This document shows positions 1-64,000 of a stretch of 64,000 bases of DNA, one piece after another. The stretch spans positions 620,001 to 684,000 of the forward strand of contig NZ_BCNW01000001.1 of assembly GCF_001571385.1 (NCBI RefSeq), in the 5' to 3' direction. The first letter of the stretch is position 1, and each line of letters begins with the position of its first letter. The DNA comes from Methanofollis ethanolicus (GTDB lineage Archaea; Halobacteriota; Methanomicrobia; Methanomicrobiales; Methanofollaceae). A program made the position numbers and the translations under genes. The notes beneath the pieces were generated by a model. That model was not told where the DNA came from. It searched no databases and saw only the letters and a program-made list of their open reading frames with translations.

Positions 1-1
1 A

Positions 2-1693
2 ACCGGCACCTGCAAAGTCATAGCCCGGTGGGGTGACGACGTCGAAGACCTCACTCTCACCTGGAAGAACTATCCCTACCTCTCGGTCTCCACTGCGGTC
101 GACCCCGAGACCGTCGAGGTGAACGGGACGGTGAACGTCACCGTCAGCCTCAGGGGAGACGGCTACGCCCTCCAGCCCGACCCGATCGATGTGGTGCTGG
201 TGATCGACCGATCGGGTAGTATGCTCTACGACGACCCGGATCGCATGCACTCAGTGAGGGAGGCGGCAAAGAAGTTTGTTGACAGGATGACCACGAACGA
301 TAAGGTGGGGCTCGTCACCTTCGGGAGAAATACAGGCTCAGGGAATCAGATCGACGTTCCCGGGGAAAGTTCGTTTGATCGTCCTTCTTACTATATTGAC
401 AACGCCTACCATATTCCCAAAAAATATCTCGACTACGCGACCGTCGACCTGCCGCTCACCGATGCTCTCCCTTCGGTGAAAACAGAACTCGACAATATTG
501 TCCCGGACTCTGGAACCCCCATGCGTGCGGGACTGTATAAGTCAATAAAAGAACTTACTGATTCTGGAAGTTCAAAGCCTGATCCAGATGCTATCAAAGC
601 GATCATTGTCCTTTCGGATGGGGACTACAACTGGTATGGCGACCCCCTGGCACGGCGCTATGGTTACACAAAATATAATCCTGAACAATATGAGGATCGC
701 GATAGGGACTACTATAAATACAGCGATCTCTCCTCTTCTGAACAGAATATGGCGGTCTATGCCAAAAATCACAGTATTAAGATATACTCAATCGGGTATG
801 CGGACACCATCTCAGATGACGGCAAAAAGACCCTGCAAAAACTTGCCGAGTCCACGGGCGGGAAATACTATGATGGAAGTGCCGCCAACATCGGTGCCAT
901 CTATACGGCCATCGCCGGCGAACTCAAGACCGAGGCCGGCGTGAACACCACGATGGACATCTCCTTCAAGGGCGTCGAAGTGAACAACGAGATTGTGAAC
1001 GGTGACGCGGTCTTTACCTACCTCCACATCCCCGAAAAATCCACCTATATCGACACCTGGATCGACAACGCGACACCTCCGTATGTCCCTCCCCATAATC
1101 CATCGTACCCCTACACGGAGGACCAGACTGCCGACTGGAACGACGACCACAACCTCCACTTCAACATCGGCACCATCCACCTGAACCAGACCTGGACAGC
1201 CACCTACACCCTCGCGGTTCTCAGGGACGGGAACATCAACATCTTCGGTCCGGGCTCGACGATCTCCTTCGATAACGGTACTGAAACCCTCGCCCTCCCG
1301 AGAACCTTCATCACCGCTCTCCCCGGCCTGAACAACACCGGCATTAACACCTCGTACCTCTGGGTCAGTGAACCCTCCCGTGTTGAGTCGGGCCCGATCA
1401 CCGACTTCCTGCGGATGAAATGGAGCCTCAACTACACCGGTAACAAGACCGCCACACAGAAACTCTTCTACTCCACCGACGAGAAGAGGACGTGGGTCGG
1501 TTTCGCGACACTGTCCCCGCGGCGGAAGGGCCTGTGGGAGGAAGAGGCCGCGCTCGACGTCCGCGCCCTCCCGGCGGCGCAGTACTGGATACGGGTCAGG
1601 GCCGCCGCCCCAGATGCACCACCAGCAGGAAATGAAACGTCAGTATCTTTCTTCGTTGGCAATACCACTGCAAAGAAGATCAGACTGCAATAA
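2..1693 (+). CDS. Secreted/surface VWA-domain protein, 5' truncated by window edge
   Basis: The reading frame is open to the left edge (frame of base 2), so the gene starts outside the window; a GTG at 119 is internal. The visible 563 residues hold a von Willebrand factor A domain with a complete MIDAS metal site: DRSGSM near visible residue 70, the Thr in SGTPMRAGL, and Asp in VLSDGDYN. Beta-sandwich-like, Asn-rich sequence with several N-x-S/T sites follows, which fits a glycosylated extracellular protein. The protein ends in KKIRLQ with no membrane anchor or PGF-CTERM signal, so it is released or held by partners. Binding partner unknown. A tRNA on the opposite strand lies 23 bp downstream. 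Confidence 0.8.
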   Translation, partial: TGTCKVIARWGDDVEDLTLTWKNYPYLSVSTAVDPETVEVNGTVNVTVSLRGDGYALQPDPIDVVLVIDRSGSMLYDDPDRMHSVREAAKKFVDRMTTNDKVGLVTFGRNTGSGNQIDVPGESSFDRPSYYIDNAYHIPKKYLDYATVDLPLTDALPSVKTELDNIVPDSGTPMRAGLYKSIKELTDSGSSKPDPDAIKAIIVLSDGDYNWYGDPLARRYGYTKYNPEQYEDRDRDYYKYSDLSSSEQNMAVYAKNHSIKIYSIGYADTISDDGKKTLQKLAESTGGKYYDGSAANIGAIYTAIAGELKTEAGVNTTMDISFKGVEVNNEIVNGDAVFTYLHIPEKSTYIDTWIDNATPPYVPPHNPSYPYTEDQTADWNDDHNLHFNIGTIHLNQTWTATYTLAVLRDGNINIFGPGSTISFDNGTETLALPRTFITALPGLNNTGINTSYLWVSEPSRVESGPITDFLRMKWSLNYTGNKTATQKLFYSTDEKRTWVGFATLSPRRKGLWEEEAALDVRALPAAQYWIRVRAAAPDAPPAGNETSVSFFVGNTTAKKIRLQ

Positions 1694-1716
1694 TCTTTTT
1701 TTGAAAATCAGAAAAA

Positions 1717-1788
1717 CGGACCCAGCGGGAATCGAACCCGCGTCCCTGGGTTCGAAGCCCAGAAGGATGTCCTCTACCCCATGGGTCC
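1717..1788 (-). tRNA. tRNA-Arg (anticodon TCG)
   Basis: On the minus strand the 7-bp acceptor stem is GGACCCA/TGGGTCC with discriminator G. The anticodon arm is CTGGG-CTTCGAA-CCCAG, so positions 34-36 are TCG (+ strand 1753-1755), reading CGA arginine codons. The T arm contains GGTTCGATTCC. No intron is visible and CCA is not encoded. The gene stands alone between the VWA gene and the dUTPase-like gene. Confidence 0.9.
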
Positions 1789-1865
1789 AGAGCAACCGGA
1801 GCGTCGGCGGCGTCCATTCACGGGCCGCAAAACTCCCGATTTAGAAGGAAATGGATGAATTGTAC

Positions 1866-1880
1866 AGTGGTATATATCAT
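1866..1880 (+). promoter_or_regulatory. TATA-type promoter of the dut/nrpR pair
   Basis: GGTATATATCATA lies about 50 bp before the ATG at 1924, in the AT-rich gap between the tRNA and the gene. There is no convincing Shine-Dalgarno sequence just before the ATG. Assignment is by position and composition only. Confidence 0.4.
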
Positions 1881-1923
1881 ATCACAAGTTATTAAGCATT
1901 TTCGAGGACCATCCCTATAGAAT

Positions 1924-2361
1924 ATGATCCTCTCTTCCGCTGAGATCCGGTCCCGCCTCGGAGCAGACGATACGAGGACGCGGCTTGTCATCACCCCCTT
2001 CGGCGACGCCTCCCTCCAACCCGCCTCGTACGACCTGCGGGCTGGCGCCGACATCTCCCTCCCGCCGGGAAAGTGCACCCTCGTCCCGAGCCTTGAGCAC
2101 GTGGAGATCCCGGCGGACGTCGCCGCCACCCTGCGGTGCCGGTCAAGTTACGCGCGCCGCGGCCTCCTCCTCGGCGGCGGCTTCGTCGACCCCGGCTTCC
2201 GGGGACAGCTCACCCTCTGCCTCACCAACATGGGCGAGACTACTGTCGACCTTGCAGCCGGCGACCGCGTCGTCCAGATGATCCTCCATGACGTCGGCGA
2301 CGGGGCCGGCACCTACAACGGGCGGTACCAGGACAGCACCGGGGTGGTCAGGGCACGATGA
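1924..2361 (+). CDS. dCTP deaminase/dUTPase-family protein, probably a dUTPase
   Basis: 145 residues with the trimeric dUTPase/dCTP-deaminase fold signatures: QPASYDLR at 32-39, RSSYARRGL at 73-81 and VDPGFRG at 88-94. The family hydrolyses dUTP to dUMP and/or deaminates dCTP. Asp89 occupies the dUTPase catalytic position (Asp135 in the Methanocaldococcus bifunctional enzyme). Ten residues later, where dCTP deaminases carry the essential Glu (LTLE), this protein has Cys99 (LTLC). This favours dUTPase activity alone, which is an inference. It is also shorter than usual dCTP deaminases (about 170-200 residues). The last 4 bp (ATGA) overlap the next gene, so the two are probably translationally coupled. 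Confidence 0.75.
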   Translation: MILSSAEIRSRLGADDTRTRLVITPFGDASLQPASYDLRAGADISLPPGKCTLVPSLEHVEIPADVAATLRCRSSYARRGLLLGGGFVDPGFRGQLTLCLTNMGETTVDLAAGDRVVQMILHDVGDGAGTYNGRYQDSTGVVRAR

Positions 2362-3305
2362 GCGGGATCAGGACAGAGAGGAAGTGCATCGAGATCCTCA
2401 GGCTCCTCAAGGAACACCCCGAACCGATGGGGGCGAAACGCCTCTCCGAACTCATGGCCGAGCACGGCTTCGTCCTCTCCGACCGTGCCGTCCAGTACTA
2501 CCTCCGCTCCCTCGACGAGATGGGCTTTACCGAGAAGATCGGAAACCGGGGGCGCATCCTCACGCCGAGCGGCACCGCCGAGATCGAAAACGCCCTCGTC
2601 GGCGAACGCATCGGCTTCGTCATCTCCAAACTCGAAAGACTCGCCGTCAGGACGACCTTCGACCCCAGGAGCGGCACCGGCGACGTCGCCTACAACCTCT
2701 CCGTCGTTCCTGACGCCGAAGTCGACCGCGTCAGGAAAGCCTTCGACGCCGTCCTCGCCGCAGGGTGCGGGTTCTTCGACGCCTACGGCATCACCACCAG
2801 CGACCCCCGCATACCCGCCGGCCATACAGGCTTCATGACCGTCTGCTCGGTCACGATGGACGGCGTCTTCCAGAGACAGGGCATCCCCGTCGAGATGAAG
2901 TATGGCGGCAGGATCGCGATCCGCAAGGACGAACCGACGCAGTTCCTCGATCTCCTCGCGTATCGCGGCACAAGCATCGACCCCCTCCAGCTCTTCATCG
3001 CCGCCGGCCTCACCTCGGTCCATGCCTATGTCACGTCCGGCGACGGCATCGCCCTCGCCAATATCAGGCAGGTACCCCTCCCCGCACAGGACAAAGTGGA
3101 GGAGATCGTCGCGACCATGCGGTCGGCCGGGTTCGTCTTCCCTCTCACGACCGGAGAACAGATCTTTAACCTTCAGAGAGACCCGTACCGCCTCTCCATC
3201 GCCTCGTTTTCCGGCATGAACCTCATCGCCCATGCCGTCGAAGAGGGCTGTTCCATCAGGACCGAAATCGGCGCCGGGAACATCCCCTTCTCCCGGATCA
3301 TATAA
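2358..3305 (+). CDS. nrpR: NrpR-type transcriptional regulator (winged helix + one NrpR/DUF128 domain)
   Basis: 315 residues. Residues 1-75 form a winged helix-turn-helix (RKCIEILRLL...AVQYYLRSLDEMG), followed by a small linker (GNRGRILTPSG). Residues 80-315 match the NrpR regulatory domain (DUF128), with GCGFFDAYGI and the Gly-rich tail EIGAGNIPFSRII. In methanogens NrpR represses nitrogen-assimilation genes and is released by 2-oxoglutarate. This copy has a single effector domain, whereas some relatives have two, so it may act with a second paralogue elsewhere. It overlaps the dUTPase-like gene by 4 bp, and its last 8 bp overlap the converging gene tail to tail. Confidence 0.75.
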   Translation: MSGIRTERKCIEILRLLKEHPEPMGAKRLSELMAEHGFVLSDRAVQYYLRSLDEMGFTEKIGNRGRILTPSGTAEIENALVGERIGFVISKLERLAVRTTFDPRSGTGDVAYNLSVVPDAEVDRVRKAFDAVLAAGCGFFDAYGITTSDPRIPAGHTGFMTVCSVTMDGVFQRQGIPVEMKYGGRIAIRKDEPTQFLDLLAYRGTSIDPLQLFIAAGLTSVHAYVTSGDGIALANIRQVPLPAQDKVEEIVATMRSAGFVFPLTTGEQIFNLQRDPYRLSIASFSGMNLIAHAVEEGCSIRTEIGAGNIPFSRII

Positions 3306-5145
3306 TCCAGTCGATGCTGTCCTGACTCTCTTCTTCTTCCTCGTCCTGTTTTTTTGTCTCCGGGCCCGTGATCTTTCCGCGCCCCGGCTCGATCTCCTTC
3401 GGCATCTGCTTCGGGGCCAGGTGCATCCCGCCCCTCAGGACATCGTCGATCGGCCGGGTGCCCGGATCATTCAGGAGCACCGCATCCTTCCCCGGGAGTT
3501 CGTCCTTCGCCTTCTTCACGACCCATTTCAGGCTGACCTTCTCCCCGGAGAGGACATCGTCCTTTGCCGCCGGGATCGCCTCGACCCTGAAACCTGTCTC
3601 CTCGATCTCCTTCGGTTTTTTCACGGCCGAAAACTGCCCCCCGATCCCGAGAGTCGAGTCCTTCGGAGCCTGGGGAAGACCGACAGAGGTCATCCGGGTC
3701 ATATCCCCGGGCGTCTGTTTCTTCGCGCCGGGCACCACCACGGCCCCCTCATCGCCTCCGGTTTTTTTCAGGTGATCACTGGAGAGGTGGATCCGGAGTT
3801 TCCCGTCTTCTCTTTCCTTCTTCCGCTTCTGTCCTGCGATTGCGATCATGTCGTCCTTTTCTTCCGTCATCTCCATTCCACCTCCTCCCGGTGCAAGAGG
3901 ATCTCTTCCCGAGTACCCCGTGAAAAAAGCTGCCTCCGCTTCCGCATCTTCATCGACGTCCGCGGGCCTCTGCCCCCCGGCCTCGACCGCCGCTTCCCTG
4001 GCCGCTTCTTCCTCCAGTTCCTGCCTGTACTCTTCCCTGTGGACCTTCAACTCGTCGATCCTGGGTACATTCCGCACCCCGGCAAGAACGACGATGATCC
4101 CGACGAAGCGGGTATTTTTGATCGGGTAGTCGCCCGAACGCATCTCAAGGCCGGCGATGCTCCGGTCGATCCACTTCCTGACCGTGACAAATCCCCTGAT
4201 GCTCAACTCTCTGTCAGGCCCGGCAATGAGGACCAGCGCCTTTTCGGCACTCGTGAGGTCGCACGGCACGGATATCTCCTCATATACCGCCTTCTTTGCG
4301 AGGGAAACGATCCGTGCCGCCCGCTTCTTGGACCCCTCCATATAATTGCGGGCCGAGCTCCACCGTGTCAGAAATTCGAGAGGGCCAAGGGGGAGACGTT
4401 CGGCAGCGTAGCCGACGGCCACGATCCCCGTGCCGCTGAGGGTGTTGAGCACCTCCCCGGCGTCGAGGACGAGTTCGCCCACATCGAGGCCTGATTCATT
4501 GAACTCCCCTGCACGCAGGAGGAGCCCGATCCTCCGGGCGACCTCGTCGTTCAGCAGGGAATACATCCTGCGGGGGTTCATGAATGGGCCCCTCCTTCCT
4601 GCGATCTTCGACGAAAACCCGGTCCGGCCCGGTTCGTCCCCGGAGCGGACCCGTCCCACCCAGGTCTCATTGTCGAAGACGATCGTGCCGTCCACGAGTC
4701 CGGAGATCATCTCCAGATCGTCTGCGGCCTTGGCGGCCCGTTTTAAACCCTCATCCCTGCACGGCAGGGTGACCACGGCAAATATCGGCTCGACGAAGGA
4801 CTGGCGCAACTGCGGGATAATCTGGGGGAGAGTATCGATCATTGTCCCCCCGAGACCCGTGATCACCATGATGGCGTCGATCTCGACGGTGTCCACCTTC
4901 TGGATGCAGGTCATCACCTCTTCGATATCGACGACCGTCTCGACATCGAAGGTGAAGGACGGATCGATCGGCGGGAAGAATAACTTGGACTCCTCGGGAA
5001 GGTGCTCGAGCTGGATAAGCGTATTGGAGTCGTAATCGATCACGAGTGCGTTCATGCAGAGGACCTTGCTCCTCCGGTCGTGATCGTAGAGCCTGTCCAC
5101 GATCCTGCTGCCTGCACCCCCCAGTCCTATTGCCAAGACCCGCAT
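3298..5145 (-). CDS. Divergent tubulin/FtsZ-superfamily protein with long charged C-terminus
   Basis: 615 residues from the ATG at 5145, preceded by GGAGAGAG; a GTG 36 bp upstream sits directly on a GGAGG and is less likely. Residues 1-280 look like a tubulin/FtsZ nucleotide-binding domain: MRVLAIGLGGAGSRIV at the N-terminus and GLGGTMIDTLPQI about residue 105. The latter replaces the usual GGGTGTG loop, so GTP binding or hydrolysis may be altered. Residues about 300-615 are rich in Glu, Lys and Asp, include a Glu-rich stretch near 405-425 and repeats of PKEIE type, and look disordered or coiled. It is not canonical FtsZ1/FtsZ2; function in division or shape is an inference. Confidence 0.6.
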   Translation of the reverse strand: MRVLAIGLGGAGSRIVDRLYDHDRRSKVLCMNALVIDYDSNTLIQLEHLPEESKLFFPPIDPSFTFDVETVVDIEEVMTCIQKVDTVEIDAIMVITGLGGTMIDTLPQIIPQLRQSFVEPIFAVVTLPCRDEGLKRAAKAADDLEMISGLVDGTIVFDNETWVGRVRSGDEPGRTGFSSKIAGRRGPFMNPRRMYSLLNDEVARRIGLLLRAGEFNESGLDVGELVLDAGEVLNTLSGTGIVAVGYAAERLPLGPLEFLTRWSSARNYMEGSKKRAARIVSLAKKAVYEEISVPCDLTSAEKALVLIAGPDRELSIRGFVTVRKWIDRSIAGLEMRSGDYPIKNTRFVGIIVVLAGVRNVPRIDELKVHREEYRQELEEEAAREAAVEAGGQRPADVDEDAEAEAAFFTGYSGRDPLAPGGGGMEMTEEKDDMIAIAGQKRKKEREDGKLRIHLSSDHLKKTGGDEGAVVVPGAKKQTPGDMTRMTSVGLPQAPKDSTLGIGGQFSAVKKPKEIEETGFRVEAIPAAKDDVLSGEKVSLKWVVKKAKDELPGKDAVLLNDPGTRPIDDVLRGGMHLAPKQMPKEIEPGRGKITGPETKKQDEEEEESQDSIDWII

Positions 5146-5536
5146 GTATTCTCTCTCCGCCCCGTTTCGGGCGGGCGGCACCCTCCGTCACCGGTTGGTC
5201 TGCCCTGCACCTGACCCACATGCCGGGAACACGTTTTCCCCCCCTCTGCATCGCACCTTTCTGGAAAAAGAATGGATGCCTGGTGCGTGCCCCCGGATCA
5301 TTCGCGGACGGCGGCCGGGTTCCGGTTGCGTACTCTCTTGGGTATTTGTGCTGATGATCATAAATACTTCTCTTTTGGCGTTTCGCCCGTTCCTCCGCGA
5401 TAGGGAAACAGTTGAGGCACTATATCCATTTGATACCTCTATCTCAAGTAGGAAGCGTTTATTTTTCTCTCTTCTCAGGGCAAATGATAATACTTTTATC
5501 TTTGTGCGATAACTACTCTCTCTGAGGTGAAATGCC
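5146..5536. promoter_or_regulatory. Divergent intergenic region between ftsZ-like gene and mer; mer promoter
   Basis: No gene is supported in these 391 bp. For mer, GGAAGCG followed by TTTATTTTT (5451-5466) is a plausible BRE/TATA pair about 75 bp before the start codon, and GAGGTGA at 5524-5530 is the ribosome binding site. Composition shifts to AT-rich from about 5350 onward. AGTATTTATGATC read on the minus strand (about 5350-5365) could be the TATA box of the ftsZ-like gene, which would leave a leader of roughly 190 nt. Confidence 0.45.
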
Positions 5537-6526
5537 TTGAGTTATGGAATTGAATTTGTGCCAGGCAACATTAACGTCAAGCAGGTCGTGAAATACGTCA
5601 AGCTTGCCGAGTCCAAGGACATCGACTACGCGTGGATCACCAACCACTATAACAATCGCCACTGCTACCCCACCCTCGCCATGATCGCAGCGAACACCGA
5701 CTCGATCAAGATGGGCCCGGGTATCATGAACACCTTCACCGACACCCCGGCGGCAATTGCGTCCTTCATGTGCACGCTGGACGAGATCTCCGACGGCCGT
5801 GCAGTCCTCGGTATCGGCCCCGGCGACCTTTCGACCCTTCCGAAGCTTGCGATTGCGGGTGGGAAGCCCGTCGCTCGCCTGAAGGAGGGTATCACCCAGA
5901 TCCGCCGCCTCTGCAGCGGTGAAGAGATCAAGAAGACCGGCGACATGGAGTTCTTCGACTACGACGGTGCCAAGCTCACCGGCGTCCAGCTCCCCGGCAA
6001 GAAGGGTATCCCCGTCTACATCGGTGCTCAGGGCCCCAAGATGCTCGAGCTCGCCGGTGAGATGGGCGAAGGTTCCCTGATCAACGCCTCCAACCCGAAG
6101 GACTTCGAGATCGCCATCCCGATCATCAAGAAGGCTCAGGAAGCCGCAGGCCGGAAGAAGCACGATGTCGGTGCGTACACCGCCATGTCCATCGACCAGA
6201 ACGAGAAGAAGGCCCGCAACGCCGCAAAGATCGTCGCCGCCTTCATCGCCGCGGGCTCCCCGCCGGCACTTCTCCAGCGCCACGGACTTGACCTGAACAA
6301 CGTCGCCAAGATCAAGGACGCCCTCGGACGCTTTGACTTCAAGGCGGTCGGCGGCCTCGTCGGCGACGCCGAGATCGACGCCTTCACCATCGCCGGTACC
6401 CCGGACATGGTCAGGCAGAAGTGCGACGACCTCAAGGCGGCCGGTGTCACCCAGATCATCTTCGGGTCCCCGCTCGGCCCCGACATGACCAACTCGATCC
6501 GCCTCCTCGGCAAGTACGTTGTCTGA
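5537..6526 (+). CDS. mer: F420-dependent methylene-H4MPT reductase
   Basis: 329 residues, a bacterial-luciferase-like TIM barrel. Mer reduces methylene- to methyl-tetrahydromethanopterin with reduced coenzyme F420, a cytosolic step of CO2-based methanogenesis. Typical Mer stretches are YGIEFVPG, DYAWITNHYNNR, GPGIMNTFTDTPA, VLGIGPGD and VYIGAQGPK. The start is TTG at 5537: GAGGTGA lies 6 bp upstream, while an ATG at 5532 in another frame is closed at once by TGA. The gene is monocistronic, ended by a strong terminator at 6533. Length matches the family (320-335). Confidence 0.95.
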   Translation: MSYGIEFVPGNINVKQVVKYVKLAESKDIDYAWITNHYNNRHCYPTLAMIAANTDSIKMGPGIMNTFTDTPAAIASFMCTLDEISDGRAVLGIGPGDLSTLPKLAIAGGKPVARLKEGITQIRRLCSGEEIKKTGDMEFFDYDGAKLTGVQLPGKKGIPVYIGAQGPKMLELAGEMGEGSLINASNPKDFEIAIPIIKKAQEAAGRKKHDVGAYTAMSIDQNEKKARNAAKIVAAFIAAGSPPALLQRHGLDLNNVAKIKDALGRFDFKAVGGLVGDAEIDAFTIAGTPDMVRQKCDDLKAAGVTQIIFGSPLGPDMTNSIRLLGKYVV

Positions 6527-6532
6527 ACCCGA

Positions 6533-6560
6533 CTGCAGGTCTCCTGCAGCAATATTTTTT
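6533..6560 (+). terminator. Terminator of mer
   Basis: A perfect 7-bp stem CTGCAGG-TCT-CCTGCAG (6533-6549) is followed by CAATATTTTTT, seven bases after the mer stop codon. Confidence 0.75.
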
Positions 6561-6652
6561 GGGGGATATCCCTATCCTCCATTTTCCATCCACCGCTAAC
6601 GCCTCAAAGAGGTGCTTTTATCACGTCCTCACCCCTACCGGAGGATGGAGGT

Positions 6653-7573
6653 ATGTTTTCCGTCGACGAGTATGCGGGTGGCAGGATTCAGGTCCGCCGG
6701 GAGGCCCTGACCGGAATCGCGTCGCGCATCTCCCCCGAGCGGATCGGCCGGAACCTCGACCTGCCCTATGCCGGTGCGCCTTCTGGAGACTGTCCCTTCT
6801 GTCCTGATCGTGTGGAACGCGAGACCCCCACCTTTACCGACGGCACCCGGATCCTCCGGGGCGAGAGTGTCACCTTTCCGAACCTCTACCCTTTTGCCGA
6901 CTGGCACCTCGTGACCGTCATCACCCGTGCCCATACCGTCGAGCGCTTTACCGTCGACCAGGTCGCCGATGCCCTCTCTGGACTGCTGGACGGGGTGAAG
7001 GGACGGGGAGGTTACATGTCGCTGAACTGGAATTATCTCCCCTCTGCCGGTGCGAGCATCGCCCACCCCCATCTCCAGGGCATCGCCGACCCCTGCCCCA
7101 CCTCCCTCCAGGGCCGGTACCTCGCGGCGAGCCGGGCATACTGTCGGGAGCACGGTCGGTCGTACTGGGCCGACTTCATCGAAGAGGAGGCCGCCACCGA
7201 TCGTTTCCTCTTTGAAGACGCGTTCCCCTGGTTTGCAAGTGCCGTGCCGATTGGAGAGCGCGAGGTGCGGGGCATCCTGCCGGCCTCCTCCCCCGCCGAT
7301 ATCGGGCCCTGCATCCGCCCTCTGGCGCGGGGGATCCTGCGGGTCATCGACTGTTATCGCTCCCTCGGCACGCGCGCCTTCAATATGGCCCTGTACTGCG
7401 GGACACCCGACGATGCCGACTCTTTCTCCGCCGTCTGCTCCATCATCGCGCGGCTCAACCCGAACCCGTCTTCAATGACCGACTCGGCCTTCATGGAACG
7501 CCTCCACTTCGAGCCGGTGGTGATGACCCTCCCCGAGGAGTTCGGCCGGTACTTCCGGGAGAACGGGTGCTGA
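6653..7573 (+). CDS. GalT-like nucleotidylyltransferase (HIT superfamily)
   Basis: 306 residues resembling galactose-1-phosphate uridylyltransferase. The N-terminal zinc-binding type motif is CPFC (about 48-51), NLYPF follows near residue 84, and the catalytic His triad is HPHLQ at about 139-143, where the first or second His forms the covalent nucleotidyl intermediate. Family members swap UMP or related nucleotidyl groups between sugar phosphates. The substrate cannot be read from the sequence, and no sugar genes flank it. The ATG at 6653 is preceded by GGAGGATGGAGG. It lies 126 bp after mer and is followed by a 378-bp gap with a dispersed repeat. Confidence 0.75.
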   Translation: MFSVDEYAGGRIQVRREALTGIASRISPERIGRNLDLPYAGAPSGDCPFCPDRVERETPTFTDGTRILRGESVTFPNLYPFADWHLVTVITRAHTVERFTVDQVADALSGLLDGVKGRGGYMSLNWNYLPSAGASIAHPHLQGIADPCPTSLQGRYLAASRAYCREHGRSYWADFIEEEAATDRFLFEDAFPWFASAVPIGEREVRGILPASSPADIGPCIRPLARGILRVIDCYRSLGTRAFNMALYCGTPDDADSFSAVCSIIARLNPNPSSMTDSAFMERLHFEPVVMTLPEEFGRYFRENGC

Positions 7574-7647
7574 GGGGGATGCCCGACGGCGAGGCGCAAA
7601 ACCCTCTGGCTTTCGAGATATCCGGGGGCTGCGACCGAAGGGAGCAT

Positions 7648-7762
7648 GAGAAGACCATCAGGTCTTCGAGGTGCGAGTGTCAGCGAGTTTGAGAAAGTCG
7701 AAGACTTTCGATGCAGTCCCCCGGCTCAGATTGTGGGGAAGGCAGTAGGTCGGCGCTCTTCA
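7648..7762 (+). repeat. Dispersed intergenic repeat, copy A (hairpin-forming)
   Basis: The sequence holds two hairpins, GAAGACC-ATCA-GGTCTTC (about 7649-7666) and GAAAGTC-GAA-GACTTTC (about 7692-7708), then GGGGAAGGCAG. A second copy with the same order of blocks is at 45186-45300. The 7648-7720 core and the 45186-45257 core are nearly equal in length and clearly alignable. Both copies lie between converging genes. No coding capacity is evident. The rest of the 7574-7951 gap shows only a short palindrome (GATATCC/GGATATC type, near 7818-7836) and U-rich stretches that can terminate mtd. Confidence 0.6.
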
Positions 7763-7919
7763 CTGAGGGACTACTCGAAGATCTGCCGTCCGTGGCAGTT
7801 CGGAGATCTGCTCGAACAGGATATCTCTGATATCCTGTGTTAGACCTCAATCTCGATAGAGAGAAATATCCTGCCCCCTGGTCCCTGCGCGCCGACCCTC
7901 CGGTCACCCGTCTGGCCGC

Positions 7920-7937
7920 GAAAAAAAGGAGAAAAAA
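7920..7937 (-). terminator. U-run terminator of mtd
   Basis: On the minus strand two T runs (7931-7936 and 7921-7927) follow the mtd stop codon at 7952 within 35 bp. Archaeal RNA polymerase typically terminates on such runs without a hairpin. Confidence 0.5.
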
Positions 7938-7951
7938 GATTTTGTGAGTAT

Positions 7952-8794
7952 TCACTCGGGCTTGGAGATGAGTGTGGTCTTGGAGACGATGACGCCGTCC
8001 TTCTTGTGCGGCTTGCGGATCACAGCGTCGGTGGCCTTCTCCATCTCGCGCGCCTCGTCGCAGAGGACTGCGGCCTGGCGCATCATTTCGTGGGCAGAGC
8101 AGACGATCGGGACGTAGTTCTCGAATCCCTTCGTCATGAAGCAGCCCTTGACGTTGACGCCGGCGACCGCCTGAGCGATCTCGTAGGCCGCGCGGGCCTT
8201 TGCGAGGGCGTACGGGTTCGAGAACTCGCCGTCGACCGCCTTGTCGGAGTTCATGACAACCTTCGGGAGGACGAGGTCTGCACCCTTCTTGCCTTCCTTG
8301 ACCTGGTCGATGACCTTGTCAAGCTCCATCTGGAGCTTGCGGAACGCGCCGGTAAGGGCGAGGACCTTGACGAGGTTGCCGTTGTAGTCAGCCATCTCGA
8401 TGGGGTCGAGGAACTCGCGGCGGGCACCGATCATGGAGTCGGCCTTCATGATGATGTAGCCGAAGGCGCTCTCCTTGAGTGCGGCGAAGTCGTCCTTCTT
8501 CGTGGTGATGTCGTCGGTGATGACGATGCACGGAATCCCTGCCTCAGCGAGGGACTCGCGGGCGCCCTTCGGACCGGGGAGGACACCGTTCGGGGAAACG
8601 ACAATGCAGAAGTCAGGGACCCATGCCTTCATGGTGCTGACGACACGGTCGATGTCCTCGGGCTGGAGCTTGGTGCCGGAGGTGGCCATAAAGGTCTGCA
8701 TGTCTTCACGGTCTGCACGCTCATCAAGGAGCAGTTCTGCCATCACGCCGCTGGCAATGTTGCCCAGTTTTGCAATTCCTACTTTAACTACCAT
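7952..8794 (-). CDS. mtd: F420-dependent methylene-H4MPT dehydrogenase
   Basis: 280 residues, the usual Mtd length, beginning [30 protein letters not shown]. Mtd interconverts methenyl- and methylene-tetrahydromethanopterin with coenzyme F420 as hydride donor; the enzyme is cytosolic and hexameric in known cases. Typical blocks include [17 protein letters not shown] and [32 protein letters not shown] (in pieces). GAGAGGTG lies about 6 bp before the ATG. TATA element CTTTATATCAG on the minus strand at 8841-8851 predicts a transcript with a leader of about 20-25 nt. It is divergent from tfx across 133 bp. Confidence 0.96.
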
Positions 8795-8839
8795 CTATAC
8801 ACCTCTCAAATTAGAGAACAGACATAGTATCGGCGAAAT

Positions 8840-8927
8840 CTGATATAAAGATTGTGAAAGCCTGTCTGTTCCGGTCGCGCGATGTTAAATGATAGTGTTT
8901 AAGTCATAGTATGTTAAGTTATATCCA
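8840..8927. promoter_or_regulatory. Divergent promoters of mtd and tfx
   Basis: The mtd TATA box (minus strand CTTTATATCA) is at 8841-8851. For tfx, GTTTAAG at 8897-8903 lies 28 bp before its ATG and there is no Shine-Dalgarno motif, which points to a leaderless mRNA. ATGTTAA occurs twice (8882-8888 and 8911-8917) around that TATA box. The pair could be an operator, for example for Tfx itself; this is inference. Confidence 0.45.
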
Positions 8928-9332
8928 ATGAAACAGGGGCTCCTCACCGACAGACAGAAGGAAGTACTCCGGTACCGCAAGACCGGCCTCACCCAGCAGC
9001 AGGTCGCCGACATCATCCGGACCTCGAAGGCAAACGTCTGCACCATCGAAAAAGCGGCGTACGAAAACATCGAACGGGCAAAAGAAACGCTTGAGTTTCT
9101 CTATACCCTCGACTCCGAACACCTCTGCACCATCAAGTCCGGCACCGACCTCATCGAAGCAACCACCCTCATCTTCCAGGAAGCCGAAAAACTCGGGATC
9201 AAGGTGAAGTACAACACCCTCGAACTGATCAACAGGATCCACGACTCCAACCCGAGCCGGTTCAGGGCCAGGTACGTCCGCGAGGACGTCGAGGTCTACA
9301 TCAACAAGGAGGGCGACCTCTTCTTCGGATGA
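8928..9332 (+). CDS. tfx: Tfx-family DNA-binding protein
   Basis: 134 residues. The N-terminal 60 residues form a helix-turn-helix of Tfx/sigma-70 region 4 type (LLTDRQKEVLRYRKTGLTQQQVADIIRTS in pieces). The C-terminal domain contains LCTIKSGTDLIEATTLIFQEAE and VYINKEGDLFFG, the region linked to the Tfx fold (DUF1884-like). In Methanothermobacter Tfx binds next to the fmdECB operon and is thought to activate it. Here it stands back to back with mtd, so control of a C1-pathway gene is plausible. A TATA box 28 bp upstream and no ribosome binding site suggest a leaderless message. Confidence 0.85.
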   Translation: MKQGLLTDRQKEVLRYRKTGLTQQQVADIIRTSKANVCTIEKAAYENIERAKETLEFLYTLDSEHLCTIKSGTDLIEATTLIFQEAEKLGIKVKYNTLELINRIHDSNPSRFRARYVREDVEVYINKEGDLFFG

Positions 9333-9354
9333 CCCCCGCCTCCCGGAGAATACG

Positions 9355-9368
9355 GGAAGATTTATATT
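9355..9368 (+). promoter_or_regulatory. Promoter of the ribosomal protein operon / leader RNA
   Basis: GGGAAGATTTATATTCG contains a purine-rich BRE followed by a TATA box (about 9359-9366). Transcription would begin near 9388-9392, more than 500 nt before the rpl3 start codon, with no better promoter in between. Confidence 0.6.
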
Positions 9369-9384
9369 CGTTTCCGGGGAATAA

Positions 9385-9890
9385 TTAGAGAACCGGAGAC
9401 GATGGTATCCTGCGCAACCGGGCACAGAATAATGGCCACATGGTGGTAGAGTGGCCATTCTGTAACCGTTTGGCGGATAATACTGCCGGTCCCCCCGACA
9501 GGGGACGGGCATGATGCCCCGGCTGCCCCGACAGGGGGCATAACCGAGAAGGACTAGAGCAGTCCCAAGGAGAAGACAGACGCTGGATCTGATCCGTGCG
9601 CCGGGCCTCCGTCAGTGCAGACGAGCCCTGCCGGCATATGCCGGCGTGCACAAGATCAGGATCTCTTCGCGAGACGAGGTATTCTGGTGCACACCAGAAT
9701 GATCTCCACACTGGAGACCACACGCGGCACATCACTCCCGACACCACCACAGCAGGAGCAATACCTGTTGTGCGGAAGCGTGCCTGATCGTCATCCCCCT
9801 GGGGATACGGGCGTTGTGGTCCCGTTCGCAAGTGTTTGTACAGTCCTGGCGGAAACCTGGGAATCTCGGAGAGAACCAAACGCAGAGGAT
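9385..9890 (+). ncRNA. Candidate structured RNA / long leader of the ribosomal protein operon
   Basis: About 500 nt without a credible reading frame but dense in base-paired elements. Examples: ACAGAA(9424)+TGGCCAC(9433) with GTGGCCA(9451)+TTCTGT(9458); GTCCCC/GGGGAC at 9489-9506; TGCCCC/GGGGCA at 9524-9540; GGACT/AGTCC at 9551-9565; a long-range helix of 9586-9604 with 9641-9663; ATTCTGGT/ACCAGAAT at 9681-9700; TCTCCA/TGGAGA at 9703-9717; CACAGCAGG/CCTGTTGTG at 9748-9772; and ATCCCC/GGGGAT at 9793-9806. It follows a good promoter and ends next to rpl3. The signature blocks of RNase P RNA (GAGGAAAGTCC) and SRP RNA (GGAAGG...AGCA helix 8) were not found. It may be a cis-regulatory leader or an independent RNA. 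Confidence 0.45.
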
Positions 9891-9900
9891 TGATTAGAAC

Positions 9901-10914
9901 ATGCCGAACGTACACAGACCACGCAGGGGTTCGCTTGCCTACAGCCCGCGCAAGCGGGCAAAGAGCCAGGTACCGAAGTACCAGGCCTGGCCCAGGCACG
10001 ATGGCGAGCCCATGCTGCAGGGTATTGCAGGGTATAAAGTAGGTATGACGCACGTCATCATGGTGGATGACCACAAGAGCAGCCCGACTGAGGGACGGGA
10101 GATCATGGTCCCCGTCACCATCGTCGAGGTGCCGAAGGTGAAGGTCGCCGCCGTGCGCGCATACGCCACTGACAGCTATGGTCGGCACCCGCTGACCGAG
10201 GCCTGGGCCGAGGAACTCGACCCCGCCCTTGCGAAGCGGATCACCATGCCGAAGGAACACGACCGTGAGGCCGTACTCAAGGCGATCCAGGACGACGTCG
10301 CCACAGGCAAGGTCACCGAGATCTTCGCCCTCGTGTACACGCAGCCCGCCGCAGTCACCAGTATCCCCAAGAAGGCTCCCGAACTGATGGAAGCCCGGAT
10401 CGACGGCGGCTCCATGGCAGAGCGCTTCGCCCTCGCCACATCACTCCTCGGCAAAGAGGTCGACCCCCTGACCCTCGTCAGCGAAGGGCAGTATGTCGAC
10501 GTCACCGCCGTTACCAAGGGTAAGGGCACCGAGGGCCCGGTCAAGCGCTGGGGCATCATGGTCCGGAAGAGGAAGCACTCCCGCGGCGGCAAGAAGCGCC
10601 ACATCGGCAACCTCGGCCCCTGGAACCCGCACCACGTCAGGTGGCAGGTTCCGCAGATGGGTCAGATGGGCTACCAGCAGAGGACCGAGTTCAACAAGCG
10701 GATCATCAAGGTCGGCACCGACGGTTCCGACGTCGTGCCGGAAGGTGGTTTCCTCCACTATGGCGTCGTCAAGAACGCGTATGTCATGATCAAGGGTTCG
10801 ATCCCGGGTCCGGTCAAGCGTCTCGTGCGCATCCGCCCGGCGATCCGGCAGGGCGAACACGCTGTCAGGGCACCGTCTGTGAACTATGTCAGCCTTGAGA
10901 GCAAGCAGGGGTGA
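9901..10914 (+). CDS. rpl3: Ribosomal protein L3 (uL3)
   Basis: 337 residues, archaeal length. L3 binds 23S rRNA early in 50S assembly and lies near the peptidyl transferase centre. Diagnostic segments are the basic start [20 protein letters not shown], the [12 protein letters not shown] strand, [13 protein letters not shown], and [15 protein letters not shown] leading into NPHHVRW, the tip that reaches the catalytic centre. The start ATG has GAGG about 12 bp upstream. First gene of the S10-like part of the operon; S10 itself is not here. Confidence 0.97.
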
Positions 10915-10921
10915 AGAGCGG

Positions 10922-11665
10922 ATGAAAGCAAATGTCAGATCAATCGACGGTTCCGTCGTCCGTGAAATCGAACTCCCGTCCGTCTTCGACGAATACTACC
11001 GGCCCGACCTCATCAAGAGGGCCGTGCTCTCTATCCAGAGCAAGCGGTTCCAGCCCCATGGCACCGACCCGCTTGCCGGCATCAGGAGTTCCGCGGTCGG
11101 CTGGGGATCAGGACGCGGCGTATCGCATGTGCCCCGTCTCAAGAACGGTTCGAGAGCAGCAAAGGTCCCGCAGGCCAAGGGTGGCCGTGCAGCACACCCG
11201 CCAGTCGTCGCGAAGATCCTCGCGCTGAAGATCAACAAGCAGGAGAAGTGGATGGCCCTGCGGTCGGCAATCGCCGCAACCGCGATCTCCGACCTCGTCG
11301 AGATGCGTGGCCACCTCTTTGACGGTGAAGCCCCGTTCGTCGTGGACGAGAGTTTCGAGGCAATCGAAAAGACTGCCGACGTCATCAAGGCCCTCTCCGT
11401 GCTCGGAGTCTACGCCGATGTCGAGCGTGCAAAGGACAGCAAGAAGGTCCGTGCAGGCCGCGGCAAGACGCGTGGCCGCCGGTACAAGAGCCGCAAAAGT
11501 GTCCTGATCGTCACCGGCGACGAACCCCTGCGTGCAGCGCAGAACCTTGCCGGTGTTGACGCCGTCAGCATCTACGACCTCGACGTCGAAATGCTCGCGC
11601 CGGGTACCCATGCCGGTCGCCTGACCATCTGGTCCGAAAGCGCCCTCAAGAGGATGGAGGACTAA
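10922..11665 (+). CDS. rpl4: Ribosomal protein L4 (uL4)
   Basis: 247 residues starting at ATG 10922, seven bases after the rpl3 stop; GAAGAGCGG lies just upstream. An in-frame start at 10886 would overlap rpl3 and is not conserved-looking. The long internal loop that lines the peptide exit tunnel is seen as GWGSGRGVSHVPR and GGRAAHPPV. GRGKTRGRRYKSRKS near residues 178-192 is the typical basic motif. The C-terminus ends in LTIWSESALKRMED. Confidence 0.97.
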   Translation: MKANVRSIDGSVVREIELPSVFDEYYRPDLIKRAVLSIQSKRFQPHGTDPLAGIRSSAVGWGSGRGVSHVPRLKNGSRAAKVPQAKGGRAAHPPVVAKILALKINKQEKWMALRSAIAATAISDLVEMRGHLFDGEAPFVVDESFEAIEKTADVIKALSVLGVYADVERAKDSKKVRAGRGKTRGRRYKSRKSVLIVTGDEPLRAAQNLAGVDAVSIYDLDVEMLAPGTHAGRLTIWSESALKRMED

Positions 11666-11667
11666 AT

Positions 11668-11916
11668 ATGGTGCTCAGAAATCCGTATGTTACGGAAAAG
11701 GCGATGATGATGCTCGAGAATGAGAACAAGATCCAGGTTCTCGTGCACAACAACGCCTCCAAGGACGATATCAGGCGCGCCATAGAGAAGACCTTCGACC
11801 AGAAGGTCGCCTCTGTGCGGACCGTCATGACGATGAAGGGCCAGAAGAAGGCCATCATCGGATTTGAGAGCGAAAAGGCCGCCGAGGAGATCCTCAGCCG
11901 GCTCGGCGTCATGTAA
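11668..11916 (+). CDS. rpl23: Ribosomal protein L23 (uL23)
   Basis: 82 residues, compact archaeal form. L23 sits at the tunnel exit and is a docking site for SRP and the translocon. It begins MVLRNPYVTEKAMMMLE, with the conserved P-x-x-T-E-K, and carries SVRTVMTMKGQKKAIIGF in the beta-strand region. It starts 2 bp after the rpl4 stop. Confidence 0.96.
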   Translation: MVLRNPYVTEKAMMMLENENKIQVLVHNNASKDDIRRAIEKTFDQKVASVRTVMTMKGQKKAIIGFESEKAAEEILSRLGVM

Positions 11917-11926
11917 GGTGGTGGAG

Positions 11927-12643
11927 ATGGGACATAGAATTATCCAGCAGAACCGCGGTCGCGGAGGCCCAACCTACCGGGCGCCGTCTCACAAGTACAA
12001 GGCCGAGCTGAAGCACGCGTGCGGGTGCACCGAGAACGTGAACGGACGGATCCTCGACATCGAGCACGATCCGGCACGTCACGCCCCGATCGCCCTCGTC
12101 GAACTCGCTGAAGGGAAGAAGATGTACATGCTCGTTACCGAGGGCATGGGTATCGGCGACGAAGTCGCATGGGGTGCCGAAGCCAAGATCCAGAACGGCA
12201 ACACCCTCTCCCTGAGAGACATCCCGATCGGTGCCTTCGTCTGTAATATCGAAGCCAGACCAAGCGACGGTGGCAAGTTCGTCCGTGCAAGCGGTGTCCA
12301 GGCAATGCTTGCGGCAAAATCCGGCGGCAGGGTCGCCGTGCAGATGCCGAGCGGCAAGCAGAAGTGGTTCAACGAACTGTGCCTGGCCACTATCGGCATC
12401 GTTGCCGGCGGCGGCCGCAGCGAGAAGCCGTTCGTCAAGGCCGGGAACAAATATCATAAGATGAAGTCGCAGGCCCAGAAGTGGCCCAGGTCGTCCGGTC
12501 TGAAGATGAACGTCATCGACCACCCGTTCGGTGGCGGTGGTCACCAGCACTGTGGCAGACCAAAGACGGTTGCTCGCGGCACATCTCCGGGACGCAAGGT
12601 CGGAAGTATCGCTGCCCGCAGGACTGGCAGGACAAAGAAGTGA
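11927..12643 (+). CDS. rpl2: Ribosomal protein L2 (uL2)
   Basis: 238 residues from ATG 11927, preceded by GGTGGTGGAG; an earlier in-frame start inside rpl23 is rejected. L2 is needed for subunit association and peptidyl transfer. GHRIIQQNRGRGGPTYRAPSH is the archaeal N-terminus (given here in part). The C-terminal DHPFGGGGHQHCGRPKTV block holds the conserved His of the catalytic-centre loop. It ends in a basic ARRTGRTKK tail. Confidence 0.97.
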   Translation: MGHRIIQQNRGRGGPTYRAPSHKYKAELKHACGCTENVNGRILDIEHDPARHAPIALVELAEGKKMYMLVTEGMGIGDEVAWGAEAKIQNGNTLSLRDIPIGAFVCNIEARPSDGGKFVRASGVQAMLAAKSGGRVAVQMPSGKQKWFNELCLATIGIVAGGGRSEKPFVKAGNKYHKMKSQAQKWPRSSGLKMNVIDHPFGGGGHQHCGRPKTVARGTSPGRKVGSIAARRTGRTKK

Positions 12644-12652
12644 GGGGATTGA

Positions 12653-13066
12653 ATGGCAAAGAAAACGCAGAAGCGGCTGCCAAGACGGCGTGAGGAATTC
12701 ACCTACCGGGGCTACACGATCGAGCAGCTCCAGCAGATGGGAGCAAGCGAGCTTGTCCCCCTCATGCCGGCCAGGGCACGCCGGAAGGTTAACCGCGGGC
12801 TTGCACGGGACCATGAGGGCCTCCTTGCGAAGGTGCGGGCAGGCGACGAGGGTATCCGCACGCACCTGCGCGACATGATCATCATGCCCGAGATGATCGG
12901 AAAGACGATTGAGATCCACAACGGCAAGGAATTTGTCGCCGTCGAACTCCAGCCGGAGTCGGTATTCCACTACCTCGGTGAGTTCTCGCTCACCAGAAGG
13001 AGAGTATCCCACGGCACGGCCGGTATCGGTGCGACCAGGTCCTCCAAGTACGTACCCCTGAAGTGA
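12653..13066 (+). CDS. rps19: Ribosomal protein S19 (uS19)
   Basis: 137 residues, with the extended archaeal N-terminus (EEFTYRGYTIEQLQQM) before the conserved core. S19 binds 16S rRNA in the 30S head with S13. Core motifs are PEMIGKTIEIHNGKEF and the C-terminal GEFSLTRRRVSHGTAG. GAGGGGATTG upstream serves as ribosome binding site. The stop overlaps the start region of rpl22. Confidence 0.96.
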   Translation: MAKKTQKRLPRRREEFTYRGYTIEQLQQMGASELVPLMPARARRKVNRGLARDHEGLLAKVRAGDEGIRTHLRDMIIMPEMIGKTIEIHNGKEFVAVELQPESVFHYLGEFSLTRRRVSHGTAGIGATRSSKYVPLK

Positions 13067-13071
13067 TGGCA

Positions 13072-13533
13072 ATGGCACGAATCGGATATTCAATGCAGAT
13101 CGAGGGTGAAAACCTCGCCCGCTCCAAAGCGAACGAGGTTTCCGTCTCTCCGAAGCACTCCATTGAGATTGCCCACTTTATCAGGGGCATGAAGGCGGAT
13201 GCGGCCCTCGAGTACCTCGAGGCCGTCGTCGCAAAGAAGAAGGCGATCCCGTTCAAGCGCTTCAACATGGACGTGGCGCACAAGAAGGGTCTTGTCGGCT
13301 GGGACGCCGGCCGGTACCCGGTCAAGGCGGCCGGCGAGTTCATCACCCTGATCAAGGCGGCACAGAAGAACGGCGAGTATGCCGGGCTTGACGCCAGAAA
13401 ACTCGTCATCATCCATGCCATGGCCAACCGTGGCCGCAGCACGCGCGGTGTCTTCCCCCGTGCAATGGGCAGGGCAACGCCGAAGATACGCGAGAGCGTC
13501 AACATCGAACTGATCCTCAGGGAGGTGGAGTAA
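13072..13533 (+). CDS. rpl22: Ribosomal protein L22 (uL22)
   Basis: 153 residues from ATG 13072. Upstream in-frame GTG (13063) and ATG (13066) exist, but MARIGYSMQ is the family start and GTGAT at 13063-13067 gives anti-SD pairing 4 bp ahead of 13072. L22 lines the exit tunnel. The core shows VSPKHSIEIAHFIRGM, then KGLVGWDAGRYPVKAA. The hairpin region reads ANRGRSTRGVFPRAMGRATP. Exact start is the only uncertainty. Confidence 0.95.
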   Translation: MARIGYSMQIEGENLARSKANEVSVSPKHSIEIAHFIRGMKADAALEYLEAVVAKKKAIPFKRFNMDVAHKKGLVGWDAGRYPVKAAGEFITLIKAAQKNGEYAGLDARKLVIIHAMANRGRSTRGVFPRAMGRATPKIRESVNIELILREVE

Positions 13534-13534
13534 G

Positions 13535-14251
13535 ATGGCAATTGAGCGGAAATTCGTCAGTGAGGGTGTCACCAGGGCCCGTATCGAGCAGTTCCTCGCC
13601 CGCGAACTGAAGCGCGCCGGCTACGGCGGCATGGACATCGTCCGCACCCCTCTCGGCACGCAGATCACCATCTTCGCCGAGAAGCCGGGTATCGTCATCG
13701 GCAAGGGCGGCAAGCTGGTACGCCAGCTTACCCAGGACCTTGCCACCAACTTCAACATCGAGTCCCCGCAGGTCGAAGTCCAGCAGGTGGCAAACCCGAG
13801 CCTGAACGCTCAGATCATGGCCGAACGCCTTGCCACCGCCCTTGAACGTGGCTGGTACTTCAGGAAGGCCGGGCAGAGCACCATCCGCCGGATCATGGAT
13901 TCCGGTGCACTTGGTTGTGAGGTCATCCTCGCCGGCAAGCTGACCGGTGCTCGTTCCCGTGTCCAGAAGTTTATTCAGGGCTACATCAAGCACTGCGGTG
14001 AACCCTCAGAAACGATCGTCGAGAAGGGCTACGCCGTTGCGATCAAGAAACTCGGCATCATCGGTGTCCGGGTCATGATCGTTCCGGGCGACGCCAAACT
14101 CCCCGACAGTTTCGAAGTCCTTGAGCCGAAGGTCGTCCCGAAGGCCGCGGCAGAAGAGGTCGAAGCACTCGCCGATCTCGGCGACGACGTCGATGCAGAA
14201 CTTGCTGAGTTCCCCGAGGCTCCTGAAGCCGAATTTAAGGAGGAACAGTAA
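13535..14251 (+). CDS. rps3: Ribosomal protein S3 (uS3)
   Basis: 238 residues. A KH RNA-binding domain is visible at about 40-85, with GIVIGKGGK as the GxxG loop. The C-terminal S3 domain follows (TIRRIMDSGALGCEVILAGKL). The last 40 residues are acidic (EEVEALADLGDDVDAELAEF), a common archaeal extension. S3 lies at the mRNA entry channel and has helicase function with S4/S5. The stop codon shares one base with the rpl29 start. Confidence 0.97.
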   Translation: MAIERKFVSEGVTRARIEQFLARELKRAGYGGMDIVRTPLGTQITIFAEKPGIVIGKGGKLVRQLTQDLATNFNIESPQVEVQQVANPSLNAQIMAERLATALERGWYFRKAGQSTIRRIMDSGALGCEVILAGKLTGARSRVQKFIQGYIKHCGEPSETIVEKGYAVAIKKLGIIGVRVMIVPGDAKLPDSFEVLEPKVVPKAAAEEVEALADLGDDVDAELAEFPEAPEAEFKEEQ

Positions 14252-14463
14252 TGGCGATCTTCCGGGCACATGAGGTCCACCAGCTCTCCGACGTGGAGCT
14301 GGCCGAGCAGCTCTCAAAGCTGCAGCTCGATCTGATGCAGGGCCGAGGCAAGGTCAGTGCGGGCGGCGCCCCGGAAAACCCGGGGCACATCCGCGAGGTG
14401 CGGCGGACCATCGCCCGCATCCAGACCGAGCAGAACGCACGGGGGGCCGGTAAACAGGCATGA
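14251..14463 (+). CDS. rpl29: Ribosomal protein L29 (uL29)
   Basis: 70 residues, two-helix hairpin protein at the exit tunnel. MAIFRAHEVHQLSDVELAEQL and the C-terminal REVRRTIARIQTEQNARG are typical. The stop overlaps the start of the RNase P gene by 4 bp (ATGA). Confidence 0.95.
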   Translation: MAIFRAHEVHQLSDVELAEQLSKLQLDLMQGRGKVSAGGAPENPGHIREVRRTIARIQTEQNARGAGKQA

Positions 14464-14735
14464 TCACAGCGCAGACCCTCCTCTGGCACGAACTGATCGG
14501 GCTTGCAGTCTCTGTGGTGAAGGCCGGGAACCCCGCATATGTCGGGATCTCCGGCCCGATTATGGATGAGACTCGCAATATGCTGGTGATCCTCACCCCG
14601 TCGGGAACCAGAAGGGTGGAGAAGAAAGGCTGTGTCTTTCTCTTCACCCTCCCCGGGGGAGTTCGCGCCGAAGTGGACGGGTCTGCCCTTGTGGCACGAC
14701 CTGAAAAACGGATCAGCATGCGCAACAAGAGATAG
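14460..14735 (+). CDS. rnp1: RNase P protein subunit p29 (Rpp29/Pop4)
   Basis: 91 residues, an Sm-like beta barrel. Rpp29 pairs with Rpp21 to bind the specificity side of archaeal RNase P RNA and helps remove tRNA 5' leaders. Typical blocks are HELIGLAVSVVKAGNPAYVGISG and MLVILTPSGTRRVEKKGCVF (in part). The position between L29 and S17 is the usual euryarchaeal arrangement, but the SUI1 gene often seen here is missing. The RNA partner is not identified in the window. Confidence 0.93.
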   Translation: MITAQTLLWHELIGLAVSVVKAGNPAYVGISGPIMDETRNMLVILTPSGTRRVEKKGCVFLFTLPGGVRAEVDGSALVARPEKRISMRNKR

Positions 14736-14745
14736 AGGATAGAGA

Positions 14746-15066
14746 ATGGCGAGAGATATTGGGTTAAACGTCCCTGTTCCTGAGAAGGAATGCAGCGACG
14801 TAAATTGTCCGTTTCACGGCACCCTGCCGGTGCACGGCCAGGTGATCACCGGCAAGGTCGTGAGCGACCGTATGAATGGGACGGTGGTCGTCGGACGTGA
14901 GTACCTCCACTATGTGCGGAAGTACAACCGTTACGAGAAGAGGTCCTCCAAGTACCACGCCCACCTGCCCCCGTGCCTCACCCTTGCGGTGGGCGATACG
15001 GTAAAGATCGCCGAGTGCAGGCCCCTTTCCAAGACAACCAACTTCGTCGTGGTCGAGGTGATCTGA
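14746..15066 (+). CDS. rps17: Ribosomal protein S17 (uS17)
   Basis: 106 residues with an OB fold. Archaeal N-terminus [24 protein letters not shown] precedes the core [33 protein letters not shown] is the rRNA-contacting loop. S17 is a primary 16S rRNA binder in the 30S body. An 'agaga' purine run precedes the ATG. Confidence 0.96.
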
Positions 15067-15067
15067 G

Positions 15068-15466
15068 ATGAAGGCAAAGTTGTCCAAGATCCCGCGCTCG
15101 GTCGCAACCGGAACCAAGCTCGTCTGTGCCGACAACACCGGTGCACGCGTCGTCGAGATCGTCTCGGTCGACGGCTACCACGGTGTTCGGAGGAGACAGC
15201 CGAAGCTCGGTATCGGCGATGTGGCGACCGTTTCGGTCAAGAAGGGCACGCCCGACATGCGGCGCAAGCTCCTCAAGGCGGTCGTTATCAGGCAGAGAAA
15301 GGAGATACGCCGGCCAAACGGTCTGCGTGTCGGATTTGATGACAATGCCGTCGTGATCGTCGACGAACGCGGCGAGCCGAAGGGCACCGACATCAAGGGT
15401 CCGGTCGCCCGCGAGGTCGCCGAGCGTTTCCCGAAGATCGGCTCGACGGCAACGATCATCGTGTGA
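15068..15466 (+). CDS. rpl14: Ribosomal protein L14 (uL14)
   Basis: 132 residues. L14 sits at the subunit interface near L19/L3. Landmarks are [38 protein letters not shown] (in pieces) and [30 protein letters not shown] follows the rps17 TGA by one base and is preceded by GAGGTGATC, which lies within the end of rps17. Confidence 0.97.
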
Positions 15467-15477
15467 GGTGTTGTGTT

Positions 15478-15843
15478 ATGGTACGGATTGCAAGTAAGCA
15501 GCCCAGAAAGCAGCGCAAAGCGCGCTACAACGCACCCTCACACCAGATGAGCATGTTCCTCTCGGCACCCCTTGCCAAGGAACTGCGTGAGGTGTACAAG
15601 AAGCGCACCGTCCGCGTCGTCACTGGCGACACGGTGAAGGTGCTCCGCGGCGACCACGCGGGGACCGAAGGTGTTGTTGACAGCGTGCACGCGAAGACTG
15701 GAGCCCTCCAGGTCCATGGCGTGACGGTCACCAAGACCGACGGGACCGAAGTCCCGCGGCCGGTGAACGCCTCGAATGTCATGGTGACAAAGCTGAACAC
15801 CAAAGACCCGCGCCGGGTGGCGAAGCTGGAGGAGAGGAAGTAA
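15478..15843 (+). CDS. rpl24: Ribosomal protein L24 (uL24)
   Basis: 121 residues from ATG 15478 (GAGGTG 10 bp upstream); an ATG-like start at 15463 would overlap rpl14 and adds five unlikely residues. It contains a KOW motif (VKVLRGDHAGTEGVVDSVHAKTG in pieces) and a basic N-terminus SKQPRKQRKARYNAPSH. L24 initiates 50S assembly. Its stop abuts the rps4e start. Confidence 0.96.
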   Translation: MVRIASKQPRKQRKARYNAPSHQMSMFLSAPLAKELREVYKKRTVRVVTGDTVKVLRGDHAGTEGVVDSVHAKTGALQVHGVTVTKTDGTEVPRPVNASNVMVTKLNTKDPRRVAKLEERK

Positions 15844-16566
15844 ATGTCATATCACCTGAAGAGACTGACAGCGCCGACGTCCTGGCAGATCGCAAAGAAA
15901 GAGGAGACGTTCATCACCAAGACCTGTCCGGGCCCGCACCGTTCCGGTGCTCTCCCGGTCGCCGTCTGGCTCCGTGACAAGATGGGGCTTGCCGGCAACA
16001 TGAAAGAGGTCAAGCGGATCCTCGGCCAGCGCCAGATCATCGTCAACGGCAAGGCAGTCACCAACCCGAAGATCGGCCTCGGGATCTTTGATATCATCTC
16101 CATCCCGAAGATGGACAAGCACTACCGGATCCTGATGAACAAGGCTGGCCGCCTGGTCTCGATCGAGATCGACGCCGAAGCCGCAAAGACCCGGCTCTGC
16201 AAGATCGCGGACAAGACCACCGTCAAGGGTGGAAAGGTCCAGCTGAACCTCCTGTACGGTGCAAATGTCCTTGCCGACAACACCTACAAGCCGAAGGACT
16301 CGATCGTCCTCACCCTCGAGGGCGAAGAGCGTTTCACGATCGTCGACCACTACCCCTTCGCCGTCGGCAACATGGCGATGGTCATCGGCGGTCAGCACTC
16401 CGGCAGGATCGGCAAGATCACCGAGATCCGGGTCTCCCCGGGCAGCACGCCGAACCGCATCGCCCTTGAGGACGAGAATGCGGTCGCATTCGAGACGATC
16501 GAAGAGAACGTCTTCATGATCGGTCGCGAGGCCTCTGCAGTTGCTGAATGGGGGATTGAGGCCTGA
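15844..16566 (+). CDS. rps4e: Ribosomal protein S4e (eS4)
   Basis: 240 residues, an archaeal/eukaryotic-only protein. An S4-type RNA-binding domain (LPVAVWLRDKMGLAGNMKEVKRIL...QIIVNGKAV) is followed by a central eS4 domain and a KOW motif (GNMAMVIGGQHSGRIGKI). Starts directly after the rpl24 stop codon; the stop shares a base with rpl5. Confidence 0.97.
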   Translation: MSYHLKRLTAPTSWQIAKKEETFITKTCPGPHRSGALPVAVWLRDKMGLAGNMKEVKRILGQRQIIVNGKAVTNPKIGLGIFDIISIPKMDKHYRILMNKAGRLVSIEIDAEAAKTRLCKIADKTTVKGGKVQLNLLYGANVLADNTYKPKDSIVLTLEGEERFTIVDHYPFAVGNMAMVIGGQHSGRIGKITEIRVSPGSTPNRIALEDENAVAFETIEENVFMIGREASAVAEWGIEA

Positions 16567-17075
16567 TGACGAACCCGATGCAGGAACTTCACATCGCCAA
16601 AGTTGTCGTCCACATGGGCGTCGGCGAAAGTGGTGACCGGCTCGTCAAGGGCGAGACCATCCTCACGGAGATCACCGGCGGAAAGCCGGTCCGCTCCATT
16701 GCGAAGATGACCCAGCCGGCTTTCGGAGTCAGGAAGGGCGCACCTATCGGCACGAAGGTGACCCTGAGAGGCAAGAAGGCTGTTGACTTCGTCGAGACCG
16801 CTTTCGCGATCCTCGAGAAGAAGATCGCGGGCCGCGCCTTCGACAAGGGGGGCAACTTCTCCTTTGGTATCGAAGAGCACACCGATTTCCCGGGTCAGTC
16901 TTATGACCCGCAGATCGGCATCTATGGCATGGACGTCAATGTCGTCCTTGAGAAGCCCGGTGTCCGGATCGCCCGCAGGCGCGTCGCATCGCGTAAGCTC
17001 CCCTCAGGCCAGCGTGTCTCCCGTGAAGAGGCGATGACCTTTGTGCAGGAGCACTACGGAATGGAGGTGCAGTGA
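16566..17075 (+). CDS. rpl5: Ribosomal protein L5 (uL5)
   Basis: 169 residues. L5 binds 5S rRNA and the P-site tRNA. Conserved segments are [32 protein letters not shown] and [25 protein letters not shown] (in pieces). The start ATG overlaps the rps4e TGA by one base, and the stop overlaps the rps14 start by one base. Confidence 0.97.
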
Positions 17076-17233
17076 TGGCAGACGAGGCAAGTAAGAAGAA
17101 ATTAGGACGCGGCGCAAACAAGTGCCAGATCTGTGGCCGGAAGCAGGGCCTTGTCAGCAGGTACAACATCATGTTCTGCCGGCAGTGCTTCCGTGAGTGG
17201 GCGTCGAAGATGGGCTTTAAGAAGATGAACTGA
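17075..17233 (+). CDS. rps14: Ribosomal protein S14 (uS14), zinc-ribbon type
   Basis: Only 52 residues, easily missed by length cut-offs. Translation begins [17 protein letters not shown] and ends GFKKMN. Two CxxC pairs (Cys17/Cys20 and Cys35/Cys38) bind zinc. Conserved [16 protein letters not shown] and CRQCFREWA confirm S14, a 30S head protein. The start codon overlaps the rpl5 stop (TGATG). Confidence 0.96.
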
Positions 17234-17242
17234 GGTGGAAAA

Positions 17243-17635
17243 ATGGCACGATTGAATTCGATAGCAGATACGATGAGCGCCATCAAGAACGCCAGTGACG
17301 GCGGCAAGTCCTCAGTCATCGTCGAGCCCGCAAGCAAACTCGTCGGTGCCATGCTCGGGATCATGCAGGAATCCGGCTACATCGGCGAGTTTGAATACGT
17401 CGAGGACGGCCGCGGCGGCCAGTTCAGGATCGGACTGGTCGGCAGGATCAACAAGTGTGGTGCGGTCACCCCCCGCTTCTCCACGGCCCTTGAGGAAATG
17501 GAGAAGTGGGAAAACCGGTATCTCCCGGCAAAGGGCTTTGGCATCCTGATCATGTCGACCTCGCAGGGCGTCATGTCACACGAGCAGGCCCGTCGCGCCG
17601 GTATCGGCGGTGAACTTCTGGGGTTCGTGTACTGA
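17243..17635 (+). CDS. rps8: Ribosomal protein S8 (uS8)
   Basis: 130 residues, archaeal type. S8 binds helix 21 of 16S rRNA. It starts MARLNSIADTMSAIKNA and ends SQGVMSHEQARRAGIGGELLGFVY (in part), the conserved C-terminal S8 motif. GAGGTGG lies 6 bp upstream of the ATG. Confidence 0.97.
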   Translation: MARLNSIADTMSAIKNASDGGKSSVIVEPASKLVGAMLGIMQESGYIGEFEYVEDGRGGQFRIGLVGRINKCGAVTPRFSTALEEMEKWENRYLPAKGFGILIMSTSQGVMSHEQARRAGIGGELLGFVY

Positions 17636-17644
17636 GGGATGACA

Positions 17645-18169
17645 ATGGTTGTTGAGAGAAGAGTAACAATCCCGGACGGGGTTACGGCAACGCTTGCCGG
17701 GACCATCTTCACCGTGAAGGGTGCGAAGGGCGAGCTTGTGCGCGACCTCCGCTATCCGGGTGTCACCGTCGTCATCGAGGACGGCGAGGTTGTCATCACC
17801 ACCGAATCGAGCCGGAAGCGGATCATTGCCATGGTCGGGACCCACGCAGCACATGTCCAGAACATGTTTGAAGGGGTCATCAACGGCTATGAGTACAGGA
17901 TGAAAGTGGTCTACGCCCACTTCCCTATCCAGATCAAGCTCAAGGGCGATATCGTCGAGGTCAACAACTTCCTTGGCGAAAAGCAGGCGAGATATGCAAA
18001 GATCCTTCCGGGCGTGTCTGTCAAGGTCGGAAACGACGAACTGACCCTCACCGGGATCGACAAGGACGTCGTCGGATCGACTGCAGCGATGATCGAGCGG
18101 GCGACCAAGGTCCGCAACCGTGACTCGCGGGTCTTCCAGGACGGAATATACATTGTGCAGAAGGCGTGA
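17645..18169 (+). CDS. rpl6: Ribosomal protein L6 (uL6)
   Basis: 174 residues from ATG 17645. GAGG at 17634-17637 is 7 bp from this ATG but only 1 bp from the ATG at 17639, so 17645 is preferred. L6 has two tandem alpha/beta domains and stabilises the sarcin-ricin region for elongation factor binding. Typical blocks are VVERRVTIPDGV, ITTESSRKRIIAMVGTHAAH and NRDSRVFQDGIYIV. Confidence 0.96.
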   Translation: MVVERRVTIPDGVTATLAGTIFTVKGAKGELVRDLRYPGVTVVIEDGEVVITTESSRKRIIAMVGTHAAHVQNMFEGVINGYEYRMKVVYAHFPIQIKLKGDIVEVNNFLGEKQARYAKILPGVSVKVGNDELTLTGIDKDVVGSTAAMIERATKVRNRDSRVFQDGIYIVQKA

Positions 18170-18174
18170 TGGAG

Positions 18175-18609
18175 ATGGTGGACGATAAGAATCGGCTAAT
18201 TCGCGTTCGCTCCCAGAGAAAGGGGTGTACGTTCCAGCGCCAGTGCCTTCACGCTAAAGCGAAGCTGAAGGACTCCTGGAGGAGACCCCGCGGCCTCACC
18301 AGCAAGCAGCGGAGGCAGTACAAGGCGAAGGGCGCACAGCCCCAGGCGGGTTACAACGCACCGCTCGCCGTGCGGTATATGCACCCGAGCGGCTACTATG
18401 AAGTGCTCGTCTACACCCCTGCCGACCTCGAGGGTGTCGAACCCGAATTTGAGGCAGTGAGGATCGCTGGCAGTGTCGGAATGAAGAAGCGCGCAGTTAT
18501 CCAGCAGAAGGCCATGGAAGCCGGCATCAAGGTTCTCAATGCGAAGGACCTGACCCCGGCGGCGGCAGAAGCGGATGTAGGTGAAGAGGAGGAGGCGAAG
18601 GCAGAATGA
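18175..18609 (+). CDS. rpl32e: Ribosomal protein L32e (eL32)
   Basis: 144 residues from ATG 18175; in-frame GTG 18166 and ATG 18169 lie upstream within the rpl6 stop. The arrangement GTGATGGnnATGG equals that at rpl22. Family landmarks are KLKDSWRRPRGLTSKQRRQYK (in part) and LAVRYMHPSGYYEVLVYTPADLEG. The C-terminus ends in a run of acidic residues (VGEEEEAKAE). Eukaryotic/archaeal-only 50S protein. Confidence 0.94.
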   Translation: MVDDKNRLIRVRSQRKGCTFQRQCLHAKAKLKDSWRRPRGLTSKQRRQYKAKGAQPQAGYNAPLAVRYMHPSGYYEVLVYTPADLEGVEPEFEAVRIAGSVGMKKRAVIQQKAMEAGIKVLNAKDLTPAAAEADVGEEEEAKAE

Positions 18610-19058
18610 GCGACCTTTCGACGCAGAAGCGGATCGCCGCCGCTGTCCTGAAGTGCGGTGTCAACCGTGTCTGGTTCGACCCGGCCCGCCTCACCGACAT
18701 CGAGGGTGCGATCTCCCGCGAGGAGATCCGGAAACTCGCTGAAGAAGGCGTTGTCAAGGCGGCAACTGTCAAGGGCAACAGCCGCGGCCGGGTCCGTGCA
18801 CGGACGGCAAACCGTTCGTACGGTCATCAGAAGGGCTACGGCAACCGGAAGGGTAAGGCAGGCGCACGCACACCCTCCAAGAGACAGTGGATCCAGAGAA
18901 TTCGGGCGATCAGGTCGTCGCTCCGCGAGATGCGGGAAGACGGCACCGTCGACCGCCACACCTACCGGAGACTGTACCGGCGGGCAGCAGGCGGCCAGTT
19001 CAGGAGCCGGGCGCACCTGAAGACCCATGTTGAAATGATGAAAGGGAGGATAGAATAA
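18606..19058 (+). CDS. rpl19e: Ribosomal protein L19e (eL19)
   Basis: 150 residues, archaeal/eukaryotic-only. It has the long basic helix that crosses the 50S surface. Landmarks are LSTQKRIAAAVLKCGVNRVWFDP, SRGRVRARTANRSYGHQKGYG and the C-terminal RLYRRAAGGQFRSRAHLKTHV (in part). A 4-bp ATGA overlap with rpl32e supports coupling. Confidence 0.96.
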   Translation: MSDLSTQKRIAAAVLKCGVNRVWFDPARLTDIEGAISREEIRKLAEEGVVKAATVKGNSRGRVRARTANRSYGHQKGYGNRKGKAGARTPSKRQWIQRIRAIRSSLREMREDGTVDRHTYRRLYRRAAGGQFRSRAHLKTHVEMMKGRIE

Positions 19059-19059
19059 A

Positions 19060-19587
19060 ATGGCGACCGGAGCACGATACTTTGTTCCGTTCCGAAGGAG
19101 AAAGGAGGGTCGGACCGACTACTACGCGCGGCTGAAACTCCTCCTCTCCGACACCCCCCGTATGGTCGTCCGCAAGACCAACCGCCAGGTCATCATTCAG
19201 CTCGTCGTTCCTGAAGTTGAGGGTGACCGGACGCTTGTGTCGGCATACTCGAAGGAACTTGTCGAACTGGGGTACCAGGGCTCGACTTCGAGCACCCCGG
19301 CAGCATACCTGACCGGGATACTCTTTGCGAGGAAGGCTCTTGCAGCCGGATACGACGAGGCAGTCCTGGATATCGGGCTTGCACGGGCACAGAAGGGGGC
19401 CCGCGTCTTTGCCGCACTGAAGGGTGCGGTCGAGGCCGGACTTGAGGTGCCGCACGGCGAGACGATTCTCCCCGACGACGAGCGGACCAGCGGTGCGGTC
19501 ATCGCAGAATACGCTCCTGAAAAGTCCGGGAATCTTGTAGAGAATGTTGAAGAAGTGGCGAAGGCCATCATGAAGGAGCTGGAGTGA
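19060..19587 (+). CDS. rpl18: Ribosomal protein L18 (uL18)
   Basis: 175 residues, archaeal length. L18 carries 5S rRNA with L5. Landmarks are [25 protein letters not shown] (in pieces), [11 protein letters not shown] and [32 protein letters not shown] (in pieces). GGGAGGATAGAATAAA precedes the ATG. Confidence 0.96.
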
Positions 19588-19588
19588 C

Positions 19589-20206
19589 ATGGCGTACGAA
19601 GAGGCACCCTGGGTTCCGTTGACCGGCCTCGGCCAGGCGGTCGCCGCCGGCGAGATCGCAAGCATCGACGAGGTGCTTGAGAGTGGCAAGCCCATCCGCG
19701 AGCACCAGATCGTGGACACGTTCCTGCCTGATCTTGAGGACGAGGTCATCGACATTTCCATGGTTCAGAGGATGACCGACTCAGGGCGGCGTGTCAAGTT
19801 CAGGGCCGTGGTCATCGTCGGGAACCACAACGGATACATCGGCTTCGGGCAGGCAAAGGATGCCCAGGTCGGCAATGCGATCCGGAAGGCAATTGATAAC
19901 GCAAAGACCAATATCATCAAGGTCCGCCGCGGGTGCGGGAGCTGGGAGTGCGGCTGCAACACCGCCCATTCCATCCCGATGCAGGTTCATGGTAAGGCGG
20001 GCAGTGTCCGCGTTACTCTGATGCCGGCACCGCAGGGTATCGGCCTTGTGACCGGTGAAGTCGGCAAGAAGGTCCTTGGCCTTGCAGGCGTGAAGGATGT
20101 CTGGGCGTCCACGAGCGGCAACACCCGGACGACCATTAACTATGCAAAGGCGACCTTCCACGCGCTGAAAGCCACCACCATGATCAGGACCGGAGGTTCG
20201 GAGTAA
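19589..20206 (+). CDS. rps5: Ribosomal protein S5 (uS5)
   Basis: 205 residues. S5 lies at the mRNA entry and influences decoding accuracy. The N-terminal dsRNA-binding-like domain shows [21 protein letters not shown]. Archaeal-specific [18 protein letters not shown] has three cysteines. The C-terminal domain includes [18 protein letters not shown]. It starts one base after the rpl18 stop. Confidence 0.97.
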
Positions 20207-20667
20207 TGTTCGCAGTTGTGCAGGTCCGCGGCGTGGTCAACACCCGTTGGGATATCAAGGACACTCTTAAGATGCTCCGTCTCCACCACATCAACCACTG
20301 TGTCTTCGTCCCTGACACCCCGGCATACCTCGGTATGATCCGGAAAGTCAAGGACTATGTCGCATATGGCGAGGTGGACGGGAAGACCGTTTCAACGGTT
20401 CTCTCGACCCGCGGACGCCTGACCGGGAACGTGAAGCTCACCGACGAGTATGTCAGGGAGCACTCGACGTTTGCCGGTATCGAGGATTTCGCGGCTGCTC
20501 TTTGCCGGGGCGAGGCAACGGTGCAGGACATCCCGGAGTTGAAGCCGGTCCTCCGTCTCCACCCCCCCAGAAAGGGTTTCAAGACGATCAAGCGCACCTT
20601 CCAGCAGGGCGGTGCGCTCGGAAACTACGGTGAGGAGATCAATGACCTCCTCTACAGGATGAGGTGA
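20206..20667 (+). CDS. rpl30: Ribosomal protein L30 (uL30)
   Basis: 153 residues, the long archaeal form. It starts [21 protein letters not shown] and includes [23 protein letters not shown] (in pieces). The C-terminal [27 protein letters not shown] (in pieces) is conserved in Archaea. Start overlaps the rps5 TAATG junction. Confidence 0.96.
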
Positions 20668-20672
20668 ATGCG

Positions 20673-21098
20673 ATGCCCACGAACACACGCTCAAAGTTCC
20701 GCGGGTCCAGGACCTGCGGCGGCGGCACGCACAAGAACCGCCGTGGTGCAGGTAACCGCGGTGGCAGGGGTCGGGCAGGACACAGGGACCACCGCTGGAG
20801 CCACTTCCTCCTTGCGGGTCAGGTTCACAACGGCAAGAACGGCTTTGTGAACCAGATCCGGGAGAATGTCGAGGTGCTGGACATCGGGGAGATCGACCAG
20901 GTGGCCGAGTTCCTTGTCCAGGCCGGCATTGCCGAGCAGGAGGGCGATCTTATTGCGATCGACCTCTGCGACATCGGTGTCGAGAAGGTGCTCGGCGGCG
21001 GACAGGTTACCCATGCCCTGAAACTGACGGCACTGGCGTTTTCCGCACAGGCAAGAGAAAAGATTGAGGCGGCTGGCGGTCAGGCTCTGACCGAGTGA
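20673..21098 (+). CDS. rpl15: Ribosomal protein L15 (uL15)
   Basis: 141 residues from ATG 20673; an in-frame GTG at 20664 would add three residues and overlap rpl30. The basic glycine-rich N-terminus (GSRTCGGGTHKNRRGAGNRGGRGRAG in pieces) threads through 23S rRNA. The globular C-terminal half includes VTHALKLTALAFSAQAREKI. It is the last ribosomal protein before secY. Confidence 0.95.
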   Translation: MPTNTRSKFRGSRTCGGGTHKNRRGAGNRGGRGRAGHRDHRWSHFLLAGQVHNGKNGFVNQIRENVEVLDIGEIDQVAEFLVQAGIAEQEGDLIAIDLCDIGVEKVLGGGQVTHALKLTALAFSAQAREKIEAAGGQALTE

Positions 21099-21121
21099 GC
21101 CCCTCATTTTTTGGTGGAACC

Positions 21122-22555
21122 ATGGGGAATCTGCTGGATAGAATGGAGCCTTTGCTCGCGGCAATGCCTGCGGTGAAGTCTCCCGAGGGTCATGTCCACT
21201 TCAAGAACAAGTTGTTGTGGACAGTTGCGATCTTGCTGCTGTACTTTTTCCTGACAAACATACCTGTCTTCGGCCTCGACCCCAGTTCACAGGATGCATT
21301 CCTGTACTTCCGGGCTCTTCTTGCCGGTGAAAGCGGGTCCATTGTGCACCTTGGTATCGGGCCGATCGTCACGGCGTCCATCGTGCTCCAGCTGCTCAAG
21401 GGTGCCGACCTGATCCCGATCGATACCTCGGAGACGCGCGGACAGGTCATGTACATGGGGCTTCAGAAACTGCTCATCCTTGTCATGATCGTCCTTGAGG
21501 CTGCGCCGAACCTCTTTGGCGGGTTTATGCGCCCGGACCTTGAGATAGCGCAGGCCCTCTTCGGGGGGAACGCGTTTGCGGTCTCGCTCCTGATATTCCT
21601 CCAGATCTGTCTGGGCGGCGTCCTGATCTTCCTCATGGATGAGGTGGTCACGAAGTGGGGCCTTGGTTCGGGTGTCGGTCTCTTCATCATTGCCGGGATC
21701 TCACAGAGCCTGATCAACGGTTTCCTCAACTGGGAAGCGGTTGCTGACCCCTATCCGGTAGGTTTCTTCCCCAGGCTCTTTGCTATCGGCCTTTCAGGCG
21801 GGAATTATCTCCAGTACTTCGGGACTGACATGCTCGCTTTCGTGACGACGATTGCAATCTTCCTCATCGTCGTCTATGTGGAGTCGACGAGGATCGAGAT
21901 CCCTCTCGCTCATGCACGTGTCAGGGGCGCCCGCGCCCGTTTCCCGGTGAAGCTCATCTATGCAAGTGTCCTGCCGATGATCCTGGTCCGTGTGCTCCAG
22001 GCCAACGTCCAGATGCTCGGAATGTTCCTCTCCAATATCGGGATCACGATCTTCGGAACGTTTGATGGCCAGACACCGGTGAGCGGGTTGATGTACTTCC
22101 TTGCCCCGGTGAACGGTCCGACTGACTGGATGTGGTGGGTGCACGACCTCGGTCATGCTCCCTGGGAGGTGCTCCTCCGTCTCGGGATCGATACGACGTT
22201 TATGATCGTCGGCGGTGCTATCTTCGCCCTGTTCTGGGTCAAGACGGCCGGTCTCGACTCGAGCCGCGTTGCACGGCAGATCCAGATGTCGGGTATGCAA
22301 ATTCCGGGCTACCGCCGGAACACTCAGGTGCTGGAGCGGTACCTTGACCGGTACATTCCGCGCGTGACGGTCATCGGCGGTGTGCTGGTCGGCCTTCTGA
22401 GTGTATTTGCAAACCTCTTTGGTGTGATAGGCGCAGTTACTGGTACAGGGCTGCTGCTGACGGTGAGCATCACGTACCGCCTCTATGAGGAGGTGGCAAG
22501 TGAACAGATCATGGAGATGTATCCGTTCATGCGCCAGTTCTTTGGGAGAGAGTAA
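21122..22555 (+). CDS. secY: Preprotein translocase channel subunit SecY
   Basis: 477 residues from ATG 21122 (GGTGG 6 bp upstream; an earlier GTG overlapping rpl15 is rejected). SecY forms the protein-conducting channel in the membrane with SecE and Sec61beta. About ten hydrophobic helices are seen. The plug/TM2 region reads FGLDPSSQDAF then LGIGPIVTASIVLQLL. The cytosolic loop ESTRIEIPLAHARVRGARAR precedes TM7. Its position in the spc-like operon is universal. Confidence 0.97.
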   Translation: MGNLLDRMEPLLAAMPAVKSPEGHVHFKNKLLWTVAILLLYFFLTNIPVFGLDPSSQDAFLYFRALLAGESGSIVHLGIGPIVTASIVLQLLKGADLIPIDTSETRGQVMYMGLQKLLILVMIVLEAAPNLFGGFMRPDLEIAQALFGGNAFAVSLLIFLQICLGGVLIFLMDEVVTKWGLGSGVGLFIIAGISQSLINGFLNWEAVADPYPVGFFPRLFAIGLSGGNYLQYFGTDMLAFVTTIAIFLIVVYVESTRIEIPLAHARVRGARARFPVKLIYASVLPMILVRVLQANVQMLGMFLSNIGITIFGTFDGQTPVSGLMYFLAPVNGPTDWMWWVHDLGHAPWEVLLRLGIDTTFMIVGGAIFALFWVKTAGLDSSRVARQIQMSGMQIPGYRRNTQVLERYLDRYIPRVTVIGGVLVGLLSVFANLFGVIGAVTGTGLLLTVSITYRLYEEVASEQIMEMYPFMRQFFGRE

Positions 22556-23128
22556 ATGTCCGGAAAGAGAGTTGTGATTACCGGGGTTCCCGGTGTCGGG
22601 AAGACCACGGTTATTGACGCGTCAATGAAGCGCCTTGCAGAGGAGAAAATCCCCTACAAGGCCGTCAATTTTGGCAGCTGCATGTTTGATACGGCGAAGG
22701 CCGAGGGTTTTGTCGAGGACCGCGACCAGATGCGGACCCTTGACAAGGACATCCAGAAAAAACTGCAGAAGCTTGCCGCACAGCGTATCGGTGCGATGGA
22801 AGGGAATATTATCGTTGATACCCATGCCTCGGTGAAGACCCCGGCCGGATATCTTCCGGGCCTGCCCGAGTGGGTGCTCACCGAGCTCCACCCCGACACC
22901 ATCGTGCTCGTCGAGACCGACGAGGACCAGATCCTGTTGCGGAGGATAGGCGACGAGAGTCGCAAGCGTGATGCTGAGGGTAGTCGGTCCATCGTCGAGC
23001 ACCAGCAGATGAACCGCGCCTTCGCTGCGGCCTATGCAATGATGACCGGGTGCACGGTTCAGATCGTGAGGAACGAGAACTTCCTTCTCGACCACGCCAT
23101 CGACGCGATGGTTACTGTTCTGAGGTGA
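22556..23128 (+). CDS. adkA: Adenylate kinase, archaeal type
   Basis: 190 residues, archaeal AdkA, which balances ATP, ADP and AMP. A Walker A P-loop GVPGVGKTT lies at residues 10-18. IIVDTHASVKTPAGYLPGLP is the AMP-site region, and RRIGDESRKRD the lid-type arginines. The start follows the secY stop without a gap. secY-adkA is a common archaeal pairing. Confidence 0.95.
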   Translation: MSGKRVVITGVPGVGKTTVIDASMKRLAEEKIPYKAVNFGSCMFDTAKAEGFVEDRDQMRTLDKDIQKKLQKLAAQRIGAMEGNIIVDTHASVKTPAGYLPGLPEWVLTELHPDTIVLVETDEDQILLRRIGDESRKRDAEGSRSIVEHQQMNRAFAAAYAMMTGCTVQIVRNENFLLDHAIDAMVTVLR

Positions 23129-23130
23129 CA

Positions 23131-23724
23131 ATGGCGCTCAAGGATCATGGCGGCACGATTGCAATCCTGTTCACCTTCCTGCTGATGCTCTCCTATGGCA
23201 TCCCTGAGGTGCGGGACGGTGTGGGCGGGGCGATGGACCTGATATTCGGGCCTCTTGTGGAAACGATTCCGTTCTTTGTGCTGATTATGATCCTATCCGC
23301 GATCACGGCCCTGTATTCGTCGCTGATCCAGAAATATACGATCGATTACGAGAAGATGCAGCGTGTCCAGGAGACGATGCGGGAGTTCCAGAAGGATTTC
23401 CGGGAGGCTCAACTGGGTGGGGATGAGAAGAAGTTGAAGAAACTGGAGGCGAAGAGGGACCGGATGATGCAGGACCAGATGGAGATCTCGAAGCAGCAGT
23501 TCCAGCCGATGGCCTATATTCTCCTCCTGTCGGTGCCGATCTTCTTCTGGCTCCTGTACCGTATTCCCCACATTACCCAGACGATGGTCCTTCCCTTTGC
23601 CGGCACGCTTGCCTTCCAGGATATTCTTCTCTGGTTCATCCCTCTCTGGATGCTGTGGTATATGACCTGCTCCCTGACGATCAGCCAGGTGATCCGGAAA
23701 GCGCTCAATATCGGAGGGCTCTAA
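23131..23724 (+). CDS. EMC3/TMCO1 (DUF106) family membrane insertase-like protein
   Basis: 197 residues from ATG 23131 (GAGGTGACA upstream). Three to four membrane helices: about 10-30, 48-70 (FFVLIMILSAITALYSSLI), 130-150 (FQPMAYILLLSVPIFFWLLY in part), and a re-entrant C-terminal segment. A cytosolic coiled coil spans about 75-120 (MQRVQETMREFQKDFREAQ). The family is the archaeal relative of YidC/Oxa1, Get1 and EMC3, acting in membrane protein insertion. Location directly after secY-adk matches that role. Confidence 0.88.
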   Translation: MALKDHGGTIAILFTFLLMLSYGIPEVRDGVGGAMDLIFGPLVETIPFFVLIMILSAITALYSSLIQKYTIDYEKMQRVQETMREFQKDFREAQLGGDEKKLKKLEAKRDRMMQDQMEISKQQFQPMAYILLLSVPIFFWLLYRIPHITQTMVLPFAGTLAFQDILLWFIPLWMLWYMTCSLTISQVIRKALNIGGL

Positions 23725-24252
23725 ATGCGCATGACAATCAGCGGGCCGCCGGGGAGCGGCACGACGTCCCTTGCAAAATATCTTGCACAAAAACATGAAT
23801 TACGGGTAATTTCGGCCGGGGAGATGTTCCGGTCCCTTGCGAAGGAACGGGAGATGTCTCTTGCCGATTTCGGAAAACTTGCGGAGTCTGACGCTGCCGT
23901 AGACAAACTTATCGATGCACGCCAGAAGGAGACCGCAGAGGGCGAGGACAACATCATCGCTGAGGGGAGGTTGTCCGGCTGGATGGTCTCGAATGCGGAT
24001 CTCCGTATCTGGCTGAGCGCTTCGCTGGACTGTCGGACGAAGAGGATATCGTCCCGGGACAGCGAAGACGAGACACACGCCCGGGCGCATACTGAGGAAA
24101 GGCAGGAATGCGAACGGAAGCGATATCTGGGCTATTATAATATAGATATCAATGATATGTCGGTATATGATATTGTGCTCAGTTCTGAGCGCTGGGATGT
24201 CGAGGGTCTTGGTGCGATCGTCGACGCGGCGATCGCCACTCTCCGTTCCTGA
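23725..24252 (+). CDS. cmk: Cytidylate kinase, archaeal type
   Basis: 175 residues. P-loop GPPGSGTTS at 7-15, then ISAGEMFRSLA. RLSGWM and YYNIDINDMSVYDIVLSSE fit archaeal CMP kinase, which phosphorylates CMP/dCMP. The gene starts one base after the DUF106 stop. truB/cbf5, which follows in many archaea, is absent; a terminator closes the operon 10 bp later. Confidence 0.93.
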   Translation: MRMTISGPPGSGTTSLAKYLAQKHELRVISAGEMFRSLAKEREMSLADFGKLAESDAAVDKLIDARQKETAEGEDNIIAEGRLSGWMVSNADLRIWLSASLDCRTKRISSRDSEDETHARAHTEERQECERKRYLGYYNIDINDMSVYDIVLSSERWDVEGLGAIVDAAIATLRS

Positions 24253-24261
24253 ACTTTGTGT

Positions 24262-24300
24262 GTCCTGTCTGAGGGGGCAGGACTGTAACACGTTTTTTTT
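24262..24300 (+). terminator. Terminator of the ribosomal protein-secY-cmk operon
   Basis: Stem GTCCTG/CAGGAC (24262-24267 with 24278-24283), extended by GTGT/ACAC, is followed by an eight-T run at 24293-24300, beginning 10 bp after the cmk stop. Confidence 0.75.
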
Positions 24301-24365
24301 CTGCTCGGTTGGTTTTTTCTGGTCGTGCACTTTATTTTCTGTCTCGCTCCTCATCATCGAGGGTG

Positions 24366-24399
24366 CATGATGCCCCCGACTTCAGTCGGGGGAGCAGTC
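24366..24399 (+). mobile_element. Relic of an IS200/IS605-family right end (solo hairpin)
   Basis: CCCCCGAC-TTCA-GTCGGGGG (24373-24392) followed by AGCAGTCAC. The GC-rich hairpin with a TTCA loop and a trailing TCAC closely resembles right ends of IS605/IS1341 elements, where it also forms the 3' part of the TnpB guide RNA. No tnpA or tnpB reading frame is nearby, so this is a remnant or an unrelated hairpin. The rest of 24300-24536 shows no gene. Confidence 0.4.
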
Positions 24400-24536
24400 A
24401 CGGGTGTGCCGTGAAAAAAGCGTCAGGATACTGGATGTGCCCGTCGCCCATGAAGGGCGCGGGCACGAGGTGAGTCAGAGTGTGGAGAGGTGTCTCCCTC
24501 TCCGGGGGTGTATGGGTCTGTGTGGGGTAATTTTTT

Positions 24537-24773
24537 TTATCTGGCCTGGATCGGGGTGCCGATCACGGGACGGATCTGTTCGCGCAGGAGCGGGTGGACC
24601 ATGGGTGCGCTGGCGAGGTCTTCCAGGGCCCTGAACGCCTCGGTGTTTCCGTTCTGTGCCATCTCGGTGAGGAGGTCGACAGCATCGCGCTGGACCTCGT
24701 TCACCATTGGTTCGTTACTGTCCTTGACGGAGAGGTAAAGTTGGAGGACGGTTTCGTCGTCATAATGGTGCAT
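24537..24773 (-). CDS. Small conserved-looking protein of unknown function
   Basis: 78 residues from ATG 24773; GGTGAT is 4 bp upstream, which decides against a start 63 bp earlier. The sequence is helical and mildly acidic: MHHYDDETVLQLYLSV, then EVQRDAVDLLTEMAQNGNTEAFRALEDLA, which looks like one or two HEAT-like helical hairpins. No known motif is recognised. The stop TAA is followed by a T run on the minus strand, so it terminates at once. It is alone between the cmk terminator and the AEC permease. Confidence 0.6.
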   Translation of the reverse strand: MHHYDDETVLQLYLSVKDSNEPMVNEVQRDAVDLLTEMAQNGNTEAFRALEDLASAPMVHPLLREQIRPVIGTPIQAR

Positions 24774-24913
24774 AGCAATCACCAGAGATCTGTCAACGTC
24801 ACTGCATATATAATCTGGTGTAGTTAATCTCTTCAATTGAACCTGCCCTGTGGACGCAAATGGTATATGGGAACAGAAAAAACAGTTATGGACACTGCAC
24901 CATGGTATGCCTC

Positions 24914-24959
24914 GCCCTCATTCTTCTTTTTCCTGATCATCTGGAAGAACCATGAGGGC
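24914..24959 (+). other. 13-bp hairpin upstream of the AEC permease gene
   Basis: GCCCTCA-TTCTTC (24914-24926) pairs with GAAGAA (24944-24949) and TGAGGGC (24953-24959), with a 3-nt bulge and a 17-nt loop. It lies about 75 bp before the permease start. A role in mRNA stability or control is only inferred from position. Confidence 0.4.
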
Positions 24960-25032
24960 AGGTATCCCGGAATACGCTGTCTATGTCGGGCGCATCTGAT
25001 AATGATTGCTCCTGGTGGCGGAGAGGCGAATA

Positions 25033-25959
25033 ATGGACTTTGTTAGTGTCTTCAATCAGATTGTAATCCTTTTCCTTCTCATCCTGACCGGATATGCGGC
25101 CCGGAGAATAGGTGTGTTCGACGACCATACGACGAGCGGGGCATGCAGTTTCCTCGTCCGGGTCGCCCTTCCGGCCCTGATCATCTCGTCGATGATGGTG
25201 CCCTTCAGTGCCGATCTTCTCTCGGCCTGCGAGGGGATGCTCCTGATCTCAGTGGTTTTCTATGCGATCTCCCTGGTCGTCGCCTGGTACCTCCCCAGAC
25301 TGCTCGGGTCTTCTGAGGAAGAAAAGGGAGTTTATGGCTTTCTGCTGATGTTCTCGAACACGGCATTCATGGGTTTCCCTGTTGTCGACGCAGTCTTCGG
25401 GAAAGAGGCGCTCTTTTACACGGCGATCTTCAACCTTCCCTTCAACTTGCTGGTCTTCTCGATCGGGATCCTCATGCTCACTCGATACAAGAACGATGCC
25501 GGTGCCAGGTTCGACCCGAAGATCCTCCTGAATCCCGGCATCATTGCCGTCTTTGTAGGCTTCCTCTTCTTCCTGCTCTCGGTGAGACTGCCGATGCCGG
25601 TCGAGGGGGCGGTCTCGGCCCTCGGATCCCTGACGACACCTCTCTCGATGATCGTCATCGGTGCGATGCTCGCGAGGATCGCACCGTCCGAGATCTTTGC
25701 AGGGTGGCGGGTCTATGTGGTCACGGCGGCCCGCCTCCTCCTCCTCCCCCTTATCGTGTGGGCGGTGCTCTCGCCCTTCATCTCCGACCCCTATCTGCTG
25801 GGGGTGCCGGTGATCATGGCGGCGATGCCGGCGGCCGCGAATGCGGCTATCCTTGCCGAGGAGTACGAGGCGAACACACGTCTTGCATCACAGGGGGTCT
25901 TTATCTCGACCCTCTTCTGTACCCTGACCATACCCTGCATTGCCGTGCTGGTCGTCTGA
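25033..25959 (+). CDS. AEC-family (auxin efflux carrier type) permease
   Basis: 308 residues from ATG 25033, preceded by GGAGAGGCG. About ten membrane helices in two five-helix bundles separated near residue 150. Signature-type segments are FVSVFNQIVILFLLILTGYAAR, FSNTAFMGFPVVDAVFG (with the family Asn/Gly-Pro break) and VIMAAMPAAANAAILAEEY. The family moves organic anions such as malate or malonate and amino acid-like substrates; the substrate here is unknown. Its last 72 bp overlap the converging YwbE-like gene. Confidence 0.85.
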   Translation: MDFVSVFNQIVILFLLILTGYAARRIGVFDDHTTSGACSFLVRVALPALIISSMMVPFSADLLSACEGMLLISVVFYAISLVVAWYLPRLLGSSEEEKGVYGFLLMFSNTAFMGFPVVDAVFGKEALFYTAIFNLPFNLLVFSIGILMLTRYKNDAGARFDPKILLNPGIIAVFVGFLFFLLSVRLPMPVEGAVSALGSLTTPLSMIVIGAMLARIAPSEIFAGWRVYVVTAARLLLLPLIVWAVLSPFISDPYLLGVPVIMAAMPAAANAAILAEEYEANTRLASQGVFISTLFCTLTIPCIAVLVV

Positions 25960-26157
25960 GGGTCCGGAGATAATCTCCTGGACTCTCCCTACCTTCCCGT
26001 CCTTCAACCGCACCTTGATCCCGTGGGGGTGAGAGACCGAGTTGGTGAGGATCTCCGCAACGATGCCGCGTGTCCTCTTTCCTGTCCTCTGGTCCGCTTT
26101 GAGAACGATATCGACGAGGATTCCGGGGCGTATATCTTTTCTGTGTTGTCCGTTCAT
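25888..26157 (-). CDS. YwbE-like protein (DUF2196)
   Basis: 89 residues from ATG 26157; an ATG at 26175 is also possible. The core KDIRPGILVDIVLKADQRTGKRTRGIVAEIL and HPHGIKVRLKDGKVGRVQEI (in pieces) match the small YwbE/DUF2196 family, probably a KOW/SH3-like nucleic acid-associated beta barrel. Function is not established. The core ends near residue 64. The remaining 25 residues (SDDQHGNAGYGQGTEEGRDKD) are encoded by the antisense of the permease gene end and look like read-on sequence. Confidence 0.8.
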   Translation of the reverse strand: MNGQHRKDIRPGILVDIVLKADQRTGKRTRGIVAEILTNSVSHPHGIKVRLKDGKVGRVQEIISGPSDDQHGNAGYGQGTEEGRDKDPL

Positions 26158-26228
26158 GGGAGTACTCAGGTTCATTGAATAACGCTTTTAATGTTGTCAG
26201 GGGAATAGGTACTGAGAGTGGATTTATA

Positions 26229-26648
26229 ATGGGTGCATGTAAAGAGGCTGTTTATAATACTGTTGAGCGCGACCTCAAGAAAGTGTACAGAGCCGAAGAG
26301 GGCTGGCGCCTTGAGCAGTGCGCCGGGGTTGGCGATGCCCCCGTGTATATGCTGGTCCAGAGGCGGCCCGGGAAAATGGAGCGGATTCTGGTGAGTGTCA
26401 GGATCGCCTCGACGGTCGGCGCTGCTGAGTTCGGCCGCGTCAGGGCGATGGCGACGCGCAGTGCAGAGCAGGGGATGCCGGTGAGCAAGGCGGTTCTGGT
26501 CGTCCCGCAGAACATCGCTGCCCCTGCAGACACCGGGAGCGTCGACCTCTTCTATCTCAACTCCTACGCTGTAAAGAACGGTGCGGTGATCTGGTCGAGG
26601 AGCAACCTCTGGACCTCTGAGGGCAAGCCGGTCCTCGAAAAAGCGTGA
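26229..26648 (+). CDS. Hypothetical protein, possibly nuclease-fold related
   Basis: 139 residues from ATG 26229 in the context GGATTTATAATGG; a TTG at 26175 in frame is less likely. Alternating strands and helices, with VERDLKKVYRAEEGWRLEQ, RILVSVRIAS and SKAVLVVPQNI. This pattern recalls restriction-endonuclease-like folds, but no catalytic D-(D/E)xK set is evident. No signal peptide or membrane segment. It is divergent from the YwbE-like gene and followed by a bidirectional terminator. Function unknown. Confidence 0.6.
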   Translation: MGACKEAVYNTVERDLKKVYRAEEGWRLEQCAGVGDAPVYMLVQRRPGKMERILVSVRIASTVGAAEFGRVRAMATRSAEQGMPVSKAVLVVPQNIAAPADTGSVDLFYLNSYAVKNGAVIWSRSNLWTSEGKPVLEKA

Positions 26649-26661
26649 GAGAATAACCATC

Positions 26662-26710
26662 CCCTTTTTGGGGTGAACAATTCTTTTCTCCCCCTTAAAA
26701 AAAGGGGAGT
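26662..26710. terminator. Paired hairpins between converging genes
   Basis: CCCCTTTTTTGGGG (about 26662-26675) and CTCCCC-TTAAAAAA-GGGGAG (about 26690-26711) lie between the hypothetical gene (+) and F390 synthetase (-). Both strands offer U-rich stretches, so it may end transcripts from both sides. No gene in 26711-26841. Confidence 0.5.
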
Positions 26711-26841
26711 TTCAGTGCCAGAAACTGAGCCTGAAGTTGATGCTGCCCTATGGTGCGCCTCAAACTCCGGCAATTATCCCGTCGTCGCCCCACCTATTAA
26801 ATCTATCCATTTAACTTTGAGAGTGAGTCAAAAAGATTTTT

Positions 26842-28191
26842 TCACCGCCTGTCCACGAGTCTCTTCGGCCGCCCTTTCACTGCGGCGAGTTCCAGACCGC
26901 CGGGCGGGGTGAAGTTGAAGATGACCCTGGCCCTCTCCTCCTCATAGGCTTCCCGCAGGTCGGGTCTGTCCGAGAAGAGCGCGGCGATAAAGGCCTGTTC
27001 TATTCTTTTCCGGTCTGCATGGGCGGGGTCGTCGCACTCCATGCTCACCCTGAGGACTGTCTCGTCCTCGTCGCCGTACACGAAGGCCTCGTACTCCCCG
27101 GTGATGCTGTTCAGGTTCTCAGGCTGAAAGACGGCGCGCTCGATTTCGATCCTGTTGACCGCGCAGCCCTGGATGACCACCGTCTCGGCCTCGCGCCAGG
27201 GGGGCAGGACCTTCAGGTGCGTCCTGCCGCACGCGCACCTCTCCCTGGTGACAACCCTGCTCCAGTCCTCGGTGTCGTAATTGAGGAGGAGGGTACCGGC
27301 CTTCCCGCCGGGCGGGAGGAGGGTGGTCAGGACGAGCCGCCCGTCCTCACCGTCCTTCACGAAACGGCCCATCGCCGGATCGTAGAGGTCGACGTGGACG
27401 AGGTCTTCGGGGCAGTGGAGGCCCTGCTTCACACTGCACTCGCCGCACATCGTCCCTTCAGTCGAGCCGTAGGTGTTGTAGGCCTCAGAACCCCAGACCT
27501 TCTCCAGATACCTGCGCGACTCCTCGGCAAAGCCCTCCCCGCCGATGATGAGGCGGCGCACCCCCGACTCTGCCGGGTCGATGCCGTCCGCCCTGAGTCT
27601 CCGCGCGAGCCTGAGGAGTTTGAAGACGCTCCCGACGATGACTGTCGGGCGGTAGTGCCGGATCACCCTGACCGGGAAGGTGCACTTCCCCTCGGGGACG
27701 ACAGAGAGGCCCACCAGGTGTGCGGCGAGGGTCATCGTGTTCGCCCCGATGTTCATGCCGTAGGACGCGCAGACGACAAGGCGGTCGCCGGGGACGAGAC
27801 CCTCCATCGTGAAGGTGCGGGCGTACTTCTCGGCGTAGCGTTCCCAGTCCTCCCAGGTGAGAAAAAAGGACTTGGGGATGCCGCTCGTGCCGGTCGTCTC
27901 GTGGATGGTGAAGATATCCTTATTCTTGACGGAGAGGAAGGCGAAGTCGGGCGTGGTCGGCGGCTGGTTCTCCCGGATCGTGTTGCCCCCGACGATCGGG
28001 AGTTCGAGGAGGTCTTCGTGGGCGGTGACGGAGGCCGGGTCGATCCGGTGGGCGGCAAACCACCTCCTGTAGAAGGGGGAGTGTTCGGCGGCGTAGCGCA
28101 CGGTGTACTTCACCCGCTCGTCGACGAGGGCGTCGAGGTCGCCGCGCTCCATCGTCTCGACCTCCTCGTTCCAGTACATCTCCGGGGCCAT
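26842..28191 (-). CDS. Coenzyme F390 synthetase (PaaK-like adenylate-forming enzyme)
   Basis: 449 residues of the phenylacetate-CoA-ligase-like adenylate-forming superfamily. P-loop-like HETTGTSGIPKSFFLTWEDW is near residues 96-115. YNTYGSTEGTMCGEC near 236-250 is the adenylate-binding motif with added cysteines. YDTEDW and CACGRTHLKVLPPWREAE follow. In methanogens such proteins adenylylate or guanylylate coenzyme F420 to F390, a signal of oxidative or redox stress. On the minus strand AAATATAATA (28215-28224) is 28 bp before the ATG, with no ribosome binding site, so the mRNA is probably leaderless. Other PaaK-like ligase functions remain possible. Confidence 0.75.
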   Translation of the reverse strand: MAPEMYWNEEVETMERGDLDALVDERVKYTVRYAAEHSPFYRRWFAAHRIDPASVTAHEDLLELPIVGGNTIRENQPPTTPDFAFLSVKNKDIFTIHETTGTSGIPKSFFLTWEDWERYAEKYARTFTMEGLVPGDRLVVCASYGMNIGANTMTLAAHLVGLSVVPEGKCTFPVRVIRHYRPTVIVGSVFKLLRLARRLRADGIDPAESGVRRLIIGGEGFAEESRRYLEKVWGSEAYNTYGSTEGTMCGECSVKQGLHCPEDLVHVDLYDPAMGRFVKDGEDGRLVLTTLLPPGGKAGTLLLNYDTEDWSRVVTRERCACGRTHLKVLPPWREAETVVIQGCAVNRIEIERAVFQPENLNSITGEYEAFVYGDEDETVLRVSMECDDPAHADRKRIEQAFIAALFSDRPDLREAYEEERARVIFNFTPPGGLELAAVKGRPKRLVDRR

Positions 28192-28212
28192 GTGCTGGAG
28201 GAGGTGTTTGAA

Positions 28213-28226
28213 GGTATTATATTTGT
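28213..28226 (-). promoter_or_regulatory. TATA box of the F390 synthetase gene
   Basis: AAATATAATA on the minus strand is centred 28 bp before the ATG at 28191, the spacing expected when transcription starts at or next to the start codon. Confidence 0.5.
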
Positions 28227-28295
28227 TCGGTTATGGAGGATCACTTCTGGAGGGGAAGCGGGGATCCCCTGCCTTCCCCGCAATCGAGACCGGGG

Positions 28296-28465
28296 GACTA
28301 ACACCGAAAATCAGAGATTTTCTTGTGCTCACCCCGTTCACAACCCCCGGATCCTCGAAATTAGGATGTGCCCCGGGAAAAGCGAGCGGGATATCCCGAG
28401 AAGGGGATTGTCATCCCGTCCCTATCCTGAGGGGGGGTCCGGGGGCGTAGTCCCCCGGCACCCGA
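28296..28465 (+). repeat. Degenerate relative of the MITE-like element
   Basis: The order of blocks matches the interior of the element at 28520: CCGGGGGACT, then GTGCCCCGGGAAAAG, GAAGGGGATTGTCATCCC, CCTATCCTGAGGGGG and the palindrome CCGGGGG-CGTAG-TCCCCCGG. It has lost recognisable ends and contains extra sequence. No coding capacity is seen in 28225-28519. Confidence 0.5.
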
Positions 28466-28519
28466 GACACCCCCGGGGGGATCAGGGATACATCGACCTG
28501 AGCAGGATAGTTTGTTATG

Positions 28520-28868
28520 GAGCATATCCCAAAACTCTCGTTCATTCCCCCCATCTCTGCATGCAGGGATCGGGAGAGAATATCATGATCGGGTCGATAT
28601 CTTCCTGAATTCCCTGAAGCATAGTGCGAAACCACCGCCTTCCCCTACCTCTCTACCGGGGGACTGACGCCCCCTGACCCCCGAAACAGGATTGGCCCCG
28701 GGAAGAGAGATCCGGATCAAGGAAATTGCCATCCACCCCCTATCGCAATGATGGGGGGACCGGGGGGTGAAACCCCCCGGACAAGACGCCAGAACAGGAT
28801 TTTTCAGAACCACATACCGATCATTCCATCGACAGGACAGAGGGTATGATCAGTTTTGGGATGACCTC
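28520..28868 (+). mobile_element. MITE-like element, copy 1 (349 bp)
   Basis: The ends are 17-bp imperfect inverted repeats: GAGCATATCCCAAAACT at the left and the complement of GAGGTCATCCCAAAACT at the right, with an 11-bp perfect core. The element is flanked by a direct ATG on both sides (28517-28519 and 28869-28871), a 3-bp target duplication. It is non-coding and contains the palindrome CCGGGGGG-TGAAA-CCCCCCGG. A second copy in opposite orientation is at 31120-31471, similar along its entire length (roughly nine bases in ten by eye). Confidence 0.7.
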
Positions 28869-28937
28869 ATGGAAAAACATTTCATGCGGTATGCCCGAGG
28901 CGTGCTCTCGACTCATACCCGATTATACAAAAGCAAT

Positions 28938-29296
28938 TCATTCCTTCATCAGAAGATATCTGTCGACGATTGCCCGGGTGTTCCTGGAGACATTGATGTG
29001 ACTCCCCGGTCGGTACCATGCAATCTTTTTGACCTCATTGCACGGCCTCGGCGTCCCTTTCACCTTCATCCTAAAGACTTTTGCTTTGAGGTGGGTGAAG
29101 AGATATCTTACTTCATGGGATAGGGTCCTGTTTCCTCCTTTAACTCCCTGATCGCAGCTATGATCTGGAGTTCATCCTCTCTTGCACCTCCGCCAGGGAG
29201 GAGATAGGCCCCTCTGTTACCGTGAGTAACAACGAGGATCCCTCTTTGACTCTCGATGATTGCCGTCCCCCTTCGCCGGTCGTATGCGCCTGCCAT
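28938..29296 (-). pseudogene. Nudix hydrolase gene broken by a frameshift
   Basis: On the minus strand the first frame encodes 62 residues beginning MAGAYDRRRGTAIIESQRG with an intact Nudix box (GGAREDE...REL.EETG, matching Gx5Ex7REuxEExGu). It stops after GPYPMK at 29108. The next frame continues the family without a start: VRYLFTHLKAKVFRMKVKG, then PRPCNEVKKIAWYRPGS and an ending RAIVDRYLLMKE at 28938. Together they make a normal small Nudix protein, so a single frameshift near 29110 has split the gene. A sequencing error cannot be excluded. It lies inside the segment bracketed by the two MITE-like elements and overlaps the upstream region of trpF. Confidence 0.7.
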
Positions 29297-29342
29297 CGAA
29301 GAAGGGTTATGGTCTCATCGATGCAAAGAGGTTCTGATAGCG

Positions 29343-29969
29343 ATGTATGACCTGAGGCGAAACAAACCTTACGTGAGGGTGAAGATATGCGGCGTGACGC
29401 GCGTGGAGGACGCCGTCACGGCCGAGGAGGCGGGTGCCGATGCCATCGGCGTGGTGATGTACTCCGACTCCCCCCGCTCCATCGGACCGGAGAGGGCGGC
29501 GGAGATCTTTGCAGTGCTCGGCCCCTTTGTGGCGCGGGTTGTGGTGACCCACACAACGTCTCCGGCCGACCTCGACCGGGTGTTTGCCCTGCACCCGTCG
29601 GCCGTGCAGGTCTCACACCCCCATGCGGTGCCGCCGGGTGCGGGTGTGCAGGTGATCAGGGTGGTCGAAGGCGTCCCCCTCCCGCCCCGTGCCGATGCCT
29701 ATATCGTGGACAGGAGTTGCGGGACAGGCAGGCTCTTTGACGCGGAGGCGGTGCGTGCGGTCATGCGGGCGAGCAATGTGCCGGTGGTCCTCGCGGGAGG
29801 GCTCGGTCCCCGGAATGTCAGGGCCGCGGTGGAGGCGTTCCGCCCCTATGCCGTGGACGTCTGTTCGGGCGTGGAGCAGGAACCGGGCGTAAAGGATCCT
29901 GCCCTGATCAGGGCATTTGTAGCAGCGGCACGCGGCTTTTCGCCTGAGGAAAGCGGTAGACCTGCCTGA
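29343..29969 (+). CDS. trpF: Phosphoribosylanthranilate isomerase
   Basis: 208 residues from ATG 29343 (AGAGGT 10 bp upstream). TIM barrel; converts phosphoribosylanthranilate to the ribulose form in tryptophan synthesis. Diagnostic motifs are VKICGVTR with the catalytic Cys near residue 17, GADAIGVVMYSDSPRSI, a catalytic Asp in YIVDRS, LAGGLGPRNV and VDVCSGVE near the phosphate site. No other trp gene is adjacent. The 3' end overlaps the converging flavodoxin gene by 62 bp. Confidence 0.92.
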   Translation: MYDLRRNKPYVRVKICGVTRVEDAVTAEEAGADAIGVVMYSDSPRSIGPERAAEIFAVLGPFVARVVVTHTTSPADLDRVFALHPSAVQVSHPHAVPPGAGVQVIRVVEGVPLPPRADAYIVDRSCGTGRLFDAEAVRAVMRASNVPVVLAGGLGPRNVRAAVEAFRPYAVDVCSGVEQEPGVKDPALIRAFVAAARGFSPEESGRPA

Positions 29970-30888
29970 TCGCGCACCCTTCTTTTTTGAATACGGCATT
30001 AAGGTACTCGGCCTTGAGGGGCGTGATCCTGATGACGTTCATCTCGATCGTGAGGCCTGCAAGCCTCTCCATGTCGATGCCCCTGAGAGTGAGGGCCTCC
30101 CTGTGACCCGGGCTCTCCGGCCTGAGAACCTCGGCCCGGCCCATGAGCTGGAGCCCCCTGATCTCCTCCGGCGAGGTATCGTCATTGTAGATGGCGAGGG
30201 CGGCCGCGGGGTTCTGGATGAGGTGGGCGAACTTCTCCCCCCCTTCGCTGTAGATGTAGACCATGCCGTTGGCATAGATGTAGTCGATAGGTGTCGCCCT
30301 CACCCGGTCCCCGTGGCCGGTCGCGAGGACACCGGTCCGGTGGGCCCGGAGGAAGGTCTCGATCCCGGCGAGGAGTTCCTCCTCAGGCACCCGGCCCTCC
30401 AGGCACTCGTTCTTCTCCCGCAGGGCCAGGGCGAAGGCGGCGACCGCCCCCATGTCTGTGAGGTCGTGGTCTTCGAGGACGAATCCGGTCTTCCGGGCAT
30501 AGAGGGTGAGGGCGGTCAGGTCGTCCCTGTCGAGCCGTGCGGTACTGAGACGGCCACCGAAGGCGACGGCAGGCACCTCCCTCCCGAGATGGTCCCTGAG
30601 CTCGGCAAGGTAGGCCCGGCCCTTCGGGATGTTCAGGCAGGTGCAGAAGAGGGCGACCGGCTTTTTCTTCAGCCAGCCTGCATTGGTCTCGACAAAGCGC
30701 CGGATCGAGGGGGCGATGTCGCCGTTGTAGATGGGCGTGCCGATCACGAAGAGGTCGAAGGACATGAGGTCGCCCGTGAATTCATCGGGCCTGCAGGTGC
30801 GTGCCGGCCCGAGTACAAGTGCGATCGCCCCGGCAATCTCCTTTGTCGCCCCGTACTTGCTCTCGTAGATGACACATGTCCGCTGCAT
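29908..30888 (-). CDS. Flavodoxin domain fused to a pyridoxamine-5'-phosphate-oxidase-like FMN domain
   Basis: 326 residues from ATG 30888 (GAGGGGAG upstream). Residues 1-150 are flavodoxin-like: VIYESKYGATKEIAGAIA is the FMN phosphate loop, and IGTPIYNGDIAPS and CLNIPKG are further FMN-contact loops, as in HemG/Fld-type proteins. Residues about 175-315 are a split-barrel flavin domain: RTGVLATGHGDRVRATPIDYIY, then NPAAALAIYND and MGRAEVL. The order would allow electron transfer between two flavins in one chain. Substrate unknown. The end overlaps trpF antisense by 62 bp. Confidence 0.78.
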   Translation of the reverse strand: MQRTCVIYESKYGATKEIAGAIALVLGPARTCRPDEFTGDLMSFDLFVIGTPIYNGDIAPSIRRFVETNAGWLKKKPVALFCTCLNIPKGRAYLAELRDHLGREVPAVAFGGRLSTARLDRDDLTALTLYARKTGFVLEDHDLTDMGAVAAFALALREKNECLEGRVPEEELLAGIETFLRAHRTGVLATGHGDRVRATPIDYIYANGMVYIYSEGGEKFAHLIQNPAAALAIYNDDTSPEEIRGLQLMGRAEVLRPESPGHREALTLRGIDMERLAGLTIEMNVIRITPLKAEYLNAVFKKEGCAIRQVYRFPQAKSRVPLLQMP

Positions 30889-30999
30889 GTGCTCCCCTCT
30901 GGCATGCATACTATTAAATATCTGGTGTCCGGGGCCGGACCCCGGACAGAGACCCGGGTGAATCCGCCGTTATTTCTCTCTCGGCTCTCCGTAATGATA

Positions 31000-31080
31000 C
31001 GTTCTCGGGTCAGGGAAGAACGAAAACGGCATTCTGAAGAGGGTGATTGCCCTCCCTCCCCCTATCTGAATGAGGGGTTC
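31000..31080 (+). repeat. Short fragment related to the MITE-like family
   Basis: CGGGTCAGGGAAGAACG, GAAGAGGGTGATTGCCCTCC, CCCCTATCTGAATGAGGGG follow the block order of the element interior, without ends or the CCGGGGG palindrome. The rest of 30889-31119 has the TATA-like CTATTAAATAT (30911-30921) for the flavodoxin gene and no gene. Confidence 0.4.
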
Positions 31081-31119
31081 GTCAAGAATGCATAAGGTTC
31101 AGAGTTGAAAATTCTCAGA

Positions 31120-31471
31120 GAGGTCATCCCAAAACTGATCATACCCTCTGTCCTGTCGATGGAATGATCGGTATGTGGTTCTGAAAAATCCTGTTCTGGC
31201 GTCCTGTCCGGGGGGTTTCACCCCCCGGTCCCCCCATTGCGATAGGAGGTGGATGACAATCTCCTTCATCAGGATCTCTGGTCTCTCTTCCCCGACCCTA
31301 TCCTGTTTCGGGGATCAGGGGGCGTCAGTCCCCCGGCGAAGAGGTAGGGGAAGGCGGTGGTTTCGCACGATTCTTCAGGGAATTCGGGAAGACATCGACC
31401 CGATCATGAGATTTTCTCCCGAGGTCAGCATGCGGGGAAAGGGGAATGAACGAGAGTTTTGGGATATGCTC
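31120..31471 (-). mobile_element. MITE-like element, copy 2 (352 bp, inverted relative to copy 1)
   Basis: Termini GAGGTCATCCCAAAACT (left) and AGTTTTGGGATATGCTC (right) mirror copy 1. The flanks carry a direct AGA on both sides (31117-31119 and 31472-31474), a 3-bp target duplication different from the one of copy 1, so this is an independent insertion. It lies directly downstream of the DUF2207 gene. No transposase is in the window. Confidence 0.7.
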
Positions 31472-31505
31472 AGAGTCAAAAAAAGATTGTGTGGCCGTCG
31501 GGATT

Positions 31506-33323
31506 TTATCTCCCGCCGACGCCGCCACCGCCAAAGCCGCCGCCACCGCCGAAACCGCCGCCACCGCCGAAACCGCCGCCACCGCCGCCGCTCGACGGCG
31601 GGGAGAAGGCGACGATCGGGACGAAGGCGATGTGCATGTTGGAATAGAGGGGCATGCCGACGTCTTCGACGTTGATGTTCAGACCCTTCATCGCCTCCTC
31701 GACCCTGTCGCCGACGCCGAGGGCGGTGCCGTAGACCAGCCACTCGCCCCACATCGAGACGTCTTCAGGGGTGTACTTCCTGATCTGCGCGAGGTCGGAG
31801 AGGAAATGCGCGAAGGCGTCCCACTCCAGTTTTTCCTTGTAGTGGTCGTCCTTCCAGTGACCGAAGAGAGTGGAGGGGAAGACGAGGGCGAGGACCACCT
31901 GGACAACAGCGACGCCGGCGAGGAGAGTCGCGGGGACGGCGATGGACTCCGTCGCCGGAGCGAGGACGATGACCAGGATGCCGAGGCCGAGGACGAGAAG
32001 GCCGGGGAAGAGGAGCGGTGCGACAAAGCCCCGGCCGTCCACCGCGTATTTCCCGGAGAGGGAGGTGTCCACGCTGCTCTGGAGGGCCTTCAGGCTGCTC
32101 TGGAACTGGGTAAGCGTCGTCTCCACCGTCCTGTCGTGTGCGGCCCTTGCCGAGAGGGCTTCCAGAGTGGCGCTGTCGAAGGTCCCGCCTTTCGTGAGGT
32201 TGGAAAGATAGGTGAGCACCCTCTGCTCGTACCTGTCGTCCGAACGTGTCCTGTTGACGGTGATCAGCACGCCCTTCCCGTCTGTCTTCTCCTTGACCGT
32301 CACCGCGCCCTTCCTGTGGAGGTCGAGCACGGTCGCATAGAAACCGTTCTCATCGAACTCGTTTACGTCGCCCTTGAAGAGGAGGTTCACCTGCCAGGGC
32401 TTGAGGGAGGTGTTCGGCGTGACACTGAGGTACTCGGGGACAGTGTAGCCGTTCTCCTGACCGTACCGGCGGTACAGCCAGAAGAAGACGAGGGGGAGCG
32501 CGAGGACCAGCAGGACGGCAAGGGTGTGCAACCCTGACGCCGCCTGGTACGGGAGGTTGTACCAGAACGCGCCGGACTCGGTCTGTCCTCTGACATCGTC
32601 CACCTGCCGCGGGAACCCATCGAGCTTCTCCGCTGCACCGGCAGGGAGGAGGAGTTCCACGGCGACGGGGTCGTTCTCCGCGGCCTCTCCGGTGATCGTG
32701 ACGGTGCCGCCCTCCCGCTTCATCTCAAGACTCGACGGGTAGGCGTACACGGATTCGATCCCCTCCCAGTCAGGGAGGGTGATTGAGAGGTGGCGGTAGG
32801 GGATGTGCTCTCTCACGAGTTTGATGTTCAGGTGAGTGGCAGTGCTGTCGTACTCGATGGGGGGCCTGACCTGGAAGGTATATTCGACAGAGTACGTTCC
32901 TTTGTCGAAGTATCCGGGGTTGTAGATGCCGACCTCGTTGTGGTAGGCCTTACTCCTGATGAAGGCCTTATCTGACTCGGACGCGCCCGGCGAGACGGTG
33001 ATCCCGCCGGTGTCGTCCTTCGCGTAACCGACGGTCCCTGCAGGCACGTCCATGCCGACGTACCTGATGTGCGGGAACGATCCGTCGTAGAAGAGGAGGG
33101 AGTCGTCGAAGTAGCGGAAGAGCATCCTGTACTCTCCGTCCGCACTCACCTCGTAGGTGTATCTCTCTATCAGGGTACCATTCTCGAAGAGGGTCACCTG
33201 GTAGTCGTCGACGACGAGGTCGCCCTCGAGGAGGGGGGGCAGGACGACTGCGGCACCGGCGGCGAGAACACCAACAAAAAGGGTGATGAGGACGAGGGCA
33301 GCGATCTGCCTGTTTTCACTCAA
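31506..33323 (-). CDS. DUF2207 membrane protein with glycine-rich C-terminus
   Basis: 605 residues. An N-terminal signal/membrane helix (about 7-33) precedes an extracytoplasmic beta-rich DUF2207 domain (to about 235). Then come a membrane helix (LHTLAVLLVLALPLVFFWLY in part) with a basic flank, a cytoplasmic region with a winged-helix-like part (TVLDLHRKGAVTVKEK), and two further helices around 425-475. The protein ends in a GGGGFGG-type repeat of about 27 residues (31506-31590). DUF2207 proteins regularly pair with LemA, as here (12 bp apart, same strand). Function unknown, probably a membrane complex. Confidence 0.85.
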   Translation of the reverse strand: MSENRQIAALVLITLFVGVLAAGAAVVLPPLLEGDLVVDDYQVTLFENGTLIERYTYEVSADGEYRMLFRYFDDSLLFYDGSFPHIRYVGMDVPAGTVGYAKDDTGGITVSPGASESDKAFIRSKAYHNEVGIYNPGYFDKGTYSVEYTFQVRPPIEYDSTATHLNIKLVREHIPYRHLSITLPDWEGIESVYAYPSSLEMKREGGTVTITGEAAENDPVAVELLLPAGAAEKLDGFPRQVDDVRGQTESGAFWYNLPYQAASGLHTLAVLLVLALPLVFFWLYRRYGQENGYTVPEYLSVTPNTSLKPWQVNLLFKGDVNEFDENGFYATVLDLHRKGAVTVKEKTDGKGVLITVNRTRSDDRYEQRVLTYLSNLTKGGTFDSATLEALSARAAHDRTVETTLTQFQSSLKALQSSVDTSLSGKYAVDGRGFVAPLLFPGLLVLGLGILVIVLAPATESIAVPATLLAGVAVVQVVLALVFPSTLFGHWKDDHYKEKLEWDAFAHFLSDLAQIRKYTPEDVSMWGEWLVYGTALGVGDRVEEAMKGLNINVEDVGMPLYSNMHIAFVPIVAFSPPSSGGGGGGFGGGGGFGGGGGFGGGGVGGR

Positions 33324-33334
33324 CCTCTGTCACC

Positions 33335-33898
33335 TCAGAACTCGATCTTCGGCGCCTTCTCGATCTCTTCCTCGAACTCCAGGTAATCGAGTTTCTTCAT
33401 GTGGATGAGGGAGGCGACGATGTTTGAGGGGATCGTCTCGGTCATCGTGTTGAGCTGCTGGGCGATGTTGTTGTAGGTGTAGCGCTGGCGGGCGATCTCG
33501 TCCTCGATGTTCCTGATGGAGGACATCAGTTCCGAGACTGTCGTCTGCGTCTTGAGGTCGGGATAGGCCTCGGCGACTGCGAAGAGTCTGCCGATGATCG
33601 ACCTGGACTGCTTCTCGACCTCGTTGAGGTCGCCGGGGTCGGCCTTGCCGACGCCTGCCCGCATCGCGGTGACCTGTGTGAGGGTCTCCTTCTCGAAGGA
33701 GGCGTAACTCTTCACCGAGCCGAGGAGTTGCTCGATCTGGTCGAGCCTCTTCTTCATGGCAACGCGGATCTGGCCGAGGGTCGCCTCGCCTGAGTTCTTC
33801 AGGTTCATGAACCTGTTGTAGATGCTGATAAACCAGCCGACGATGACGATCAGGACGATCGCGATGACGGCGATGAGGATGATAGTACCAAAATCCAT
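33335..33898 (-). CDS. lemA: LemA family protein
   Basis: 187 residues: an N-terminal membrane helix (IILIAVIAIVLIVIVGWFIS) followed by a long four-helix cytoplasmic or external bundle with YNRFMNLKN, KKRLDQIEQLLGSVKSYASFEKETL (in pieces) and AEAYPDLK, all LemA hallmarks. GGTGAAT precedes the ATG, and a TATA element (ACATATATC, minus strand, 33940-33948) is about 45 bp upstream. First gene of a two-gene operon with the DUF2207 protein. Confidence 0.9.
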   Translation of the reverse strand: MDFGTIILIAVIAIVLIVIVGWFISIYNRFMNLKNSGEATLGQIRVAMKKRLDQIEQLLGSVKSYASFEKETLTQVTAMRAGVGKADPGDLNEVEKQSRSIIGRLFAVAEAYPDLKTQTTVSELMSSIRNIEDEIARQRYTYNNIAQQLNTMTETIPSNIVASLIHMKKLDYLEFEEEIEKAPKIEF

Positions 33899-34214
33899 AT
33901 ATTCACCTTGCTGAAAGGTCGCTTTCCCGGGATATGAAGATATATGTCAGACGGTCCGGCATGCGTGTCTCTGTCACACTCACCCTCCTCTCTGCCCGGC
34001 AGCCCCTCTTGACCGGGTGGGCGTCAGGGTCTTTGTCCGGCCCCCCGTCTCGTTGCGTCCCTCCCTGCCGATCTCTGGTGTGAAGATCGTCGGCAGTCTT
34101 GTGGCGGCGCGGCCGGTCATTGACGTGAGCGCTGTGCCGTCTGTGGCTTCTGCGTCAGGAACTGCCCGGCCCATGGGGGGGGACCCGCGCTCTGGCGGGT
34201 TCCGATATACAATA
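33899..34214. other. Intergenic region, no gene supported
   Basis: It holds the lemA promoter (33940-33948). A hairpin ACCCGC-GCTCTG-GCGGGT at 34183-34200 may end the surface-protein operon on the minus strand. Short frames here have no family features. Confidence 0.45.
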
Positions 34215-35288
34215 TCAGTCCCGCCGCACGGCGTACATCGCGGCGAAAAGAGATAGGGTGACAGAAAACGCCCCGAGAGGGGAGCGGGCAGCCTCTGACT
34301 CTGCCGGTCTCGTCTCATCGGGGGCGTTCAGGGCAGGTGCTGTCGGCGTGGTCGCGGTTTCTCTAGCAGGCATCTCCTCCCGGGCCTGATAGAGAGTCAC
34401 TCTTTTTCCTTCGTCTGCTGCCACGATCCTCTTTCCGTTGCCGGAGACTGCAAGGGCATGCGCCGGAGTGTCGACGACAGTGCCGATGATCTCGCCCCCT
34501 GGCGAGCGGAGGACGATCCCCTCGCCGCCCACGGCGATCAGGGTTCCTTCCTCTGCAATCCCAACTCCCGGAAGTCTGTCTCCTGAAACCGTTGTCCAGA
34601 GAAGATTGCCGTTCCTGTTGATGCAGGAGGCCACGCCGTGGTCGGCACCGACGGCGATATATGACCCGTCACCTGTGACTGAGCAGGAGAGACTGCTGCT
34701 TCCGGTGCCATAGCGCCACAGCAGTCGTCCATCGCCCGCGTATCTCAGCACCATCCCGTTTTTCGCTCCTGCCACGAGGGACGTGGCGTTGTCGGCGAGG
34801 TCCAGGGTGACGATGTCATCGTCGGTCTGAACTGACCATGACTGCAGAAAGACTCCGGTGGCGTTTTTCCTGAAGAGCGCCAGGCTTTCATTGTCAAAGG
34901 CCCCGGCAATGCAGGAACCGTCCGGGGAGACCCCGGCTCCGAGGGCAAAGTAGCCGTTCGCATGCCTGAAGATCCTGCTGCCGGTGCCGTCATATGCCCT
35001 GAGGTCTTCCCCACCGGTGACAACAAGGGAACCGTCCCCTGATATCCCGACAGTCCGGGCGTGGTTGCCAGGTACCTCCCAGAGAAGTGCGCCGCCGACA
35101 GAGTAGCAGGAAAGAGTGGAGTCGGTAAGGACGGCAACTGTCGATCCGTCTGCCGAGATGGCGACGTCGTTGACGGTATCTGCAACCGTCTTTTCCCATG
35201 TGGGTGCAAAGGACGGCCCGGCATGTGCAGGAGCCGCTGTCATGGAAAAAAAGAGGACGGCGATGAGGAGCAACTGTGGCGTTCTCAT
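34215..35288 (-). CDS. Secreted WD40/PQQ-like beta-propeller protein with C-terminal anchor
   Basis: 357 residues. Signal peptide 1-23 (LLLIAVLFFSMTAAPAHA). Repeated blades of the form DGSTVAVLTDSTLSCYSVGGALLWEVPG and DGSYIAVGADHGVASCINRNGNLLWTTVSG (in pieces), about seven in all, make a beta-propeller. A Thr/Pro/Glu-rich linker leads to PLGAFSVTLSLFAAMYAVRRD, a hydrophobic segment plus arginines typical of an archaeal sorting or membrane anchor. The gene start overlaps the stop of the preceding gene by 4 bp. It is the last gene of a four-gene overlapping operon. Ligand unknown. Confidence 0.8.
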   Translation of the reverse strand: MRTPQLLLIAVLFFSMTAAPAHAGPSFAPTWEKTVADTVNDVAISADGSTVAVLTDSTLSCYSVGGALLWEVPGNHARTVGISGDGSLVVTGGEDLRAYDGTGSRIFRHANGYFALGAGVSPDGSCIAGAFDNESLALFRKNATGVFLQSWSVQTDDDIVTLDLADNATSLVAGAKNGMVLRYAGDGRLLWRYGTGSSSLSCSVTGDGSYIAVGADHGVASCINRNGNLLWTTVSGDRLPGVGIAEEGTLIAVGGEGIVLRSPGGEIIGTVVDTPAHALAVSGNGKRIVAADEGKRVTLYQAREEMPARETATTPTAPALNAPDETRPAESEAARSPLGAFSVTLSLFAAMYAVRRD

Positions 35289-37264
35289 CCCGTCCTCCGA
35301 AGAAGAATACAGGTCCCGAGGAGTGAGATCATACCGGCGACGGCGCCGAACCCGGGTGCCGGCACGGCGGTTGTGGGTGCGGCTGCCCCGGCTTCAGGGA
35401 AGAGTTCGGGGTGGATGTCGGCGGCGACCTCTTCAAGGGCGTCGACGATCCGCGGGCCGCCGCGGTCGATGATGTCTGAACTGACGATGTATACCCTGCC
35501 GTCCTGCACGGCTTTCATCTTTGCAAAGCGGGGTTCGTTCACGAAGTACTGGTAGATCATGTCGGTTCCGCCGTCCCCCATCCCTGTCCCGGAGTTCACC
35601 AGGATGATATCGGGGTTGGTGGTGATGAACCGCTCCATGGTGACGATCTGCCAGCCTTCAATGCCGGAAAATGCGTTTTTCCCGCCGGCAAGGGTGATGA
35701 GTTCGTTCTGGAAGGTGGCGTTGCCGCTCACCCATATGGGGTCGTACCAGACGGCGTGCATCACGGTTGGGCGCTCGGTGGTCGTCCCGACGGTGGCGGT
35801 CACGGCGTCGATCCGCGTCTGCATGGACGTTCTCAGGGCGGCCGCTTCGGCGTTGCGTCCTGTCGCCTCCCCGACGAGGGCGATGTCGCGGAGCGTCCCC
35901 TGCAGGGAGTCGGGGTTGAGGGCGACGACCGTCAGGCCGAGGTTCCTGAGGTGGTTGACGACCTCCTCGGTGTTCCCGTACGCCGCAAGGACGAGGTCGG
36001 GCTTTGCCGCCACTACTTTCTCGATGTTCACGGTGGAATACCCGCCGACCTTTGGTTTGTCCTGTGCTTCGGCAGGATAATTGCAATAATCGGTGACGCC
36101 GACCACCCGGTCGCCGAGGCCGAGGGCGAAGAGGATCTCGGTGTTTGCCGGAGACAGGGAGACGATGCGCCGGGGTTCCCCGGCGACGGTGACGCTCACA
36201 CCGAAGTCGTCGGTGACGGTCACCGGTTGCCACGCAGAGGAGGTCGGTGCCGCGGTCGTCTGTACCGTCGGTGCTGCTACCGTCGTCGTCGTGGCGCTCG
36301 CCTTCGGCGTGGAGAGCGACGGCGTCTTCTGGCCGGGGAGGATGGGATAGGGTTTCCCGAGCAGGGCCGGGACCGCCCGCGCCGTCATGCCGCAGGGGTT
36401 GTCCGCGGTATAGGGCGTCCAGTTGAACGAACCATCGGTCTGCTGGAGGGCCAGCAGGTACGAGACCGCGTCTTTGCCGTTCTTTGACCACTTCGAGGGG
36501 TCTTCGCCCGCGGCAGTGGCGGCCTGGACCACCCATGCGACCGATGCAGCGTTTGACGAAGACGACCCGCCGTAGTTGAAGCCGCCGTCGTCCATCTGGT
36601 GCTTTCTGAGATAGTCGATGGCCTTTGCAACGGCGGGAGAGTCCTTCGGTTCACCCGTGGCGATGAGTGCCATGACCACGGCCGCCGTGTCGTCGGAGTC
36701 GCTCTCCGCGCCGGGCATCCAGCCGTAGCCACCGTCCTCGTTCTGCTGGCTCTTCAACCAGGCCGTGGGCTTCTCTGTCTTTTCACCCGCAGCGGCGAGA
36801 CCGAGGAGGCCCCAGTACGTGGTGTAGACGAAGTCACCGAACTGACCGTCGGCCTTCATCCGCCCCTTCAGGTCGGAGAGATAGTCGCGCCCGTTGAAGG
36901 AGTGCGGGTCCTCGCCGACGGCGGCGATGAGGGTCACCATCTTTCCGAGTTCGGCCGTCCCCTCGGGCTTCGAGGCTTCTTCGCTGTTTTTCCAGTAGTC
37001 GATAGCCGATGTGCCGTTCACCGTCCACGTATGGGGGTCATCGCCTGCGGCGACGATCGCCATCACGGCAAACCACGAGGTACCCGGGTTTGTCTCCCTT
37101 CCTGGTTCGGCGAAACCGCCGTCGGCCTGCTGGCAGGATCTGATGTAGTCCATGCTCTTCTGGACGGCCGGGTCGGCCGCGTCCGTCGGGTAGGCGGCAC
37201 CGAGGGCGCAGCAGGCGGTGCAGAGAAGAATAAGAATAGGAAGTGTCAGTCTCATTTCAGTCAT
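35285..37264 (-). CDS. Alpha/alpha-toroid (prenyltransferase-like repeat) fused to a BtuF-type corrinoid-binding domain, PGF-CTERM-like end
   Basis: 659 residues. Signal peptide 1-23. Residues 30-310 form an alpha/alpha toroid with DGGF-type repeats: QQADGGF (45-51), KADGQF, QQNEDGGYGW, HQMDDGGFNY and QQTDGSFNW. Residues 311-345 are a Thr/Ala/Pro linker. Residues 346-628 are a periplasmic-binding domain of BtuF/FepB type (RIVSLSPANTEILFALGLGDRVVGVTDYC in pieces). The end PAPGFGAVAGMISLLGTCILLRR resembles PGF-CTERM. The toroid is the fold of the N-terminal domain of transcobalamin and intrinsic factor, so corrinoid capture at the cell surface is likely; this is inferred. btuCD-like genes are 5 kb away. 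Confidence 0.8.
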   Translation of the reverse strand: MTEMRLTLPILILLCTACCALGAAYPTDAADPAVQKSMDYIRSCQQADGGFAEPGRETNPGTSWFAVMAIVAAGDDPHTWTVNGTSAIDYWKNSEEASKPEGTAELGKMVTLIAAVGEDPHSFNGRDYLSDLKGRMKADGQFGDFVYTTYWGLLGLAAAGEKTEKPTAWLKSQQNEDGGYGWMPGAESDSDDTAAVVMALIATGEPKDSPAVAKAIDYLRKHQMDDGGFNYGGSSSSNAASVAWVVQAATAAGEDPSKWSKNGKDAVSYLLALQQTDGSFNWTPYTADNPCGMTARAVPALLGKPYPILPGQKTPSLSTPKASATTTTVAAPTVQTTAAPTSSAWQPVTVTDDFGVSVTVAGEPRRIVSLSPANTEILFALGLGDRVVGVTDYCNYPAEAQDKPKVGGYSTVNIEKVVAAKPDLVLAAYGNTEEVVNHLRNLGLTVVALNPDSLQGTLRDIALVGEATGRNAEAAALRTSMQTRIDAVTATVGTTTERPTVMHAVWYDPIWVSGNATFQNELITLAGGKNAFSGIEGWQIVTMERFITTNPDIILVNSGTGMGDGGTDMIYQYFVNEPRFAKMKAVQDGRVYIVSSDIIDRGGPRIVDALEEVAADIHPELFPEAGAAAPTTAVPAPGFGAVAGMISLLGTCILLRRTG

Positions 37265-38855
37265 CCCTTTTTCGTATCATGTATGCACCTATTCCAATAA
37301 GAACGCCGGTAAACACCGTAAAAATGCCGATCGGCGTCTTCTGCGGTGTGGTCGTTGCCGGCGGCGCTTCCGTGGAGGGAGGTGCGGTTGGATCTGTCGC
37401 ATTCACCGGTGCTTCCTTCTCGCCGAGGGCGAGGAGCGCGAACCCGGAGAGTCCTGACGGGGATTCGGCCTCGAAGATCGGGTTGCCTGCACTGTCAGTC
37501 CCGGCCTGATGCGTCTCCAGGAACTCCACCGCCCCGTTGTCGGCGATATGGGCGATACGCACGGCGCCGGCGCCCCCGTGCTCCTCAACCCATGCAGGGG
37601 GAACGGAGATCCTGATCGTGGCGCCGAGGATGTCCTCGCCGTTGGCGATGCCGGTCTTCTCCAGGTGCATCACGCAGGCGACAGCGCCGATGCCTTTCTC
37701 TTCATCCGCTGCGACCAGCGCGATCGCCGACCGTACCGCAGGGGTAAGGGCCGGGACATAGGTCACGTTCACCTGCGCCTCGGCGGGCACGCCCCTGAGC
37801 GAGAGGCTGATCCTTCCCCCAACCTCTCCTATCCCCTCGATCGTTCCGGTGACCGGGTCCAGTTCTGCGGTGACGCCCCTGATAAAGCCGCTGGCCACGC
37901 CGTTCGTCTGTGTAATGTCGCCGGTCAGCACGGTCATCAGAAGGCCCGGACGTGCAATGATGATGCGGTCTCCCTTCACGGTCACCTGCTCTCCGGTGTT
38001 TCTGGGGGTCGTGTCGACCGTGATCCGCGACATGCCGCCTTCGGTGACGATGGAAACACCTGCCGGAAGACCGAGCGTGATCACCGGTCCGGTGGCGGGT
38101 CCGGGGCTGGCCACAGTGCCCGTGCCGGCGGATTCAGAATCGCCGCCGTCAGAACTCCCGCTCCCGAAGACGACCTTGAGATAGATGGGGTCTGTCGAGG
38201 TTTCAGGAGTGGCGCTCATGCTCTCGCTGTAGTAGAAGACGACCTTATCTCCGTTGTTCACATGGTGGGAGTTGGCGCCGACGGCCGGGGAGACGCCATT
38301 GACCTGGTACATCCACCCGCTCGTCCCCTGCCCTGCCCGGCCGTTGACGGAGGTGAGGTACAGGGTGCCGTAGGCGGCGTACCATGAGTCGCGGATCACG
38401 TAGGACGCGCCTGAGGCGTCGAGCGCACCAAGGGCGGTCCTGCGGTCGACGGAGTAGGACTTCCCGCTCTCCGCGGTCACGTTGAAGGTGCCCGACCCGA
38501 GGTACACGTCTTTCCAGACGGTCGAATCGCTATCGCCGCCGCCACCCCCGTTGCCGGGGCCTTCGCCGCCACCACTCTTCGCAATGGCAACCGACCGCGT
38601 GGTCGTCTCGCCGCCTGCGGTGGCGGTGACGGAGAGGGTGCCGGTGGTGTAGGGGATGTACCTGACCGTTCTTCCCTGTACGAAGATCGGCGTCCCGTTG
38701 TTCTCCTGGAAGATGACGAATGCCTCCTCGTCGCAGGTGACTGTCACCGCGGATCCTGCCGTGCTCCCCGAGACCTCTACGGTCAGGGCCGCAACCGGCA
38801 GGGCGCAGACGGCGACCGCCAGCAGCAGACAGATCAGGGTCAGGCGATGGTGCAT
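37257..38855 (-). CDS. Secreted protein with a DUF4430 (transcobalamin-like) domain and membrane anchor
   Basis: 532 residues. Signal peptide 1-23. An Ig-like strand region to about 90 and a Gly-rich linker (GGGEGPGNGGGGG) come first. A DUF4430 domain at about 115-215 carries RTALGALDASGASYVIRDSWY (in part) and GWMYQVNGVSPAVGANSHHVNNGDKVVFYY (in pieces). A long beta-rich region follows, then a Thr/Pro linker and the C-terminal helix IGIFTVFTGVLIGIGAYMIRKRDD. DUF4430 matches the C-terminal beta domain of vitamin B12 carriers. The start overlaps the preceding gene by 16 bp and the stop overlaps the next by 8 bp. Confidence 0.8.
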   Translation of the reverse strand: MHHRLTLICLLLAVAVCALPVAALTVEVSGSTAGSAVTVTCDEEAFVIFQENNGTPIFVQGRTVRYIPYTTGTLSVTATAGGETTTRSVAIAKSGGGEGPGNGGGGGDSDSTVWKDVYLGSGTFNVTAESGKSYSVDRRTALGALDASGASYVIRDSWYAAYGTLYLTSVNGRAGQGTSGWMYQVNGVSPAVGANSHHVNNGDKVVFYYSESMSATPETSTDPIYLKVVFGSGSSDGGDSESAGTGTVASPGPATGPVITLGLPAGVSIVTEGGMSRITVDTTPRNTGEQVTVKGDRIIIARPGLLMTVLTGDITQTNGVASGFIRGVTAELDPVTGTIEGIGEVGGRISLSLRGVPAEAQVNVTYVPALTPAVRSAIALVAADEEKGIGAVACVMHLEKTGIANGEDILGATIRISVPPAWVEEHGGAGAVRIAHIADNGAVEFLETHQAGTDSAGNPIFEAESPSGLSGFALLALGEKEAPVNATDPTAPPSTEAPPATTTPQKTPIGIFTVFTGVLIGIGAYMIRKRDD

Positions 38856-41593
38856 TCGGATCCTCCGCTGTGGGAGATCAGGCCGGCGGGATAGTTGTCC
38901 AGAGAGTAGATGCCGGCGTACAGGGTGTATGTGCCGGTACCTGTTCTGGCCGGGACGGAGACGATCACCGGGATACGGACGGTCTCTCCGGCGTCCAGCA
39001 TGACTGTGCCGATCCCGGCGATTGCGTCGCCGCCGCTGTTCGTCCCGCCCACGACAATACTATACCATCCGCTCCTGTCTGCCGAGGCCTCGACCTCTGT
39101 GATGATATACCCGCCGCGCGTCCCGTTTGTCAGTGGAGGGGTACCGACTGTTGCCTCTGTGACCGTGACATTGATATCGACGACATATGCCGCCTCGTCG
39201 ATGAGAGGCGCATAGGTGGTGGAGTTGAAGGGGCAGTAGTAGAAGGTGAGTCTGTCGCCGTCAACAAGGTCGTTCCCCCCGAGCCCTGCGGGTGTCGCTA
39301 CGCCGTTGACGAAGATCGACCATGACTTTGCATTCGGCTGTGTCCAATCCTCGTTTGCAATGCTATTGATGTCTTCGAGGTAGAATGAGCCGTATGATGT
39401 GTAATCCGCATCCGATGCGTTGAAGGTGAACCTTCCTGCCTTCGCGGCTGTGTCGAGTGCGCCGAGATCGGTGGTGCGGTTGATCTCATGGGAGGCGGAG
39501 GCGTTGTTCGACGGGACAAATGTGAAGGTGGTGTCGGAGAGTGCGACGCTGCCTTTCCAGATCACTGTGGGGCCGGAGGAGGCGTTGATGTCGATGATGA
39601 GGACGTACGTGGCTTCATCGATAATGGGTGCATAGGTGGTGGAGTTCGTGGGGCAGTAGTAGAATGTGAGTTCATCGCCGTCTTCGAGATCGTTTGCCCC
39701 GAGTCCGGAGGGTGCCGGCGAACCATTGACGAAGATCGACCAGGACTTTGCATTGAGTTTTGTCCAGTCCTCGTTGGCGATGCCTTCGATGTCTTCGAGG
39801 AGGAATGACCCGTATGATGCGTACCACGCGTCCGATGCGTTAAAGGTGAGCCCTCCTTCGGTTGCGGCTGTGTCGAGTGCGCCGAGATCGGTGGTGCGGT
39901 TGATCTCATAGGAGGCGGAAGCGTTGTTCGACGGTACGAATGTGAACGTGGTGTCGGAGAGTGCAACACTGCCGTCCCAGATCACTGTGGGGCCGGATGA
40001 GACGTTGATATCGATGGCGACGACATATGCCGCCTCGTCGATGAGAGGCGCATAGGTGGTGGAGTTCGTGGGGCAGTAGTAGAATGTGAGTTCATCGCCA
40101 TCTTTCAGGTCGTTTGCCCCGAGTCCGGAGGGTGCCGGCGAACCATTGACGAAGATCGACCAGGACTTTGCATTGGATTTTGTCCAGTCCTCGTTGGCAA
40201 TGCCTTCGATGTCTTCGAGGAGGAATGACCCGTATGATGCGTACCACGCGTCCGATGCGTTAAAGGTGAACCCCACTTCGGTTGCGGCTGTGTCGAGTGC
40301 GCCGAGGTCGGTGGTGCGGTTGATCTCATAGGAGGCGGAGGCGTTGTTCGACGGTACGAATGTGAAGGTGGTGTCGGAGAGAGAGACACTGCCGTCCCAG
40401 ATCGTTGTCGGAGCGGGTTTTCCTGCACCGAAGGCATAGAATCTGTTGTTCTCCGCGCCGATATACAGGACGCCGTCGGAGACCGCTGGCGATGAGGCAT
40501 AGAAAGCGGCAAAGGTGCCGTCGCCGGGGTCTGGCAGGGCATATGACCAGATTTTACTTCCGGTGGTCATGTTCACCGCGTACACGGTGCCGGTCTTCTC
40601 GTTGGTTCCGAAATATACGACCCCTCCCGCGATCACCGGCGAACCATCAATCCGTGCACTCTGGTAGACCCAGAGTGCGGTGCCGTCAGTGGCATTGTAG
40701 GCGTGAAGGCCGTTGGACGAGCCGACGATGACAGTCCCATCCGCGACGGCGGGCGTCGACGCTGTCCCGGTGATGCCTGTGTTCCAGGCCGCCGCACCGC
40801 TGGCTGCATTGAGGGCGTAGAGGCTGTTTGCCGTCGTCACATAGACCTTTCCATCGCCGACAACCGGCGTCGATTTCACGGCGGTCGGGAAGGTGGCGTT
40901 CCATACTTCTGCGTGGGTTGAGGCATTGATGCAGAAGATACTGCTCTCATTTCCGGCGACAAAGACCTTCCCGTCTGCTGCTGCAGGAGAGGTAAAGTAG
41001 CCTACGGCTCCGCTCGTGGGGAAGGACCATGACCCGACGCCTTCAGGCGTGAAGGTATGCAGCACGCTGTCCGAGGCCGAAAGGGCGTAGATCTTCCCTT
41101 CATAAACGAGGGGTGAGGAGGAGAGACCGAAATATCCCGTCGTGTCGATCTGGTCGCTCGACCAGAGCGTGGACCCTGTTCCTTCGTCGATGCAGTAGAG
41201 TTTCCCGTCTGTCCCGCCAAGATAGACATGTCCGTCGGCGACGGCAACGCCCGAGACTGACCCGACGCTCGGACCGCCGAGTTCGTTCGTCCAGAGTTCT
41301 CTACCCGTGGTCGCGTTATAGCAGACAAGCCCCATCGGTCCGCTGTTGGTGGAGTCCATGTCCGGCCAGGTAGGTACAAAGACCTTTCCGTCATGGACTG
41401 CCGGCGAACCGTCGGCGTACTCGGCGGTCTCCGCCACCCATAGGGTGGTGTTTGTCAGGGGACCGGCGGAGAGCGCCGCCCCCGTCCGTCCGCTGTCCGC
41501 GTGGAACATCGGGTAATCGGCCGCCGCAGCCGGTGCGGCCAGTATCAGCAGGAATATGCAGAATATCTCTGTACCATAGGATTTTTCAGCCAT
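38840..41593 (-). CDS. Large secreted protein: PQQ-like beta-propeller plus three tandem DUF4430 domains
   Basis: 917 residues. Signal peptide about 1-25. Residues 25-395 are an eight-blade-like PQQ/WD propeller (DGKVYVTTANSLYALNAASG type blades). Three near-identical DUF4430 units of 140 residues follow (about 395-535, 535-675, 675-810), each with NRTTDLGALDTAA, SYGSFLLEDIEGIANEDWT and FVNGSPAPSGLGANDL. A final Ig-like domain (about 815-917) includes GTVMLDAGETVRIPVIVSV. There is no C-terminal anchor, so it presumably docks on its operon partners. Many N-x-S/T sites are present. First gene of the operon; GGGAG is 8 bp before the ATG. Confidence 0.8.
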   Translation of the reverse strand: MAEKSYGTEIFCIFLLILAAPAAAADYPMFHADSGRTGAALSAGPLTNTTLWVAETAEYADGSPAVHDGKVFVPTWPDMDSTNSGPMGLVCYNATTGRELWTNELGGPSVGSVSGVAVADGHVYLGGTDGKLYCIDEGTGSTLWSSDQIDTTGYFGLSSSPLVYEGKIYALSASDSVLHTFTPEGVGSWSFPTSGAVGYFTSPAAADGKVFVAGNESSIFCINASTHAEVWNATFPTAVKSTPVVGDGKVYVTTANSLYALNAASGAAAWNTGITGTASTPAVADGTVIVGSSNGLHAYNATDGTALWVYQSARIDGSPVIAGGVVYFGTNEKTGTVYAVNMTTGSKIWSYALPDPGDGTFAAFYASSPAVSDGVLYIGAENNRFYAFGAGKPAPTTIWDGSVSLSDTTFTFVPSNNASASYEINRTTDLGALDTAATEVGFTFNASDAWYASYGSFLLEDIEGIANEDWTKSNAKSWSIFVNGSPAPSGLGANDLKDGDELTFYYCPTNSTTYAPLIDEAAYVVAIDINVSSGPTVIWDGSVALSDTTFTFVPSNNASASYEINRTTDLGALDTAATEGGLTFNASDAWYASYGSFLLEDIEGIANEDWTKLNAKSWSIFVNGSPAPSGLGANDLEDGDELTFYYCPTNSTTYAPIIDEATYVLIIDINASSGPTVIWKGSVALSDTTFTFVPSNNASASHEINRTTDLGALDTAAKAGRFTFNASDADYTSYGSFYLEDINSIANEDWTQPNAKSWSIFVNGVATPAGLGGNDLVDGDRLTFYYCPFNSTTYAPLIDEAAYVVDINVTVTEATVGTPPLTNGTRGGYIITEVEASADRSGWYSIVVGGTNSGGDAIAGIGTVMLDAGETVRIPVIVSVPARTGTGTYTLYAGIYSLDNYPAGLISHSGGSECTIA
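39160..40425 (-). repeat. Three tandem 420-bp coding repeats
   Basis: Units of exactly 420 bp encode the DUF4430 domains. The two units around 39580-40001 and 40002-40421 differ at only a few per cent of positions; the third (39160-39580) is more diverged. This indicates recent duplication or gene conversion. Confidence 0.75.
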
Positions 41594-41654
41594 TCACATT
41601 CTCCCTATTTTATTATACTTAACACAGAATTATTTGATAAGATGATATGGTTTT

Positions 41655-41728
41655 AGTTCAAATATATTTTGTTTTCGCGCGTTGCGATCCTCTCGATCTC
41701 GCCTACCATCCCAGACGATATATAAATA
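41655..41728. promoter_or_regulatory. Divergent promoters of the surface operon and the 63-aa gene
   Basis: AAATATATT (41660-41669) read on the minus strand lies about 70 bp before the large surface-protein gene. GATATATAAATATG (41713-41726) on the plus strand lies about 40 bp before the small gene at 41762. Confidence 0.45.
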
Positions 41729-41761
41729 TGATATTATGTATTGAGGATACTGGTGAGTGCC

Positions 41762-41953
41762 ATGATCTGCATGGGATATGCAAGCATCTCTCCCGAACTG
41801 GTGGAGAAGATGAAGAAACTTGAGAAGGAGATGGGCGTGACGCTCCTTGCATACGCGAAACCGACCTATTCGACGCTGAAGGACGACGACCTCAAGAAGA
41901 TCCAGGCCCTGGAGAAGGAACTCGGACTCTCTCTCGTCGCGTACGAGGTCTGA
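41762..41953 (+). CDS. Small protein of unknown function with an internal repeat
   Basis: 63 residues from ATG 41762 (GGTGA 5 bp upstream). The sequence has two copies of a helix-strand unit, KKLEKEMGVTLLAYAKP and QALEKELGLSLVAYEV, so it may be a tiny duplicated alpha/beta fold. No signal peptide or cysteines except one near the start. It lies between the surface operon and btuC and is followed by a T run (42039-42045). Function unknown; a link to corrinoid uptake is only positional. Confidence 0.65.
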   Translation: MICMGYASISPELVEKMKKLEKEMGVTLLAYAKPTYSTLKDDDLKKIQALEKELGLSLVAYEV

Positions 41954-42053
41954 GATCATCGGGTGGGGGAAGGCGGGACGCGTGCCCCTCTTTTGGAGGT
42001 GCACACATGCCGCTCTGCACGTGACGAGGAATGCATTCTTTTTTTCACTTGAG

Positions 42054-42065
42054 TAAATTTATTTG
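42054..42065 (+). promoter_or_regulatory. Promoter of the btuC-btuD operon
   Basis: TAAATTTATTTG lies about 35-40 bp before the ATG at 42097, predicting a very short leader. No clear Shine-Dalgarno sequence is seen. Confidence 0.45.
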
Positions 42066-42096
42066 CATTAAGATTGCATCATTTGTAGAAGAATTC

Positions 42097-43044
42097 ATGC
42101 AAAGAAAAAACTGGACGATACTGGTTTTCTTATTCTTTTTCCTTCTCCTGAGTATCGTCCTCTCCACCGCCATCGGGACGAGCGGTCTCTCCCTCCTCCA
42201 GATGGACCCGGAAACCGTCTCCATGCTCCTCTTTGACGTGCGCCTGCCGCGCGTGCTGGCCGCCCTCCTCGTCGGCGCCGGCCTTGCCGTTGCCGGCACG
42301 GCGATGCAGGGCCTCTTCAAGAACGCGATGGCCGACCCCTACATCATCGGCACCTCGTCGGGCGGCGCTCTCGGCGCCGCCATAGCGATCGTTTTCTTTG
42401 CGGGTATGGGCCTGCCGGTCTTCGCGTTCGTCGGCGCAACCGCGTCCACCATCCTTGTCTTTCTCATCTCCCGCCGGGACGGCAGGGTGGCGGTCGAGAC
42501 CCTCCTCCTCTCCGGCATTGCGGTGTCGATGTTCCTCTCCGCCATACTCTCCTTCATCATGTACCTCTCCGGGAGCAGCCTCCACCAGATCATGTTCTGG
42601 CTGATGGGCGGGTTCTGGAACATCTCGTGGGACAACGTCTGGGTGGCCCTCTCTATACCTCTCGGCTGCCTCGTCCTCTTCGTCTTTGCACGCGACCTGA
42701 ACGTCATCTCCCTCGGTGAGGAGGACGCGGTCCACCTCGGCGTCGATGTCGAGAGGCTGAAGGTCGCCCTCCTCCTCCTCTCGTCGTTCATCACCGGGAT
42801 CGCCGTCTCGGTCGCCGGTGCCATCGGCTTTATCGGGCTCATCACGCCGCACGTGATGCGCCTTCTTGTCGGCCCGGACCACCGGATCCTCATCCCCGCC
42901 TCCATGATGGCTGGCGCGATCCTCCTCCTCTGGGCCGACACCCTCGCCCGCACCCTGCCGAGCGAGATCCCCGTCGGCATCGTCACGTCGTTCTTCGGCG
43001 CACCGTTCTTCATCTACCTCCTCCGGAGCAGGACACGGACATGA
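42097..43044 (+). CDS. btuC: FecCD/BtuC-type ABC transporter permease
   Basis: 315 residues from ATG 42097; an earlier in-frame ATG at 42031 precedes the promoter-like TATA box and is rejected. About nine to ten membrane helices. Landmarks are LRLPRVLAALLVGAGLAVAGTAMQGLFKNAMADPYIIGTSSGGALG (in pieces), the FecCD gate region, and GLITPHVMRLLVGPDHRIL near the C-terminus. The family imports corrinoids, siderophores or haem. The flanking BtuF-type and transcobalamin-like proteins favour corrinoids (inference). It overlaps the ATPase gene by 4 bp. Confidence 0.85.
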   Translation: MQRKNWTILVFLFFFLLLSIVLSTAIGTSGLSLLQMDPETVSMLLFDVRLPRVLAALLVGAGLAVAGTAMQGLFKNAMADPYIIGTSSGGALGAAIAIVFFAGMGLPVFAFVGATASTILVFLISRRDGRVAVETLLLSGIAVSMFLSAILSFIMYLSGSSLHQIMFWLMGGFWNISWDNVWVALSIPLGCLVLFVFARDLNVISLGEEDAVHLGVDVERLKVALLLLSSFITGIAVSVAGAIGFIGLITPHVMRLLVGPDHRILIPASMMAGAILLLWADTLARTLPSEIPVGIVTSFFGAPFFIYLLRSRTRT

Positions 43045-44309
43045 CAGAGATAATGGTCCGGACAGAAGACCTTGGCGTCGCCTACGGAGACGTCCGGGTG
43101 CTGGAGGCGGTCTCCCTTGCAGTGACCGAAGGGTCCTTCATCGGGGTCCTCGGGCCGAACGGTTCGGGGAAGACCACCTTCCTCCGTGCGCTCTCCCGGA
43201 TCCTCGAACCTTCGGCCGGGACGGTCTCTATCGAGCAGAAAGAACTCTCGGAATTTTCGATCAGAGAACTTGCCACGCGGGTCGGTGCCGTCCCGCAGGA
43301 GACCGGCGTCACCTTTGCCTTCACCGTCGAGGAGATCGTGCAGATGGGCCGCCACCCCTATCTCGGCCCTCTCTCCTCGCTGAAAGAGGAGGACTACACG
43401 ATCTGCCGCCATGCGATGGAGCAGACCAACACCGCCCACCTTGCCGACCGCCTGATCACCGAGATCAGCGGGGGCGAGCGCCAGCGGGTTCTCATCGCCC
43501 GTGCCCTCGCCCAGCAACCGAAGGTCCTCCTCCTCGACGAACCCACCTCTCACCTCGACATCAGCCACCAGATCGAGATCCTCTCCATTATCAGGGGACT
43601 GACCCCCCGCGTCACGGTCATCGGCGTCTTTCACGACCTCAACCTTGCGGCATGCTTCTGCGACAGGATCGTCCTGCTGGAGAAGGGGCGGGTCGTCGCC
43701 GCCGGCACCCCGGCAGAGGTGCTCACCGACGAGACCATCCGCAGGGTCTTTGGGGTCGGGATGATGGTCCGGACCCACCCCCTCACCGGCCGGCCGTACC
43801 TCGTCCCGCGGTACGATCAGGCCCTGACCGGGGATGGCGGCGGTCTGCACATCCATGTCGTCTGCGGCGGGGCCACCGGGGCCGAGACGATGTACGCCCT
43901 CTCTGCCCGGGGGTACCGCCTCACGGCTGGCGTTCTTTCGGCTAACGATTCAGACTGTACTACAGCCGAGGCCCTCGGCATCGACGTCGTCAGGGAATCC
44001 CCCTTCGCCCCGATTTCGTCCACGTCCCTTGCGTCCCTTGCCGGTGTTCTCCAGACCGCCAATGCCGTCGTCGTCACCGAGATGCCGGTGGGGCCGGGGA
44101 ACATCGCCAACCTGAGGGCCCTCACCGGGTTGCAGGGCCCTCCCATTTTCGTCCTGGCGCATTCGGGGACACCCATTTCAGTGCGCGACTATACGGGTGG
44201 CGAGGCGACCGCTATCTTCTCGACGCTCTGCCGTGACGGTGCCGTGGCCGTCAGGAGCGTGCCCGAACTCCTGGAGAAACTGGGAGGCCTGGTGGCGGTC
44301 GGGGCATGA
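43041..44309 (+). CDS. btuD: BtuD/FecE-type ABC transporter ATPase with an extra C-terminal domain
   Basis: 422 residues. The ATPase (1-250) has Walker A GPNGSGKTT (about 38-46), the Q-loop, signature ISGGERQR, Walker B VLLLDEPTSHLD and the switch His in GVFHDLN. Residues about 262-422 form an extra alpha/beta domain of unknown role: LHIHVVCGGATGAETMYALSARGYRL, LSANDSDCTTAEALGIDVV and VVTEMPVGPGNIANLRAL. It looks like a Rossmann-type ligand-sensing domain. The domain could regulate the transporter; this is inferred. Overlaps both neighbours by 4 bp. Confidence 0.85.
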   Translation: MTEIMVRTEDLGVAYGDVRVLEAVSLAVTEGSFIGVLGPNGSGKTTFLRALSRILEPSAGTVSIEQKELSEFSIRELATRVGAVPQETGVTFAFTVEEIVQMGRHPYLGPLSSLKEEDYTICRHAMEQTNTAHLADRLITEISGGERQRVLIARALAQQPKVLLLDEPTSHLDISHQIEILSIIRGLTPRVTVIGVFHDLNLAACFCDRIVLLEKGRVVAAGTPAEVLTDETIRRVFGVGMMVRTHPLTGRPYLVPRYDQALTGDGGGLHIHVVCGGATGAETMYALSARGYRLTAGVLSANDSDCTTAEALGIDVVRESPFAPISSTSLASLAGVLQTANAVVVTEMPVGPGNIANLRALTGLQGPPIFVLAHSGTPISVRDYTGGEATAIFSTLCRDGAVAVRSVPELLEKLGGLVAVGA

Positions 44310-45040
44310 CCGTCCCTGTCGGCGCCTCCACCTACTGCCTCATGGACAGACCCCTCGTCGAGGCGCTGGAGGCCCTTGCCCGTGCCGTCCCCCTCGTCGA
44401 AATTCTTTCCGACTCCTCCCACTCACTCTTCTCCTGTGCCGACGTCTGCACATCATTCGATCTCAGGTACACCGTCCATGCCCCCACCTCCGACCTCAAT
44501 ATCGCCACCCCCAACGAGAGGATGCGAGAGGCGTCTGTGCAGATCATCGCCGACCTCGCCGTCATCTGCGACGAGATCGGGGCGGAGAGGCTTGTCATCC
44601 ATCCGGGCTTCTGCATGGAGAGGGGAGTATGGGCGGCGTCGGAGGCGGCGCTCCTCTCCTCCCTCAGCGACCTCTCCCGCCTCCAGGAGGGCGCCGCGGT
44701 CACCTTTGCGATCGAGAACATGGGCTCATGGAGTTGCTGCCACTTCAGGGACCCCGGCCTCCTGCCCGTTCTTGACGACCTCGGTCTCGGCTTCGCCCTC
44801 GACGTCGGCCACGCCTGCCTCACCGGCACTCTCGACGCCTTCCTCAGGGAAGGACGACCTGTCCACCTCCACCTCCACGACAACCGCGGCACGATGGACG
44901 AGCACGCCGCCTGCGGTTCTGGATGCATCGACTTTTCGGCCGTCAGGTCTGCCCTCTCCCCGTCGACGACCGCCGTTATCGAGGTGCTGAAACCAGCGGC
45001 TGTGGGGGAGAGCCTTGTATATCTGGATAGGATGTGGTGA
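44306..45040 (+). CDS. Xylose-isomerase-like TIM-barrel protein (AP endonuclease 2 superfamily)
   Basis: 244 residues. TIM-barrel metal-site features: VHAPTSDLN (about 57-65), LVIHPGFC (about 97-104), IENMGSW with the Glu ligand (about 138), LDVGHACL (about 165-172), and VHLHLHDNRG (about 190-199). All expected His/Glu/Asp ligands appear present. Such proteins are sugar isomerases/epimerases or endonuclease IV relatives. Its 4-bp overlap with the corrinoid-type ATPase gene suggests a role on an imported substrate, perhaps its ribose or nucleotide part; that is speculation. Confidence 0.75.
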   Translation: MTVPVGASTYCLMDRPLVEALEALARAVPLVEILSDSSHSLFSCADVCTSFDLRYTVHAPTSDLNIATPNERMREASVQIIADLAVICDEIGAERLVIHPGFCMERGVWAASEAALLSSLSDLSRLQEGAAVTFAIENMGSWSCCHFRDPGLLPVLDDLGLGFALDVGHACLTGTLDAFLREGRPVHLHLHDNRGTMDEHAACGSGCIDFSAVRSALSPSTTAVIEVLKPAAVGESLVYLDRMW

Positions 45041-45049
45041 GGGGAGGTT

Positions 45050-45130
45050 GGGGCTCTCCTCCGGGGGGCTTTTGCCCCCCGGCCCCCCGCGTTAGGATAT
45101 GCGGGGATGGCAATCCTCTCTTCAGCATTT
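45050..45130 (-). repeat. G-rich palindromic repeat related to the MITE interior
   Basis: On the minus strand: GAAGAGAGGATTGCCATCCCC, then CATATCCTAACGCGGGGGG, then the palindrome CCGGGGGG-CAAAA-GCCCCCCGG. The block order equals the interior of the elements at 28520 and 31120, but the terminal repeats are missing. It starts 10 bp after the TIM-barrel gene and may serve as its terminator. Confidence 0.5.
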
Positions 45131-45185
45131 TCTGCTCTATCTTCCCTGTTCCTATCATGAGTGGGGAACGAGCGATAGCAAACTC

Positions 45186-45300
45186 GAGAAGACCGTTAGG
45201 TCTTCGAGGTGCGAGCAGAGCGAGCTTGAGAAAGCCATTCGATTTTCGAGTAGTCCCCTGTGAACTTTAGAGGGAAGGCAGAGGGCAAGTGCTCTTTCAG
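45186..45300 (+). repeat. Dispersed intergenic repeat, copy B
   Basis: GAGAAGACC-GTTA-GGTCTTCGAGGTGCGAG, then GCTTGAGAAAG...TAGTCCC and GGGAAGGCAG follow the same order as copy A at 7648. Again the location is between two converging genes. The remainder of 45300-45407 has no gene; a T7 run on the minus strand (45408-45414) can end the mtr transcript. Confidence 0.6.
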
Positions 45301-45425
45301 AGATCCGCCTGAAGCGTTTTTTCCGGGCCTGATGTTCATCACACCCACGTACCAACAGAACCCACGCGAAGGTGCATACAAAGTCCCGCACTGCCGGGGA
45401 CAAACAGAAAAAAAGGAGATTGGAT

Positions 45426-46448
45426 TTAGACGAGCATCTTGATCGGGTGCTTCTCGGCCTTGAGTTCGCCGCCGAGCTCCTTGAGAGCCTCGGTAAGGAC
45501 GATGTCGCTGAATGCAGCCGCGGTGGCGATGCCCTCCATGTTCTCGATAGGCCCGAACATGATCAGGTCCGCACCGAGGGTCATGGCCATGATGTTGCAG
45601 CCGATATCAGGGGCCGCCCATGCCGTCTGCCTGATGCCTTCCATGCCGCCGAAGTGGTGGTGGGACATCTGCTCGAGGAGGAGGTCCTTGCCCTCGTACT
45701 GGGAGGCGAGGACGCTCTTGCGCCAGCGCTTGAGCCAGGTCCAGGAGACAGTCATGTTGTGGTAGGCGCCGCCGGTCGGCATGCCGTGGATCGCCTTGCA
45801 GGCGAGGATCTCACGGAAGGAGCCGCCGGATCCGAGGCCGAGCGGAGTGGCCGCAGTGTCGAGGATCGGGCGGGTGATGCCGCACTCCGCGGCAATGTCG
45901 AGCATGGACTGTGCCTGGCCAGCAACGCCGCCCTCGGCGAGCACCTTCTCACGGCCGACGACCGACGGGTCGCCGGGGTTGAAGGCGAGGACAATCGCTG
46001 AGTTGACGTCCGAGTTTTTCAGGGCCTCGATGCTCTCCGGGGTGATGGAGCCGTTGATCGAGTTGTAGATCGCACGGTCCGCGATGCCGACCTCGGTGAC
46101 GTACTTGCAGGCGTGAGCGAGTGCGTCCGGGGCCGAAGAGTCCATCAGGAACGGGGTCTTGTCGTCGATCGAGCAGAACCAGTCGAAGTAACTCTCGAAC
46201 GCCTCGCCGTGCTCGGCGATGATCTGGATGAAGAACGGGTTCCCGGTCTGGTCATACAGTTCCTGGGTCCGGTTCCAGAGCGCCTCGGCCTTTGCCTTGT
46301 CGATCTTTCCGGTGTGGTCGTCGAGCACTACCTCATGCTTGTTGTAGAAGATGGATGCGCCAAGCACTCTCGGGTACTCGCCCGGCTGGCCACCGATCTT
46401 GATGCCGTTAAAGTCCCAAACGGCCTGTTCCTTCTCAAACTTGAACAT
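45426..46448 (-). CDS. mtrH: Methyl-H4MPT:CoM methyltransferase subunit H
   Basis: 340 residues, cytosolic TIM-barrel subunit that moves the methyl group from methyl-tetrahydromethanopterin to the cob(I)amide of MtrA. Landmarks are FKFEKEQAVWDFNGIKIGGQPGEYP (in pieces), GSIFYNKHEVVLDDH-like start region, DSSAPDALAHACKYV and LGLGSGGSFREILACKAIHGMPTGGAYHN (in pieces). GGAGGCGAGATCAGT precedes the ATG. Last gene of mtr; its tail is followed by a T run. Confidence 0.96.
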   Translation of the reverse strand: MFKFEKEQAVWDFNGIKIGGQPGEYPRVLGASIFYNKHEVVLDDHTGKIDKAKAEALWNRTQELYDQTGNPFFIQIIAEHGEAFESYFDWFCSIDDKTPFLMDSSAPDALAHACKYVTEVGIADRAIYNSINGSITPESIEALKNSDVNSAIVLAFNPGDPSVVGREKVLAEGGVAGQAQSMLDIAAECGITRPILDTAATPLGLGSGGSFREILACKAIHGMPTGGAYHNMTVSWTWLKRWRKSVLASQYEGKDLLLEQMSHHHFGGMEGIRQTAWAAPDIGCNIMAMTLGADLIMFGPIENMEGIATAAAFSDIVLTEALKELGGELKAEKHPIKMLV

Positions 46449-46463
46449 ACTGATCTCGCCTCC

Positions 46464-47207
46464 TTACATCATCAGTTTCATTATTTTCGGGAGCAGGAAC
46501 ACGATCATCTCAAAGACGACCAGTCCGGCCACCAGTCCATAGAGAATGCCGATGTCACGGCCGATTTTACGACCGACACGCTGGGCGACCTCGGCATTTA
46601 CGAACTCAATCTTCGTTTCGATGTCATCGAGTCTCTTCTCGATCTCGAGGAACTGCGGGTTTGCACCGGCGACCGCTGCACCAGCGGCACCGCCCTCAGC
46701 TTCCTTGACTTCGACGACAATCGGTGCCTCGCCGAATGCTCCGGGGTCCTTGCCCTTGAGTTCGGCGATCTTCGCCTTGATTGCGCCGAGGTCTTCGGAC
46801 TCCATGATATCGACGATCTCGGTCTGGGCCTGGAAGCGCTTGATCGCCGCGTCATCGAGGTTCTCGATGAAGGGGATAGCGCCCTGCGACCCGACAACCT
46901 TGCCGCCCTCGACGCCGCCCTCATGGAGAGCCTTGAGGGTCTGGCCGGACAGGTGTCCCTTGACCTCGGTACCACAGAGGAGGACAAATCTGATGTTCGG
47001 GTTTGCGACGATGTTTGCGATGACCTTTTCAAGGCCGAGGTTCTCGGTCTTGCAGGACCCGCAGAGTGCTGCGCCTGCGTCACAGATAGCCTGCTCGTCG
47101 AGGTGGGAGCCCATGGTGACGACTGCGACACAGGAATTTGCGTCGCCCGAGTGGAAGTCACCCTTTACGAGGGGCCATCCACTTGCCGGTGATGTCTTGT
47201 CTGCCAT
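46464..47207 (-). CDS. Fusion protein: second MtrA corrinoid domain joined to MtrG
   Basis: 247 residues from ATG 47207 (GAGGTGA 6 bp upstream). Residues 1-175 are the cytosolic MtrA domain, with only about three substitutions relative to the canonical MtrA encoded at 47416 (for example ESGI/EGGV and FVD/IVD). The Co-ligating His is kept (His85 in VKGHLSGQ). After an Ala/Gly linker, residues 185-247 are Mtr[21 protein letters not shown], then [12 protein letters not shown] and a C-terminal membrane helix. No separate mtrG exists in the operon, so this protein must supply MtrG. MtrA's own membrane helix is replaced by that of MtrG. Whether the second corrinoid site is active is unknown. Confidence 0.88.
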
Positions 47208-47217
47208 TTTCTTCACC

Positions 47218-47415
47218 TCAGATCAGGAATGCCGGCACCAGGATCAGGGCAAGCGAGATGAGCATCCCGACAGCAAAGCCGGGGATCCCTGAGTCCATGA
47301 TGCCGGAGTCGAGTTTGTTCGTCCTGGCGGAGATCTGTGCCTTGAACTTGATGTCAGCCATGATACTGTCGATGGCGGCCATCCTGATTGCGCCAGATTT
47401 CTTTTCTTCTGCCAT
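47218..47415 (-). CDS. mtrF: Methyl-H4MPT:CoM methyltransferase subunit F
   Basis: 65 residues: soluble helix ([29 protein letters not shown] in pieces) plus one membrane helix ([21 protein letters not shown] in part). It resembles the C-terminal anchor of MtrA, as is known for MtrF. It lies between the two mtrA-containing genes, with its start directly after the mtrA stop. Confidence 0.88.
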
Positions 47416-48144
47416 TTAGAGCGCCCCCATCCAGAGGAAACCGAGCAGGGCGAAGGAGACGATCAGGCCGATCATCAGGCCCTCAACCTTGCCCGAGTAG
47501 ACACCGGCAGCAAACCTGTTGCGGTAGCCGATGTCGGTGACCATCTTCTCGATAGTCTTGAAGCGGGCGTGGATGAGTGCAAGGTCGCCGTTCATCTCGA
47601 CGATCTCGCCGCCTTCCTCCTCTGCACCGCCGCCTTCTTCCTTGACTTCGACGACAATCGGTGCTTCGCCGAATGCTCCGGGGTCCTTGCCCTTGAGTTC
47701 GGCGATCTTCGCCTTGATTGCGCCGAGGTCTTCGGACTCCATGATATCGACGAATTCGGTCTGGGCCTGGAAGCGCTTGATCGCCGCGTCATCGAGGTTC
47801 TCGATGAAGGGGATTGCGCCCTGCGACCCGACAACCTTGCCGCCCTCAATGCCGCTCTCGTGGAGAGCCTTGAGGGTCTGGCCGGACAGGTGTCCCTTGA
47901 CCTCGGTACCACAGAGGAGGACAAATCTGATGTTCGGGTTTGCGACGATGTTTGCGATGACCTTTTCAAGGCCGAGGTTCTCGGTCTTGCAGGATCCGCA
48001 GAGTGCCGCGCCTGCGTCACAGATGGCCTGCTCGTCGAGGTGGGAGCCCATGGTGACGACTGCGACACAGGAATTTGCGTCGCCCGAGTGGAAGTCACCC
48101 TTTACGAGGGGCCATCCACTTGCCGGTGATGTCTTGTCTGCCAT
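47416..48144 (-). CDS. mtrA: Methyl-H4MPT:CoM methyltransferase subunit A (canonical)
   Basis: 242 residues from ATG 48144 (GAGGTGA upstream; an ATG-like codon 9 bp earlier is rejected). Cytosolic corrinoid-binding domain 1-175 with His85 (VKGHLSGQ) matching the cobalt-ligating His84 of Methanothermobacter MtrA. A Glu/Gly-rich linker ([13 protein letters not shown]) leads to the C-terminal part [23 protein letters not shown] and one membrane helix. The corrinoid accepts the methyl group from MtrH and passes it to coenzyme M, driving sodium export. Confidence 0.95.
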
Positions 48145-48154
48145 TTTTTTCACC

Positions 48155-48439
48155 TCAGATCAGTGCGAGGGCGATAATCCCCGCAAGGAGCAGTCCTACA
48201 GCGAGACCATACCAGAGTGCGGTGACACCGCCGGCGACGACCAGAGACTTCTCTCTGCCCGGATACGAGGCAAGGAAACTGCCTTCGCCCGAGAGCATGC
48301 CGACGAGGTCGTCGGAGATCTTCTCGAGTTCGGCGACCTTGTCGATCACCGGCTGATAGGAAACTCCTGCCGTGGTGACAACGCCGACCATCGGGTCGAC
48401 GACCAGCCCGAATTCGGGCAGTACGTGGACATATCCCAT
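48155..48439 (-). CDS. mtrB: Methyl-H4MPT:CoM methyltransferase subunit B
   Basis: 94 residues. N-terminal soluble part [18 protein letters not shown] and [19 protein letters not shown], then one C-terminal membrane helix ([22 protein letters not shown] in part). Typical MtrB. Shares one base with the mtrC stop and precedes mtrA by 10 bp. Confidence 0.93.
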
Positions 48440-49305
48440 TAGTCCTCACCCTTTGGTTCCAGAATCGGCTTTGCGTCGAGCCATGCGAACGCGTCGCGCT
48501 TCGAGAGTTCGAGGAAGCGGGCGTAGGTGTAGTACCAGCCGGCGACTGCCACGATGAGGGAGAGAACTGCCGCACCGATGCCAACGAAGGCAAAGGAGAT
48601 CACGGCGACCGGGATCATGGAGAGGAAGCCGCACTCTGCGGCGAGCATGAGGGTCCGGTCCTGCTTCTCGCCGGGGCCGAGGCAGGCGTTGAATGGGTGC
48701 TGCAGCGCGATGGAGCCGAGCATGAAGGAGACTGCCACGAGACAGCCGCCAAGGACCGTGAATTCGAAGTTCTTCATGGCAAGAGGCCCGAGAATGGCGA
48801 TCTCGCGTGCAGAGAGGGCTTCGAACCCGAATCCTCCGGCCATGACGGCCGTGAAGCCCATGAGGACGATTGCACCGATGATGGCCATCTCGGTGAGCGA
48901 GCGGACCATGACCGGGATGTTCATCCTCATGACGTTGTTTGCAAGCCAGCCGGCCACTCCGCCGATGATGGCGCCGAAGACGACGGCCATGATGGGGGAG
49001 AGGAACATGCTGTTGAACACGTCTGCGGTCGCAAGGAGCATGGCGATGACGCCGGAGCCGAATGCGATCATACCGGCAGAAGGCACGCCGGTTCCGATAC
49101 CGTAACTGCAGAGGTGCTTGATGGTGTCAGTGCCCCATATCAGGGCGAAGACTGCCGCAAGGCCGCCGAAGAGAGCGGCGTACTCGACAGAGAGGTACTG
49201 GTTCAGGTAGGTCAGGTACAGGCAGACAATCGATCCCACAAGACCATATGCCATGATCGTGTTGTGGGGAATGCCACCCTTTGACGCGGTAACTTGTACT
49301 GTCAT
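48439..49305 (-). CDS. mtrC: Methyl-H4MPT:CoM methyltransferase subunit C
   Basis: 288 residues from ATG 49305; an upstream in-frame start 15 bp earlier overlaps mtrD and is unlikely. About eight membrane helices. Conserved SYGIGTGVPSAGMIAFGSGVI and ALQHPFNACLGPGEKQDRTL. MtrC, D and E form the membrane core linked to sodium translocation. Confidence 0.94.
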   Translation of the reverse strand: MTVQVTASKGGIPHNTIMAYGLVGSIVCLYLTYLNQYLSVEYAALFGGLAAVFALIWGTDTIKHLCSYGIGTGVPSAGMIAFGSGVIAMLLATADVFNSMFLSPIMAVVFGAIIGGVAGWLANNVMRMNIPVMVRSLTEMAIIGAIVLMGFTAVMAGGFGFEALSAREIAILGPLAMKNFEFTVLGGCLVAVSFMLGSIALQHPFNACLGPGEKQDRTLMLAAECGFLSMIPVAVISFAFVGIGAAVLSLIVAVAGWYYTYARFLELSKRDAFAWLDAKPILEPKGED

Positions 49306-49306
49306 T

Positions 49307-50146
49307 TTACACCACCACAATCAGGACTGCAAACAGACCGGCAACTGCCGAAGCGACTGCGCACCCGATGACGGCACGGGGGAAGCGCTTGAACTTCGGG
49401 TCGTGGGGGCCTTCGATCGTGCCCGTGATGTTGTACGCAGCAAGCACGGCGTTCATGAGGAACATGCCGACGGCGAAGATGCCCGCAAGAGAGACGGCGA
49501 CAGGGAGTACGTCCGCAGCGGTCGCGCTGAAGAGCTCGGGGAGCTTTGCGGCGTAGACCTGGAGGAGCTCGTAGTAGATGAGCGTACCGCCGGCACCGCC
49601 GAGCATACCGCCGATCACGCCGCCAACATAGGAGATGAATGGCAGGCCGTGGCCTTCAGTGCCCTGGGACTTGTACTCGGCCTGGGAGTCGCCGGTGATC
49701 GGGTCCTTTGCGACCTTGCCTGATGCGGCCGGGATACCCATGCCGAAGATGTAGACGATGTTGACCATCAAACAGGTGACTGCCATCAGGAGACCGCCGC
49801 CGATAGCGCCGGCAGCAATGACAATGGCGATGCCGAACGCGGGGTTCGCCGCGGCCCATGCGCCGCCGAAGAGACCGGCAAGGCCGGCACCGGCTGCGAG
49901 CATGGCGACACCGGTTGCAATGCCCGGAGACTGGCCCATGGCTGCAGGTGCGCCGCCGACCGGCACGAAGTGAACACCGAAGCCGATGAGAAGGCCGCCG
50001 ATGATCACGCCGATAAGAGCGGCGAGGGCGAAGTTCGCAAAGACTGCCGCGATGGCAACCGCCGCGATGATGATCACGATGCCGATAACAGATGCGACCG
50101 GGTTGATGCCCTCGGAGGCACTGGGCTTGGCTGCAATTGCGGTCAT
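49307..50146 (-). CDS. mtrD: Methyl-H4MPT:CoM methyltransferase subunit D
   Basis: 279 residues with six to seven membrane helices. The conserved loop GVHFVPVGGAPAAMGQSPGIATGVAML (in pieces) and KVAKDPITGDSQAEYKSQGTEGHGLPFISYVGG (in pieces), with the charged residues known for MtrD. The start overlaps the mtrE stop by 4 bp. Confidence 0.95.
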   Translation of the reverse strand: MTAIAAKPSASEGINPVASVIGIVIIIAAVAIAAVFANFALAALIGVIIGGLLIGFGVHFVPVGGAPAAMGQSPGIATGVAMLAAGAGLAGLFGGAWAAANPAFGIAIVIAAGAIGGGLLMAVTCLMVNIVYIFGMGIPAASGKVAKDPITGDSQAEYKSQGTEGHGLPFISYVGGVIGGMLGGAGGTLIYYELLQVYAAKLPELFSATAADVLPVAVSLAGIFAVGMFLMNAVLAAYNITGTIEGPHDPKFKRFPRAVIGCAVASAVAGLFAVLIVVV

Positions 50147-51042
50147 GCAGATGCCTCCTCAGCCTTGACGTACGGGCCGTAGTTCTTCCTGGCCCAGACT
50201 TCGATGTAACGGTCGATGATCATGAAGATCAGGATAATGACGACACCGGCGATGATCGCACCCCATCCTCCGGCGACGCTCTCGAAGAGAACGGTTCTCC
50301 AGAGTTCGAGGAACACGATCAGACCGAAGCAGACACCCGATGCCGGGCCGCCGAGTTTGGCGGTGAACCAGCCGTTGTCAAGGGAGCTGCGCTGACCGGC
50401 CTCGGCGTACCTGACAATGTTGCCGGACGCGGAGATCGGCACACCGGCGCCGAAGTTCTGGGTCTGGTACTGGCGTTCCTTGCCATAGAACGGGTTGCCG
50501 GTTGCGGACCCGGCGGCACCGAGGGCGATACCCCAGACGATGCCGAGAAGAGGCAGCGGGAACGGGTGACCGAGAGCTGCGACGAGGAGGTAACACATCG
50601 CTACGGTCGTAAATATTGCAACAAAGGCGTGAGCCATTGTGACGGTGGTCACCGACTTGATGACATCGATGTACACCGGCTGTTCAAACTTGGAAAGACT
50701 CGCAGTCCTGCCAAGATAAGCGGTTGTTGCATACACACCCTGCACAAATACCGCAAGTGCGGATGCGATGACAATCGCGAGCACCGGGTTCATCCCGGTG
50801 ATCATGAATGCCCAGGCCACGCCTGCGCTGATAGTGACCCACAGACCATATGCGGGCGGTTCGCCGGATACTGCTTTGTTGTAGATCCGGTGAATGTAGC
50901 CCATCTGTGGAGCCAGCTGGACCTGAGAGTTCGGGTCACCCTGTGATCCGATGTTGGACTCAGTATCCTCAGCAGCGCCGGCAACGGTGGCGAGAGCACC
51001 TGCCAATGCTGTGACTCCTATGCCTAATAATACGCTTTCCAT
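50143..51042 (-). CDS. mtrE: Methyl-H4MPT:CoM methyltransferase subunit E
   Basis: 299 residues from ATG 51042 (GGGAGGGAGACGA upstream); a start 30 bp earlier is rejected. About six to seven membrane helices. Typical MtrE stretches are GSQGDPNSQVQLAPQMGYIHRIYNKAVSGEPP (in pieces) and GNPFYGKERQYQTQNFGAGVPISASG (in pieces), carrying the conserved acidic residue set considered for sodium transport. First gene of the eight-cistron mtr operon. Confidence 0.95.
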   Translation of the reverse strand: MESVLLGIGVTALAGALATVAGAAEDTESNIGSQGDPNSQVQLAPQMGYIHRIYNKAVSGEPPAYGLWVTISAGVAWAFMITGMNPVLAIVIASALAVFVQGVYATTAYLGRTASLSKFEQPVYIDVIKSVTTVTMAHAFVAIFTTVAMCYLLVAALGHPFPLPLLGIVWGIALGAAGSATGNPFYGKERQYQTQNFGAGVPISASGNIVRYAEAGQRSSLDNGWFTAKLGGPASGVCFGLIVFLELWRTVLFESVAGGWGAIIAGVVIILIFMIIDRYIEVWARKNYGPYVKAEEASA

Positions 51043-51139
51043 TCGTCTCCCTCCCAGCGCACAGAGATGCACGAGAGTTTTCAGTTCGCGTTACCACAGA
51101 GATGGAGTTCAAACTCGTTGTGGTTCATTTAACAGTCGT

Positions 51140-51165
51140 TTATGATTTAATTAAATGTTTCGGAA
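51140..51165 (-). promoter_or_regulatory. Promoter of the mtr operon
   Basis: On the minus strand ATTTAATTAAATCATAAAC (51139-51157) is the only strongly AT-rich TATA-like element before mtrE. It would give a leader of about 75 nt. Confidence 0.45.
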
Positions 51166-51203
51166 AGTATTGGGATTAATCCAATTATCTGGTTTAAATC
51201 TCC

Positions 51204-51258
51204 CAAACGGGCGAGATACTGCCGGTTTCGGCATGCCCGTTTGTCGTAGGTAAAAAAA
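51204..51258 (-). terminator. mcr operon terminator region with nested inverted repeat
   Basis: On the minus strand a T8 run (51258-51251) follows the mcrA stop by about 15 bp. Beyond it lies a 9-bp stem CAAACGGGC/GCCCGTTTG (51204-51212 with 51235-51243) that encloses a second stem TGCCG-GTTT-CGGCA (51220-51233). The poly-U run is probably the true terminator; the nested hairpin may protect the 3' end or separate mcr from mtr. Confidence 0.55.
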
Positions 51259-51274
51259 AGTTGAGTTGGGAAAT

Positions 51275-52981
51275 TTACCTGGCCGGGATGATCAGGGAGC
51301 GCTCGCCCGCAGGCATGAACTCGCGGATCGCACCCTTTGCAAATTCGCGCCTGGGTTCGGCGAAGTCGAACTTCAGGGACGGGTCGGCGAAGGTGATCTT
51401 GATCAGCGGGGAGAGCGACCAGGCGTCGGCGCGGGTGTAGTGGGCACTGCCGACGATGGCGGCGTACTCGCCCTGGTGACCGACGTTCATGGCGTAGTTC
51501 GGGTAGTTCGGGCCACGGAACTCGCCGATACAGCCCTCGTCCGGCCTGACAGAGAGGGAGTTCGTGGAACCGCACTGGTCCTGCAGGTCGTAGCCGAAGA
51601 AGCCGAGACGGCTCCAGCCTTCTTTGTGCAGGAGCATCGAGAGGTACCAGCCGTTGAGACCGGCGTTGGAGTTGCCGGTTGCGATACCGGTGGAGAGACC
51701 GGAGGCAGCGGCGATGACACCGGCACGCTGGGAACCGCCGAAGTGGTCCTCCATCATGGTCGGGAACTGCTCGTACTGCTCCATCGCGTTGAGGGTGACC
51801 TCGGTGGCGATGTCGTTGACGATCTCCTGGGTCGGCGTGACTTTGTCTGCCGGGTTCGGGTTCTTCCAGTCCACCTTGTACTTGTCCTTGATGTAGTCCA
51901 TGCCGTAGTAGGTGAACTCATCGAGGATGTTGTCGGTGTACGCGGCGGTCGCGTACTGGGTGAAGCCGACACCGCCGGACATGTAGGACCCGAGCCAGAT
52001 CTGGTCGAAGAGCATGGTGCCCGCGCCGACGACCTCGAGGGACGCCTTGGCCGGGTCGTTCGGGTACTTGCGGTCGGCCTGGACCATATCGGCGAAGTGG
52101 CCGAACTTGATGCCACCGGGCTCGTTCGGACCGCGTGCACGGCGGGCCGGGAGGATGTCGGCCATCTGAATGACGCCGGCGTGCTTTGCAGCGAAGGAAA
52201 GGTCGGCGACTGCCGCTTCACCGGCGCACATGCGGTACGCGGCGATGTACGACATGCCAAGCTGCATCGCAGACCAGCGGGAGGTGGTGCCGCCGTCGCA
52301 CGTCCTGGAGACGATGGTCGGGATGTGCACGGCCTGGAACATCGACTTGCCGACGGCCGCCTTGAGGGCCTCCGCAGACTTGCCCGGGAAGAGCTTCTCG
52401 ATGTTCAGGAGGAACTGGGGCTCGATGTCGTCGGCGAGTTCGTCGTCGCCGGTGAAGACCTTCACATAACAGTCCTCGGTGAGTGCCGGGTGGGTCTCGA
52501 CCATGTGTTCCTGGACGACGGCCGCACCGGGCATCGCGTGGTTGAGGATGTGGAGGTACTCGTTGATCGTCTCAGGAGTGACTTCCTTGCCGAGACGCTT
52601 CTGCAGGGTGGCGTGGGCGAGGTCCATGCCGACGATGATTGTCCGGCGGATGTCGTCCCACATCTGCTGCATGGCAGCGTTGTTGACGAAGTGCAGGTCG
52701 TCGCCCTCGACGAAGACGCCGGTGCCGGAGACCTCGTAGGTCATCAGCTGGCGCTGACCCATGGGCAGGCCGCCGAGGTGGCAGCGCTCCGGGTCGTACA
52801 TGGAGATGCCGCGCTGCATCTCGACGGCGCGGGACTCCTTCATGAACTCGAGTTTCCTCGCGGACTGGCGGATGCCGCCGAACTTGTAGAACTCGGCCTT
52901 CTCAGACTGCACGTCCTGTCCCTGGAACTTCTCCTTGAGTGCCTTCAGGAACAGTTTCTGCGCTCTCTCAATCTTTGCCAT
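51275..52981 (-). CDS. mcrA: Methyl-coenzyme M reductase I alpha subunit
   Basis: 568 residues from ATG 52981, preceded by GGAGGAGTGATC. McrA holds coenzyme F430 with McrB/McrG and releases methane from methyl-CoM and CoB. The active-site block [14 protein letters not shown] contains the Gly that becomes thioglycine and the S-methylated Cys. Further blocks are [17 protein letters not shown] and [18 protein letters not shown], with the F430-axial Gln region [16 protein letters not shown]. Last gene of mcrBDCGA; the presence of mcrC marks isoenzyme I. Confidence 0.98.
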
Positions 52982-52986
52982 GGTGA

Positions 52987-53751
52987 TCACTCCTCCTTCG
53001 GCATGAAGCCGTACTTGGTCCTCAGCGAGTGGATACGCTGGACGTACTCGACATATTCCTGGTCCTCGCGGAAACCGGTCCCGGCGAGGGAGTGGAACAT
53101 GGTCGTGTGGGCCTTGAGCCAGTTCTCGTCCATCGGCTTGCCGACGTTCACGGCACGGTCGAGGGGTTCGCCGATCTGGTTCTTGACGTACTTGACGTTG
53201 CCGTCGGCGCCGAGCACGCAGCGCTGGAGCATGTCGAACATCATGCCGTCCTCTGCAAGACGGAGGGAGTGGCCGTGCACGGTCGCACCGCGGATGCCGA
53301 TGCGTGCCGGGTCGAAGACTTCGGTCTCGATGAGGAGTTTGGAGTACTGGTCGAGGTCGCGCTCGCGGCACTCAACGATCTGGCGGCCCGACAGGGTGCC
53401 GGGGTCGATGCCGCGGAAGCGGTAGCACTCCATGTACGTCCTCTGGTACGGCTGGGACGGTGCGTTGAACATCGAGTCCGCAAACTGGATGTACCGCACG
53501 CGGTCGCCGGCCTTTGCACCCTCGGTCGGGGCGACGATCTTCCTGATCGGGCAGGCTGGTTCCTGCTGCTCGGCGAGCGGCGGGTGGGCGGTCGGGTAGG
53601 CCGCACCGGGCGCGCGGTGGCCGAGGATCAGGACGATGTCCTCGTCGGTCACGTCACGAAGCTTTTCAAGCTTGTAGTCCGGGTCCATCTGCTTGCGCCT
53701 GTTTTCGGCGATGACGGAGGTTCCCGGTCCGAACTGTGGTTTGTATGCCAT
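52987..53751 (-). CDS. mcrG: Methyl-coenzyme M reductase I gamma subunit
   Basis: 254 residues from ATG 53751; a TTG two codons earlier lies too close to GAGGTGA. Typical segments are [38 protein letters not shown] and [20 protein letters not shown]. It contributes to the F430 site in the alpha2beta2gamma2 complex. It lies 5 bp before mcrA. Confidence 0.97.
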
Positions 53752-53765
53752 AGACAATTTTCACC

Positions 53766-54395
53766 TCAATTATTCTGTTCTTTCATGAGTCTGGTAACGG
53801 CAGCGATAACATCGGCCATCTTCTCCCTGGTGGGTGTCTGCCCTCTGGTGACACCGGAGATGATCGCCTCCACACTTCCTTTTGTCCTGACTTTCTCAGG
53901 AGGAGGCATAACGAGGGCGGTCTTGACGCCCTCTTTTGCAAGATCCTCGTAGTCGATCGGGCACTGGGAGACGACGACGGCCTTGACGCCGACGTGTTCC
54001 AGGATGAACCGGATCTTCTGCACCACATGGGACCGCACATTCCCGTGGTGGAGGATCGCGACCTTATGCTCTTCGATCTGCTCGATCTCTTTCTCGGTTA
54101 ACCCGAAGTAGGCGCCAAGGACTGATCCGGCAATCTTCGGAGCGTCGGGAGGCACGCCGCTTCCGGCGTTCAGCACGAGGGTGCTGACCGAGAACTCCAC
54201 CCCTTCCCTCCTGAGGGCGGACGTGATGTCACAGACCGGCTTTGTGACGTGCCGGCGTCCCGGTGACATCCCGACGACGATGACGTCCGGATGACGGCAT
54301 TCTGAAATGGTTCCGCGCTGGGCAAGGCCCCCGCCTTTTCCCATTCCCATGCTCTCTCTGCAGTCCACTACCTGGGTTACCCTTCCGATCGGCAT
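53766..54395 (-). CDS. mcrC: Methyl-coenzyme M reductase operon protein C
   Basis: 209 residues. McrC is not part of the final enzyme; it belongs to the component A3-type activation complex that reductively activates nickel in F430. Landmarks are GRVTQVVDCRESMGMGKGGGLAQRGTISEC (in pieces), VGMSPGRRHVTKPVCDIT and VLNAGSGVPPDAPKIAGSVLGAYFGLT (in pieces). Confidence 0.95.
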   Translation of the reverse strand: MPIGRVTQVVDCRESMGMGKGGGLAQRGTISECRHPDVIVVGMSPGRRHVTKPVCDITSALRREGVEFSVSTLVLNAGSGVPPDAPKIAGSVLGAYFGLTEKEIEQIEEHKVAILHHGNVRSHVVQKIRFILEHVGVKAVVVSQCPIDYEDLAKEGVKTALVMPPPEKVRTKGSVEAIISGVTRGQTPTREKMADVIAAVTRLMKEQNN

Positions 54396-54399
54396 GTAA

Positions 54400-54870
54400 T
54401 CACTTTGTTCCCTGGATGATGAGCGGCCCGCTGCGACTCTTCGGATCGGTGGTTCCGAGGATCCGTTTGTCGGCGTCGGGCCCGTATTTTGCGTAGTCTG
54501 AAACGGTCGCCTGGGTCTTCATGAACTTCCCTTCCGAAAGGGAATACGGAAATTTCGTGAAGACTTCGTCGCATGCTTTCCTGATCCCGTCGATGGGGGA
54601 CCGATCTTCTAGTTCGAGGAGGATCGTCCCCACCTGCACCTGAAGTTCCACGTCCTGGTCGCCGACCCGGATCACCCTCCGCATCGGGTGAGGGTTCGGC
54701 TGACCGCGAGCAGGGCCGTACGGGACGGTGGTGGGGATACGCTGGCCGTTGAGGACCAGCTTCCGTATCCCGCCAACGTCGAGGAGCCTGTTGAGAAGGA
54801 GCTCGACGGTCTCAGGGTTGAGGAAACGTGCGGGCACAATCCTGCACTGGGGATATGTGGCTTCTGTCAT
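54400..54870 (-). CDS. mcrD: Methyl-coenzyme M reductase operon protein D
   Basis: 156 residues. McrD is a chaperone-like protein that associates with MCR, probably during cofactor insertion. Landmarks are PQCRIVPARFLNPETVELLLNRL (in pieces), PYGPARGQPNPHPMRRVIRVG and LSEGKFMKTQATVSDYAKYG. It lies 12 bp after mcrB and 4 bp before mcrC. Confidence 0.95.
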   Translation of the reverse strand: MTEATYPQCRIVPARFLNPETVELLLNRLLDVGGIRKLVLNGQRIPTTVPYGPARGQPNPHPMRRVIRVGDQDVELQVQVGTILLELEDRSPIDGIRKACDEVFTKFPYSLSEGKFMKTQATVSDYAKYGPDADKRILGTTDPKSRSGPLIIQGTK

Positions 54871-54882
54871 CTGGCTTTTACC

Positions 54883-56190
54883 TTAGATTGCCTTTGCGAT
54901 GTTCTGCAGTGGCTTTGCGAACTCATCGATCTTGCCGTAGGTCTCGCCGTAGATCTTCGAGGTGCCCTCAGGCGTGAACATCTGAGTACCCGCATCAAGA
55001 GAGCAGGCTGCGACGACGCACGGGATGGCGAAGCCGGCCGAGTGCCTGGTCACGACGTGGTTGCCGTTGAAGATACCCGGACCGCCGCCGCCGTAGATCG
55101 AGTGGCTGAAGAAGGAGAAACCGACGGCTGTACCCATCACACGGCCGTAGTCACAGCCGGGGAGACCGGTCTCGTGCTCGAGAAGGTCGTTGAAGTACAG
55201 CAGGGTCGAGGAGACTGCCTGGGCGAACCGGCCTGCACCGCAGTTGACCATGGTGGCCGCGAGGGTGCCTGCCGCCGCGTAGGCGTTCCAGAGCATCGGG
55301 TCCTTGGTGTCGTAGTACTGGAAGTACCCACCCTTCTTGCCCGGTGCGACGACCTTGTCCTCGATCGCACGCTCGACAAGGGACTGCATCACGGTACCGA
55401 TGGTGCCGGTCTGGCCGTTCTTCTTGACGAGGTCGTAGACCAGGTTGTTGGCGTTCAGGCCCTGGAAAGCGTAGCCGAGGAGCTGCGCCCTTTCGAAGGG
55501 CCCGATGGCGTTGCCCATCTCGAACTGGCCGGCCTGCTCGAAGGTCGAGGCAAGGGCGGCGCCCTGCATGGCGTTCTTGCCGGTGATCATCACGACGTGG
55601 TTGGCAGGGATGTTCCTGAGAGCAAAGCCGAGACCTTCGTTGTTCTGCGGGATAGACAGGATGGAAGTGACGTTCGCTCCCTTCATGTCCATGGTCTGCG
55701 GGTAGGTACCCCAGACTGCCGCCTTGACCATCGAGGCGTCAAAGGGCCCGATGTCGTACTGGTCGATGATCGCGTAGGTCGTTGCCGCCGCGACGGCGGT
55801 GATGGCAGCGTCGTACGTGGCTGCAGCCTCGATACGGGCCTTCGGAACCTCTACGAGGAGAAGCTTGCCGCCGAAGTCCTTGATCTTCGTGTCGTCGCCG
55901 TCTTCGATCTGAACCATGGACTGGATCTTCGCCTTGATCGCGTCGGCATCCTTGACGATGCTGAGGTCGAGGGTCCGGCCGCCAATCTGGTCCAGCTTGC
56001 CCCCGACGGATCCGGTCCTGACGCCGTTCTCGATACCGGCGAGGTTGACCGCGATCGTCCTCTTGGTGAGGTCGATCATCTTCTTGATCGCAGGGTTCAC
56101 AACCGGGCTGACCTTTTCAAGGGCAACACCGCTCTTGAGAAGTTTGCCCTCATCATCGTAGAGGTCAATCGTGTCTGAGTATTTTGCCAT
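54883..56190 (-). CDS. mcrB: Methyl-coenzyme M reductase I beta subunit
   Basis: 435 residues from ATG 56190 with GGAGGAAAT just upstream; a longer frame has no family match. Typical blocks are YSDTIDLYDDEGKLLKSGV, NHVVMITGKNAMQGAALASTFEQ (in pieces) and GFSFFSHSIYGGGGPGIFNGNHVVTRHSAGFAIP (in pieces). First gene of the operon. Confidence 0.97.
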   Translation of the reverse strand: MAKYSDTIDLYDDEGKLLKSGVALEKVSPVVNPAIKKMIDLTKRTIAVNLAGIENGVRTGSVGGKLDQIGGRTLDLSIVKDADAIKAKIQSMVQIEDGDDTKIKDFGGKLLLVEVPKARIEAAATYDAAITAVAAATTYAIIDQYDIGPFDASMVKAAVWGTYPQTMDMKGANVTSILSIPQNNEGLGFALRNIPANHVVMITGKNAMQGAALASTFEQAGQFEMGNAIGPFERAQLLGYAFQGLNANNLVYDLVKKNGQTGTIGTVMQSLVERAIEDKVVAPGKKGGYFQYYDTKDPMLWNAYAAAGTLAATMVNCGAGRFAQAVSSTLLYFNDLLEHETGLPGCDYGRVMGTAVGFSFFSHSIYGGGGPGIFNGNHVVTRHSAGFAIPCVVAACSLDAGTQMFTPEGTSKIYGETYGKIDEFAKPLQNIAKAI

Positions 56191-56254
56191 ATATTTCCTC
56201 CAGATTCGGTTTAATTCCGATACAATACGATAACTGTGCAATGATTACTAAAGG

Positions 56255-56340
56255 AGTCGCTGACAATTGCTGGAGTCACTACTGCACGTCCCTCAAGGGA
56301 CAATTGCATACTCATCATCTCGCCATATAAGCATTGTGAT
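56255..56340 (-). promoter_or_regulatory. mcr promoter, 5' leader hairpin and direct repeats
   Basis: Minus-strand CTTATATGG (56323-56331) is the TATA box; transcription should start near 56300, leaving a leader of about 110 nt. A hairpin GTCCC-TCAA-GGGAC (56288-56301) would sit at the very 5' end. The 9-mer GCAATTGTC occurs twice (56262-56270 and 56299-56307) with palindromic core CAATTG, one copy on the start site and one at about +30; each is near a GACTCC motif. This is a plausible operator. A second TATA-like ATTTATATAC is at 56361-56370. No gene in 56191-56529. Confidence 0.45.
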
Positions 56341-56512
56341 TATCGGCGGCGGAAATCTCAGTATATAAATCGACATATATGGGGGGATCGAAACAATATC
56401 GGCTTTGATCCCTGCTCGGGGTGGGTGTGTGTGACGATGGCTTCTGCCAGTAGCACGGATTGGCATTTTCTGTGGGGCGGTATAACAACCGTGCCTGCGC
56501 TTCGTCCAAAAG

Positions 56513-56525
56513 AAAAAAAGAGGTT
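56513..56525 (-). terminator. U-run terminator of the hdr-fwd operon
   Basis: A seven-T run on the minus strand (56519-56513) follows the fwdC stop within 12 bp. Confidence 0.5.
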
Positions 56526-56529
56526 AAAT

Positions 56530-57330
56530 TTAGTATTTCTGGTAAATGTGGCCGTAAATGACTTCGCCCTTCCGCTTGCCATGGCGTTCGCCCATGTCGC
56601 CCTCGTACATGGCAAACGTGGCCTTGGTACCGTCGACCTCAAGGTCGACGTCCTTGCGGTAGACGTAGCCCGGCATCATGACGTCGATGGTGCCAAAGAC
56701 GTAGATCTCGCCTTTCACCATCTGTCCGCCGATCTTGGACTTGCCGTTGCCCTTCACGATGATGGTGCCGCCCTCGGCATGGGTGCCGACATGGACGTCG
56801 ACATCGCCGTCGATGATGATCGTGCCGCCGTTCATGAAGGTGCCGATATCAGACCCTGCGTTGCCGTGGACACGGATGGTCCCGGACTGCATGCCTCTCC
56901 AGTCGCCGCGGTAGGCGGCGCCGAGGTAGTTGCCGGCATTGCCGTCGACCTCAATCTCGCCGCCTTTCATACCCGTGCCGGAGAAAGCGTCGATATTGCC
57001 CCTGACATGGATCCTGCCGCCTTCCATCCAGGCACCGATGTACATGTCGGCCGAGCCCTCGACGAGGATCTCGCCTGCGGTCATCCGCATGCCGATGTAC
57101 TTCACCTTGAGGACATCGCCCTTGATGACGATCTTCGTCTCGGCAGCGGTTGCGCCGGCCTTGCCCGAGACATCGAAATAGGTGCCGAGGAGACCGGTCT
57201 GGTTCCCCTCATGCACATGGAATGCTGCGATCTCGGCTGCGGTCTTCCCGGCGAATGCGTCAGGAGTGATGTTCTCTGCATCGATGTAGAGGTCAGGCTG
57301 AGCCTTTGGTGTAAGTGTTACCGTCTCCAT
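56530..57330 (-). CDS. fwdC: Formylmethanofuran dehydrogenase subunit C
   Basis: 266 residues from ATG 57330, chosen because GAGGTGATGATG lies directly upstream of this third ATG in a row. Subunit C is a right-handed beta helix of short repeats such as GEILVEGSADMYIGAWM and GGTIIIDGDVDVHVGTHAEGG, related to the C-terminal part of glutamate synthase. It connects FwdA and FwdB. Last gene of the operon. Confidence 0.95.
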   Translation of the reverse strand: METVTLTPKAQPDLYIDAENITPDAFAGKTAAEIAAFHVHEGNQTGLLGTYFDVSGKAGATAAETKIVIKGDVLKVKYIGMRMTAGEILVEGSADMYIGAWMEGGRIHVRGNIDAFSGTGMKGGEIEVDGNAGNYLGAAYRGDWRGMQSGTIRVHGNAGSDIGTFMNGGTIIIDGDVDVHVGTHAEGGTIIVKGNGKSKIGGQMVKGEIYVFGTIDVMMPGYVYRKDVDLEVDGTKATFAMYEGDMGERHGKRKGEVIYGHIYQKY

Positions 57331-57340
57331 CATCATCACC

Positions 57341-59050
57341 TCACTGGGTCGCATCCACCTCGATGCGATACGGGTTCTTCATGAACACCTTCTCGTTCAC
57401 CTCATAGTTGGCCTCGGTGACAGTGTAGTACCTGAGGAACTTCTCGGTGATGTCGCGGCGGACCTGCGGGTTGTCGTTGACCTTGGCATCGACCCACAGC
57501 GTCTTCTTGTTGCCGTTGCTGACGATCTCGCCGTCCTTGACAACAACCTCGCCGCCCTTGAGGAGGTAGGCAGCATTGCTGAAGGCCTTCTCGATGAGTT
57601 CGGGGTCCTCTGCAGTCTCGGGGTTGTAGTCGTAGACTGCAACGTCTCCCTGGAGGCCGGGCTTGAGGCTGCCGTACATATCGGCTAGGCCGAGGGCCTG
57701 TGCCGTGCCTGCCCGGGTCATCGCCGCGATCTCGTAGAGGGTGAGCTCACGGTCGAGGCCGGAGAGGAAGGTAGCGCCCCTGACCTTCTCTGCCCACTTG
57801 AGCGAGTCCATCTGGGCTTCACGGGCCTTCTGGCTCATGAGCCACTTCATGACCCGCGGGTACCGGAAGAACGGACCTGCGTTCGGGTGGTCGGTGGTGA
57901 TGAACACACGCATCGGGTCCTTGGCCATGAGTGCGAGTTCAAGGCCGATAGCCCACTGGATGCCGCAGACCTTGATGTTCGGGGAGTAGACATACGGGAC
58001 GACGCCTGCGGCGGTTTCGAGTTCCACATCGGTGTTCGCCCACTTGAGGTGGTTGAGTTCGGTGAGGTGGTGCTCGAACGGCCCGTCGGCGGTCATCGTC
58101 GTGGTCTCGTCGAGAGTCACGCAGCCAAGGTCCATGGTCATGTTGTCATGGCTGTTGACATAGTTCATGATCTCGTCGGCCTTCGACTCCACGTTGGCCC
58201 AGCTGTCGCCGCCATAGGAGTGGAACTGGACGTGGGTGTGGTGCATGACCTGCTTGCGCCCGAAGTCGTTGTTCGGCTTTGCGCCCTCGAAGAGCTTGAA
58301 GGTCTCAAGGGTCGTCTCGAAGTTGCCTGGATTGCCCAGGTTGTTCGTGTGAATGTGGATGGAGTGCGGGAGCCTCAGGGCCTCGTTCGCGTCCATCAGG
58401 CCCTTCATGATCTGGGCCGGGGTGATGTCGAAGTACGGGACCGGGTCGTGGATGGAGTTGCAGTTCAGACCCCAGCCCCAGGCCTCGGTGCCGCCCGGGT
58501 TGACGATCTTGATCGCATAGCCACGGGTGGTCCGCAGGAGCCAGGAGATGTACGCTTCGACATTCTCCATCTCGTTGTTCTTCAGGTACTCGAGGACGAA
58601 CCAGTTGTTCCCGAAGACCGGGTAAGCGCCCTGATCGAGGATCGGGGTGTCCCGCATCTCTTCGTGGGTGTGGCGGGCGTACAGGGGCGGCATGGCCGCT
58701 TCCATGACGGTGCCATAGCCCATCCGGGCGTACAGGTAGCCGGTCCTGAAGACGGTCGGGACTGAGAAGCCACCGGCCATCCTCCTGACGCCCTTTCCTG
58801 CCTCACAGTTGAAGAGCTTGTCCTCGGGCCGGAAGTTCCGGCCGACATTGACCTTCGGGCCGGCGACGTGAGCGTGGATGTCCACGCCGGCAGCCATCAC
58901 GGTCTTGCCTGCGGCGTCGATGACCTGCGGGTTCGAGAGGGCGGTGGACTCGACGATCTTGCCGTCTTTCACGGCAATATCGGCCTTGTCTCCGTTGATC
59001 CCGAGCACCGGGTCAAAAACAAATCCGTTTTTGATGAGGTATTCTGCCAT
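57341..59050 (-). CDS. fwdA: Formylmethanofuran dehydrogenase subunit A
   Basis: 569 residues from ATG 59050; a longer upstream frame overlaps fwdB and is rejected. Amidohydrolase-type subunit with a dinuclear metal site: DIHAHVAGPKVN carries the HxH pair, HIHTNNLG and HTHVQFHSYGG further ligands, and FITTDHPNAGP the catalytic Asp region. It condenses formate, delivered through an internal tunnel from FwdB, with methanofuran. Ends 10 bp before fwdC's chosen start. Confidence 0.96.
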   Translation of the reverse strand: MAEYLIKNGFVFDPVLGINGDKADIAVKDGKIVESTALSNPQVIDAAGKTVMAAGVDIHAHVAGPKVNVGRNFRPEDKLFNCEAGKGVRRMAGGFSVPTVFRTGYLYARMGYGTVMEAAMPPLYARHTHEEMRDTPILDQGAYPVFGNNWFVLEYLKNNEMENVEAYISWLLRTTRGYAIKIVNPGGTEAWGWGLNCNSIHDPVPYFDITPAQIMKGLMDANEALRLPHSIHIHTNNLGNPGNFETTLETFKLFEGAKPNNDFGRKQVMHHTHVQFHSYGGDSWANVESKADEIMNYVNSHDNMTMDLGCVTLDETTTMTADGPFEHHLTELNHLKWANTDVELETAAGVVPYVYSPNIKVCGIQWAIGLELALMAKDPMRVFITTDHPNAGPFFRYPRVMKWLMSQKAREAQMDSLKWAEKVRGATFLSGLDRELTLYEIAAMTRAGTAQALGLADMYGSLKPGLQGDVAVYDYNPETAEDPELIEKAFSNAAYLLKGGEVVVKDGEIVSNGNKKTLWVDAKVNDNPQVRRDITEKFLRYYTVTEANYEVNEKVFMKNPYRIEVDATQ

Positions 59051-59052
59051 GT

Positions 59053-60369
59053 TTACGCAACCCCCTTGATTTCCTTGACGCGTGTGAGGACCATTTTCAG
59101 GAACTCCTCGTCGCTGACCATGCCTTCGGGGGCTTCGACGACCTTTCTGGTCTCGATCGGGACATTGTCCATGCGGTATGCGCACCCGGCTTCCTCAACG
59201 CCCACAAATGCCACGGGCATGTGGAGTTTGCAGACCGCAGAGGTCGGCGTGTGGTGCGGGTCGACGCAGACGGACGGGAGCTGTGCGATCTTCTTCACCG
59301 AGGATATCGGGAAGTGTGCACCCGGGTCAGACCCGAGGACGAAGACCGCGTCCACCTCGCCGCGCCGCAGGAGGTCGTTCGAGGACGAGTCGCCCGGGTT
59401 GTAACGGGCGAAGCCGCGGGAGAGGTCCACGCAGAACGGGAATCCGAACTGCCAGCCGAGCACCTGGCCGGAGCCGGTGACGTTGTAGTGGCCACGCATC
59501 GGCATGATTGCCGCCTTCGTGTACTCGTTGAGGTCACGGGTGAGAGAGATGGCCATGTCGATGTTGTGGTTCTTCGAGAGCGTCTGGGTGACACCCATGC
59601 CGAAGAAGATGACCACGAAACGTCCGGACTTGAGGGTCTCGGCAACGTCCTGGATCGTCTCTCTCGGGATGCCAGCGACTGTCTCCGGGAGCGGTGCGCC
59701 GCGGACGGCGACACGGAGGGCGCTCAGGAGCTCGTAGTCACGGCCCTGCTCGATCTGCATGTGGACGTCGGCCATCTTCGCGGTGTCTGTGCTCCGCGGG
59801 TCGACGACGACCATTTTCCGTGCCTTGTGGCCCTTTCCGGTGAAGAAGCCGCGGGGGAAGATCGAGTACCTGCTCATGTGCCGCGGGTGGGCGTGGGCAG
59901 GGTTGCAGCCCCAGAAGACGATCCTGTCGGCACGGTTCTTGACCTCACCGAGGGTACAGCTCGGCACCCCGACGTCCTGCACGGCGATGAGGGTCGTGCC
60001 GTGGCAGACCGTTGCAGTGTTGTCGACGACCGCACCGACGATCTCTGCGATCTCGTTGCCGGTGCTCTGGGCCTCGCAGTTCGTCGAGGACCAGCCGTAC
60101 ATGAGGGGCTTCTTTGCGTTGCAGAGCATCTGGGCGGTGTAATCGACGGCATCGTCGATGCTGACATCCTTCCAGTTGCCTTCCTCGTCCTGCATCTGTG
60201 GGACTTTCAGGCGGTCTTTTGCCTGCGAATGAAGGAACTTCTCTGTGCCGATGACACAGGCATTGTAGACCTCAAGGATCTGCGTGCCGTCGTCGGAGAC
60301 CTTGACTTCAAGGTCGTCGCAGAGTGTTCCGCAGAACGGACAGACAACATCGGTTACAATCTTTGTCAT
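59053..60369 (-). CDS. fwdB: Formylmethanofuran dehydrogenase subunit B (W/Mo catalytic subunit)
   Basis: 438 residues. N-terminal CPFCGTLCDD with a later Cys near residue 38 binds one [4Fe-4S] cluster. TATVCHGTT near residue 119-127 holds the Cys that ligates tungsten or molybdenum; it is a normal Cys codon, not selenocysteine. It reduces CO2 to formate using reduced ferredoxin. Sequence alone does not separate the tungsten (fwd) from the molybdenum (fmd) form. The start overlaps fwdD by one base. Confidence 0.95.
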   Translation of the reverse strand: MTKIVTDVVCPFCGTLCDDLEVKVSDDGTQILEVYNACVIGTEKFLHSQAKDRLKVPQMQDEEGNWKDVSIDDAVDYTAQMLCNAKKPLMYGWSSTNCEAQSTGNEIAEIVGAVVDNTATVCHGTTLIAVQDVGVPSCTLGEVKNRADRIVFWGCNPAHAHPRHMSRYSIFPRGFFTGKGHKARKMVVVDPRSTDTAKMADVHMQIEQGRDYELLSALRVAVRGAPLPETVAGIPRETIQDVAETLKSGRFVVIFFGMGVTQTLSKNHNIDMAISLTRDLNEYTKAAIMPMRGHYNVTGSGQVLGWQFGFPFCVDLSRGFARYNPGDSSSNDLLRRGEVDAVFVLGSDPGAHFPISSVKKIAQLPSVCVDPHHTPTSAVCKLHMPVAFVGVEEAGCAYRMDNVPIETRKVVEAPEGMVSDEEFLKMVLTRVKEIKGVA

Positions 60370-60770
60370 TAGATTTCACCCCTGCAGGCTTTGCGGACAA
60401 GGACGAGCGAGTCATACACCGGTTCGTCTCCGGCGACCTCGACCCTGACCGGCACGCCCTTGAAGGTCGGCATCCCGGTGGAGTAGGTGTTCGGGTTGAT
60501 GATCATGTTCGCCCAGGGACCCATCGGGATGAAGGCAAGGCCCGGGTGGGGGCCCTGGGTCGTCTGGACTGCCTTGACAACGACGCTGCCGAATTCGCTG
60601 GTGACGCGTACGTTGGTGTTTCTCCATGCCCCGAGGCGCTTGAAGTCGGCGTCATCCATCTCGATGATGCCACAGGCCTTGGTGTAGGCGGGCTTCTCCT
60701 TGCCCGCCTCCATGGATACGCCCTGCTGGATCGTACGCCCTGAGATTAGATTCAATTCTATTTCTGGCAC
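60369..60770 (-). CDS. fwdD: Formylmethanofuran dehydrogenase subunit D
   Basis: 133 residues from a GTG start at 60770 (GGAGG 8 bp upstream). It is the molybdopterin-dinucleotide-binding domain found at the C-terminus of larger molybdoenzymes and split off here. Landmarks are LISGRTIQQGVSMEAGKEK, VVVKAVQTTQGPHPGLAFIPMGPWANMII (in pieces) and PTFKGVPVRVE. Confidence 0.94.
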   Translation of the reverse strand: MPEIELNLISGRTIQQGVSMEAGKEKPAYTKACGIIEMDDADFKRLGAWRNTNVRVTSEFGSVVVKAVQTTQGPHPGLAFIPMGPWANMIINPNTYSTGMPTFKGVPVRVEVAGDEPVYDSLVLVRKACRGEI

Positions 60771-60788
60771 CGTAACATCCTCCGTAGG

Positions 60789-61214
60789 TTACTGCTTCAT
60801 CTGGTTGAGGGGGCTGGGGCCAAGGTCCTTGACCGTCTGGACGACATCCTCCATGACCTTTGCCCACTTTGCACCCTCAGATGCCGAGACGAAGGTCATC
60901 CTGAGGCGGTTGTCTTCGATGCCCAGGTCCTTGAGGATGCTCTTCATGAGGAACATCCTCTTTGCGCACTTGAAGTTGCCTGCAATGTAGTGGCAGTCGC
61001 CGAAGTGGCACCCGGAGACGAGCACACCGTCAGCACCGTCGGCGAAGGCCTTCATGATGAAGAGCGGGTCGACACGGCCGGTGCACATGATGCGGATGGC
61101 ACGGACGTCGGGCGGGTACTGGGTACGGGCGCTACCGGCGAGGTCTGCACCGGCGTACGAACACCAGTTGCAGATGATAGCGAGAATCTTGGGTTTCCAT
61201 TCTTCGTCTGCCAT
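60789..61214 (-). CDS. mvhD: F420-non-reducing hydrogenase iron-sulfur subunit D
   Basis: 141 residues with five conserved Cys in ILAIICNWCSYAGAD, RIMCTGRVD, SGCHFGDCHY and FKCAKR; MvhD binds a [2Fe-2S] cluster. It passes electrons from a hydrogenase or formate dehydrogenase to HdrA. No mvhG/mvhA genes are adjacent, which is common in Methanomicrobiales, where another electron-input module may be used. It starts right after the hdrA stop. Confidence 0.93.
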   Translation of the reverse strand: MADEEWKPKILAIICNWCSYAGADLAGSARTQYPPDVRAIRIMCTGRVDPLFIMKAFADGADGVLVSGCHFGDCHYIAGNFKCAKRMFLMKSILKDLGIEDNRLRMTFVSASEGAKWAKVMEDVVQTVKDLGPSPLNQMKQ

Positions 61215-63230
61215 TTACTGCTCACCTCCAAGGAGGAATGCATCGATCTGCGCAACGATCTGCGGAGTGGTGAAGTGCTGCATGTAGATCGCACCGCCGG
61301 GGCAGAAGCCACCGCAGGTACCGCAGCCCTTGCACTTTGCTTCGGTGACGTGCATGACCTGCCTGCCGTCCTTCTCGATGAGGTCGAGTGCGGAGTACGG
61401 GCAGAGGCTGATGCACATGCCGCAGCCTGCGCACTTGTCTTCCATACACTGGGCGAAGTACGGTTCGAGTTCGACCTTGCCCGTGTGGATCGGGATGGAT
61501 GCTGCGGATGCCGCACCCTCGGCCTGGGCGACTGTGTCGGGGATATCCTTGGGGCCCTGACAGACACCGGCAAGGAAGACGCCGGCGGTCGTGGTTCCGC
61601 AGGGGTTGAGCTTCGGGTGGGCCTCAAGGAGCCAGCCGTCCTGCGAGCAGGAGACGCCGAAGAGGTGTCTGACGTGGTCGGTCTCGGCGGTCGGTTGAAC
61701 GGCGGCGGCGAGCACTACCATATCGGCCTCAAGGTCGACGGGCCTGCCGAGGAGGGTGTCCTCTGCATATACGTGGAGGTTCTTCGTCTTCGCGTCCTCA
61801 AGGACGTTGGCGACACGGCCGCGGATGAACTTTGCGCCCTCGTTCTGGATACGGTAGTAGAACTCCTCGTACATCTTGCCGAAGGACCTGATGTCCATGT
61901 AGAAGATGTAGGGGATGCATCCGGGGATCTTCTCCATGATCTGATGGGCGTGCTTGAGCGAGTACATGCAGCAGAACCGGCTGCAGTACGGCTTGCCGAC
62001 GCCGGTGTTGTCACGGGAGCCTGCACAGAGGATGAAGGCGACCTTCATCGGGGTCTTGCCGTCGGACGGGCGGATCAGGTGGCCGCCGGTCGGGCCGGAC
62101 GCGCAGATGAGCCGTTCAAACTCGAGCGAGGTGATGACGTTTTCGAACTGCTGGTAGCCCCACTCGCGCTTCTTCTCGATCGGGAAGGCGTCATAGCCGG
62201 TGGCGAGGATGATGGTGCCGACCTTGACGGTCTCGAAGGTGTCCTGCATCTCGAGGTCGATGGCCTTCTTCTCACCGCATGCCTCGACACAGAGGCCGCA
62301 CTTCACACACGCGTCGAAGTCGACCGTGTAGATCAGAGGGACGACCTGCGGGTGGTAGATGTAGATGGCCTTTCTCGGCTTCATGCCGAACTCGAAGGGG
62401 TTCGGCTTGATGACCGGACAGACGGCGTCACAGTCGCCGCAGCCGTTGCAGCCGCCGCCGATGATGCCTTTTGCCGCGGCCTCGGTCGGGCTCATAACAC
62501 CGCGGGCCTTCTTCCTGAGGGTGATGTCGAAGTTGCCGATGTAGCCGTCGACCGCCTCGACCTCGGTGTAGGTGTGGAGCTCGATGTTCGGGTGACGCCC
62601 GACGTCCACCATCTTCGGAGTGAGGATGCACTGGGAGCAGTCGAGGGTCGGGAAGGTCTTGTCGAGCTGGGACATGCGCCCGCCGACTGTCGGCTGCTTT
62701 TCGATGAGGTAGGTCTTGATCCCGGCGTTTGCAAGGTCGAGTGCGGCCTGGATGCCGCCGACACCTGCGCCGACGACCATGGCGGCGTGCTCGACGGGCA
62801 CGCTCTTCGGGTAGAGGTCCTCGAGGAGTCTCGCCTTGGCGACGGCAATGTTGATGGCGTCCTTTGCCTTGGCGGTGGCCCCCTCATGGTCGTGCATGTG
62901 AACCCACGAGTTCTGGTCACGGATGTTTGCCATCTCGAACCTGAACGGGTTCAGGCCGCCTTCCTTTGTGGCCGTCCTGAAGGTCGGCTCGTGGAGACGG
63001 GGCGTGCATGCGGCGACGACGATGCCGGTGAGGTCGTGCTCCTTGATGGCGTCGATGATCTTCGACTGGCCTGGCGTCGAGCACATGTACTGGTAGTCAT
63101 CCGCGACGATGACGCCCGGGAGGGTCTTTGCGTATTCCTTGACGGCCCCCACGTCGATAGTTCCCGCGATGTTGGTGCCGCAGTGGCACACGAATACACC
63201 TATTCTTGGCTGTTTTTTCTCTTCTGCCAT
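61215..63230 (-). CDS. hdrA: CoB-CoM heterodisulfide reductase subunit A
   Basis: 671 residues from ATG 63230 (GGGAGGGAAATAC upstream). HdrA is the flavin-bifurcating subunit that splits electrons between ferredoxin and the heterodisulfide. VGVFVCHCGTNIAGTI-like N-terminus, FAD-binding VGAGVGGIQAALDLANAG at about 150, and several cluster motifs: GCNGCGDCDAVCP, CVKCGLCVEACG, CSRFCCMYSLK, CAGCGMCISLCP and CKGCGTCGGFCPGG. Together with MvhD and HdrB it forms the usual module. Confidence 0.96.
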   Translation of the reverse strand: MAEEKKQPRIGVFVCHCGTNIAGTIDVGAVKEYAKTLPGVIVADDYQYMCSTPGQSKIIDAIKEHDLTGIVVAACTPRLHEPTFRTATKEGGLNPFRFEMANIRDQNSWVHMHDHEGATAKAKDAINIAVAKARLLEDLYPKSVPVEHAAMVVGAGVGGIQAALDLANAGIKTYLIEKQPTVGGRMSQLDKTFPTLDCSQCILTPKMVDVGRHPNIELHTYTEVEAVDGYIGNFDITLRKKARGVMSPTEAAAKGIIGGGCNGCGDCDAVCPVIKPNPFEFGMKPRKAIYIYHPQVVPLIYTVDFDACVKCGLCVEACGEKKAIDLEMQDTFETVKVGTIILATGYDAFPIEKKREWGYQQFENVITSLEFERLICASGPTGGHLIRPSDGKTPMKVAFILCAGSRDNTGVGKPYCSRFCCMYSLKHAHQIMEKIPGCIPYIFYMDIRSFGKMYEEFYYRIQNEGAKFIRGRVANVLEDAKTKNLHVYAEDTLLGRPVDLEADMVVLAAAVQPTAETDHVRHLFGVSCSQDGWLLEAHPKLNPCGTTTAGVFLAGVCQGPKDIPDTVAQAEGAASAASIPIHTGKVELEPYFAQCMEDKCAGCGMCISLCPYSALDLIEKDGRQVMHVTEAKCKGCGTCGGFCPGGAIYMQHFTTPQIVAQIDAFLLGGEQ

Positions 63231-63243
63231 GTATTTCCCTCCC

Positions 63244-64000
63244 TTACAGGATCTTGTCCAGGAATGGCTTACAGTCGATGCCGTGGAGGTCAAGCGCCAG
63301 TTCCTGCGGACTCATTCCCTGGGCAAGGCCCAGCAGTTCGTTGTAGTGGAGCACAGGGATCTGCCACTCGATACCGAACTTCTCTTTGATCTCGATCTGG
63401 CCGCGGTCGAACTGGAGCTGGCAGAAGGGGCAGACTTCGGTGATTGCGTCCGCGCCGACTTCGTTGATGTTGGTCAGCTTCTCGTTCGTGATGTCCAGGG
63501 AGTGGGCAAGGTCGAAGCCGCGGACACCGCCGCCTGCACCGCAGCACTGCATCTTGTTGCGGTACTGAACCGGTTCCGCACCGAGGGCGGCGACGAGTTC
63601 CTCGATCCACATCGGGTTCTCGGAGTCGGTAAAGCGGCGCTCCTTGATGGGCTTGAGAAGGTGGCAGCCGTAGTGGACGGCAATCTTCGTGCCGTCGAGG
63701 GGCCTGACGACTGACTCACGGATCTTGTCGGGTCCGCAGATCTTGCTGTCATAGTAGAGCTCGGCGAGGTGGTACACGTCGATCGAGCCCTTGAATTCCA
63801 TGTCGATCTCGGAGAGGACTTCGTTAACGCCGTCGCGGAGTTCGTCGTCTTCCTTGAGGCGCTCGTTGACCTCGTAGATCGACTTGTAGCAGCCGTTGCA
63901 GATGAGGGCGATGTCCTTGTTCATCTGCTCGGCGAGGACGATGTTTCTGGCTGCCATCGCATACCAGACGTTCAGGTCGACAGCGCCGAACGCGCCCGGT
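63244..64000 (-). CDS. hdrB: CoB-CoM heterodisulfide reductase subunit B, 5' truncated by window edge
   Basis: The frame is open to the right edge; the residues before the internal ATG at 63957 read PGAFGAVDLNVWYA, a normal HdrB stretch, so the start lies outside. Two CCG-type motifs bind the noncubane [4Fe-4S] clusters that cleave the heterodisulfide; visible are CNGCYKS, HYGCHLL, MQCCGAGGG and VCPFCQLQFD. hdrC is presumably upstream, beyond the window. Starts an operon that continues through hdrA, mvhD and fwdDBAC. Confidence 0.95.
   Translation of the reverse strand, partial: PGAFGAVDLNVWYAMAARNIVLAEQMNKDIALICNGCYKSIYEVNERLKEDDELRDGVNEVLSEIDMEFKGSIDVYHLAELYYDSKICGPDKIRESVVRPLDGTKIAVHYGCHLLKPIKERRFTDSENPMWIEELVAALGAEPVQYRNKMQCCGAGGGVRGFDLAHSLDITNEKLTNINEVGADAITEVCPFCQLQFDRGQIEIKEKFGIEWQIPVLHYNELLGLAQGMSPQELALDLHGIDCKPFLDKIL

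Follow-up and report, generated by a model that had tools for sequence, protein, structure and literature searches.

A candidate corrinoid capture and import locus in Methanofollis, with a toroid-BtuF fusion and DUF4430 surface proteins

The window analyzed here is a stretch of 64,000 nucleotides from the 2.71-Mb genome of Methanofollis ethanolicus, in which two gene sets are transcribed divergently (Table 1). Four minus-strand surface genes, their ends overlapping by 16, 8 and 4 bases, encode in order a propeller with three DUF4430 domains, a single-DUF4430 protein, a toroid-BtuF fusion and a second propeller, whilst btuC, btuD and a CbiR-like gene follow one another on the plus strand with overlaps of 4 and 4 bases. 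The initial annotation had described the four overlapping genes; all the genes it named were recovered, and Pfam bore out the domains it had assigned (propellers, toroid plus Peripla_BP_2, one plus three DUF4430, FecCD and ABC_tran). The CbiR-like gene had been overlooked, as had the conserved small ORF, homologs of which occur at corrinoid loci in some ten further Methanomicrobiales.

A genome-wide count placed 4/4 DUF4430 domains within the locus, and the same arrangement was seen repeatedly across the order Methanomicrobiales, showing that the locus is not a chance assembly. Alignment of the intergenic region revealed an AT-rich, promoter-like block and no clear operator. Scans of the window and of the archaeal loci L123 and L129 revealed no riboswitch. 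Proximity to the mtr operon is conserved: mtrH is close by in 13 further loci.

Table 1. Features of the locus, with positions in the window.
Feature	Position	Strand	Evidence or remark
Secreted WD/PQQ-type beta-propeller, C-terminal anchor	34215..35288	-	Pfam; last of four genes
Fusion: signal peptide, toroid, Thr/Ala-rich linker, BtuF-like domain, PGF-CTERM-like tail	35285..37264	-	
BtuF-like domain, residues 345-630	35375..36232	-	Peripla_BP_2 7.9e-43
Alpha/alpha toroid, residues 21-310	36335..37204	-	SQHop_cyclase_C 1.4e-17
Alpha7/alpha8 loop N-x-DGG[FY]xW...SDxDDT, residues 175-195	36680..36742	-	D189, D191, D192, T193
Single-DUF4430 surface protein, C-terminal membrane anchor	37257..38855	-	Pfam DUF4430 3.9e-15
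DUF4430 (transcobalamin C-terminal-like beta-grasp) of single-DUF4430 protein, residues 109-215	38211..38531	-	GWMYQVNG motif
Secreted PQQ-type beta-propeller (residues about 26-395), then three DUF4430	38840..41593	-	Pfam
DUF4430 domain 3 of propeller protein	39194..39568	-	
DUF4430 domain 2 of propeller protein	39614..39988	-	
DUF4430 domain 1 of propeller protein	40034..40408	-	
Divergent intergenic region, surface genes / btuCD	41594..42030	.	No Rfam riboswitch
Small conserved ORF, 63 aa, no assigned function	41762..41953	+	Homologs in relatives
btuC-type permease	42031..43044	+	FecCD 3e-93; top curated model vitamin B12 BtuC
btuD-type ATPase, C-terminal extension (residues about 265-422)	43041..44309	+	Corrinoid ABC transporter ATPase 5.8e-107
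CbiR-like AP-endonuclease-2 family protein, putative cobamide-remodeling phosphodiesterase	44306..45040	+	NF041277 4.8e-18
mtr operon (corrinoid-dependent methyltransferase), context	45426..51072	-	mtrH adjoins CbiR-like gene

DUF4430 is the family of the C-terminal domain of animal intrinsic factor, transcobalamin and haptocorrin (PMC4350170). Both window proteins that carry it exceeded the Pfam cut-off of 23.8 bits (56.5 and 80.6 bits), and the larger matched PQQ_2 (1e-44) as well as DUF4430 in three stretches (1.2e-22). The single-DUF4430 protein consists of an N-terminal beta domain, one DUF4430, a conserved tail domain with no Pfam match and the C-terminal anchor; its N-terminal half is 31% identical (E 9e-29) to a DUF4430-toroid protein of Archaeoglobales. 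In the model of the archaeoglobal homolog L133, the DUF4430 domain has a helix (116-127) followed by strands 131-136 and 139-145 (pLDDT >90). The window protein's own AlphaFold2 model (pLDDT 78.6) places less regular strands at 131-134 and 145-149 after the helix. A DUF4430 profile matched human transcobalamin-1 weakly (E 0.78). The fold search with the single-DUF4430 protein gave no meaningful match; a B12-binding Bacteroides lipoprotein appeared at an E of about 0.009 and was rejected (TM 0.16, rmsd 19).

In Pfam the toroid of the fusion matched the SQHop/Prenyltrans families (1.4e-17), and even at E 10 the eukaryotic cobalamin-binding family was absent from the matches of 21/21 toroids, which hit cyclase families instead. 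The naturally fused DUF4430-toroid chain of L133, whose toroid is 48% identical to that of the window, was modeled in place of the window toroid and DUF4430. Its toroid has 12 helices, the count expected of an alpha6/alpha6 toroid, and pTM was 0.60 with uncertain mutual placement of the domains. Foldseek with this model returned cyclases and prenyltransferases, with neither transcobalamin nor intrinsic factor among the best 50 PDB matches. The SDxDDT motif is kept in 27/27 Methanomicrobiales, in every complete Archaeoglobales copy and in the toroids of clostridial ECF operons.

The BtuF-like domain matched E. coli BtuF at about 1e-23 and scored 118 bits against a curated equivalog cut-off of 234. 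Four of the six aromatic positions that contact the corrinoid are still aromatic (E. coli Y50, W66, F168 and W196 align with Y393, Y409, W511 and W538), whilst W85 and F162 are not in register. For the transporter, B12 models outscored those for iron, haem and F420-0: the BtuC model reached 333.6 bits (cut-off 461) against 243.4 for F420-0 and at most 213.8 for iron, and the corrinoid BtuD model 358 bits (cut-off 537) against 271 for the next model. The btuD product also matched ABC_tran (7e-33), with no Pfam match for its C-terminal extension.

The CbiR-like protein scored 65.6 bits against NF041277, under the curated cut-off of 105. Its residues H58, H99, E137, D166, H169, H187, D198, H200 and E226 are kept in 24-25 of 25 sequences and, by analogy, may form a set of metal ligands. 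CbiR of Akkermansia likewise belongs to the AP-endonuclease-2 family, has a His/Asp/Glu set and is encoded beside corrinoid genes (PMC7733943). Whereas that 2020 survey placed CbiR homologs in one archaeal taxon only (PMC7733943), related genes, scoring under the family cut-off, recur here across corrinoid loci of Methanomicrobiales. The two cobamide-pathway genes sought in the genome, cbiD and cbiZ, were both present, the latter elsewhere than at the locus; as CbiD is encoded, the host may make its own cobamide.

Among 61 related genomes the full toroid-BtuF fusion was present in 23. Strong DUF4430 matches occurred in 22 of these and in 0/38 of those lacking the fusion (Fisher's exact test, 1e-15), and the one exception is truncated by the end of its contig. 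A few genomes have extra DUF4430 arrays away from the locus. Across Methanomicrobiales, btuCD and CbiR-like genes neighbor toroid-BtuF. Conserved association with an unrelated substrate such as iron, which the initial annotation would have counted against its proposal, was not seen near btuCD. The congener L099 has neither toroid nor DUF4430 but retains BtuF, BtuCD and the CbiR-like gene. In Archaeoglobales a single protein combines DUF4430 with the toroid, and BtuF comes next. There btuC lies nearby in 9/17 loci; about half have no btuCD nearby, and the neighbors checked beside these included no corrinoid genes, being mostly tRNA-modification and fatty-acid genes. In Clostridia the homologous toroid/DUF4430 genes belong to ECF operons, and a cobalamin riboswitch precedes the operon in 16/16 loci for which upstream DNA was available, against 2-15 riboswitches per whole genome. 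One such operon (L144) contains a CbiZ/CbiS-like gene.

The sequences themselves show which genes are present, that they are inherited together and that the corrinoid context around them is conserved, and this context (co-occurrence with DUF4430, btuCD, CbiR-like and mtr neighbors, the Archaeoglobales fusion and the clostridial riboswitches) supports well the initial annotation's proposal of a corrinoid capture system. The substrate class is very probably corrinoid. That the locus as a whole captures and imports B12-family corrinoids with a DUF4430-plus-toroid clamp is probable, the clamp being envisaged as transcobalamin-like and made of two pieces, the DUF4430 proteins and the BtuF-linked toroid. 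For the sandwich binding mode itself the chances appear about even.

Corrinoids could instead be imported with no such sandwich, toroid and DUF4430 acting as separate binding or scaffold modules and capture falling mainly to the propellers, as in the Bacteroides surface proteins, or to BtuF alone. There are two propellers in the locus, toroid and DUF4430 lie on separate polypeptides in Methanofollis, the toroid differs in sequence from intrinsic factor, and the domain arrangement in the DUF4430-toroid model is uncertain. We nevertheless consider this explanation unlikely, given the single archaeoglobal chain and the nearly perfect co-occurrence of the two domains in Methanomicrobiales. Neither propeller had a sequence match to B12-binding Bacteroides proteins, and the 34215-35288 propeller, which comes after toroid-BtuF in most relatives, is missing beside several toroid-BtuF genes.

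It is less likely still that the surface module takes another ligand (haem, a siderophore, F420-0 or the "distinct metabolite" of 2007) and that the proximity of btuCD is incidental. Peripla_BP_2 and FecCD also serve iron and haem, the nearest solved relative of the BtuF-like domain is annotated as an "iron-binding protein," and the host's CbiD and the archaeoglobal loci with no btuCD nearby fit such a ligand; the CbiR-like and mtr neighbors, the lead of the B12 models and the riboswitches over all clostridial homolog loci argue against it. Very improbable is an extracellular enzyme akin to class II terpene cyclases, with DUF4430 and propellers as adhesins and the DxDD acid motif within SDxDDT acting on a lipid or isoprenoid: the toroid does match squalene-hopene cyclase families (about 1e-18) and its DSDDTA segment aligns with their DVDDTA motif, but it is a single toroid of only ~290 residues, with linker and BtuF after it in place of a second cyclase domain, is secreted in fusion with BtuF or DUF4430, and has clostridial homologs under cobalamin riboswitches.

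The corrinoid capture system proposed here has counterparts in several known systems. As in BtuCD-F (E. coli and haloarchaeal models), homologs of BtuC, BtuD and BtuF are present and corrinoid models score highest, but BtuF of Methanofollis carries an N-terminal toroid, is surface-anchored and is accompanied by DUF4430 and propeller proteins. BtuG is a beta-propeller. Bacteroides lipoproteins of the BtuG/BtuH type are likewise surface capture proteins ahead of an importer (PMC6143338), although Methanofollis has no outer membrane and the toroid/DUF4430 module is specific to its system. In the animal carriers, the alpha and beta domains bind cobalamin even in isolation and come together on the ligand (PMC11107200). 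The 12 helices modeled in L133 resemble the carriers' alpha6/alpha6 toroid; in contrast, toroid and beta domain are on two polypeptides in Methanomicrobiales, the domain order is reversed in the fused archaeoglobal chain, the toroid is not recognizable as intrinsic factor by sequence, and the SDxDDT loop occupies the alpha7/alpha8 site where transcobalamin has a histidine loop with a cobalt ligand.

The initial annotation had thought the combination of genes unusual. Toroid and DUF4430 (SLBB) proteins, secreted and encoded in ABC uptake operons, were however described in 2007 from Gram-positive operons with CbiO/CbiQ (PMC1796856). Burroughs et al. predicted that the bacterial proteins scavenge B12 but, for B12-producing archaea, raised the possibility of "a distinct metabolite" (PMC1796856). 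In Methanofollis, unlike the Gram-positive set, the toroid is welded to BtuF, DUF4430 resides in proteins of its own, and BtuCD takes the place of the ECF transporter. The apparent novelty lies in the archaeal BtuF fusion and the evidence on its substrate; a search of mainly open-access literature found no report of a BtuF-toroid fusion.

In the mechanism that we propose, the propeller carriers would display DUF4430 domains at the cell surface, where the corrinoid would be held between a DUF4430 domain on one face and, on its other face, the loop side of the toroid with the alpha7/alpha8 SDxDDT loop. A flexible linker would tether the toroid to BtuF on one anchored polypeptide, so that hand-over of the ligand to BtuF would be short-range. 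BtuF would then load BtuCD with the corrinoid, and inside the cell the CbiR-like enzyme and CbiZ would remodel foreign cobamides for use by Mtr, among others. More tentatively, at rather less than even odds, this would be a two-piece archaeal transcobalamin passing corrinoid directly to BtuCD, with animal carrier, bacterial ECF receptor and archaeal importer sharing one ancient toroid-plus-beta-grasp module.

Methanogens need corrinoids for methyl transfer, and to our knowledge little work has been done on extracellular corrinoid capture by archaea. When the 2007 study connected prokaryotic proteins with the B12 carriers of animals, it did not settle on a ligand for the archaeal members; the neighborhoods described here point to corrinoids, and the analysis names proteins, domains and residues that can be tested. 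If the split clamp is real, a single capture module would occur in the lineages compared as fused, split and BtuF-linked versions.

The initial annotation had described propellers, a toroid-BtuF fusion and DUF4430 proteins (carrying the transcobalamin C-terminal-like beta-grasp domain) next to btuC and btuD, and this arrangement was confirmed, with a CbiR-like gene as an addition. The four minus-strand surface genes overlap, each end running into the next gene.

Features of the corrinoid locus and its surroundings
Feature	Position	Strand or orientation
PQQ-type propeller with three DUF4430 domains	38840-41593	-
Protein with one DUF4430 domain	37257-38855	-
Alpha/alpha toroid, Thr/Ala-rich linker, BtuF-like domain, PGF-CTERM-like tail	35285-37264	-
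Second propeller	34215-35288	-
btuC	42031-43044	divergent from surface genes
btuD	43041-44309	divergent from surface genes
CbiR-like gene	44306-45040	divergent from surface genes
63-aa ORF, divergent region upstream of btuC	41762-41953	+
BtuD C-terminal extension (~158 aa)	43833-44306	+
DUF2207 membrane protein, Gly-rich tail, directly downstream of locus	31506-33898	-
Tandem MtrA-domain proteins	46464-47216 and 47416-48153	-

The top models for BtuC and BtuD were B12/corrinoid, above F420-0 and iron models (scores under cut-offs), and the CbiR-like product was nearest to the cobamide-remodelling phosphodiesterase CbiR (4.8e-18, under the curated cut-off). By alignment reading, the BtuF-like domain has aromatic residues (Y393, Y409, W511, W538) at four of the six positions where E. 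coli BtuF has pocket-lining aromatics (PMC5269720). The mtr operon (corrinoid methyltransferase) adjoins the locus, and the DNA retrieved for 13 other loci, from other Methanofollis genomes and several of a second family, also included mtrH. As the host Methanofollis genome (2.71 Mb) encodes CbiD and CbiZ, the organism may both make and remodel cobamides.

Other features were observed nearby. The tandem MtrA proteins share 75.6% identity; an MtrG domain (4e-23) forms the C-terminus of one, and that of the other weakly resembles MtrF (0.0015). Such a pair was also seen in related genomes. The conserved 63-aa ORF has two LEKExGxxLxAY-like motif copies and no Pfam match over cut-off; homologues (46–86% identity) are encoded in the corrinoid loci of some ten further Methanomicrobiales, that of locus L069 being broken by a stop codon. 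The BtuD extension, without a Pfam match, is kept across Methanomicrobiales and many Archaeoglobales. The single-DUF4430 protein has a conserved tail domain (residues ~241-490) with neither a Pfam match nor a clear PDB fold match. The DUF2207 gene adjoins a LemA-family gene.

All four DUF4430 domains of the host genome lie inside the locus. The toroid-BtuF fusion was present in 23/61 related genomes, and strong DUF4430 matches (E below 1e-8) were found in 22 of the 23 fusion-bearing genomes versus 0/38 others (Fisher 1e-15, a p-value inflated by genome relatedness); in the one exception, G001, the fusion sits at a contig end. Neighborhood maps of 20 fusion loci showed DUF4430 proteins adjoining the fusion in every case, with btuC-btuD in nearly all and often a CbiR-like gene. 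The congener G011 (locus L099) carries plain BtuF, btuC, btuD and a CbiR-like gene and lacks both toroid and DUF4430, which looks like the gain or loss of the whole module at once over a plain BtuCDF system. Plain BtuF and the fusion are adjacent in some genomes. As a few genomes carry additional DUF4430 arrays outside such loci, DUF4430 by itself is not a corrinoid marker. In Methanogenium cariaci (L140, 10174-13517) the toroid-BtuF and propeller genes consist of several ORF fragments, which points to either gene decay or errors in the sequence.

A single scan of a species-genome collection with a toroid profile found Methanomicrobiales, Archaeoglobales, Clostridia and some other bacteria. 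In Archaeoglobales (L123-L138, L142) toroid and DUF4430 form a single protein, and BtuF is encoded by its own gene downstream; btuC was inside the fetched flank in 9/17 loci, and in those without btuCD the neighbors, where checked, were unrelated. The window DUF4430 protein matches the N-terminal half of this protein (31% identity, E 9e-29) and the window toroid its C-terminal half (48% identity). Since the toroid has DUF4430 as fusion partner in Archaeoglobales and BtuF in Methanomicrobiales, all three parts are linked. Three loci of other groups (L168, L172, L174) encode a single chain with toroid then DUF4430, the order of the animal B12 carriers; in L172 (9818-11668) and L174 (9821-11413), from candidate-phyla bacteria (Parcubacteria and Falkowbacteria records), the chain is secreted.

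In Clostridia, the operons that encode toroid and DUF4430 proteins also code for a T component resembling CbiQ and for a tandem ABC ATPase. Each of the 16 loci for which upstream sequence was available (L144-L148, L150-L152, L156-L159, L161, L165-L167) has a cobalamin riboswitch upstream on the same strand (RF00174; 75–136 bits for the top copy of each locus). Its distance from the first DUF4430 gene is at most ~0.25 kb in 13 of them and 0.9–2.3 kb in L144, L148 and L167; in L144 a CbiZ/CbiS-like gene intervenes. Five of these genomes hold only 2–15 cobalamin riboswitches in 3.5–6.4 Mb. Scans of the window and of two archaeoglobal loci detected none.

A structure model of the fused Archaeoglobales protein of L133 (pLDDT 88.7) showed a twelve-helix toroid and, in the DUF4430 domain, the beta-hairpin after the helix that defines the transcobalamin-like clade; with a pTM of 0.60 and a disordered linker, it does not fix domain placement. 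The toroid had no sequence likeness to animal carriers, and in Foldseek cyclases and prenyltransferases led, with transcobalamin and intrinsic factor absent among the 50 matches listed. The alpha7/alpha8 loop is among the best conserved parts of the toroid. Its SDxDDT motif was present in 27/27 Methanomicrobiales copies, in all archaeoglobal copies that are complete and, within the clostridial operons, in the ABC-linked toroid genes, the scan pattern having selected on the loop's first half, not on SDxDDT; most toroids of other contexts lack it. These residues coincide with the DxDD motif of class II terpene cyclases, leaving an enzyme related to these as a less likely reading of the toroid. 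For a role in corrinoid capture, helix order suggests that the loop is equivalent to that of rat transcobalamin, where the cobalt-binding histidine sits (PMC11107200).

Burroughs et al. (2007; PMC1796856) defined the DUF4430 clade, noted bacterial toroid fusions and CbiO/CbiQ operons, and predicted B12 scavenging; for the archaeal members they proposed "a distinct metabolite" as a possible target, since archaea often make B12. Toroid and DUF4430 are common to those bacterial systems and the window, where BtuCD is the transporter. No earlier description of a toroid fused to BtuF turned up in the open-access literature, of which coverage was incomplete. Contrary to the 2007 suggestion, we argue that corrinoids are the ligands of those archaeal members that lie near btuCD.

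The genes, their co-inheritance and their corrinoid context are established, and the latter two support the proposal that the surface proteins capture corrinoids for BtuF, with binding itself predicted. A corrinoid would be enclosed at the cell surface between a DUF4430 domain and the toroid, which, tethered to BtuF, would pass it on for import by BtuCD and remodelling by the CbiR-like enzyme and CbiZ. Multiple DUF4430 domains per propeller protein could give higher local capacity.
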